IMG/VR virus record: IMGVR_UViG_3300025759_000298
Coordinates: 1-35,082 of that record
Direction: 5' to 3' (one strand)
Length of the DNA stretch: 35,082 bases
Source of the DNA: a virus
Under the pieces are notes generated by a model that was not told the DNA's origin, searched no databases, and worked only from the letters and a program-made list of their open reading frames with translations. Below are positions 1 through 35,082 of this stretch, piece after piece. Each line of letters opens with the position of its first letter. Within the stretch, counting starts at the first letter, position 1. The translations under genes were made by a program, and so were the position numbers.

Positions 1-668
1 TTGATTTTTATATAGGTGGTACAGGAAATGCATCAATTTTAGATATGTATAGTTCTGATGGCACTACAAAAGGCGTACAAATTGCATCTGGGGGAACTAC
101 ATATTTCAATGGTGGCAACGTAGGTATTGGAACTAATAATCCTACAGAAAAACTTCAAGTTAATTCTGGTGATATTCTTATAAATAATAGCACAATTTCT
201 TCTTTAAAATCAGGCGGTTCTTTATATATAGATTTAAACACCTTTGGTAGTTATAGTGGTAGAAACTTTAGAATTTCAGATAATGGTACTTCTTTAGTAA
301 ATGTTAAGCAAACCGGTGAGGTTGGAATAGGAACTACTAGTCCTGGTGTGCCTTTAGATGTTGTAGGTCTTATACGTACTACTACAAGTTTTGTAGGTAA
401 TGCTTGTATTGTAAATAACGTTACTTCAGCAACATCTGGTGGTAGTATTTTTTTTAAAAATAATAGCGGTGTAGATCTAGCAACTTTAGCAGACAATGGC
501 AACGTAGGTATTGGAACTACTAGTCCTAGCGCAAAACTTACAGTTGCTAGTGGTGATGTTGAAGTTACTTTAAATACTAAAGGTATAATATTAAAATCAC
601 CTGATGGAACAAGATATAGAATAACAGTGGCTAATGGAGGTAGTTTAACATCTACCGCATTACCATAA
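1..668 (+). CDS. Fibre-like structural protein with GIGT repeats, C-terminal part
   Basis: The reading frame is open from base 3 with no stop, so the gene begins left of the window; the first ATG at 45 is internal. About 220 residues are visible. Three copies of a G-N/E-V-G-I-G-T-x-x-P motif occur, two followed by a K-L-x-V segment. This repeat is common in phage tail fibres and other trimeric beta-structured surface proteins. The last 40 residues carry the pattern KGIILKSPDGTRYRITV, a C-terminal motif I recognise from phage fibre-like proteins; no S74 chaperone domain follows. It probably forms part of a host-contacting fibre or appendage. Its place upstream of the packaging genes fits a circularly permuted or modular map. 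The family assignment rests on the motif only; the receptor is unknown. Confidence 0.6.
   Translation, partial: DFYIGGTGNASILDMYSSDGTTKGVQIASGGTTYFNGGNVGIGTNNPTEKLQVNSGDILINNSTISSLKSGGSLYIDLNTFGSYSGRNFRISDNGTSLVNVKQTGEVGIGTTSPGVPLDVVGLIRTTTSFVGNACIVNNVTSATSGGSIFFKNNSGVDLATLADNGNVGIGTTSPSAKLTVASGDVEVTLNTKGIILKSPDGTRYRITVANGGSLTSTALP
114..518 (+). repeat. Direct repeat encoding the GIGT motif
   Basis: A near-identical stretch of about 22 bases (ggcaacgtaggtattggaac plus flanks) occurs at 114-134 and 498-518. A diverged copy lies near 317-340. Each encodes NVGIGT or EVGIGT. The two outer copies are close to identical at DNA level, so slippage or recombination between them could shorten or lengthen the fibre. 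Confidence 0.6.
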
Positions 669-695
669 AAATAATAATAATTTAAAACTAAAACA

Positions 696-1118
696 ATGGG
701 ACATGGATACACGGGTAATCACCCAAGATACACAATGATTCACGACAGAGAATTAATTTACGATGCAAAAAAACAATTGCACAGAGCTGACAAATCATTA
801 CACGCTTATGATGACAAAAAGCATGCTGCTAAAAGTTATGGCGAGAAAAATAAAGCTGTAATGTCTTATAGTAGCGAAGCTGATAAAGCAGCTGCTATGA
901 TGCTTCCGGGTAATATACATCCACTAAGTAAAGTTTATGGAAAAGTTAGAAACCTAGAAACATATATGCCAGTCGATAATAGAGCTGCAGCTAAAAAATT
1001 AAATAAAGGCGGCGAAAAAATTGATGCAATGGGAGATGGCGATGGTGATGTAGATGCTAATGATTTTGCTATGATTAGAGAAGGCGCTAAGAAAAAAGGA
1101 TGTAGCTATAAGAGATAA
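696..1118 (+). CDS. Small basic protein with a dockerin/EF-hand-like loop
   Basis: 140 aa, family not recognised. The N-terminal two thirds are rich in Lys, Ala, Asp and Tyr and probably helical. Near residues 109-121 there is an acidic loop, GDGDGDVDANDF, that fits a dockerin-type calcium loop: acids at loop positions 3, 5, 9 and 12, Gly at 4 and 6, Val at 8. Loop position 1 is Met instead of Asp/Asn, and only one loop is present where a dockerin has two. The C-terminus is Lys/Arg rich. The ATG at 696 follows an A-rich leader without a Shine-Dalgarno sequence. The stop overlaps the next start in a TAATG junction, so the two are probably translationally coupled. Calcium binding is inference. 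Confidence 0.6.
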   Translation: MGHGYTGNHPRYTMIHDRELIYDAKKQLHRADKSLHAYDDKKHAAKSYGEKNKAVMSYSSEADKAAAMMLPGNIHPLSKVYGKVRNLETYMPVDNRAAAKKLNKGGEKIDAMGDGDGDVDANDFAMIREGAKKKGCSYKR

Positions 1119-1435
1119 TGGCTTTTAAAATAAACCCACCATATCATATTGATAACACGCCGATATATAAAGTTGATTTTAAAGATGGTGCTGTTCACGG
1201 TGTTACTTTAAACACAGGGGCAATTGTTATAAATAGGCATTTACCTACTGACGTAGAGTCCCAGACTGTTAGTCATGAGATGGTTCATGTAGATCAAATA
1301 AAACGCGGTGATTTGTCTTATGATGATAAATATGTTTATTGGTGTGGTAAAAAATATCCAAGATCTAAAATGAAAGAAGGTGATAAAAATTTACCTTGGG
1401 AAAAAGAAGCTTATGCAAAACAAAAAAGAATTTAA
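1118..1435 (+). CDS. Mini zinc-metallopeptidase-like protein (HEMVH)
   Basis: 105 aa. An HExxH motif (SHEMVHVDQ, near residues 53-57) follows a short beta-rich N-terminal part that ends in a run like GAIVINRHL. A conserved-looking tail YWCGKKYPR and a later WEKEAY could supply a Glu third zinc ligand, as in gluzincins. Small proteins with this layout occur in marine phages, usually as hypotheticals. The sequence supports a metal-binding helix. Whether it cleaves peptide bonds, and whether the target is peptidoglycan, a virion protein or a host protein, is unknown. It starts by TAATG overlap with the preceding gene, and its 3' end overlaps the holin-like gene by 23 nt, so it may belong to a lysis group. 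Confidence 0.65.
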   Translation: MAFKINPPYHIDNTPIYKVDFKDGAVHGVTLNTGAIVINRHLPTDVESQTVSHEMVHVDQIKRGDLSYDDKYVYWCGKKYPRSKMKEGDKNLPWEKEAYAKQKRI

Positions 1436-1871
1436 AGACACAACAGTTGGTAAATTATTATTTGGAGCAGCGTCAGTTGTAAACCCAACTTTAGCTAATG
1501 TATTAAAAGGAGTAACATCTCCTCAAGAAGCTATAGCTGAAATTACAAAATCTCCTGCGCCAGTTGAAGATAAAATTAAACTTCAACAATTAATATTTGA
1601 TCAACAGAATAAAGAAATAGAGGCCATTACTTCAAGATGGAAAGCAGACTCAATGTCTGATTCTTGGATGTCTAAAAACGTAAGACCATTAGTTTTAATA
1701 TGGTGTATTGTTATATTTTCATTTGCTGGAATATTAGATAGCGTAGAAAGTATACCTTTTACAATACATGATAATTGGAACTCTACTTTTGAGAATGTTA
1801 TGATGGCCGTTGTATTAGCCTATTTCGGAGGACGCACGACAGAAAAAGCAACTAGTATATTTAAAAAGTAA
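1413..1871 (+). CDS. Holin-like membrane protein (GTA/3TM holin type)
   Basis: 152 aa from the ATG at 1413 (MQNKKEF...), preferred over an upstream ATG at 1380 because it follows an A/G-rich stretch and gives a normal N-terminus. Segment W-K-A-D-S-x-S-D-S-W followed by SKNVRPLVL resembles the phage holin family known from gene transfer agents (3TM holin). At least one clear membrane segment lies near residues 93-111 (LVLIWCIVIFSFAGIL) and a second hydrophobic stretch near 128-141 (MMAVVLAYFGG). The N-terminal helix (LLFGAASVVNPTLANVL) may be a third. Its expected role is to permeabilise the inner membrane at the end of infection; the M15 endolysin lies over 31 kb downstream in the same transcription direction. 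Confidence 0.6.
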   Translation: MQNKKEFKDTTVGKLLFGAASVVNPTLANVLKGVTSPQEAIAEITKSPAPVEDKIKLQQLIFDQQNKEIEAITSRWKADSMSDSWMSKNVRPLVLIWCIVIFSFAGILDSVESIPFTIHDNWNSTFENVMMAVVLAYFGGRTTEKATSIFKK

Positions 1872-1883
1872 AATACTAATAAA

Positions 1884-1899
1884 ATAAGTGACTATAATT
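1884..1899 (+). promoter_or_regulatory. Intergenic motif ATAAGTGACTATAATT, possible promoter
   Basis: It lies in the 65-base AT-rich gap before the gene at 1937. It contains a perfect TATAAT (1893-1898), but no convincing -35 box sits 17 bases upstream. A closely related 16-mer (14 of 16 identical) occurs in the gap at 17970-17985. Role inferred only from position and recurrence. Confidence 0.25.
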
Positions 1900-1936
1900 A
1901 AGTAAACAATTATTAAAATTAAATAAAAATTAAATT

Positions 1937-2197
1937 ATGAGTGAAGAAATTAAAAAAGTTAAAGAAGAAGATTTAAAAAAGATTCAAGAAAACCAAAACC
2001 AAATGGCTCAAGTTATAAATCAAGTTGGCGCTATTGAAGCACAAAAACAAGATTTATTAACTCAAGTTCCAGCAATTAGAAAAGCAATGGACGAGTTAAA
2101 AGTTGAGTTAGAAAAAGAATATGGTAAAGTAAGTATTAACTTAGCTGATGGTACTTATGAAGAGATTCCAGAAGAAACTCTTAAAAAAGTAGACTAA
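1937..2197 (+). CDS. Small coiled-coil protein
   Basis: 86 aa. Residues 1-66 are an almost uninterrupted amphipathic helix rich in Glu, Lys and Gln, predicted to form a coiled coil. A short C-terminal beta-like segment follows (KVSINLADGTYEEIP). Not assigned to a family; small coiled coils of this kind are frequent next to phage packaging genes. The ATG at 1937 follows a purely A/T leader (attaaataaaaattaaatt), the type of start seen in Bacteroidota and their phages. Its stop overlaps the next ATG (TAATG), so it is probably first in a coupled run of small genes leading to the terminase. Confidence 0.6.
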   Translation: MSEEIKKVKEEDLKKIQENQNQMAQVINQVGAIEAQKQDLLTQVPAIRKAMDELKVELEKEYGKVSINLADGTYEEIPEETLKKVD

Positions 2198-2424
2198 TGG
2201 ATTCTAATATAAGAAAAATCAGTATTGGCGCTGATTATAAAAATGATGCGATGCATTATTCTATAGGTCAGCAAGTTTATGGAGGACATGAAATACATTG
2301 TATAATGCTTGATGAATCTGATAGTTCTTATAATATTTATATAAAGAAAAACGATGAGGTATTGCCATGGAAGAAGTTTAATTCTAACATGGCTATATCT
2401 GTCGAATATGATTTAGAATATTAA
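2197..2424 (+). CDS. Hypothetical protein, 75 aa
   Basis: No family recognised. It is a compact, mainly beta-like polypeptide with several Tyr and charged residues and no membrane segment or signal peptide. It is joined by TAATG overlaps to both neighbours, which is the main evidence that it is a real gene: upstream it is coupled to the coiled-coil protein, downstream to the GroES-like candidate. Confidence 0.55.
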   Translation: MDSNIRKISIGADYKNDAMHYSIGQQVYGGHEIHCIMLDESDSSYNIYIKKNDEVLPWKKFNSNMAISVEYDLEY

Positions 2425-3023
2425 TGAGAAGTATTCAAAATTTTATTATATCACCTCTTAATAATAGATATGAAAATGAAATTAAAATTGGTGATAAAAA
2501 ATTAATTATAAACACTTCAATAGAAGAGTTTGAATTTATAAGTAGATTTGCTAAAGTAATAGCAACGCCTACAGCTTACGATACAGATATTAAAGTAGGT
2601 GATATAGTTATAGTGCATCATAATATATTTAGAAGATGGTACGATCAACAAGGTGATGAGCGTAATTCAGCTTCTTACTTTAATGAAGACTTGTATTTTG
2701 CTGCGCCTGATCAAATATACTTATATACAAATGATGGTAATTGGAAAACGTTTGGTGATTATTGTTTTATAAAACCAATTAAAGACAAATATTTAACTGG
2801 TGTAATAAAATACAACAATAAACAATTAGCTAAAAAAGGCGTAAACACCGGTGATTTAGTTGGTTATCCACCTAAACGTGAATGGAGGTTTTTAATTGAT
2901 GAAGAACTTTTATATTGTATGAAATCTAAAAACATCTTTGCTAAGTATGAATACAAAGGAGACGAAGTTGAATATAATCCACGCTGGGCAAAAAGCGGTG
3001 GAAGAATTAATAAAGGTAGCTAA
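2424..3023 (+). CDS. Putative GroES-like co-chaperonin
   Basis: 199 aa. After a short N-terminal region, residues about 40-75 contain a GroES-like strand pattern, KVIATPTAYDTDIKVGDIVI, where GD-I-V-I is the typical Cpn10 turn. The following HHNIFRRWYD could occupy the position of the mobile or roof loop. The C-terminal LLYCMKSKNIFAKYE resembles the closing strand of Cpn10 (E-D-I-L-A-x-x-E). It is twice the length of bacterial GroES, with an insertion in the middle. T4 gp31 is precedent for phage co-chaperonins needed to fold the capsid protein, and this gene sits in the packaging/capsid cassette. The assignment is tentative: it rests on short patterns, not an alignment. The 3' end overlaps the next gene by 77 nt. 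Confidence 0.4.
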   Translation: MRSIQNFIISPLNNRYENEIKIGDKKLIINTSIEEFEFISRFAKVIATPTAYDTDIKVGDIVIVHHNIFRRWYDQQGDERNSASYFNEDLYFAAPDQIYLYTNDGNWKTFGDYCFIKPIKDKYLTGVIKYNNKQLAKKGVNTGDLVGYPPKREWRFLIDEELLYCMKSKNIFAKYEYKGDEVEYNPRWAKSGGRINKGS

Positions 3024-3222
3024 AGAACCTATTGTTGATTCAGATGATGATATATCAGCTGACAGATTAAAAAATGCAGCGGCAACTAAAAAGCTTGCTA
3101 TATTTGATGCTTTTGAAATACTTAATCGTATACAAGAAGAAAAAGATATGTTAGAGGATAAGCCTAAAAAAGAAACTAAAAAAGATACTTTTAAAGGTTT
3201 TGCAGAAGGGAGGTCTAAATAA
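2947..3222 (+). CDS. Putative terminase small subunit
   Basis: 91 aa from the ATG at 2947; a TTG nine bases upstream is less likely. The protein is helical, with a segment GQKAVEELIKVAKEP and a central KNAAATKKLAIFDAFEIL helix, then a Lys-rich tail. It overlaps the preceding gene in another frame and is coupled to TerL by a TAATG junction. The call as TerS (DNA recognition in headful or site-specific packaging) comes from its position directly before terL, its size and its helical character; no helix-turn-helix is obvious. It could also be another small packaging or assembly protein. Confidence 0.45.
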   Translation: MNTKETKLNIIHAGQKAVEELIKVAKEPIVDSDDDISADRLKNAAATKKLAIFDAFEILNRIQEEKDMLEDKPKKETKKDTFKGFAEGRSK

Positions 3223-5441
3223 TGTATCAGCAAACTTTATACAAAATAGTAAATGATCATATAAACCCTAAGACTATTAAAAAATATAATAAGTCTAAAA
3301 AATGGGAATATGGTTATAATAAAGAATTTGATATAGTAATTATAAGTAAAGATGGTACTATAGGCGATATATATGAAATACAAAATTTAAAAATAGCTTT
3401 ACCTAAACCTAAAGATGTTTATAAATTTAAAAGTAATACTTGGGATAGATTTGATTATCCTAAAGAATTACAAAAAATAAAAACTGTTTTTGATTTTAAA
3501 CAGTACCCACAAGATTTTAAAGAAAAATGGTATGATTACATCGATAATGAATTCACTCGTAGAGAAGAAGGTTTTTGGTTTTATAACAAAGACGTTCCTA
3601 CTTACATTAGTGGTACTCATTACATGTACTTGCAGTGGTCTAAGATTGACGTCGGGAAACCAGATTTCCGTGAATCAAATAGATTATTCTTTATTTTCTG
3701 GGAAGCTTGTAAGGCAGATTCACGATCCTTTGGGATGTGTTACCTTAAGAATAGGAGGTCCGGGTTTTCTTTCATGGCCTCAGGAGAGGTGGTTAACTTG
3801 GCAACCATATCAAGTGACTCCAGGTATGGTATATTATCCAAGTCTGGACCTGACGCGAAGAGTATGTTCACAGATAAGGTGGTACCCATATCCGTTAATT
3901 ACCCCTTCTTTTTCAAGCCGACCCAGGACGGAATGGACCGTCCAAAGACCGAGCTTGCCTACCGTGTCCCAGCCAGTAAATTTACCAGACGTAAACTTAC
4001 CAGCACCGCCGACGAAACCTTACAGGATCTCAAGGGATTGGACACCACCATCGACTGGAAGAATACCGGTGACAACTCCTACGATGGGGAGAAGCTCAAA
4101 CTCCTCGTCCATGATGAGTCGGGGAAGTGGGAAAAGCCCAATAACATCCTCAATAACTGGCGTGTCACCAAGACAACCTTACGATTAGGTAGTAGAATAG
4201 TTGGTAAATGCATGATGGGTTCAACTTCAAATGCATTAGATAAAGGAGGTAATAATTTTAAAAAATTGTATTATGATTCCGATGTTACAAAACGAAACGC
4301 CAACGGACAGACTCGTTCGGGACTCTATTCTTTGTTCATACCTATGGAATGGAATTACGAAGGATACATTGATTCTTATGGATTACCTGTATTCGATACA
4401 CCTAAAGAAAAAACGATCGGCCCTGATGGGTATGAAATAGAATTAGGTGTAGTTGATTATTGGAACAACGAAGTAGATGGATTAAAAGGAGATCAAGATG
4501 CTTTAAATGAGTTTTATAGACAATTTCCTCGCACGGAAAAACACGCATTTAGAGATGAAACAAAATCTTCTTTGTTTAATTTAACTAAAATATATCAACA
4601 AGTTGATTACAACGAAGAAATGTTATTAACTTCTCCGTTGGTTACAGCTGGTAATTTTCAATGGGAAAATGGTATACAAGATAGTAGAGTTATATTTTCT
4701 CCTAATAAAGAAGGTAGATTTAAAATATCTTGGGTTCCACCTATTAATTTACAGAATAATGTTATAGTAAAAGGAGCTGTTAAATATCCAGGTAATGAAC
4801 ACATGGGAGCTTTTGGTTGTGATAGTTACGATATTTCTGGAACGGTAGACAATAAAGGATCAAAAGGATCTTTACATGGTTTAACAAAATTTAGTATGGA
4901 GGATTGTCCTCCTAATCATTTCTTTTTAGAATATATAGCTAGACCACAAACAGCTGATATATTTTTTGAAGATATATTAATGGCATTAGTATTTTACGGT
5001 ATGCCATTACTTGCGGAAAATAATAAACCTAGACTTTTATATTATTTAAAACGTAGAGGTTACAGAGGTTATTCTATGAATAGACCTGATAAAGTTTGGA
5101 ATAAATTATCAACTACTGAAAAAGAAATAGGTGGTATACCAAACTCTAGCGAAGATATAAGACAAGCTCATGCAGCTGCAATTGAATATTATATTGAAAC
5201 ATATGTAGGTGAATTATCAGATAGATATGGCGATATGTATTTTCAACGTACATTAGAAGACTGGGCTAAATTTAATATAAACAATAGAACTAAATTTGAC
5301 GCGTCAATAAGTTCTGGACTTGCTATAATGGCTTGTAATAAAAATAAATACAAACCGGTTGCTGAATTTAAAAAAGAGGCGGTGTCTCTAGGATTTAAAA
5401 AATATAGTAACTCTGGTTATACTTCAAAAATTATACAATAA
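3222..5441 (+). CDS. terL: Terminase large subunit
   Basis: 739 aa, the packaging motor. ATPase: a deviant Walker A (LKNRRSGFSF, residues 175-184), Walker B with catalytic acid (LLVHDES, D298-E299) and coupling motif (MGSTSN, about 332-337). Nuclease: an RNase H-like start GAFGCDSYDISG with candidate metal ligands D534 and D537, followed by a long beta-alpha region containing DIFFEDILMALVFYG and AENNKPRLLYYL. It cuts the concatemer and pumps DNA through the portal, whose start codon follows the terL stop directly. Residues about 150-320 are encoded by an anomalous GC-rich stretch (see the separate feature), although the protein itself looks intact. Starts with ATG in a TAATG overlap. Confidence 0.93.
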   Translation: MYQQTLYKIVNDHINPKTIKKYNKSKKWEYGYNKEFDIVIISKDGTIGDIYEIQNLKIALPKPKDVYKFKSNTWDRFDYPKELQKIKTVFDFKQYPQDFKEKWYDYIDNEFTRREEGFWFYNKDVPTYISGTHYMYLQWSKIDVGKPDFRESNRLFFIFWEACKADSRSFGMCYLKNRRSGFSFMASGEVVNLATISSDSRYGILSKSGPDAKSMFTDKVVPISVNYPFFFKPTQDGMDRPKTELAYRVPASKFTRRKLTSTADETLQDLKGLDTTIDWKNTGDNSYDGEKLKLLVHDESGKWEKPNNILNNWRVTKTTLRLGSRIVGKCMMGSTSNALDKGGNNFKKLYYDSDVTKRNANGQTRSGLYSLFIPMEWNYEGYIDSYGLPVFDTPKEKTIGPDGYEIELGVVDYWNNEVDGLKGDQDALNEFYRQFPRTEKHAFRDETKSSLFNLTKIYQQVDYNEEMLLTSPLVTAGNFQWENGIQDSRVIFSPNKEGRFKISWVPPINLQNNVIVKGAVKYPGNEHMGAFGCDSYDISGTVDNKGSKGSLHGLTKFSMEDCPPNHFFLEYIARPQTADIFFEDILMALVFYGMPLLAENNKPRLLYYLKRRGYRGYSMNRPDKVWNKLSTTEKEIGGIPNSSEDIRQAHAAAIEYYIETYVGELSDRYGDMYFQRTLEDWAKFNINNRTKFDASISSGLAIMACNKNKYKPVAEFKKEAVSLGFKKYSNSGYTSKIIQ
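3640..4180 (+). other. GC-rich, differently coded island inside terL
   Basis: Hand counts per 60-base line give 47, 43, 45, 57, 52, 50 and 55% GC across 3721-4140 (209 of 420 bases), against 18% for 3241-3300, 33% for 3541-3600 and 30% for 4201-4260. Codons switch from A/T-ending (AAA, AAT, TTA, ACT) to C/G-ending (AAG, AAC, CTC, ACC, ATC, GTC, CGT) and back. The TerL protein stays continuous and keeps its Walker A and B motifs, so the change is largely synonymous in nature. A weaker second rise lies near 4285-4330. Compatible with allele replacement from a higher-GC relative or with selection on the nucleic acid itself. Confidence 0.8.
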
Positions 5442-7853
5442 ATGAGTGTTGACACTAATTATCTAAGTGGCTTTCCAAGTCAGGTGGTACCTACTGAGGA
5501 AAAGAACACATACGAATACGGCTTGAAAGTAGCTAGAGCTATTGAAAACGAGTGGTTCAGTAATAATAGATATGGAAGCGGTAGCGTAAGATATGGCTTA
5601 TATAAAACTAATTATGCTGAATATCATAATAGAAGACTATATGCTAGAGGAGAGCAATCAATACAAAAATATAAAGATGAACTTGCTATTAATGGTGATT
5701 TATCTTATTTAAACTTAGACTGGAAACCTGTTCCAATTATTTCTAAATTTGTAGATATAGTTACAAATGGTTTAGCTGATAGAGATTACGATATAAAGGC
5801 TTATTCACAAGATCCAGACTCGGTACAAAAAAGAACTAACTATGCTAATGCGCTGATGAGAGATATTCAAACTAGAGAATATCTACAAAAAGCTCAACAG
5901 GTATTAGGCATGGATTTATATTCAACTGAAAACAAAGACAACTTGCCTGAAAATGAAGAAGAGTTATCTTTACACATGCAGCTTGATTATAAACAAAGTA
6001 TAGAGATAGCAGAAGAAGAAGCTATTTCAAACGTGCTTGCTCAAAATAAATTTTACGAAACTAAAAAAAGAATTATACAGGATTTAGTTGTATTAGGTAT
6101 TGGTGCTGTTAAAACCAATTTTAATCCAGCTAACGGTGTGACTGTTGAATATGTTGATCCTTCTAATCTAGTTTATTCATACACAACTGATCCTAACTTT
6201 GAAGACTTATATTATGTTGGAGAGGTTAAAATGATTAGCATGTCTGAACTTAAAAAACAATTTCCTTACTTAACTGACGCGCAGTTAAAAGAAATTGAAA
6301 AGTTTCCAGGTGAACAAAATTATTTAAGAAACTGGAATGAAACTCCTGATGTAGTTGCTGTAATGTTTTTTGAATACAAAACTTATATTGATCAAGTATT
6401 TAAAATTAAAAAGACAGATCAAGGTTTAGAAAAAGCACTAGAAAAACCTGACACGTTTAATCCACAGCCAAATGATAAGTTTGATAAAGTATCTAGATCA
6501 ATTGAAGTATTATATACTGGTGCTAAAGTTTTAGGTATAAACGAAATGATTAAATGGGAAATGTCTGAAAATATGTCTAGACCATTTGCTGATTCTACTA
6601 AAGTTAGAATGAATTATTCTATATGCGCGCCTCGTATGTATCACGGTAGAATAGAATCTATGGTTAGTAGAATTACAGGGTTTGCTGATATGATTCAACT
6701 TACTCATTTAAAACTACAGCAGGTTATATCACGTATGGTACCTGACGGTGTATTTGTAGATGTAGATGGTTTAGCTGAAGTTGATTTGGGTAATGGAACT
6801 AATTACAATCCACAAGAAGCGTTAAACATGTACTTCCAAACAGGTAGTATTGTAGGTAGAAGTTTAACCCAAGATGGTGATCCTAACAGAGGTAAAGTTC
6901 CTATACAAGAACTTAGAACTTCTAATGCTGGCTCTAAGTTGCAAAGTTTAATTAGCACGTATCAATACTATTTACAGATGATAAGAGACGTGACGGGACT
7001 AAATGAAGCTAGAGATGCTAGTACACCAGACCCAGACGCGTTAGTAGGATTACAGAAACTAGCCGCTTATAACTCTAATGTAGCAACTAGACACATATTA
7101 CAAGCTTCGTTATATCTAGCTGTTAGAACAGCAGAAAACATTTCACTTAGAATAGCTGATTGTTTTGATTACGAGCTGTTAGCTCAGTCTTTAAAACAGT
7201 CTATAAGTAATTTTAATGTAGGTACGCTAGATGAAATACAAGACTTAAACTTATTTGATTTTGGTATTTATTTAGAATTAGAACCAGATGAAGAAGAAAA
7301 AGCGCAACTAGAACAAAGTATACAAATAGCTTTAAAGAGTGGTGGTATTAATTTAGAAGATGCTATTGATATTAGAGAAATAAATAATATTAAATTAGCT
7401 AATCAATTATTAAAACTAAAACGTAAACAAAAACAAGCTCAAGAGCAACAGCAGCAGCAAGCTAATATTCAAGCTCAAGCAGCTGCTAATGCGCAAAGCG
7501 CTGAGCAAGCAGCTATGTATGAAGTTCAAAAACAACAGGCTATTGCTGAAACTCAAATGCAAATAGAACAAGGTAAATCTAATTTTGAAATACAAAAATT
7601 AGAAAAAGAAGCTCAGATTAAAAAAGAATTAATGGAGCAAGAGTTTCAATATCAGCTACGTTTAGCTGAAATGCAAGCAGCAGTTAAAAGAGAAAAAGAA
7701 AAAGAAATCGAAGATCGTAAAGATCAACGTACTAGAATACAAGCTACGCAGCAATCAGAAATGATTTCACAAAGAAAAAATGATTCTTTACCTGTAGATT
7801 TTGAATCACAAAATGATACATTAGGTGGTTTTGAATTAGAGCAGTTTGCGTAG
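5442..7853 (+). CDS. Portal protein
   Basis: 803 aa, starting immediately after the terL stop. Residues about 1-640 form the portal-like part, with an early segment LNLDWKPVPIISKFVDIVTNGL typical of portals that dock on the terminase, and a later long helical stretch with VTGLNEARDASTPDPDALVG, resembling the stem/wing region of podovirus portals. The last 150 residues (from about 660) are a Gln/Glu/Lys-rich helix with a run of consecutive Gln, probably a coiled-coil barrel projecting into the capsid. Size is near that of crAss-like portals (about 800 aa). It forms the dodecameric DNA gate. The assignment combines position, length and segment patterns. Confidence 0.85.
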   Translation: MSVDTNYLSGFPSQVVPTEEKNTYEYGLKVARAIENEWFSNNRYGSGSVRYGLYKTNYAEYHNRRLYARGEQSIQKYKDELAINGDLSYLNLDWKPVPIISKFVDIVTNGLADRDYDIKAYSQDPDSVQKRTNYANALMRDIQTREYLQKAQQVLGMDLYSTENKDNLPENEEELSLHMQLDYKQSIEIAEEEAISNVLAQNKFYETKKRIIQDLVVLGIGAVKTNFNPANGVTVEYVDPSNLVYSYTTDPNFEDLYYVGEVKMISMSELKKQFPYLTDAQLKEIEKFPGEQNYLRNWNETPDVVAVMFFEYKTYIDQVFKIKKTDQGLEKALEKPDTFNPQPNDKFDKVSRSIEVLYTGAKVLGINEMIKWEMSENMSRPFADSTKVRMNYSICAPRMYHGRIESMVSRITGFADMIQLTHLKLQQVISRMVPDGVFVDVDGLAEVDLGNGTNYNPQEALNMYFQTGSIVGRSLTQDGDPNRGKVPIQELRTSNAGSKLQSLISTYQYYLQMIRDVTGLNEARDASTPDPDALVGLQKLAAYNSNVATRHILQASLYLAVRTAENISLRIADCFDYELLAQSLKQSISNFNVGTLDEIQDLNLFDFGIYLELEPDEEEKAQLEQSIQIALKSGGINLEDAIDIREINNIKLANQLLKLKRKQKQAQEQQQQQANIQAQAAANAQSAEQAAMYEVQKQQAIAETQMQIEQGKSNFEIQKLEKEAQIKKELMEQEFQYQLRLAEMQAAVKREKEKEIEDRKDQRTRIQATQQSEMISQRKNDSLPVDFESQNDTLGGFELEQFA

Positions 7854-7883
7854 TATTTTTTATTAATTTTATATTATTTTATT

Positions 7884-9062
7884 ATGGCAAAACAAAAAGA
7901 TTCTGGATCTTTAAAGATCAAGAAAAAATCTATTAAAGAACAGGTTTCAAATGATGAACCTATAAAAGTAGATTTAGGTAAAAAAGTAGAAGAAACAGTT
8001 GAACCAACTGTTGAAGCTAAAGTAGATTTAACAGAAGTAAAACAAGAAGAAGATGCCGTTCAAGAGCAAAGCACAGATGACAGCAATGCTACTATCGGAG
8101 AACCCAAAGACAGTGGCGACAGCAAAGAAGTGGTTGAAGAAATACGGACCACCGAAGAACAAGAAGTAGAAGAAGTTACACCTTTAAAAGAAGTAACTAA
8201 TGAAGAAGAAGAAAAAGTAGTTGAACCTAAAATAGAAAAACCAGAAATACAACTTCCAGAAAATGTAGACAAATTAGTTAAGTTTATGGAAGAAACAAAT
8301 GGAACTATAGAAGACTACGTAAGATTAAACGCTGACTACAGTAAAGTAGATACAAATGTTTTACTAAAAGAATATTACAAACAAAGCAAACCACATCTTA
8401 ATGATGAGGAAATAAATTTTATCATGGAGGAAAATTTCCAATATGATGAAGATGTTGATGAGGAGCGAGACATCAAAAGAAAAAAACTCGCTTATAAAGA
8501 AGAGGTTGCTAAAGCCAAAAACTTTTTAGATGATCTTAAAAACAAGTATTATGACCAAGTTAGATTAAGACCTGGTGTTACTGAAGAACAACAAAAAGCT
8601 ATTGACTTTTTTAACCGCTATCAAAAAAATCAGGAAGTTGCTTTACAACAACACGAAGATTTTAAACAAAAAACGTCTAAATTATTTACTGATGAATTCA
8701 AAGGTTTTGATTTCAAAGTTGGTGAAAAGAAATTTAGATACGGTGTTAAAAATCCAAATGAAGTTGCAAAAGCTCAGAGTAATTTACAGGACTTTGTTCA
8801 GAAGTTCTTGGACGATAAGGGCAATGTAAAAGATACTCAAGGTTATCACAAAGCAATGTTTGCTGCTAGAAACGCGGATACTATAGCGCAGCATTTTTAT
8901 GAGCAAGGTAAAGCCGATGCCGTTAAAGATGTTGTTAATAAATCTAAAAATGTATCAACAGAGGCGCGTACGTCTCCAAGTAATGATGTGTTTGTAGGTG
9001 GTGTTAAGGTTCGTGCTATTAGCGGTTCTGATGTTAGTAAATTAAAAATTAGAAAACGATAA
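7884..9062 (+). CDS. Putative scaffolding protein
   Basis: 392 aa. The N-terminal 125 residues are highly acidic and repetitive (Glu, Val, Lys, Asp), probably disordered. Residues about 125-300 are charged helices, and the C-terminus is basic (SGSDVSKLKIRKR). Acidic, helical proteins of this size placed between portal and major capsid genes are usually assembly scaffolds whose basic tail binds the capsid protein. No protease domain is visible. A 30-base T-rich leader without a Shine-Dalgarno sequence precedes the ATG. Bases 8071-8160, in the acidic part, are unusually GC-rich (44 of 90). Function is inferred from position and composition; a minor capsid role is possible. Confidence 0.6.
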   Translation: MAKQKDSGSLKIKKKSIKEQVSNDEPIKVDLGKKVEETVEPTVEAKVDLTEVKQEEDAVQEQSTDDSNATIGEPKDSGDSKEVVEEIRTTEEQEVEEVTPLKEVTNEEEEKVVEPKIEKPEIQLPENVDKLVKFMEETNGTIEDYVRLNADYSKVDTNVLLKEYYKQSKPHLNDEEINFIMEENFQYDEDVDEERDIKRKKLAYKEEVAKAKNFLDDLKNKYYDQVRLRPGVTEEQQKAIDFFNRYQKNQEVALQQHEDFKQKTSKLFTDEFKGFDFKVGEKKFRYGVKNPNEVAKAQSNLQDFVQKFLDDKGNVKDTQGYHKAMFAARNADTIAQHFYEQGKADAVKDVVNKSKNVSTEARTSPSNDVFVGGVKVRAISGSDVSKLKIRKR

Positions 9063-9079
9063 TTTAAAAACAATTAATT

Positions 9080-10561
9080 ATGCCCTTAAATCCCTTATTT
9101 GGTTCGTTGAACCCGTCACAATCTCAACAGATTTTGTCGGACAACTACCTTAGTTTTACGGATGGTACTAGAGATTTTTCTCAACAGTATCTTCCTGAAA
9201 TCTATGAAGCTGAAGTAGAGCGTTATGGAAACAGAACGTTATCTGGCTTCATTAGAATGGTCGGCGCTGAAATGCCGATGACTTCTGACCAAGTAGTTTG
9301 GTCTGAACAAAACAGATTACATATATCTTACGATACTGTACAGCCGTTAGGTGCTGCAGGAAACGTATTAGATTTATTTGTAATTCCAACAGCAGGACTT
9401 ACTAACGTAATTACTCCAGGTATGACTGTAGTAATTCTACCTAAGTCTGGTGGTGATTCAATTAAAGCGTATGTTGCTGACTCTGGTATTGTTCCAGGAT
9501 CTGCTCTTAACGCAAATGAAATCCAAGTTTTCCCATATATGGAAACTTCTGCTGGTGGTGGACAAATTCCTGCTGATGCTGTAGGATATAAAGTATTCGT
9601 TTATGGTTCTGAATATCCAAAAGCTAGCTCAGGAGTATTAGAAAATGTTGAGCCTTCTTTCACTCAGTTCTCCAACAAACCAGTTATTATTAGAGATAGA
9701 TACGCTGTATCTGGATCTGATACTGCACAGATTGGTTGGGTTGAAGTAACTACAGAAGATGGTGCAACTGGATACTTATGGTATCTAAAAGCTGAATCTG
9801 AAACTAGATTAAGATTTGAAGATTACTTAGAAATGGTAATGGTTGAAGGTGAATTAGCCGATGTAAATGGTGCTTCTGCAAACCTATTCCATACTCAAGC
9901 ACAAGCTGGTATTACAGACTTTAATGCTAACAACGCTGCTTTACTAGGTACTGAAGGTTTATTTGCTGCTATTGAAGACAGAGGAAATGTATTCTCTGCT
10001 TTCGCTGGTGCATTAGCTGACTTTGATACAATTCTTGAGAACTTAGATAGCCAAGGAGCTATTGAAGAAAATATGTTATTCTTAGATAGAGCTACTGAGC
10101 TTGATATTGATAACATGCTTGCTTCACAAAACTCTTATGGTATCGGTGGTACATCTTATGGTGTATTTGAAAACTCTGAAGAAATGGCTCTTAATTTACA
10201 GTTCTCAGGATTTAGAAGAGGATCTTACGATTTTTATAAGACAAGCTGGAAATACTTAAACGATGCTTCTACAAGAGGTGGATCTGAGTTCTTTACTTCA
10301 GGTGACGACATCGAAGGAGTATTAATTCCTGCTGGTACTTCAACTGTTTATGACCAAATTCTTGGTACAAACATTAGAAGACCTTTCTTACACGTAAGAT
10401 ATAGAGCTTCTCAAACTGATGATAGAAGAATGAAGTCATGGATCACTGGTTCTGTCGGTGGTGCTTTCACTTCTGATCTTGACGCAATGGAAGTTCATTT
10501 CTTATCTGAGAGATGTTTATGTGTACAAGGTGCTAACAACTTCGTGTTGATGACATCTTAA
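9080..10561 (+). CDS. Major capsid protein
   Basis: 493 aa. It follows the scaffold-like gene, is the right size for an HK97-fold capsid protein of crAss-like or related podoviruses, and is encoded with a visibly higher share of C-ending codons than its neighbours, as expected for the most highly expressed gene. The N-terminal region (SQSQQILSDNYLSFTDGT) has no recognisable cleavage site. Residues about 85-180 look like a Gly/Val-rich beta insertion (VITPGMTVVILPKSGGD), possibly a surface domain. The C-terminal part has RRPFLHVRYRASQTDDRRMK and ends in a hydrophobic strand. A UUCG-loop terminator follows nine bases after the stop. Assignment rests on context and size, not on a catalytic motif. 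Confidence 0.85.
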   Translation: MPLNPLFGSLNPSQSQQILSDNYLSFTDGTRDFSQQYLPEIYEAEVERYGNRTLSGFIRMVGAEMPMTSDQVVWSEQNRLHISYDTVQPLGAAGNVLDLFVIPTAGLTNVITPGMTVVILPKSGGDSIKAYVADSGIVPGSALNANEIQVFPYMETSAGGGQIPADAVGYKVFVYGSEYPKASSGVLENVEPSFTQFSNKPVIIRDRYAVSGSDTAQIGWVEVTTEDGATGYLWYLKAESETRLRFEDYLEMVMVEGELADVNGASANLFHTQAQAGITDFNANNAALLGTEGLFAAIEDRGNVFSAFAGALADFDTILENLDSQGAIEENMLFLDRATELDIDNMLASQNSYGIGGTSYGVFENSEEMALNLQFSGFRRGSYDFYKTSWKYLNDASTRGGSEFFTSGDDIEGVLIPAGTSTVYDQILGTNIRRPFLHVRYRASQTDDRRMKSWITGSVGGAFTSDLDAMEVHFLSERCLCVQGANNFVLMTS

Positions 10562-10569
10562 CATTTTAT

Positions 10570-10602
10570 AAGGTAAAGGGCGCTTCGGCGCCCATATACC
10601 TT
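10570..10602 (+). terminator. UUCG-loop hairpin after the capsid gene
   Basis: Inner stem GGGCGC (10578-10583), tetraloop TTCG, GCGCCC (10588-10593). An outer stem AAGGTA (10570-10575) pairs with TACCTT (10597-10602). The following T run is short, so it may act as a partial terminator or as 3'-end protection of the abundant capsid mRNA. Confidence 0.75.
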
Positions 10603-10626
10603 TAACTTATTTAATTATATTATATC

Positions 10627-11406
10627 ATGACAAAAAAGAAAAAACAAAAAGAAGAAGTTGTTGTTGACAACTCTTGGGAAATAAAAGATAGACAATATTA
10701 TTTATTAGGTAATAAAGAACCTCTTACATATACATTGTCTTCAAGACATACACAAAGGTATCCTTTACTTTGGTTTGATGCAGAGAAAAACGAGCAAAGA
10801 GCTTTAAGATATGCTACAAATCAGTCATCACCATTTGTTGATGAGCAAAAAGGAGAGGTAACATTAAAACATATTCAATTTAAAGATGGTGTTTTAAATG
10901 TTCCAAAACAATATCAAGCTTTACAAAAACTATTATCATTATACCACCCAGCATTAGATAAAAAATATGCTGAAAGAAAACCTGTTCAGGTTGCTACCAA
11001 TGAAGTAGAAGAAATAGAGTTTGAAATAGACGCGCTTAACATTGCTAGAGGTATGGATATTGATTTAGCTGAAGCAATATTAAGAGTTGAAAAAGGAACA
11101 AAGGTCTCTGAGTTAAGTACAAAAGAACTTAAAAGAGATATATTAGTTTTTGCTAAGAAAAATCCTAAGCTTTTTATTAAATTAGCCGCAGATGAAAATA
11201 TACAACTTAGAAATATAGCTATTAAAGCTGTTGAACAAGGTGTAGTAACGCTGGCTAATAAAAACAAAGATTTTGTTTGGGCTGAAACTAAAGAACAAAT
11301 AATGAAAGTTCCTTTTGGAGAAAATCCATATAGCGCTTTTGCTAGTTTCTTACAAACTGACGAAGGTATTATGGTTTTAAAATCTATTGAAAAGAAACTA
11401 TACTAG
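10627..11406 (+). CDS. Conserved-looking structural-region protein, unknown
   Basis: 259 aa, family not recognised. It begins with a Lys-rich tract (TKKKKQKEE), then a beta-like region of about 80 residues containing SRHTQRYPLLWFD. Residues 120-259 are an acidic, helical part with DIDLAEAILRVEKGTKVSEL and a terminal helix. The gene sits between two UUCG terminators, so it may form its own small transcript or be reached by read-through from the capsid gene. Position right after the MCP suggests a head decoration, head-completion or assembly factor, but nothing in the sequence fixes that. The ATG follows an A/T-only leader. Confidence 0.6.
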   Translation: MTKKKKQKEEVVVDNSWEIKDRQYYLLGNKEPLTYTLSSRHTQRYPLLWFDAEKNEQRALRYATNQSSPFVDEQKGEVTLKHIQFKDGVLNVPKQYQALQKLLSLYHPALDKKYAERKPVQVATNEVEEIEFEIDALNIARGMDIDLAEAILRVEKGTKVSELSTKELKRDILVFAKKNPKLFIKLAADENIQLRNIAIKAVEQGVVTLANKNKDFVWAETKEQIMKVPFGENPYSAFASFLQTDEGIMVLKSIEKKLY

Positions 11407-11414
11407 TAAATAAT

Positions 11415-11436
11415 AAGGCGGGTTCGCCCGCCTTTT
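11415..11436 (+). terminator. UUCG-loop rho-independent terminator
   Basis: Stem AAGGCGGG (11415-11422), loop TTCG, CCCGCCTT (11427-11434), then further T residues. The 8-bp GC-rich stem begins nine bases after the stop of the 259-aa gene. A second, stronger end point after the capsid block. Confidence 0.85.
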
Positions 11437-11455
11437 ATTATAATAAAAATACACT

Positions 11456-12202
11456 ATGGCTATAAACGTAAACACTGTATATAGAACCGTGTTGTCAATA
11501 TTAAATAAAGAACAACGTGGTTATATGACGCCTGATGAATTTAATAAAACGGCTACACAAGTACAGTTAGATATATTTGAAAAATACTTTGATGATTTAA
11601 ATCAACAGTTACGCGTGGCGCAAACAGATACTGATTATGCGGACAGGCAAATGAATATAGATGAAAAAATAGCTATATTTAAAACCTTTGGAACTTGTAC
11701 CTATGTACCAGGCCAGGGGTATTTTGATTTACCTACAACAGACTTTTACGGAACTACACCCGAGTTTTATAGACTTGGAACTGTTGTATACAATGACGAC
11801 GTAGAACTACAAAGATTAGATAGACAAGATTTTTACTATGCTGAAAAATCTAAACTAACTAGAGCGTCAATTACATTTCCAACTTACTTATATGAAAACG
11901 AAAGAGTATTCGTTAGACCTACTAGTATACAAACTGGTATAACAGCTAACTATGTGCGTAAGCCTAATGATGTTAGATGGGGTTATCAAATTGGTGGCCA
12001 AGGTCAGTATGTATATGATCCATCAGCATATAATGAAACTACAAACCCTACTGGTTCTGTACAGTTTGAGCTTCACCCATCTGAACAAAGTGAAGTTATA
12101 ATAAAAATATTAATGTACGCGGGTATTATAATAAGAGATCCACAAATCGTACAAGCTGCAGCTCAAGAAGCAGCAATGAATGAGCAAAACGAAAAACTAT
12201 AA
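11456..12202 (+). CDS. Head-to-tail connector / ring protein candidate
   Basis: 248 aa. The N-terminal half is helical (VNTVYRTVLSILNKEQRGYMTPDEFNK in two blocks); the middle is beta-rich with an ERVFVRPTSI-type segment; the C-terminal helix contains EVIIKILMYAGIIIRDPQIVQ, ending Ala/Gln/Glu rich. This helical-beta-helical organisation and the place between capsid and large tail genes fit connector (adaptor or ring) proteins that extend the portal in short-tailed phages. No sequence family is claimed. It is followed four bases later by another connector candidate, with which it probably assembles. Confidence 0.55.
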   Translation: MAINVNTVYRTVLSILNKEQRGYMTPDEFNKTATQVQLDIFEKYFDDLNQQLRVAQTDTDYADRQMNIDEKIAIFKTFGTCTYVPGQGYFDLPTTDFYGTTPEFYRLGTVVYNDDVELQRLDRQDFYYAEKSKLTRASITFPTYLYENERVFVRPTSIQTGITANYVRKPNDVRWGYQIGGQGQYVYDPSAYNETTNPTGSVQFELHPSEQSEVIIKILMYAGIIIRDPQIVQAAAQEAAMNEQNEKL

Positions 12203-12205
12203 TAA

Positions 12206-13378
12206 ATGACGTTAATATCTGAAAACAATAGACAGTACTACGCGGGAACACAAACGTTCATAGCAGATGGTGTTAACTTTGATTTTACCACTACATTTAA
12301 CACTGATTTAGTTTTTGCAACAGCTGATCCAACAAATGTTAATTGGCCTACAAATAATTTTTATTTAGAGGTTAGTATTGATGGCGGTTTAACATACACA
12401 CCATTATATAATACGTATACAGTTTCTGGTAACACAGTTACTGTTACAGCTGGATTAGCCGCTGGTAATTATTTAAAAGTACAATTAACTGAAAATACCG
12501 TTTGGAACAACTATGGTGGATATTCATATACTAGTTTAGCAGATGTTATCACAAATTATATGATAGCATATGTAGGCGCTGGTAAATTAATACCAAGCGT
12601 AAAAAGAACAGATGTTATATTTCATGCTAAGCGAGGACTGCAAGAGTTCAGTTATGATACGTTAAAAAGTATTAAATCTCAAGAATTAGAAATACCACCT
12701 AGCTTATCATTAGTAATACCACAAGATTATGTGAACTATGTAAGATTAGCATGGAAAGATGATTTAGGTGTATTGCATACTATACAACCTAACAATGGTT
12801 TAACTACTAATCCATACCAAAGCTTAGCACAAGATCAAGATGGTTTACCTATCCAAGACGCTTTAAATGAAAACTTAGAAACAACTTCATTAACAACTAG
12901 AGCTTGGAAGCAAGCTAATACTAGATTAATAACAGGTTGGGACGGTAATTACTGGAGTTATTATACTGATTATTTTAACACGCCGTTTCCATTGTACTGG
13001 AACGTGATAGCTGGACAAAGATATGGCTTAAATCCACAGACAAGTCAAGTAAATGGTTGGTTTGGCATAGATGAAAGGCAAGGTAAGTTTACTTTTTCTA
13101 GTGATTTAGTAGGTAAATGCATAGTAATAGAATACATTTCTGATGGTCTTGCTTATGATTTAGATACTAGAGTACCTAAAATGGCTGAAGATGCTTTATA
13201 CGCGTATATAAATTACAATATACTAGCGTCTCGAGTTCGTATACCAGAATATATTGTACAAAGATATAGAAAAGAAAAGAGTGCTAAACTTAGAAATGCT
13301 AAAATTAGATTATCTAATATTAAGTTAGATGAAATAGTACAGGTTATGCGTGGTAAATCTAAATGGATTAAACACTAA
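12206..13378 (+). CDS. Second connector / tail tubular protein candidate
   Basis: 390 aa. Residues 1-110 are a beta-sandwich-like, Thr/Asn/Tyr-rich domain (GTQTFIADGVNFDFTTTFN). Residues about 115-330 contain the segment KRTDVIFHAKRGLQEFSYDT, then IPQDYVNYVRLAW, which I associate with tail-tube or ring proteins of marine podoviruses (T7 gp11 / P22 gp4-type role). A basic C-terminal helix (RYRKEKSAKLRNAKIRLSNI) resembles the docking helices of adaptor proteins. The N-terminal sandwich may be an outward-facing decoration. It starts almost directly after the preceding ring candidate. Function inferred from segment patterns and position. Confidence 0.6.
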   Translation: MTLISENNRQYYAGTQTFIADGVNFDFTTTFNTDLVFATADPTNVNWPTNNFYLEVSIDGGLTYTPLYNTYTVSGNTVTVTAGLAAGNYLKVQLTENTVWNNYGGYSYTSLADVITNYMIAYVGAGKLIPSVKRTDVIFHAKRGLQEFSYDTLKSIKSQELEIPPSLSLVIPQDYVNYVRLAWKDDLGVLHTIQPNNGLTTNPYQSLAQDQDGLPIQDALNENLETTSLTTRAWKQANTRLITGWDGNYWSYYTDYFNTPFPLYWNVIAGQRYGLNPQTSQVNGWFGIDERQGKFTFSSDLVGKCIVIEYISDGLAYDLDTRVPKMAEDALYAYINYNILASRVRIPEYIVQRYRKEKSAKLRNAKIRLSNIKLDEIVQVMRGKSKWIKH

Positions 13379-13384
13379 AATTAA

Positions 13385-16300
13385 ATGGCAGAAATAAAAA
13401 ATACTTTTCTAAAGTCCAAGATGAACAAGGACTTAGACGAAAGACTATTACCCAACGGAGAATATCGTGACGCACAAAATATAGCTATATCAAAGTCAGA
13501 AGATAGTAATGTTGGAGCTGCTGAAAATATACAAGGAACAAGACCTGTTTTAAATGGTGACATTGGATTACAAATGTCTGCTGTATTAGGTGTTGGTGGT
13601 CAGTACTTAAAAGCTTGCGGCCAATATGTAGACGAGGTAAATAGTAAATTGTATTTGTTTTTAACTAACAACACGTTGAGTAATTTAAACTATCAAACTG
13701 GTTTAAATGTTAATCATGCTATTGTTAGATATGATTTTGCAACTGGTGATATATTTATTTATTCTGCTGGTAAGTTTTTAAATTTTTCTTACGCTTGGAA
13801 AATTAGAAGTGTAAATCTAATAGAAGACTTATTATTTTTTACAGATAATAGAAACCAACCAAGAGTGATAAGCGTTAGAGATGAGTTTGCTACACCTATT
13901 GATAGGTTTACTAGTATTGCTGATTTAGCTTATACAACAGAAGATCATGTAACTGTTTGTAAATATGCGCCTCATAAAGCAATAGACGTGTATAAGGAAA
14001 CAGCGCCAGGTGTTTTTGAAACAACAATGACAGACGCGCTTACTCCAAATTTACCAGTTATTGTAGAAGCTACAACAGCTTTTACTCCAGCTGCTGGGGC
14101 TATAATAGAAGTAGATATTACGTTGCCTCCTTTCACAACGTTTGCGCCAGGTTTTTCAATACCTGATTTAAAAGATTTACAAATATGGACTAGTGATGGT
14201 CAAATAACTCAAACAGATAATGCTTATGTTGCTCTTGCTGGTTTACCAGATGGTTTATTAGCAGATCAAATACAAGTTGCCTATAGATCTGGTGGTGCTC
14301 CAACACTTAGGTTTCCATTAGGAGTTGGATTATATTTTGGTCCTCAAAATCCTAACTTTGTAAACAATGCTGGAGTATCTACATATGCTGGTGATGGAGA
14401 ATTTTTAAAAGATAAATTTGTAAGATTTAGTTATAGGTTTAAGTTTTTAAATGGTGAGTTCTCTGTAATGGCGCCGTTTACTCAACCCTGTTTTATACCT
14501 GAAAATTTTGGATATTTTGTAGAAAACAGTGAAGAAGCAACTTATGAAAGCACTGTTGTTAACTTTATGCAAAATCAAGTTAATAAAATTTTGCTGCAAA
14601 TACATATGCCGGATGATATTGATGGAACGCAATTAAATGCTGATGAAATAAGAGAAAAATTAAAAATATCTGAAATAGAGATATTATATAAAGAGTCTGA
14701 TGGTTTAGCGGTCCAAGTAGTTGAAACAATTGACTCAAGTGATTTAAATACTGCTGGTGCAGTTACTACTTACGAATATGAATATCAATCAACAGAGCCT
14801 TTTAAAACACTACCAGAAGCACAAACAACTAGAGTGTATGATAAAGTACCAGTTAAAGCACATGGTCAAGAAATAATAAGTAATAGAGTTGTATATAGTA
14901 ATTTTCAAAACAAGCATACACCACCTGAAGCTTTAGATTATAATGTTGGTGTGTCAGCTAAGTTCGACGCTTCAACTATTGCAGCTACTAATAATTTAGG
15001 TGATTATGCTTTTTATGGTTATCCAAATCATACATTAAAACAAAACAGAACTTATCAAGTAGGTATTGTATTATCAGATAGATACGGTAGAACTTCAACT
15101 GTTTTGTTATCAAACAATCAAAGTTTTGTTACAGCGAGTGGAACTAATTTTGGTGGTGATACAATTAATTGGCCTTATAGAGATAGCTTTGACAACTTTA
15201 CTGGTTCAGATAATTTATTGTATTGGCCTGGTGATAGTTTAAAAGTTTATTTTAATAACTTAATTAGTTCAACTAAAAATGAACAAACAGGTACACCTGG
15301 TTTATATAATGGAGATCCATTGTCAGTTAATTATAATCCACTTGGTTGGTATACTTGGAAAATAGTTGTTAAACAAAAAGAACAAGAATACTATAATGTT
15401 TATTTACCAGGTATAATTAACGGACATCCTTTTGAAGCTCCTCAATTTAGCATAAACAATGAGGAGGGTGAAATAGCTCATGCGGTGTTATTTAATGATA
15501 ATATAAATAAAGTACCTAGAGACTTAAGTGAAGTTGGTCCTGATCAAACACAATATAGAAGTAGTGTTAGAATGTGGGGTAGAGTAACACCTCAAATATA
15601 TATAGATAATAATCCAAGTTCTGGTTTTACAGATAGTCCTTATTACAATTCACAATATTATCCTTTGATACCAGCGGATACAGTTTCAGCAATTGCTAAA
15701 TTAAACGAATTATTTCAAACAAGAAGGACAAGTTCAGTAGTTTTTAATGATGTTTATGAAGAAGAAAGTAATCCTCTTGTTGGAAGAATTATAACTAGAA
15801 AACCAATAGGTTCAATTGGTGATAATCCGCCAAGTAATATATATCCGTTTTGGTTAAGTGTATATGAAACAGCTCCAACAGAATCAAGATTAGAAATATT
15901 TTGGGAGACATCTACGTCTGGTAGAGTTAAAGATTTAAACACCGCTATTGAAAATAGTCTACCTGCCGGTTCACCTTCTACATTAGAAAATTTAACAGGA
16001 GCTAGTAATATAAACTTTAAAGAAGACAGAGATTATACAGATCCAGCTACTGTATATACAGCAGGTACTGGTCCTATTATAACAAATGATTTTTATCCAG
16101 AAGATGCTGGTGGTGCAACTATAAACGACGCTATGTCTATGACTATGACTGTTGTAGATGGCAATGGTACAGATGTAAGTTCTAGATTTAATTTAGTTAG
16201 AACAGCTGGTACTGGTAACGGAGGACCAGCAACAACACCTAATGGTTTTGCTAACTCTGTGTATGATACATTTACTATACAAATAGCAGACTATTTTGTT

Positions 16301-17962
16301 TATTTAGAAAGCTCTAATTTAAGAACTTTTCAAGCAACGTTTGATATTACAAATACGGTGACAGGTGTTACTACTTTTGGAATAAGTAGTCCATTTGAAT
16401 TTTCATTAGATAATGAAGCGCCAACGGCAACTCTATTAGTACCAACACATTGGAATTATAATGAGTTTGTTCAGTATGGCGGAGGTGGACCAGCTAACAA
16501 CCCAGTAATATCAGCTGTAAACGGAACAGCAGCGCCTAGCCCTACAGATGTTTTAGAATTAGTATATAGTATAAATACTCAGACTCAATATGGAACTCTA
16601 GTAAATATATTTAGCATAGACCCTGGAACTGGTGAAATTAGTCAAAACCCAGGAACTACAATGTCTGGACCTTATAATATACAATTTGCTATTACTGATG
16701 CTAATGGCGCTGGATTAACTACCACATTAACTGTTGATTGGACTTTTGGTGAGTTACAAGTTAATTGTAATATGATTCAAGCTGATTTAACCACTGTGCC
16801 TTTTTTACAAGGCTCAGATGTAGGTGGTGTATTTTGGTCTAATAAAACAGGTACAACTTTACCTGTTGATTACAATAATAACCCGCCAGCTGGTTTTACT
16901 GATTGGGTTAATAATGTACCTGCGCCTCAAGATCCTGTTAATATATCAACTATTAATGTGCCTTTATGCTTGGGACAAACAAGATCAGCTAAATCTTACA
17001 ATGCGTCTTATGGTCCTAGCTGGTGTTCACTATCACCACAAGGCTTAATGCAAGGCAAGTGGTATGTTACTATTAGATTTACACAGTTAATAAACGGTTA
17101 TGATGCTACGCTGCCTACAGATGTAAGCGCTTTCTTTAAATTAGCAATACAACAAAGGTCAGAACCAGCAATAGCTGGGCCATGGAACAACGCTATTGAT
17201 TTAGAAGGTGTAGATGTTAATAGTGAATTTAATAGAGGAGAGTGGTTAATTAATTATCCGGGTGGCGTAAACCCATATAGTTTTGCAATACAAAACGGTA
17301 CATTAAAAAATACAACTGGAGTTATTCCTACTTATCCTACGCCCTACTTTGATGAAATGAAAATCACAGCAGATCGCCCACAGTCTCCAACTAGTACTCA
17401 ATTAGTTTTAGATGTAACAAGAACATTTGTGTTTAATGGAAATAATCCAGCAAGAAGAGGTGGGTATAGAGTTATGGCTAATACACTAAGAGGTGATTTA
17501 ACAAGATATGATTCTTGCTCGGCTAGTTATGCTGATGATAGTCAAGTTACAATGAGTGTAGTATATGGTGATTTTAATTATCCAAATGGAACTACAGAAA
17601 TAGCTTGGCAATATTCTGTATCTCAAGTAGCAGAAATAGATGAAGCATCAGCGCAAAATACAAGTAGTCCTTTTGTAAATGTATACGCAAGAGAACCTAT
17701 ATTTAGATATGTAACAGAGTTTTATTTAGATGCTAATTTAACAACGCCTTGGGTACCAACTCAAACAGGTGCTAATACTTGGCACGCATATAAAAGAAGA
17801 TCAGGAGCTGGAACACCAGGTCTTTATCCAAACCCATTTGGAGATGATAGAGCGGCAATAAGTAATGCAACAGTTTCAAGTACGCAAAATGATAGAAGAT
17901 GGATTGGTCAGTTTAATGCAACAGGCGGTAAAGTAGGTAGATCATATCCAACAGTAAATTAG
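13385..17962 (+). CDS. Very large tail protein (muzzle / stabilisation-like)
   Basis: 1525 aa. The N-terminus has KMNKDLDERLLPNGEYRDA followed by NVGAAENIQGTRPV, a signature I associate with the tail stabilisation or muzzle proteins of crAss-like and related marine phages. A middle block shows RIVGY-like beta patterns with NRTYQVGIVLSDRYGR and KSVYE-type strands. Residues about 950-1130 look like Ig or cadherin-type domains (FSIDPGTGEISQNPG and DANGAGLTTTLTV). The C-terminal part is beta-rich and Tyr/Asn/Thr-rich, ending near WIGQFNATGGKVGRSY. It most likely forms the distal tail nozzle. The next gene carries what looks like the rest of this protein family, so the ancestral chain may be divided here. 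Confidence 0.65.
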   Translation: MAEIKNTFLKSKMNKDLDERLLPNGEYRDAQNIAISKSEDSNVGAAENIQGTRPVLNGDIGLQMSAVLGVGGQYLKACGQYVDEVNSKLYLFLTNNTLSNLNYQTGLNVNHAIVRYDFATGDIFIYSAGKFLNFSYAWKIRSVNLIEDLLFFTDNRNQPRVISVRDEFATPIDRFTSIADLAYTTEDHVTVCKYAPHKAIDVYKETAPGVFETTMTDALTPNLPVIVEATTAFTPAAGAIIEVDITLPPFTTFAPGFSIPDLKDLQIWTSDGQITQTDNAYVALAGLPDGLLADQIQVAYRSGGAPTLRFPLGVGLYFGPQNPNFVNNAGVSTYAGDGEFLKDKFVRFSYRFKFLNGEFSVMAPFTQPCFIPENFGYFVENSEEATYESTVVNFMQNQVNKILLQIHMPDDIDGTQLNADEIREKLKISEIEILYKESDGLAVQVVETIDSSDLNTAGAVTTYEYEYQSTEPFKTLPEAQTTRVYDKVPVKAHGQEIISNRVVYSNFQNKHTPPEALDYNVGVSAKFDASTIAATNNLGDYAFYGYPNHTLKQNRTYQVGIVLSDRYGRTSTVLLSNNQSFVTASGTNFGGDTINWPYRDSFDNFTGSDNLLYWPGDSLKVYFNNLISSTKNEQTGTPGLYNGDPLSVNYNPLGWYTWKIVVKQKEQEYYNVYLPGIINGHPFEAPQFSINNEEGEIAHAVLFNDNINKVPRDLSEVGPDQTQYRSSVRMWGRVTPQIYIDNNPSSGFTDSPYYNSQYYPLIPADTVSAIAKLNELFQTRRTSSVVFNDVYEEESNPLVGRIITRKPIGSIGDNPPSNIYPFWLSVYETAPTESRLEIFWETSTSGRVKDLNTAIENSLPAGSPSTLENLTGASNINFKEDRDYTDPATVYTAGTGPIITNDFYPEDAGGATINDAMSMTMTVVDGNGTDVSSRFNLVRTAGTGNGGPATTPNGFANSVYDTFTIQIADYFVYLESSNLRTFQATFDITNTVTGVTTFGISSPFEFSLDNEAPTATLLVPTHWNYNEFVQYGGGGPANNPVISAVNGTAAPSPTDVLELVYSINTQTQYGTLVNIFSIDPGTGEISQNPGTTMSGPYNIQFAITDANGAGLTTTLTVDWTFGELQVNCNMIQADLTTVPFLQGSDVGGVFWSNKTGTTLPVDYNNNPPAGFTDWVNNVPAPQDPVNISTINVPLCLGQTRSAKSYNASYGPSWCSLSPQGLMQGKWYVTIRFTQLINGYDATLPTDVSAFFKLAIQQRSEPAIAGPWNNAIDLEGVDVNSEFNRGEWLINYPGGVNPYSFAIQNGTLKNTTGVIPTYPTPYFDEMKITADRPQSPTSTQLVLDVTRTFVFNGNNPARRGGYRVMANTLRGDLTRYDSCSASYADDSQVTMSVVYGDFNYPNGTTEIAWQYSVSQVAEIDEASAQNTSSPFVNVYAREPIFRYVTEFYLDANLTTPWVPTQTGANTWHAYKRRSGAGTPGLYPNPFGDDRAAISNATVSSTQNDRRWIGQFNATGGKVGRSYPTVN

Positions 17963-17969
17963 ATAAAAT

Positions 17970-17986
17970 ATAAGTGATTATAAATT
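17970..17986 (+). promoter_or_regulatory. Second copy of the ATAAGTGAYTATAA motif
   Basis: ATAAGTGATTATAAATT fills most of the 24-base gap between the large tail genes and ends right before the ATG at 17987. It matches the 1884-1899 motif at 14 of 16 positions. If it were a -10 box, transcription would start at or after the ATG, so a translation or RNA-level role, or chance in AT-rich DNA, is as likely as a promoter. Confidence 0.2.
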
Positions 17987-19462
17987 ATGGCTATAGCAGT
18001 AGAAGTAAATTACTTTAATTCCTTTTGGTTAAAAAGAGTTGCTGATAGAGGAGCAGATGCTACAATTGCATCTGGATCAAGAGGCGGCAATGTGTTTCCA
18101 GGTATAATTGATACACCAGCTTTTCCATACTATGCTAATACAACAACTAATATAATAGAACTATATGACTGGTATGTTGAAGAAGCTAGAATTAGAGGAG
18201 GGTATAATAATACTAATGTAGACTATGGGGTTAAAGCTTACTTAGAAGAAGAATATCCTCAGTCAGCAATTAGGTTTAACTCTATGATTTATAGCGGTAT
18301 ATACAACGCTAGAACAGGTGTTAATAATACCAATCAATTTCCTGTTGGTGAAGAAATTATAAGAAGCGTAGACCCTAAACATGGTAGTATACAAAAGCTA
18401 TACGCTGAAGATACTAACTTAATTATATTCCAAGAGACTAAAGTAAATAGAGCTTTAATTGACAAAGATGCTATTTATTCTGCAGAAGGAGGTGGAACAG
18501 TTACTTCTTCTAATGTTGTTATAGGTCAAATAGTTCCTTACGCTGGTGAGTATGGTATAAGTAAAAATCCAGAAAGCTTTGCAGTGTATGGATTTAGAAA
18601 ATATTTTACAGATAAAAATAAAGGATCTGTACTTAGATTATCTCACGATGGTATTACAGAAATATCAAGATATGGTATGACTGATTATTTTAGAGATCAA
18701 TTTAACTTAGTAGACAACGGTGTTGAAACAGGTGAGTTGATTGGTGCTTGGGATAATTATACAAAACAATACATATTGTCTATTAAACCATGGGATATGA
18801 GTTTTGATAATCAAAACTTTAACACTTTAGCTTTTGATGAGAGTGTACTTGGTTGGCCAACATTCTATACGTATAACCCTGAGTTTATGTTTAGTGTAAA
18901 TGGTAATTTTTATTCAATACCTAATCAATACGTAAGTGATCCTAATTACACTAGAGCAGATGGTAATGTATATCAGCATTATGTAGAAGCAAGTGGAACA
19001 AATAGAAATACTTATTATGGTAATTATAGTGACTCAAGTATTACGTTTGTATTAAACCCTAATCCTTCAACACAAAAAGTATTTAAAACTATTAGTTATG
19101 AAGGTAACAATGGTTGGCAAGTAGATTCTATAACTTCAGATGTAACAGGTTTAGATTTAATTAACGCTGTTTGGCAAACTACAAATGATCAGTCAGCTCA
19201 AATATTAAGTTATAACGAAGGTGCTTATACAGAAAACAACATACAGTATCACGCTGGGTTTACTAGAAAAGAAAATAAATACGTAGCTAATTTAATTAAC
19301 AATTCGCCTGTGGCAGAAGGTGAAGTTATATTTGGAGTTGATATTAGCGGTATAAAAGGTTATGTAGCAACAGTTAAAATGTCTACAGATTCATCAACAA
19401 ATGTTGGTGGTGTTAAAGAATTATTTGCATCATCATCGGAATTTGTTGTATCATCAATTTAA
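17987..19462 (+). CDS. Tail structural protein, companion of the 1525-aa protein
   Basis: 491 aa. The central sequence PYAGEYGISKNPESFAVYG, then RKYFTDKNKGSVLRLSHDG and TEISRYGMTDYFRDQF, looks like a beta-propeller or repeat blade. I associate these segments with the C-terminal part of tail stabilisation proteins in related phages. The N-terminus (NYFNSFWLKRVADRGADA) is not a signal peptide. The rest is Asn/Tyr/Thr-rich beta sequence. It follows the 1525-aa gene after only 24 bases, so the two are probably made together and join in the same tail assembly. Whether this is a split version of a single longer protein needs comparison with relatives. Confidence 0.6.
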   Translation: MAIAVEVNYFNSFWLKRVADRGADATIASGSRGGNVFPGIIDTPAFPYYANTTTNIIELYDWYVEEARIRGGYNNTNVDYGVKAYLEEEYPQSAIRFNSMIYSGIYNARTGVNNTNQFPVGEEIIRSVDPKHGSIQKLYAEDTNLIIFQETKVNRALIDKDAIYSAEGGGTVTSSNVVIGQIVPYAGEYGISKNPESFAVYGFRKYFTDKNKGSVLRLSHDGITEISRYGMTDYFRDQFNLVDNGVETGELIGAWDNYTKQYILSIKPWDMSFDNQNFNTLAFDESVLGWPTFYTYNPEFMFSVNGNFYSIPNQYVSDPNYTRADGNVYQHYVEASGTNRNTYYGNYSDSSITFVLNPNPSTQKVFKTISYEGNNGWQVDSITSDVTGLDLINAVWQTTNDQSAQILSYNEGAYTENNIQYHAGFTRKENKYVANLINNSPVAEGEVIFGVDISGIKGYVATVKMSTDSSTNVGGVKELFASSSEFVVSSI

Positions 19463-19472
19463 ATTATATTAT

Positions 19473-19880
19473 ATGGATTTTAAAACAAGAGCTGTAACAG
19501 TTAAAGACTGGGACATGCTAGTTGAATGGTGGGATTGGTGGCCAGGTTGGACAGCACCACCACAAGATTTTTTACCAAATCACGGTACAGGAGGTTTTAT
19601 TGTAGAAAAAAACAATCAACCAATCGTGGCAGGCTTTGTTTATTTTACTAACTCTAAAGTGGCTTGGGTTGAATGGATTATCTCTAGTCCTAATTACAAA
19701 GAAGATGACAGACGAGACGCGATAGAGTACTTAATTAATGAATTAGAACAATTTATAGTAAGCATGGGATATAAATATATGTTTACTAACTTACAACATA
19801 AAGGATTAATAGAAACACATAAAAAATTAGGGTGGAATATGGACGAAAAACCATCCTACGAATTAACAAAAAATTTATAA
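19473..19880 (+). CDS. GNAT-family N-acetyltransferase-like protein
   Basis: 135 aa from the ATG at 19473; an upstream in-frame ATG at 19401 would overlap the previous gene by 62 bases. The order of elements fits the GNAT fold: beta1 FKTRAVTVKDWDMLVEWW, a loop with Trp/Pro, beta GGFIVEKNNQPIVAGFVYF, beta VAWVEWIISSPNYK, a helix RRDAIEYLINELEQFIVSMG, then MFTNLQHKGLIETHKKLGW. The pyrophosphate-binding R/Q-x-x-G-x-A loop is degenerate (near NYKEDDRRDA), so acetyl-CoA binding is likely but not proven. It lies within the virion cassette between tail and internal protein genes, suggesting either modification of a virion protein or early action on host targets after entry. Confidence 0.65.
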   Translation: MDFKTRAVTVKDWDMLVEWWDWWPGWTAPPQDFLPNHGTGGFIVEKNNQPIVAGFVYFTNSKVAWVEWIISSPNYKEDDRRDAIEYLINELEQFIVSMGYKYMFTNLQHKGLIETHKKLGWNMDEKPSYELTKNL

Positions 19881-19881
19881 T

Positions 19882-20607
19882 ATGGGAGCAGCAACTGCAA
19901 CACTTGTCGGTATGGGTGCATCAGCTTTAACAAAAGGTATTTCAGCTGGTGTGCAGGCTAGAAGAGCCGCTGAAAGAGCTAGAAACGCTCAACGTGCATT
20001 GGATAATTTTGAAAATAACAGGCAGGCTGTTATAAATCCATATGCAGGTGTTGAAGATGTTAGTGAGTTAGCGCAAGATTTATCAGCGCAAATAACTAAT
20101 CCTTATGCTGATCTAGCTGTTGCTACGCAAGCTGCAGAGATGCAGGCTGAGGAAGCTGATATAGCTTTAGCAAATACACTAGATACTTTACGAGCTACAG
20201 GTGCTAGTGCTGGTGGTGCTACCGCTTTAGCTCAAGCAGCATTAAGAAGTAAAAAAGGTATTGCAGCTAGCATTGAACAACAAGAGGCTCAAAACGAAAG
20301 ATTAAGAGCTCAGGGTGAAATGAATGCTATGAACCAAAGAATACAAGAGCAAAGAAGAATACAAGGTATAGATATAAGCGAAGCACAAAGAGTACAACAA
20401 GCTGAAGCTCAAGGCTTAGCGTTCCAATTCCAGGCTCAAGAACAAAGAGATCAAAACAAAATTGATAGGTTATATGGTGAAATGAGAACTAATCAAATGC
20501 AGCAGTTACAAAGTTCAGCAGATATGACTGGTGCTATAGCAGGCGCGTTTGGTGGCGCTGCTCAAGTTTTCGCTAGCCCATTAGGTGAACAAATATTTCC
20601 AGGTTAA
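19882..20607 (+). CDS. Internal virion protein, gp14-like
   Basis: 241 aa. The N-terminus is a Gly/Ala-rich hydrophobic helix (TLVGMGASALTKGISAGVQ). Residues 30-190 are Ala/Gln/Glu/Arg-rich helices; the C-terminal GAIAGAFGGAAQVF is again hydrophobic. This composition, with two membrane-active ends around a long coiled coil, matches the ejection proteins of T7-like phages (gp14) that form a channel across the outer membrane during DNA entry. Position at the head of a run of three internal proteins of growing size (241, 537, 2821 aa) repeats the T7 gp14-gp15-gp16 order. Similarity is in layout, not in sequence. Confidence 0.6.
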   Translation: MGAATATLVGMGASALTKGISAGVQARRAAERARNAQRALDNFENNRQAVINPYAGVEDVSELAQDLSAQITNPYADLAVATQAAEMQAEEADIALANTLDTLRATGASAGGATALAQAALRSKKGIAASIEQQEAQNERLRAQGEMNAMNQRIQEQRRIQGIDISEAQRVQQAEAQGLAFQFQAQEQRDQNKIDRLYGEMRTNQMQQLQSSADMTGAIAGAFGGAAQVFASPLGEQIFPG

Positions 20608-20618
20608 TACAATATAAA

Positions 20619-22232
20619 ATGGCAAAAGCAAATCCAGGTAAATACATTACAGGTCCTGTATCATTAGGAAGATCAACAGCGGAGCAAGGTTTAATGCAGC
20701 TAGCTAGTGGTATTACTAGTGCCTATGGACAAACGTTAGAGTTAGGTATGAAAAGAGATTTAATGCAACAAGCGTTAATTGATAAAGAAAATCTTTCATA
20801 TCAAAACATGTATGATAAGATTAATAAAATACCTGAAACAGGTGTAGCAAATCTTGATAAAAATATAAATAGTTTTTTTAATACAAATGCAGACAAGATA
20901 TTTGAAATTAAAAAACATATGAAAAATGGTGATGTAAGCTTGCAAGAAGGTAATAAAGCTATACAACAATTAACCAACTACATAGATGAATACGCGGATC
21001 TTGCTCCTAAAATGATAGCACAAGCGCAGTATATGAAAGAAGCTATGAAAGATGGTACGCTTTCTAGAGTTAATGTAGATGGTTTAACAGCTATGATGAT
21101 GGGTATTGCGGATAACAGTGCAGATATAGAGTTAGTAGAAAAAGATGGTCAAATGTATTTAACTGGATCTGGTAATATAAAAACTAGTGAAGGAGAAAAA
21201 CCTTGGAACTATAATATAAATTTAGCGGAGTTTAAAAACATTGTTAATAAAGAAGGTTATACAATAGCTAGAACAGTTCCTACTATAAAAGATATAGGAC
21301 TAGACGCTATGTTTGAAGCTAACAAAGGTTTATTAAAAGGAGCTGTATCATATGAGAAAAGATATAATCCTAATACTCAAATGGATGAGTATATTGAAGT
21401 ATACGATGCGAATAAATTACAAGAAATGTTAGTTGGTAGAGGCGTATTTAAAGATTTACTTAGAAGTAATGACATGGATACTGTTTGGGCTGACGTAATA
21501 AATAGAGGTCAAGATTCTTCTTGGGTTAAAGAAAATCAGTGGGATCCTAATAATGCTGAAATGGCTGCGCAAGCTGAAAGATGGTTTGTTGATCAAGCTG
21601 TTCAAAGAAACATACCGCCTGATCAAATAAAACAAATGCAAACAAGACCAACTAAAACAAAAGGTACAACAGGTGGTGGTACTTCAAAAGGGTTTGGTTA
21701 TGACGCATATGTAAACGTGTTAGGATTAATAGATGAAAAAGTTAGAGACGCTACATTTCCAGGTCAATTTTCTAAAGAAGCTATAAATTTAGATGACGCA
21801 TCTAGATATTTAACTATCATGAATGATAAAAACATGGAGTTTTTAAGTTTAGATAATGAAGATAATTTAAACAAGCTTGTAACTCAAATGGACGATAATA
21901 AAATTAAAACTCCAGAAGATTTAAAAAATAAATTAAAAAGCCAAGGGTTTGATGACTATGGCAATTTAATAGCGTTTATAAATACTGGTGGAGAATTAGA
22001 AGTTGTAAAAGGTTTTGATGGCACAGTAGAAGGTATGCTAGGAACCCTTAAAAAGTTTGGCGGTCTTAGCTCTAAAGAAAAATCAGAATTAACATCTGTA
22101 ATAAATAATATTTCTACTTATGGTGGAGATATACAAAAGTTTGAAGAGTGGTATGACGGTACTGCAGCTGATGCAAAAGCTATTGAAGGTGCGGAGGAAG
22201 AAGAAATATTTTCTATATATTTAAAAGACTAA
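20619..22232 (+). CDS. Internal virion protein, gp15-like position
   Basis: 537 aa, mostly helical, hydrophilic, without a signal peptide or membrane segment. The N-terminus (KYITGPVSLGRSTAEQGLM) is followed by helices and a less ordered middle with a Lys/Thr/Gly-rich linker at about 346-358 (TRPTKTKGTTGGGTSKG). The C-terminal 170 residues are acidic and helical. It starts 11 bases after the preceding gene and ends 15 bases before the giant protein. Its place and architecture are those of the second ejection protein of T7-like phages (periplasmic tunnel). No enzymatic motif was seen. Family not identified by sequence. Confidence 0.55.
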   Translation: MAKANPGKYITGPVSLGRSTAEQGLMQLASGITSAYGQTLELGMKRDLMQQALIDKENLSYQNMYDKINKIPETGVANLDKNINSFFNTNADKIFEIKKHMKNGDVSLQEGNKAIQQLTNYIDEYADLAPKMIAQAQYMKEAMKDGTLSRVNVDGLTAMMMGIADNSADIELVEKDGQMYLTGSGNIKTSEGEKPWNYNINLAEFKNIVNKEGYTIARTVPTIKDIGLDAMFEANKGLLKGAVSYEKRYNPNTQMDEYIEVYDANKLQEMLVGRGVFKDLLRSNDMDTVWADVINRGQDSSWVKENQWDPNNAEMAAQAERWFVDQAVQRNIPPDQIKQMQTRPTKTKGTTGGGTSKGFGYDAYVNVLGLIDEKVRDATFPGQFSKEAINLDDASRYLTIMNDKNMEFLSLDNEDNLNKLVTQMDDNKIKTPEDLKNKLKSQGFDDYGNLIAFINTGGELEVVKGFDGTVEGMLGTLKKFGGLSSKEKSELTSVINNISTYGGDIQKFEEWYDGTAADAKAIEGAEEEEIFSIYLKD

Positions 22233-22247
22233 TAAAATTAAATACAT

Positions 22248-25200
22248 ATGCTAGACGGTTATAGTTTAAAATCTATTATAGATCAAATGAAATCCGATGG
22301 TAGATCTTTTGAAGAGATACAATCAGTCGTGCGTGAATATAAACGTAGAAAAGATTCACAGCCTGTTAGAGATATAGTTGGCATAACTATGGAGGATAAA
22401 CCGTTAGAAGAGTTTGTTGCACCTGAAAAACAACCGTTAAGGTATATAAATTTTCAAACTAAAAACAAAAAAACTGGAGCTACAGAGTTTAAAATAGTAT
22501 ATGAAGATGAGTATAATAACATATATAAAGATCAAGAAGATTATCCTAATACATTTGAAGAATATGCTGGTGGTTTAAATACTGAAATAAAAACCGTTGA
22601 TGAAGTTGAACCTGTAGATATTGGATCAGTTGAAAAAACTTCTAAAGATAAAACACTTGAAGCTTATAAAAAAGAAGTAGCTGAATTAAGAGATTTAATA
22701 ACTCCAGAGAATTTTGAAAAAGAAATAATAGATTACATATTTCAACCATATAAAGCGCAACAAGTAAGACAATCAGAAGACATTGGCTTAACACAGCAAG
22801 AAGTTGATGAGCAAAATTTACCTGAAGATTTAATAAGTTTAGTAAGAGAAAAAGGTAAAGAAAATATTACTATAGAAGATGTTCAAGAAAATTATGGTGA
22901 ACAGATATTTAATTTTATAAATGAAAAAAGAAGAGACGGTGTAAACGCTATTACAGGTAAATATAAAAATGATTTTGATCTTACCGAAGAAGATGTTGAG
23001 CGTTTAGAGTTTGATAGTTTACCAGGCGAACTAGGTATTGCTGCTGAGCAAGTATCTACTTATAATAAAGGTGTTACAGCTAGATATCGCAGTGATTTAG
23101 CTAAGGCTGGATTTACCGCAGCAGAAATAGAATCTTTAACAAAAAACATGGTTCCAGGTCAAACATATAAAATACCTACATTTGAAGGTGAAAGAGATGT
23201 AATAGACTTAGGAGTAAGTAAAGATGGTAAGTATTCTGCATTATACCCAGAATATTGGGGAAAGAAAAAATATACATTAGCTAAATTCAATAGAGAAGCA
23301 GAGGTAAATAGATACATAACAAATTCTAATAAGCTTTACGAAAACTACGAAAAAGATCTTCAAAAACAAGTTGCTTTTGTAAATCAAAAATCTGCTCCAT
23401 ATATAGAAGAATTAAAAGCTATAGAAACAGAGCTTAGAGTTTTAAACGCTACAGGCGCGCCAGCTGATAATAAAATAGCTATTGAAAACTTAAACAGAAA
23501 AAAACAAGAAGTAATAGATAACTATCATAAATCTGGAATAAAAAAAGATCAAGAAGTTTTAAACAATAACATGCAGTTTGCTTTAGATTATGCTAACCAA
23601 CTAGAAAAAACAAGTGAAGAGTTAGATGATTTAAACCTAATGATGTATAGTTCTAAGCTTAACTATGACATGTTTGATAGGCTTTTGTCAAATGTAAATC
23701 AACAGATTATTGCACCTGCTGCTATAACTATTGGTTCAGTTAGTGCATTAACAGTTGGTAATTTAATGGATTTATTTGATCCAGTTGGGGGAAACGCAAA
23801 AGATATATTTAATTCATCAATAGATTATTACGCTTTAACAGAAAAGACGGCTCAACAATTTCCTAAAGCCGCTTCAATTAAAGACGTAGGATCTTTAAGT
23901 GATTTTGGTTTTTGGTCGCTTAACACTTTAGTTGATGGTGCTCCTAGTATTTTAGCTGTACTTGGGCCACAAGCTGGAGCAAGGATAAGTACTAAAATAG
24001 CTGCAAAAGGTTTAACAGGTTCTGCTAAAGATATAATAAAGAAAAACATTTTACAACAAACGGCCCTTAAAAATGCCTCTAAATTATCAATGGGATTATT
24101 TTTTGGTATGTCAGGTGGTGGTAAGTTTGGAGAATTAGAAACTTCGTGGAGAAACGCTGAAGAAAATATTAAAAACTTAAGAGCTCAAATAGATAATACT
24201 AGTGATTTAAATTTAAAACAAGATTTACTACAGCAATTAGATTATTACGAAGACGCAGCTGATTCTGCCAGATGGCAAAGAGCTTTAACAGGTGTTTTTT
24301 ACGGTGGAGTAGAAATGTATTCTGAAAAACTAGGTACATTAAGATATATTAACGGTATACAAAAAGTAAATAAATATTCTAGACGAACTGGTATTCAAGA
24401 CACGTTTGTAAAAGGCTGGACTACAAGTAAGTATTGGAAAAATAGACTTAAGCAATTTGGCTATGGTACATTGGAAGCTGGAAAAAATGTAGGTATAGAA
24501 GTTGTAGAAGAAATAGCTGCTCAGATGGGTCAAAACATGATGGATAAAGTAATCATGGGTAATACAAAATCTTTAATGGAGGGTGTTGATATAGACTTAA
24601 TGAGTAGAAGCGCTATGATAAGTCTTGGCTTACAAGCTCCACAAATGCTTGGTAATGTTAATAATATTTTTCAAAACGAATTAAGTACTTATAGACAAGT
24701 AAAACAAAATCGAGCAGATACAACAAGGCTTCTAGAAATAGAACAACAACTTGAGCAAGGCAATTTATCAAGAGCTGAAATTAATGTATTACAAAAAGAA
24801 AAGAAAGCGCTTCAAGATAAGTTAGTATTAGGAGGTTTTATGACTTACCAAAAATGGGGTGCAATGTCTAAAGAAGAAAAACTTCAGTACATTCAAGATC
24901 GAGAAGCTTTAAATTTTAAAGAACAGCAATATTATCAAATGATTTCTAATCCTAGATTTGGTGAGAAAGGATTTAGAGAGACGTTAGAGTCTATGGAAAA
25001 AGAAATAATAAAAGATAATGAAAAGCTAGGTGAGTATTTAAATAATAAAAAATATAAAGAATATAAAGAGTATACTAAAAGCTTAGAAGGAACAGGTAAG
25101 ATGCTTACTAATCCTACTATAGCTGCGGCTAATATTGATTTATATACAGCTGCTTTAGAATTAGCAAACCATCATTACGATGGAGAAACTTTAAATTTAA

Positions 25201-28200
25201 AAGATAATCAAGCTGTTGAAGATTATATTACTGAAAATAACTTGGATCAAGAGTCGGCTAATCAATTAAGAAATAGTTACGCTTTTGTAAATGGTAATCA
25301 AATGGTTATTAATGAGGCAAAAGTATTTGGTTCAATAGCAGGTCAAATGGCTATTACGGAGGTTGGTGCTATAGTTAATTTACAAACAGAAAGTAGTTTT
25401 GAAAGATTTAGAGCCGCTATATCTCCACTGCACGAGTTAGCTCACATGGAAATAAATAGCAAAAAAGTATTTAGTGATTTATTTCCTGAAGCAAAAGCCG
25501 CAGCAACAAGCATTATCGATGTGCTTGGCAAGCAAGTTCAAGAAGGAAAATTAAAAGAAGAAGTTTTTAATAATATTAAAAATGTTCTTGATAAAGCATA
25601 TACAGATGAAAACGGCGTTGTAGATGTAGACGAAATATTAACTACATTAAGTGAGTCGATGATCGCCGGTGATGTTACGCAAAGCATGTTTGCAGAAATG
25701 TATGGTATGAAATATTTTTTAAACGGTATGTTTAGAAAAGCATTTCCTAAGATAGCATCTATTGTTAGTCCATTTAAAACAGCTAATGACATGTTTAATT
25801 TTGTTAGTAATTTTGTTGACAAAAAAACAAGCTATGTAAGATCTGCTGTTATGGTTCCTGAAGAAAAGAAAGAAACCGTACAAACTTCTGCGGCTATGGA
25901 CATGATGAAAGAACTTACTAACGAAGAGTTGGTTGAAGTAATTAAATCACCATCTACATCACAAGCACAAAGACAAGCAGCTGAAAATGTTTTATTTGAT
26001 GCGTCTGGTAAAATAGGTTTAAAAGCTATTGGATATGATACTCGTAAAGGTGATATATCTAGAGAAAATGTATTAGCTGAAATACAAGCTGAAATAGTTA
26101 AAAGAGATTTAATAAATAAGTTTACTCCAGTAGATCCTAAAACAGGTGAAGCTAGAACATGGAGCACATATGTAGGTAATCAAATAGGTTTTGAAGCTCC
26201 TAATATTTTTGAAAAAGCTAAAACAATAGCAAGAGAAGGTGAGCGTATAGATAGACCAGAAGCTAGACAAGTAGCTGAAGAACAAGTTGAACCAACAAGA
26301 GAAGCGCCAGAAGTAAAACCAACTATAGATATATTTACTATATTACCAGAAGAAGTTAGACAAGAAGCTCAAGAAGAAGTTGATAGAAAAATAAAAGAAA
26401 ACAATATTGATATAAGTGATAAAGAGTTATCTTTTAAAGAACTAAAACAAATAGCTCCTTATGAAACGCTTGCTAAATTTTTTAATATACCTGTATCTCG
26501 TATTACAAATCCAAAAGATAATTTAAGAAAAGGAGATAACATATCTGAGATACAAAGATATATACTAAAAAACATTGATAGACTTATTAATACAAGACCA
26601 CAGGGTAATGCAGAAACAATACAGACCCAAGCTTTTGGAGGTGTTAAAGCTAAGTTGGAAGGTGGTGAATCAACAGGTTTATCTAGAAAATTTTTAAATA
26701 CAGAGTACGATAAAGTATTAGATGCTAAAGGTAAACAAGTAAAAATAAATAATAACCTACAATATAAATTAAGACCAGGTAATAGAACTAGATTTTTAGA
26801 AGCTAGTGGTATTACAAACAATAAAGTTGATCCTGATTTTACTCCAAGATCTGGTGAGTCTCAATTTATTAAAGGTGTTTTAGAAATACTAGCTAGAAAC
26901 ATGGGGCTTAGCTCGTTTGGTAAATATGTTAATGAACAAGTTGAAACTGGTGTGGTTGAAAAACCTAGAGCTGTAAAAGTTAGAGCTAAAGCAGCTGCTG
27001 GTAAAGCTCCGCTACTTAAATTTAGTAAGCCAGTGTTTACCGGTATGGCAGATAACTGGAACAATATATTAGCTACTGGTAAAATTAAACCTATTAATTT
27101 AAAGACTGAAGAAGGTAGAGCAGAGTTTAAATCATGGTTGTTAACAGAGGCTCCTAAATATATGACAGAAGCCTTTATGAAAAACTATGGTACTTTTACT
27201 GGAACCACAGATGGTTTAACTATAGAAGAGCTTGGTATAGTTAATGGTAAGTATGTAGAAGAAGGAGATAAGTTTCTTGTAACTTATTTTGATGAGTCGG
27301 GTAAAACAAGAAGATTAAGAGACTATGCTGGCAACTTTGCTTTTTTAAATAACGATGAAGTTGAAGCTCTTATAGACAATATAGAGTCATTTGCTAAAGA
27401 AGATTCTGATATTACGGCGGCTGTAACTAGAGACACATATACAAATATAGAAAACAAACTTAATAACAAAGAATTTGTTGATCGACAAGATAAAAAAATA
27501 AAAGGTTTGTTTAAAATATTTCAAGCTTTTCAACAGATGATGAAAGATGATAAAGCTAATATACCTTTTGTAGCAGCTTTATTATCTTCTACAAGTGCTT
27601 ATCAAGGTCACTTTATAAGAACATCTGCGCCTATTAGATTTTATAGCGTAAACAGACAAGGTGGAATAACTGAAGAACACACGTTGCCAGCTAGTATGGT
27701 TGCTAAATATTTATTTATACAAGCAGCTAATGGTACTTTAAATGATAAAACATTTGATGGTGTAAGAAAAAATTATTTCCAAGGTGGTTTAAGAAAGTAT
27801 GATGATAAAAAATTAAAAGGTATAGGTATTGACGGTAGAAAATATAATTACGTAGCTCAAGCTCCAGAAGGTTGGACATTAGATCAAAGCATATGGTTAA
27901 GGTATTTTAATCCTAATGTAGCAAACACTAGAGGTGGTATTGATCCTAATAGTATTATGCTAGCTAATAACCAAACTGCAGCTGAACTATTAAATTTAAA
28001 TGTTAAAGGACAACCAACTACTCAAGCTATAAATAAAGCTGAAATAAAAGTAGCACCAAAAAATAATAAAAAGCAACCTAAGATTAGTCAATTTAGTAAA
28101 CCGGTTTCTAATCAAACTGTTATAGATAATATGACTAACATTGACAAAGCTTTAGACAATGCTAGAAATATTAATGCAGAGCAAAAAGGTATAAGCATAT

Positions 28201-30713
28201 ATGATTTTGATGATACACTAGCTTTTAGTGCTAGTAAAGTTATTGTTAAAATGCCAGATGGTACTACTAAAAAAATAACACCAGCTGAGTTCGCTGTGCA
28301 AGATGAAAAATTAAAGTTTGATGGAGCTGAGTTTGACTTTAGCGAGTTTACTAAAGTAGTTAAAGGTAGACCAGGACCATTAGTTCCTAGACTTAAAAAA
28401 GCAATTGATAAGTTTGGTAATAAAAATATATTTGTTTTAACAGCTAGACCTCAAGCATCAGCAGAAGCTATATACGATTTCTTAAAAGGTATTGGATTAG
28501 AAATACCATTAGATAATATAACTGGTTTAGAAGATGGTACTCCTCAAGCTAAAGCAAACTGGGTTATAAGTAAAGCTGCTGAAGGTTATAATGATTTTTA
28601 CTTTGTAGATGATTCAATTAAAAATGTTAAAGCTGTAGCAAAAGTACTAGACCAAGTTGATGTTAACTCTAAAGTTCAACAAGCTAAAATAAGATTTAGT
28701 AAATCATTAGACGCAGACTTCAACAAAATGATTGAAGGTAAAACGGGTATTGGCGCTGAAAAAGAATACTCAGCTGCTAAAGCTCAAGTTGTAGGTGCTA
28801 GTAAAGGTAAGTTTAAATTCTTTATTCCTCCATCAGCTGATGATTTTGTAGGGTTAATGTATTCATTGTTAGGTAAAGGTAAAGAAGGTGATGCTCAAAT
28901 GGCTTGGCTTAAAACACATTTACTTGATCCTTATGCTAGAGGTATGGCTAGTATTTCTAGAGATAGAATTGCTATGCAAAATGATTATAAAGCTCTTAAA
29001 AAAGAACTTGGTATTGTTCCTAAAAATTTAAGAAAGAAAATACCTGGTGAAGATTTTACTATTGAGCAAGCTGTAAGAGTTTATATTTGGAATAAACAAG
29101 GCATGAACATACCTGGTCTTTCAAAAACAGATTTAAAAGAATTAAATGATTTTATAACTAGTAGTAAAGACTTACAAATATTTGCCGACAACTTACTTAA
29201 TATATTAAAAGGAGAACAGTATGCTAAACCAAGAGCTGGTTGGTTAGCTGGAACTATAACAACTGATTTACTTGAAACATTAAATACTACTAAACGAGCA
29301 AAGTATTTAGAAGAGTGGCAGAATAATGTTGACATTATATTTTCTGAAAAAAATATGAACAAGCTTGAGGCTGCTTTTGGTAAACCATATAGAGAGGCTT
29401 TGGAAAACATGCTGCAAAGAATGAAGTCTGGTAGAAATAGAAACTTCTCTGGTGATAGTTTAACAGGTAAATTTACAGACTGGTTAACAAATAGTATTGG
29501 TACTATAATGTTCTTTAATACTAGATCGGCACTACTTCAAACTATATCAGCTGTAAACTTTATAAACTTTAGTGATAATAACATACTAGCCGCTGGTCAA
29601 GCGTTTGCAAACCAAAAACAATTTTGGAAAGATTTTATGTTCTTAATGAACTCAGACTTTTTAAAAGAAAGAAGAGGTGGTTTAAGGTTTAACGTAAATG
29701 AAAGCGATATAGCAGATATGGCTAAGCAAGGTGGGCCAAGAGCTATTATATCTAAAATGTTAGAGTTTGGATTCTTACCTACGCAAATAGCTGATAGTTT
29801 TGCTATTGCATCTGGTGGTGCATCAATGTATAGAAACAGAATTAAAACATATCTTAAACAGGGTATGGATCAGAAAGAAGCAGAGGAAAAAGCTTTCTTA
29901 GATTTTAGAGAAATAGCAGAAGAATCTCAGCAGTCTAGTAGACCTGATAGAATATCAATGCAGCAAGCTGGACCATTAGGTAGAATGATATTAGCATTTG
30001 GTAACACACCTATGCAGTACAATAGGTTAATAGGTAAAGCTATATCTGATCTTAGAAATAAAAGAGGTGATTGGAAAACTAATGTTTCTAAAATAATATA
30101 TTATGCGTTTGTACAAAACTTAATATTTACATCTACACAACAAGCGTTGTTTGCTATTGGATTTGGAGATAGTGATGAAGAGGAAAAAGATGAAAAAATG
30201 GTTAGCATCGCCAACAGCATGAGTGATACATTATTAAGAGGTTTAGGTTTTGGAGGCGCTGTAGTTTCTGTAGTTAAAAATGCTATACTAAGAGCTAAAA
30301 AAGAAAGTGAAAAAGATAGACCTAACTATGAAAAAATAGCTTATGAAATTGGTAGGTTATCTCCACCTATATCTTCTAAGCTTTCAAGAATAAATCAAGC
30401 TGCTAGATCTTATCAATGGGACAAAGATAAAATGGAAACAATGGGATTTGATGTACAAAACCCAGCATTTTTAGCTGTTGCAAATGTTATATCGGCCGCA
30501 ACAAACGTTCCAATAGATAGAGCAATAAGAAAAATGATAAACATAGACGATGCATTTACTCAGGACTTAATGATGTGGGAAAGACTTGCGTTATTAGGAG
30601 GTTGGCAAGCTTGGGAAATAGGTATTGATAAAGATGTCTCAACAAAAAAACAATTAAATAAATTAAAATTAAGATCTGGATTAAAAATAAAAGGAATAAA
30701 ACTAAAAAACTAG
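22248..30713 (+). CDS. Giant polyvalent internal virion protein with HExxH and HAD motifs
   Basis: 2821 aa. N-terminal 480 residues: charged, helical. Hydrophobic stretches near 485-510 (APAAITIGSVSALTVG) and 563-578 could enter membranes. H1062-E-L-A-H1066 is a zinc-peptidase signature. FSKP/FSKS motifs stand at F1592, F1949 and F2150. Residues about 1983-2140 carry all HAD motifs: DFDDT (D1986, D1988), T2065 in LTARP, K2102, and D2121-D2122 in FVDDS. From 2155 on runs a conserved module of giant phage proteins (IPPSADDFVGLMY, then QAGPLGRMILAFGNTPMQYN near 2572-2591). It is the likely T7-gp16 equivalent: packaged, ejected and delivering enzymes with the DNA. Phosphatase and protease activities are inferred from motifs. 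Confidence 0.75.
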   Translation: MLDGYSLKSIIDQMKSDGRSFEEIQSVVREYKRRKDSQPVRDIVGITMEDKPLEEFVAPEKQPLRYINFQTKNKKTGATEFKIVYEDEYNNIYKDQEDYPNTFEEYAGGLNTEIKTVDEVEPVDIGSVEKTSKDKTLEAYKKEVAELRDLITPENFEKEIIDYIFQPYKAQQVRQSEDIGLTQQEVDEQNLPEDLISLVREKGKENITIEDVQENYGEQIFNFINEKRRDGVNAITGKYKNDFDLTEEDVERLEFDSLPGELGIAAEQVSTYNKGVTARYRSDLAKAGFTAAEIESLTKNMVPGQTYKIPTFEGERDVIDLGVSKDGKYSALYPEYWGKKKYTLAKFNREAEVNRYITNSNKLYENYEKDLQKQVAFVNQKSAPYIEELKAIETELRVLNATGAPADNKIAIENLNRKKQEVIDNYHKSGIKKDQEVLNNNMQFALDYANQLEKTSEELDDLNLMMYSSKLNYDMFDRLLSNVNQQIIAPAAITIGSVSALTVGNLMDLFDPVGGNAKDIFNSSIDYYALTEKTAQQFPKAASIKDVGSLSDFGFWSLNTLVDGAPSILAVLGPQAGARISTKIAAKGLTGSAKDIIKKNILQQTALKNASKLSMGLFFGMSGGGKFGELETSWRNAEENIKNLRAQIDNTSDLNLKQDLLQQLDYYEDAADSARWQRALTGVFYGGVEMYSEKLGTLRYINGIQKVNKYSRRTGIQDTFVKGWTTSKYWKNRLKQFGYGTLEAGKNVGIEVVEEIAAQMGQNMMDKVIMGNTKSLMEGVDIDLMSRSAMISLGLQAPQMLGNVNNIFQNELSTYRQVKQNRADTTRLLEIEQQLEQGNLSRAEINVLQKEKKALQDKLVLGGFMTYQKWGAMSKEEKLQYIQDREALNFKEQQYYQMISNPRFGEKGFRETLESMEKEIIKDNEKLGEYLNNKKYKEYKEYTKSLEGTGKMLTNPTIAAANIDLYTAALELANHHYDGETLNLKDNQAVEDYITENNLDQESANQLRNSYAFVNGNQMVINEAKVFGSIAGQMAITEVGAIVNLQTESSFERFRAAISPLHELAHMEINSKKVFSDLFPEAKAAATSIIDVLGKQVQEGKLKEEVFNNIKNVLDKAYTDENGVVDVDEILTTLSESMIAGDVTQSMFAEMYGMKYFLNGMFRKAFPKIASIVSPFKTANDMFNFVSNFVDKKTSYVRSAVMVPEEKKETVQTSAAMDMMKELTNEELVEVIKSPSTSQAQRQAAENVLFDASGKIGLKAIGYDTRKGDISRENVLAEIQAEIVKRDLINKFTPVDPKTGEARTWSTYVGNQIGFEAPNIFEKAKTIAREGERIDRPEARQVAEEQVEPTREAPEVKPTIDIFTILPEEVRQEAQEEVDRKIKENNIDISDKELSFKELKQIAPYETLAKFFNIPVSRITNPKDNLRKGDNISEIQRYILKNIDRLINTRPQGNAETIQTQAFGGVKAKLEGGESTGLSRKFLNTEYDKVLDAKGKQVKINNNLQYKLRPGNRTRFLEASGITNNKVDPDFTPRSGESQFIKGVLEILARNMGLSSFGKYVNEQVETGVVEKPRAVKVRAKAAAGKAPLLKFSKPVFTGMADNWNNILATGKIKPINLKTEEGRAEFKSWLLTEAPKYMTEAFMKNYGTFTGTTDGLTIEELGIVNGKYVEEGDKFLVTYFDESGKTRRLRDYAGNFAFLNNDEVEALIDNIESFAKEDSDITAAVTRDTYTNIENKLNNKEFVDRQDKKIKGLFKIFQAFQQMMKDDKANIPFVAALLSSTSAYQGHFIRTSAPIRFYSVNRQGGITEEHTLPASMVAKYLFIQAANGTLNDKTFDGVRKNYFQGGLRKYDDKKLKGIGIDGRKYNYVAQAPEGWTLDQSIWLRYFNPNVANTRGGIDPNSIMLANNQTAAELLNLNVKGQPTTQAINKAEIKVAPKNNKKQPKISQFSKPVSNQTVIDNMTNIDKALDNARNINAEQKGISIYDFDDTLAFSASKVIVKMPDGTTKKITPAEFAVQDEKLKFDGAEFDFSEFTKVVKGRPGPLVPRLKKAIDKFGNKNIFVLTARPQASAEAIYDFLKGIGLEIPLDNITGLEDGTPQAKANWVISKAAEGYNDFYFVDDSIKNVKAVAKVLDQVDVNSKVQQAKIRFSKSLDADFNKMIEGKTGIGAEKEYSAAKAQVVGASKGKFKFFIPPSADDFVGLMYSLLGKGKEGDAQMAWLKTHLLDPYARGMASISRDRIAMQNDYKALKKELGIVPKNLRKKIPGEDFTIEQAVRVYIWNKQGMNIPGLSKTDLKELNDFITSSKDLQIFADNLLNILKGEQYAKPRAGWLAGTITTDLLETLNTTKRAKYLEEWQNNVDIIFSEKNMNKLEAAFGKPYREALENMLQRMKSGRNRNFSGDSLTGKFTDWLTNSIGTIMFFNTRSALLQTISAVNFINFSDNNILAAGQAFANQKQFWKDFMFLMNSDFLKERRGGLRFNVNESDIADMAKQGGPRAIISKMLEFGFLPTQIADSFAIASGGASMYRNRIKTYLKQGMDQKEAEEKAFLDFREIAEESQQSSRPDRISMQQAGPLGRMILAFGNTPMQYNRLIGKAISDLRNKRGDWKTNVSKIIYYAFVQNLIFTSTQQALFAIGFGDSDEEEKDEKMVSIANSMSDTLLRGLGFGGAVVSVVKNAILRAKKESEKDRPNYEKIAYEIGRLSPPISSKLSRINQAARSYQWDKDKMETMGFDVQNPAFLAVANVISAATNVPIDRAIRKMINIDDAFTQDLMMWERLALLGGWQAWEIGIDKDVSTKKQLNKLKLRSGLKIKGIKLKN

Positions 30714-30719
30714 CTATGC

Positions 30720-31043
30720 GTGAAAAAAATACTTGTCCTATTTGCGGTGGTACTTGTGGGTTGTGCTAGTACACAATCAATAGGAACTGATAAATACTAT
30801 CACTTTGCAGCTGGAGCAGCTACAGAAGTAGTAGGAAATAAAATGGATTTAACTCCTACAAGCGCTGCTTTTGCTATAGGATTTGCAAAAGAGCTGTATG
30901 ACTATGCTGACTATGGTAAATTTGATGCTAAAGATTTATTAGCAACATGGTTGGGCGGGGTTGTTGTTAACTATATAATAAAAATAAAAAATGAAAGAAA
31001 AAATAAAAAAAGTAATAGACAAAATCCAAGAGGGTTGGAATAA
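30720..31043 (+). CDS. Small lipoprotein, possible outer spanin
   Basis: 107 aa starting with GTG at 30720. A signal peptide with a lipobox, MKKILVLFAVVLVGCAST, predicts cleavage before Cys15 and lipid attachment. The mature part has DKYYHFAAGAATEVVG, a pattern seen in small phage and bacterial lipoproteins (YfiM-like), a helical stretch (AIGFAKELYDYADYG) and a hydrophobic LLATWLGGVVVNYII near 80-95. The tail is Lys/Asn rich. It lies seven bases after the giant gene and before other envelope-directed genes. An o-spanin role is inference. An ATG four bases upstream opens only a 17-codon frame. The 3' end overlaps the 29-aa peptide gene. Confidence 0.6.
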   Translation: MKKILVLFAVVLVGCASTQSIGTDKYYHFAAGAATEVVGNKMDLTPTSAAFAIGFAKELYDYADYGKFDAKDLLATWLGGVVVNYIIKIKNERKNKKSNRQNPRGLE

Positions 31044-31080
31044 ATTATTATACAAACTAATGTTTAAAAAATACAAATAA
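30991..31080 (+). CDS. 29-aa basic amphipathic peptide
   Basis: The frame encodes MKEKIKKVIDKIQEGWNKLL and a further nine residues ending KKYK. Lys and hydrophobic residues alternate with helical periodicity, giving an amphipathic, strongly basic helix. It overlaps the end of the lipoprotein gene by 53 bases and its stop overlaps the next ATG as TAATG, the same coupled junction used by at least five other gene pairs in this window. That coupling is the main argument for translation. It could be a membrane-active lysis helper or only a coupling leader for the next gene. Confidence 0.45.
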   Translation: MKEKIKKVIDKIQEGWNKLLYKLMFKKYK

Positions 31081-32255
31081 TGAAAAAACTATTTACCATA
31101 ACACTATTTTTATTTAGTTTAACTTTAAATTCTCAAAATATTTTTAAAGATTTATATAAAGATTTTTTAAAATATGGGACTATATATATAGCTGGTGATA
31201 TAGATAATCCTAAAGAAGAAGTAAAAGATTATTTTGTTAGAACAAATCCTAACGGTAATTTATATTCTGCACCTGTAGTAGTTGACGGCACAGACTATTA
31301 CGACTACGATTATAGATATGGTTTTGGTATACGTAAATTAGCTAGGTTTGATTACGAAGTAAAAGGTAAACAATACTACGATGGAACAGAAAGCAACGTG
31401 GGTTTATCTGCCACTAACTCACCTGTAAAAGGTTTGGAATATGTATTTCATACTGAGAAAGAAAGATCTAGAGATGAAGTATTTAAAAACCATAGATACT
31501 TTATTAAACATAGTGGTAAAAACCACATGGTTAAACTAGAAAGTAGAGCACAAGGTAAAGTTGATTTTAAATATAAATCAGCAGAGGTTAGAGCTAAGCT
31601 ACCTATTGGTAAAAAGTTTAGCGTGTCTGCTGGAGCTATGTATCGTACACATGAAAGACCATATGGTTATAATCCAGTAGAAATATGGTTAAACGAAACA
31701 AATGAGTCAGGACAAATTGTAAATCCCTGGTATACGCTAGGATTTATGTATGGTTATGACGATATATATTATACACAACAAGATCAATTTGGAAACGAAA
31801 TATCTGATTGGTACTGGATAGATGAAGAAGGTACTATCGTAGCTAATACTGATCTTGAATTTAGAGATACAGTGTTTGCTGAATTAATGAATCGATATAA
31901 TCACGAAGTATGGGACGAACTAGATGCGTTTGGAGTATTATCTCCAGTGATCGGTTTCGACTACTACCATTATAAAAATAACTTCTGGCTTCACGCTTAT
32001 GGTTCTTACTTACTACCATATCATAAATATGTTAAAGGCGATGAAGACTTTAGTTATTTAAATAGAAATAATTGGGGACTTGGAGGTTTAGTACAAGACT
32101 CAGAGTTAGAACAATGGGAAGATTATCAAGCTGGTATAGTGTTTGGGTGGAAGTTAAGCAAAAGCATTGGATTATTTGTTGAAGGAGAGTACACTAAGTT
32201 TTGGGACAGTAAAATATATAACGGATCTGTAGGATTAAACATAACATTAAAATAA
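31080..32255 (+). CDS. Exported beta-rich protein, outer-membrane barrel candidate
   Basis: 391 aa. A signal peptide, MKKLFTITLFLFSLTLNSQ, is of flavobacterial type. The mature chain is rich in Tyr, Trp, Asp and Gly with many alternating strands: FSVSAGAMYRT, PVIGFDYYHYKNNFWLHAYG, then YQAGIVFGWKLSKSIGLFVEGEY. The end, YNGSVGLNITLK, is strand-like as in outer-membrane barrels, though the final residue is Lys rather than Phe. Unusual for a virion or lysis gene, it probably goes to the host outer membrane, where it might alter the receptor, block superinfection or aid release. The family was not recognised and barrel topology is inferred from composition. Confidence 0.6.
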   Translation: MKKLFTITLFLFSLTLNSQNIFKDLYKDFLKYGTIYIAGDIDNPKEEVKDYFVRTNPNGNLYSAPVVVDGTDYYDYDYRYGFGIRKLARFDYEVKGKQYYDGTESNVGLSATNSPVKGLEYVFHTEKERSRDEVFKNHRYFIKHSGKNHMVKLESRAQGKVDFKYKSAEVRAKLPIGKKFSVSAGAMYRTHERPYGYNPVEIWLNETNESGQIVNPWYTLGFMYGYDDIYYTQQDQFGNEISDWYWIDEEGTIVANTDLEFRDTVFAELMNRYNHEVWDELDAFGVLSPVIGFDYYHYKNNFWLHAYGSYLLPYHKYVKGDEDFSYLNRNNWGLGGLVQDSELEQWEDYQAGIVFGWKLSKSIGLFVEGEYTKFWDSKIYNGSVGLNITLK

Positions 32256-32256
32256 A

Positions 32257-32544
32257 ATGGCAAAGCAAATAGGTGAAGATACTAAAGTAACGTTAGATTT
32301 AAAAACAATAGGACTAATTATTGGAGGAGCAGTTTCAATAGCAACGCTTTATTTTGCATTACAAGCTGATATAGCTCTTGCTAAAGAACTACCAGCACCT
32401 GTTATCGATAGAGTTGAATATGATTTAAAAGATGAATTAATTCGTCAAACAATTATGGATACTCAAGAAGATGTAGAAGAAATAAAAGAAACTATAGACA
32501 AAATCGACGAACGTTTGTACGAGTTGCAACAAAGAGGTAGATAA
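32257..32544 (+). CDS. Single-span membrane protein with coiled coil, possible inner spanin
   Basis: 95 aa. A short cytoplasmic N-terminus is followed by one membrane segment (residues about 17-37, IGLIIGGAVSIATLYFALQA) and a helical tail of about 55 residues with EEIKETIDKIDERLYELQQ, a predicted coiled coil. This N-in, C-out single-pass design is that of i-spanins such as lambda Rz, though it is shorter. A lipoprotein with the o-spanin outline lies 1.2 kb upstream and the endolysin 0.6 kb downstream. It starts two bases after the preceding stop. Spanin function is inference from topology and context; a small structural or regulatory membrane protein is the alternative. Confidence 0.6.
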   Translation: MAKQIGEDTKVTLDLKTIGLIIGGAVSIATLYFALQADIALAKELPAPVIDRVEYDLKDELIRQTIMDTQEDVEEIKETIDKIDERLYELQQRGR

Positions 32545-32545
32545 T

Positions 32546-32944
32546 ATGAAATACTTAAATATAATTTTATTATTAATATCATTTAACATATCTGCTCAAG
32601 AGTGGATTACTGATAATAATTTTGATAATAAAATAAATGAAAGACAAGCTTTTGGTGATGATCAAACAAAGCCTGTGATTGTAGAGTTTTATGCTAAGTT
32701 TAACGATGCAAATAAATTTGAGCAGTGGTCAGAACTAAAAGACGTTATATATTATAGAGCAGATATAGCTGCGTGCCCAGCTGCTAAAAAGAAATATAAG
32801 GTACGTATGGCGCCAACATTAATTATATTTAAAGACGGTATTAAAGAAACCGTTTTTAAAGCAGGACTAGACTTAATGTTACCGGCGGATTTAAATGAAA
32901 TACAAAAAGCAGTTGATGAGGTAAATACTGCAAGTCAATTTTAA
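32546..32944 (+). CDS. Exported thioredoxin-fold protein lacking CxxC
   Basis: 132 aa. A signal peptide, MKYLNIILLLISFNISAQE, ends with the SAQ/E site usual in Flavobacteriia. The mature part has the thioredoxin pattern: beta strand KPVIVEFYAKF, helix, YYRADIAACPAAKKKYKV, then MAPTLIIFKDG with the cis-Pro. At the site where thioredoxin has WCGPC this protein has AKFNDAN, so there is no redox pair; the only Cys is in AACP. It is therefore probably not an oxidoreductase but a periplasmic binding or chaperone-like variant. Expression next to other exported proteins suggests a joint envelope function late in infection. Confidence 0.65.
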   Translation: MKYLNIILLLISFNISAQEWITDNNFDNKINERQAFGDDQTKPVIVEFYAKFNDANKFEQWSELKDVIYYRADIAACPAAKKKYKVRMAPTLIIFKDGIKETVFKAGLDLMLPADLNEIQKAVDEVNTASQF

Positions 32945-32948
32945 TCAA

Positions 32949-33098
32949 ATGAAAAAAAGAAAATTAAACAGCACAAACCCTAAATATTATAAAGTTAAAG
33001 AAGAAGAAGTTAAAGAGCATAAAGAGTTAATAGCTACTATACGTAAAGGTAGAAAGCGTAACATAAGAGTTTATGCTGTGTTTAGTGAAACAGAATAA
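32949..33098 (+). CDS. 49-aa basic hypothetical protein
   Basis: Starts with ATG at 32949, four bases after the preceding stop, and ends one base before the endolysin start. The sequence is Lys/Arg/Glu rich (MKKRKLNSTNPKYYKVKEEE, then IRKGRKRNIRVYAVF). No membrane segment. The tight spacing on both sides argues that it is a true small gene; function unknown, possibly nucleic-acid binding because of the basic patch. Confidence 0.5.
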   Translation: MKKRKLNSTNPKYYKVKEEEVKEHKELIATIRKGRKRNIRVYAVFSETE

Positions 33099-33099
33099 T

Positions 33100-33561
33100 A
33101 TGAAAATAAGTGATCACATAACCTATGCTGAAGCAATACATTCTAATACAGCAAAGAGAAAAGGAATAGACAACACACCTAATCCAAATCAAATAGAGGC
33201 TATGAAGTTATTAGCTGAAAAAGTATTTGAACCATTACGCAAGTGGGTTGGTGGACCAATAAAAGTTAATTCTTTTTTTAGATCACCAGAACTTAACGAA
33301 GCAATTGGCGGATCTAAAACTTCACAGCATTGTAAAGGTCAAGCAATTGATGTTGATGATGTCTATGGTTATAAAACTAATGCAGAGATGTATCATTGGA
33401 TAAAAGAAAACTTAAACTTCGACCAAATGATATGGGAGTTTGGTACTGATACACAACCTAATTGGGTACATATATCATATGTATCTGAAGAAGATAATAG
33501 AAACAGATGTTTAAAAGCCTATAAAGATGATATGAATAGAACTAAATATAAAACGATATGA
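33100..33561 (+). CDS. Endolysin, peptidase M15 (D-Ala-D-Ala carboxypeptidase type)
   Basis: 153 aa from the ATG at 33100, one base after the previous stop; an ATG at 33073 would overlap that gene. It shows the M15A layout: IKVNSFFRSPELNEAIGG, then SQHCKGQAIDVD with zinc ligands His and Asp (H-x6-D), an acidic motif near WEFGTD, and WVHIS with the third ligand. It cleaves peptide cross-links of peptidoglycan in the periplasm. No signal peptide is present, so export probably depends on a holin (candidate at 1413-1871). Its 3' end overlaps the next gene by an ATGA junction. Confidence 0.9.
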   Translation: MKISDHITYAEAIHSNTAKRKGIDNTPNPNQIEAMKLLAEKVFEPLRKWVGGPIKVNSFFRSPELNEAIGGSKTSQHCKGQAIDVDDVYGYKTNAEMYHWIKENLNFDQMIWEFGTDTQPNWVHISYVSEEDNRNRCLKAYKDDMNRTKYKTI

Positions 33562-33848
33562 GTAAAAAAGATTTTAAACCACACAAAATGTATAAAAATG
33601 GTAAAGCCGTAATGGCTAATACATATCAAGAACACTTATCATTAGGTAGAAAAGGATATGATCACTCAGCTGTACCTTTTAAAATGGTTCCTGAAACACC
33701 ATTGTTTGGCAAGATCAGCGGTCCTTGTAAAGCGGCTGCTAAAAGAAAATTTGATGTTTGGCCTAGCGCTTATGCTTCTGGTTGGGGTGTAAGATGTACT
33801 AAAGCTGGTGGACCAAGTAAAATGGGTAAATCTAAAAAGAAAAAGTAA
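33558..33848 (+). CDS. Small Lys-rich protein 1
   Basis: 96 aa. It carries SGPCKAAAKRKFDVWPSAYA followed by SGWGVRCTKAGG, a motif I have seen in small proteins of marine phages and large DNA viruses (DUF5872-like; this name is from memory). It has two Cys and an extremely basic C-terminus of repeated Lys. Starts in an ATGA overlap with the endolysin and ends in a TAATG overlap with the next gene. Charge suggests nucleic-acid binding or packaging into the virion with DNA; no enzyme motif. Confidence 0.6.
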   Translation: MSKKDFKPHKMYKNGKAVMANTYQEHLSLGRKGYDHSAVPFKMVPETPLFGKISGPCKAAAKRKFDVWPSAYASGWGVRCTKAGGPSKMGKSKKKK

Positions 33849-34132
33849 TGATGTATTCTGGTAACTCTCCATTCATGAAGAAAAAGAAAAGTAAAGTAAA
33901 GGGTGGAGGAACTAAAAAGGTTTGTTTACCTGCTGCTAAAGTAAGATCAATGAGTAAGGCGGAAAGAGAAAAAGTTGTTCGTGCTAAAGAGTCTGCTGGT
34001 AAAAAAGGAAAGTATAAAAGATCAAGCAAGTCTAATGTTAAAGGCGCTCGTAAAAAAGGAGCTACACTACGCGACTGGTTTGAAAAAGAAAATTGGATTA
34101 ACGTTAAAACAGGAGAGCCTTGCGGCAAATAA
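33848..34132 (+). CDS. Small Lys-rich protein 2
   Basis: 94 aa, beginning at the ATG in the TAATG junction; the next codon is also Met. N-terminal GNSPFMKKKKSKVKGGGTKK, a middle helix SMSKAEREKVVRAKESAG, a basic linker, and a C-terminal TLRDWFEKENWINVKTGEPC. The DWF-x5-W-x-x-x-TG-x-PCG pattern looks like a conserved small-virus-protein motif. A single Cys lies in each half. Probably works with its two neighbours, which share size, charge and coupling. Confidence 0.55.
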   Translation: MMYSGNSPFMKKKKSKVKGGGTKKVCLPAAKVRSMSKAEREKVVRAKESAGKKGKYKRSSKSNVKGARKKGATLRDWFEKENWINVKTGEPCGK

Positions 34133-34136
34133 TATT

Positions 34137-34421
34137 ATGGCATATCAACTACCACCAATTTTAAAAGTAGATAAATCTACTTTAAAATGTAATAAACCTA
34201 GAAAAACACCTGGTCACAAAACTAAATCTCATATAGTTAAAGCGTGTGAAGGAGGTAAAGAAAAAATAATTAGATTTGGTCAGCAAGGAGTAAGCACTGC
34301 TGGTAAAAAGCAAGATGCTAAATCAAAAGCAAGACGTAAGAGCTTTAAAGCTCGTCATGCTAAAAATATTAAGAAAGGTAAAATGTCCGCTGCATATTGG
34401 GCTAATAAAGTAAAATGGTAA
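34137..34421 (+). CDS. Small Lys-rich protein 3
   Basis: 94 aa from the ATG at 34137, four bases after the previous stop; longer upstream starts in this frame would run inside the neighbouring gene. The C-terminal RRKSFKARHAKNIKKGKMSA followed by AYWANKVKW is a recurrent motif in cyanophage and other marine phage proteins (DUF6321-like, from memory). The middle has a Cys/His set (LKCNKP, PGHKTKSHIVKACEGG) that could bind a metal. It is the last + strand gene before the terminator. Confidence 0.6.
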   Translation: MAYQLPPILKVDKSTLKCNKPRKTPGHKTKSHIVKACEGGKEKIIRFGQQGVSTAGKKQDAKSKARRKSFKARHAKNIKKGKMSAAYWANKVKW

Positions 34422-34462
34422 GGAACAAAAAATAAATGGGCGTACCATACCCAAATGTTCCT
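34421..34462 (+). other. Nested hairpin in the 3' region of the late transcript
   Basis: AGGAACA (34421-34427) pairs with TGTTCCT (34456-34462), and TGGG (34437-34440) with CCCA (34450-34453) inside it. It lies between the last late gene and the terminator hairpin. It may stabilise the mRNA end; a 48-codon frame beginning at 34436 crosses the terminator and is not credited as a gene. Confidence 0.4.
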
Positions 34463-34468
34463 GTAACC

Positions 34469-34499
34469 AAGGGAGGCTTAATCGGCCTCCCTTTTTTTT
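34469..34499 (+). terminator. Strong rho-independent terminator of the late operon
   Basis: AAGGGAGGC (34469-34477), loop of 7 bases, GCCTCCCTT (34485-34493), followed by a continuous run of T to 34499. It sits exactly between the converging + genes and the minus-strand reductase gene and abuts the latter's stop codon (34498-34500). Read from the minus strand there is no T run after the hairpin, so it mainly serves the + transcript. Confidence 0.9.
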
Positions 34500-35082
34500 A
34501 TCCATCACAGGCCACGCAATCTTCCATAGCTTTAGAAGCTATATCCCCACGTAGTACTGATTCAGTCCTCATATAATATAAAGTTTTAATTCCTTTTTTC
34601 CAAGCGTCTAAATGAACTTGATTAATCCATTTAGGGGAAGCTTCACTAGGAAAAGCTAAATTTAAACTAACAGACTGATCTATATATTGCTGGCGTATAC
34701 CAGCTTGTCTTACTAATTCTAGCTGATTTATCTCTTTAAACGTTTTAAATACTTCTTTAGTATCATCGTCTAATTCTTTTATATCTTGAACAGATCCACC
34801 ATCTGCTAAAATTTTATCCCATGTTTCTTTAGTATTTATACCTATGTCTTCTAATACTTTAACTAACGTAGGATTTTTTCTTATGAACGTGCCTTTTGCT
34901 GACTGCTCTGTAAAAACATTTGCTGCCCACGGTTCAATCCCGGGAGAGATATTCCCAGCAAGCTTGCTATTAGATACAGTGGGAGCAATAGCACGTAAAT
35001 GGGTATTGCGAAAGCCAGTACCGACACACCAAAGAGGTTCTCCGTAAACGTCAGCAAGAGCCATTGAAGCTCTTTCAGACTC
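34498..35082 (-). CDS. nrdA: Ribonucleotide reductase class I large subunit, C-terminal part
   Basis: The frame is open to the window edge (ESERASMALADVYGEPLW continuing), so the N-terminal part lies beyond 35082; the Met at 35064 is internal. About 194 residues are visible. Recognisable segments: APTVSNSKLAGNISPGIEP, the substrate/active-site region of class I and II reductases; KTLYYMRTES with the paired Tyr equivalent to E. coli Y730-Y731, which carry the radical from the small subunit and point to class I; and a C-terminal CVACDG with the CxxC pair that accepts electrons from thioredoxin or glutaredoxin. It makes deoxynucleotides for phage DNA synthesis. A small subunit gene is expected outside the window. 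Confidence 0.9.
   Translation of the reverse strand, partial: ESERASMALADVYGEPLWCVGTGFRNTHLRAIAPTVSNSKLAGNISPGIEPWAANVFTEQSAKGTFIRKNPTLVKVLEDIGINTKETWDKILADGGSVQDIKELDDDTKEVFKTFKEINQLELVRQAGIRQQYIDQSVSLNLAFPSEASPKWINQVHLDAWKKGIKTLYYMRTESVLRGDIASKAMEDCVACDG

What the first reader, a model, noticed from the sequence alone, without database searches (positions are those of the whole stretch)
31080..32255. Phage-encoded secreted, probably outer-membrane, beta-rich protein
A signal peptide plus Tyr/Trp/Gly-rich alternating strands up to the C-terminus suggests a barrel placed in the host outer membrane. Such genes are rare in lytic phages; lambdoid phages use them (Lom-like) for altering the surface. 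Here it is among lysis-linked genes of a presumed Bacteroidota phage, so roles in superinfection exclusion, receptor masking or release are open.
Basis: partly seen in the sequence, partly recalled or inferred. Interest (0 to 1): 0.55.

Follow-up and report, generated by a model that had tools for sequence, protein, structure and literature searches.

The report
Phage outer-membrane barrel, three-gene envelope cassette
A marine virus, probably of Bacteroidota bacteria, carries a gene for a barrel-shaped protein likely to sit in its host's outer membrane; in nearly all sampled relatives the gene comes with the same two small envelope genes, usually near the cell-wall-cutting enzyme, which suggests a so far undescribed way to break the outer membrane when the virus bursts the cell.

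Summary
The ORF is real (31080-32255, 391 aa). It has a signal peptide and a confident AlphaFold2 model (pLDDT 82.9, pTM 0.74) of a 12-strand outer-membrane barrel. At least 570 IMG/VR stretches encode relatives, yet tblastn found none in 50,697 phage records, and Pfam, PHROGs and NCBIfam give no significant family. The main result lies outside the given coordinates: the barrel belongs to a three-gene unit with a 95-aa single-TM coiled-coil protein (TMcc, 32257-32544) and a secreted thioredoxin-fold protein without CXXC (TRX, 32546-32944). Of 165 distinct sampled loci, 154 hold all three; the other 11 end before one can tell. The unit occurs in two gene orders and in phages with unrelated head genes. 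An endolysin lies within 4 kb in 61 of 73 fully flanked loci. Best explanation (0.4): an outer-membrane-disruption module of the lysis cassette, the barrel doing the job of an o-spanin, a possibility named but not shown by Kongari et al. 2018. Against it: co-divergence of the three does not consistently exceed that with the endolysin, TMcc also resembles holin families weakly, and nothing has been tested at the bench.

The parts
31080..32255 (+). OMP: signal peptide plus 12-strand outer-membrane beta-barrel, 391 aa
32257..32544 (+). TMcc: 95 aa, one hydrophobic segment (from about residue 16) followed by an acidic, probably coiled-coil region; i-spanin-like or holin-like layout; starts 1 base after the OMP stop
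   Evidence: coiled coil judged by eye, no predictor run
32546..32944 (+). TRX: signal peptide plus thioredoxin fold (PF00085 E 2.7e-7) without CXXC; C-terminal Phe; starts 1 base after the TMcc stop
33073..33561 (+). Peptidase M15 endolysin (PF08291 8.3e-17; phrog_894 2.1e-32)
30720..31043 (+). Small YfiM-like lipoprotein (GTG start), optional neighbour; a possible alternative o-spanin
1380..1871 (+). Holin (phrog_3427, 1.3e-17), far from the cassette in this contig

Best explanation
The barrel is the outer-membrane member of a three-protein envelope module (OMP, TMcc, TRX) made with the lysis genes. Proposed working: OMP and TRX are exported by Sec, OMP is inserted into the outer membrane, TRX stays in the periplasm, and TMcc sits in the inner membrane with its coiled coil in the periplasm. 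Once the holin and the M15 endolysin have removed the wall, TMcc, perhaps through the redox-dead TRX as an adaptor, engages the barrel and the outer membrane is torn or fused, as spanins do. Shown by computation: signal-like N-termini, barrel fold, thioredoxin fold without CXXC, operon layout, co-occurrence, endolysin neighbourhood, presence in phages with unrelated head genes. Inferred: TMcc topology, contacts among the three, and the lytic role.
For: Co-occurrence: 154 of 165 distinct sampled loci hold all three, 151 in the main scan and 3 more when short edge pieces were scanned (L163, L296, L343); the other 11 end before one can tell. Close packing: TMcc to TRX within 20 bases in 139 of 151 loci, OMP to TMcc in 83 of 122. 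Endolysin (M15 or amidase) within 4 kb in 61 of 73 loci with full flanks (50 of 62 OMP-first, 11 of 11 OMP-last) and in 125 of all 151, same strand in 125 of 125. In L005 the order is TMcc, TRX, OMP, Amidase_2, holin (phrog_3427 3.7e-18). The unit occurs with the window's TerL type (20 of 30 records), with T4-type head genes (gp23 in 2 of 12 records, T4 portal in 1 of those) and with an unrelated portal (L051; L049's record, 1 of 30). A diverged second TMcc copy has relatives in Pelagibacter phages, in HTVC027P two genes before an M15 gene. A lipobox ORF, needed for a classical o-spanin, was not found within 4 kb in 34 of 73 loci. Kongari et al. 2018 (PMC6139136, section 15 read): 'an OMP could act as an o-spanin'; their spanin-less list includes Croceibacter and Bacteroides phages.
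Against: Pairwise divergence of OMP does not consistently follow TMcc or TRX better than the endolysin (OMP-first, 88 loci: OMP-TMcc 0.37, OMP-TRX 0.48, OMP-M15 0.58; OMP-last, 20 loci: 0.66, 0.83, 0.67, so only OMP-TRX there exceeds it). Each OMP-last locus's nearest OMP-first relative by OMP (65-84% identity) has a TRX only 22-31% identical (27 loci). TMcc members hit a holin PHROG weakly (phrog_1296, 13 of 23, best 8.8e-4) and, more often, families of unknown function (phrog_1009, 17 of 23); two Rz-like spanin PHROGs hit 2 of 23 each (best 0.0036). 12 of 73 fully flanked loci have no M15 or amidase within 4 kb, on contigs of 24-167 kb, one of them (L077) with the window's TerL type. The large, presumably extracellular loops are as conserved as the rest (20 of 62 invariant columns in 128 of 391 positions, counted), which a pure anchor would not need. 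A lipobox ORF that could serve as o-spanin is present near 39 of 73 loci. No experiment.
Confidence: 0.4

Rival explanations
1. The barrel changes the host surface: it masks or blocks receptors, or otherwise excludes superinfecting phages, with TMcc and TRX as helpers of its export or of an inner-membrane block to DNA entry.
For: Barrel with large loops; OMPs up to 84% identical occur in the two gene-order types while the TRX of those pairs are 22-31% identical, as if phages of similar hosts shared the surface protein; the YfiM-like neighbour has weak hits to a PHROG named Cor superinfection exclusion protein (E 0.0032, residues 1-37 only) and to an Exc2-family lipoprotein (E 0.012).
Against: Loops are not variable (20 of 62 invariant columns); it does not explain the tie to a membrane-anchored coiled coil, to a redox-dead thioredoxin and to the endolysin.
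Confidence: 0.2
2. The lysis role belongs to TMcc plus a lipoprotein (or TMcc is a holin-like protein), and the barrel is a separate passenger such as a channel.
For: phrog_1296 holin hits in 13 of 23 TMcc members; a lipobox ORF near 39 of 73 loci, among them the YfiM-like lipoprotein type of the window.
Against: In 34 of 73 loci no lipobox ORF was found within 4 kb, whereas no locus shows the barrel to be missing where the sequence is long enough to tell.
Confidence: 0.15
3. The barrel is an outer-membrane enzyme (for example a lipid- or LPS-cutting hydrolase in the manner of OMPLA) that weakens the outer membrane for release.
For: Many invariant charged and polar residues in strands and loops (for example K152, E154, R156, H191, D258, H305, H315).
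Against: No significant match to any enzyme family; I recognised no catalytic motif by eye; structural matches shown are generic barrels.
Confidence: 0.1
4. It is a virion protein.
For: The gene lies just downstream of the structural module and the 2821-aa protein, with one small gene between.
Against: A signal peptide would take it out of the cytoplasm where virions assemble; no virion homologue found.
Confidence: 0.03

Closest known systems
Two-component spanins (Rz/Rz1 type; Kongari et al. 2018, PMC6139136)
   Same: Small protein with one N-terminal hydrophobic segment and a likely coiled coil, an outer-membrane partner, near the endolysin, closely packed genes
   Different: Outer-membrane partner is a barrel, not a lipoprotein; a third, thioredoxin-like secreted protein goes with them; function untested
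Lom/Ail outer-membrane proteins of lambdoid phages
   Same: Phage-encoded outer-membrane barrel
   Different: 12 strands instead of 8 (recalled), longer, no Pfam match, part of a three-gene unit
UniProt A0A516LKJ4 (unnamed viral protein in BFVD)
   Same: Same fold over most of the length (Foldseek E 2.1e-28, TM 0.69/0.78, 25% identity)
   Different: Gene context unknown here; no name in the tables at hand
NanC/KdgM, CymA, OmpG and TamA/BamA barrels in the PDB
   Same: General outer-membrane barrel (Foldseek NanC 1.8e-5; VIA-align Z 11.0 TamA, 183 aligned, rmsd 4.1; Z 10.9 CymA, 217 aligned, rmsd 6.9)
   Different: About 7-11% identity, tied Z values over many unrelated barrels, no POTRA domain, no shared context
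Pelagibacter phage HTVC027P gp15 and HTVC121P gp53
   Same: Related to the second TMcc copy (37% and 27% identity, E 2e-10 and 2e-6) and matched by the TMcc HMM (1.9e-4, 4.5e-4; an uncultured relative, AP013543, 8.1e-9); gp15 lies two genes before an M15 gene
   Different: OMP and TRX HMMs find nothing in the 8-10 kb fetched around them

Membership tests
Two-component spanin | o-spanin is an outer-membrane lipoprotein with a lipobox | tested here: not met
   OMP has an SPase-I-type signal followed by Gln, not a lipobox Cys; only 3 of 155 full-length relatives hold any Cys after residue 25
Two-component spanin | i-spanin: type II inner-membrane protein, N-terminal TM, periplasmic coiled coil | tested here: inconclusive
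   TMcc has one N-terminal hydrophobic segment and an acidic C-terminal region (mean net charge -7.0 over 108 loci); orientation and coiled coil not determined; two Rz-like PHROGs hit 2 of 23 members each
Two-component spanin | genes in the lysis cassette | tested here: met
   endolysin within 4 kb in 61 of 73 fully flanked loci; 12 of 73 without
Two-component spanin | needed for outer-membrane disruption | not testable with these tools
   no experiment
Lom/Ail family | match to the Pfam Ail/Lom model | tested here: not met
   no such hit among 25 members at E 0.1
Lom/Ail family | 8-strand barrel (number recalled) | tested here: not met
   12 long strands in the model
Omp85 (BamA/TamA) | N-terminal POTRA domains | tested here: not met
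   only 33 residues, signal peptide included, precede the first strand of the model
Omp85 (BamA/TamA) | barrel fold of this family | tested here: inconclusive
   Z about 9 to 11, tied with other barrels
Thioredoxin (for TRX) | thioredoxin fold | tested here: met
   PF00085 in 17 of 19 members at E 0.1, best 1.7e-8; PDB thioredoxins by profile; by sequence profile, not by a structure model
Thioredoxin (for TRX) | CXXC active site | tested here: not met
   0 of 148 complete TRX hold CXXC

The most novel reading that the evidence does not exclude
A spanin-type machine whose outer-membrane half is a beta-barrel and whose halves are bridged by a redox-dead thioredoxin-fold adaptor with a fixed aromatic C-terminus: an outer-membrane lysis route of marine Bacteroidota phages, shared among lineages with podovirus-, T4- and other portal-type heads, of a kind named as possible by Kongari et al. 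2018 and not described in the papers that searches listed.
Probability: 0.25. Interest if true: 0.85.

Novelty: new variant of a known kind. Interest (0 to 1): 0.6.

Why it matters
How phages break the outer membrane is worked out mainly for spanins, and in 91 of 677 phage genomes surveyed none could be recognised (PMC6139136). A gene unit that is common in marine viral contigs, nowhere shown to be incomplete in the sample, shared by phages with unrelated heads, and built of one outer-membrane, one secreted and one membrane-anchored protein near the endolysin gives that open question concrete genes to test.

Tried and rejected
Lom/Ail kinship: rejected. Cellular origin: the one genome-contig scan gave 8 loci, titled as Woesearchaeota, Alphaproteobacteria/Maricaulis or Bacteroidetes/Flavobacteriaceae MAGs; 7 of 8 carry a window phage gene outside the three-gene unit, the eighth (L093, 3.7 kb) shows only the unit, so I read them as phage contigs inside MAGs; the scan used two peptide patterns, so a distant cellular homologue is not excluded. 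Cultured phages: tblastn of OMP (window and the divergent L093) and TMcc (window and L052) found nothing, and TRX only a Streptomyces phage thioredoxin at E 0.007. HMMs of the three found nothing in the fetched parts of MW202828, phi38:1, elemoE 6-9C, phi19:3 and Gundel_1.

Co-evolution as support for a complex: the first test (108 loci) gave OMP-TMcc 0.15, OMP-TRX 0.22, TMcc-TRX 0.77, OMP-M15 0.50; split by gene order only OMP-TRX in the 20 OMP-last loci exceeds OMP-M15, so I do not use it as support. Lipoprotein counts depend on the pattern: 20, 28 and 39 of 73 loci; the first missed the window's own lipoprotein type, the second those with a longer N-terminus, so the widest is quoted. A PDB sequence search with the OMP profile gave one chance-level hit (E 1.2). 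In the structure searches no specific known relative stood out.

Papers: PMC6139136 (passages and section 15), PMC12596118 (passages; it says Bacteroidetes phages exclusively use unimolecular spanins, which speaks against spanin-lessness of that group as a whole). Search listings seen only: spanin with Bacteroid (9 papers), phage-encoded outer membrane protein with Flavobacteri (1), glutaminyl cyclase with Bacteroidota (0), Cellulophaga phage proteomics (3), disruptin with spanin (55, 10 listed), o-spanin with beta-barrel (5, 4 listed), phage-encoded porin (0). No listed title or abstract start describes this unit; the full texts were not read.

Sampling limits: each viral scan keeps the 80 loci closest to its query (183, 332, at least 558, 320 and at least 570 relatives were found), so distant TMcc or TRX genes without OMP could exist unseen.

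Full report
Observation. The ORF at 31080-32255 is real, 391 codons from ATG. It starts with a lysine-led hydrophobic segment ending in S-Q; the Gln is invariant in the 25-sequence alignment, not in the 81-sequence one, and an [AGSN]-Q pair follows the hydrophobic stretch in 145 of 155 full-length relatives. Two AlphaFold2 runs gave a barrel: pLDDT 68.7 with 40 sequences, 82.9 and pTM 0.74 with 81, with 12 long strands and large insertions at 192-283 and 312-347. If both ends are periplasmic, as barrel convention has it (inference), these insertions face outside. Foldseek and VIA-align match barrels of many families at similar, moderate scores; the one close structural relative is an unnamed viral protein, A0A516LKJ4. 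Tyr+Trp are 12.6% against 5.8% for 15 other window CDSs.

Phage and host. The window is a 35,082-base virus record. Its terminase is 63% identical to that of MW202828 and 32-43% to those of Flavobacterium elemo, Cellulophaga phi38:1 and phi19:3, and Tenacibaculum Gundel_1 phages, so a flavobacterial host is likely. The fetched parts of five such records show no OMP, TMcc or TRX.

Family size. Relatives are encoded in 183 stretches by single-sequence search and at least 570 by profile; the lowest pairwise identity among 142 loci compared is 42%. tblastn found none in 50,697 phage records. No significant Pfam, PHROG or NCBIfam family (best PHROG E 0.16). Of eight loci in MAG contigs, seven carry other window phage genes.

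The unit. Downstream of OMP lie TMcc and TRX, each after a 1-base gap. Five scans (OMP, TMcc; profiles of TMcc, TRX, OMP) gave 336 viral loci, which collapse to 165 distinct ones (the window's own locus and L082-L094 not counted). All three genes occur in 151. A rescan for short edge pieces completes three more (L163, L296, L343), making 154, and shows TRX beside OMP in L336. The other 11 end too early: within about 0.3 kb of the last known gene (L016, L021, L027, L028, L117, L270, L310, L336) or 0.66-1.6 kb after OMP (L022, L053, L342). In L016, L021, L022, L053, L310 and L342 no piece of the missing partner is the direct neighbour, and in L022, L053 and L342 the intervening genes are of kinds that separate OMP from TMcc in complete loci such as L033; absence of the partner there is neither shown nor excluded. 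Orders among the 151: 105 OMP-TMcc-TRX, 28 TMcc-TRX-OMP, 18 with a second, diverged TMcc. Searching with TMcc instead of OMP: 78 of 80 loci hold OMP; of the other two, L117 begins inside a TMcc gene and L172 begins with a piece of an OMP C-terminus.

TRX matches thioredoxins (17 of 19 members; PDB) but none of 148 complete ones has CXXC; the site reads FNxxN in 124. It keeps the Pro-Thr of the cis-proline loop in 148 and ends in Phe in 146, Tyr in 2. A redox role is therefore unlikely; an adaptor or chaperone role is inferred.

Lysis link. An M15 or Amidase_2 endolysin lies within 4 kb in 61 of 73 loci with 4 kb on both sides, and in 125 of all 151, always on the same strand. If one endolysin lay anywhere in a 60-kb genome, roughly one in six would be expected (estimate). 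The 12 misses lie on contigs of 24-167 kb; of the ten listed in detail, four carry a protein like the L183 one that matches DUF5675 (by eye for the other three). In L005 the order is TMcc, TRX, OMP, amidase, holin.

Spread. Of 30 records, 20 encode the window's TerL type, with both gene orders. Of 12 tested, two encode a T4-type gp23 and one of these also the T4 portal. L051 and the record of L049 encode an unrelated portal. OMPs of the two gene orders are up to 84% identical, while the TRX of each nearest pair are 22-31% identical, so OMP genes seem to have been exchanged between lineages (inference). Within each order, OMP divergence follows TRX better than the endolysin only in the 20 OMP-last loci (0.83 vs 0.67), not in the 88 OMP-first ones (0.48 vs 0.58).

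Interpretation. A barrel, a secreted protein and a membrane-anchored coiled coil, found together throughout the sample and near the endolysin, fit an outer-membrane step of lysis best. Kongari et al. (PMC6139136, section 15) wrote that an OMP could act as an o-spanin and listed Croceibacter and Bacteroides phages as spanin-less; a 2025 survey (PMC12596118, passages) says Bacteroidetes phages exclusively use unimolecular spanins. The unit does not meet the spanin definition: the outer-membrane partner is not a lipoprotein. So it may work like a spanin without being one. The conserved loops, the holin-like PHROG hits of TMcc, lipobox ORFs near 39 of 73 loci and the lack of consistent co-divergence keep the rivals open.

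Noticed in passing
window 22248-30713: 2821-aa protein with no PHROG match at E 0.001; by eye it holds a HAD-like stretch (FDDTLAFSASK), and a separate ORF with a similar stretch occurs in L244 at 10004-10570.
   Followed up: no
window 30720-31043: YfiM-like lipoprotein with a GTG start (NCBIfam YfiM 9.6e-5, below its cut-off), relatives in 28 of 80 OMP loci.
   Followed up: partly
L115, L130, L131, L138, L243, L244, L248: Second TMcc copy with a shared EFR[IV]KWPRGEMGALPDDAKQDL stretch, related to proteins of Pelagibacter phages near M15 or packaging genes.
   Followed up: partly
window 34498-35082 (-): C-terminal part of a ribonucleotide reductase large subunit (PF02867 3.4e-37) on the opposite strand, at the edge of the late genes.
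   Followed up: no
window 2424-3023: GroES-like co-chaperonin (phrog_13932, 7e-26) just before the terminase, as in phi38:1 and elemoE 6-9C.
   Followed up: no
L087, L088, L092, L094: Contigs filed under one Woesearchaeota MAG (RS366) carry this phage unit or part of it; they look like phage contigs in the wrong bin.
   Followed up: partly
L235 6736-6990: An ordinary CGPC thioredoxin-like gene lies directly after the redox-dead TRX.
   Followed up: no
window 33558-34421: Short, very lysine-rich ORFs after the endolysin; similar ones recur in related loci.
   Followed up: no
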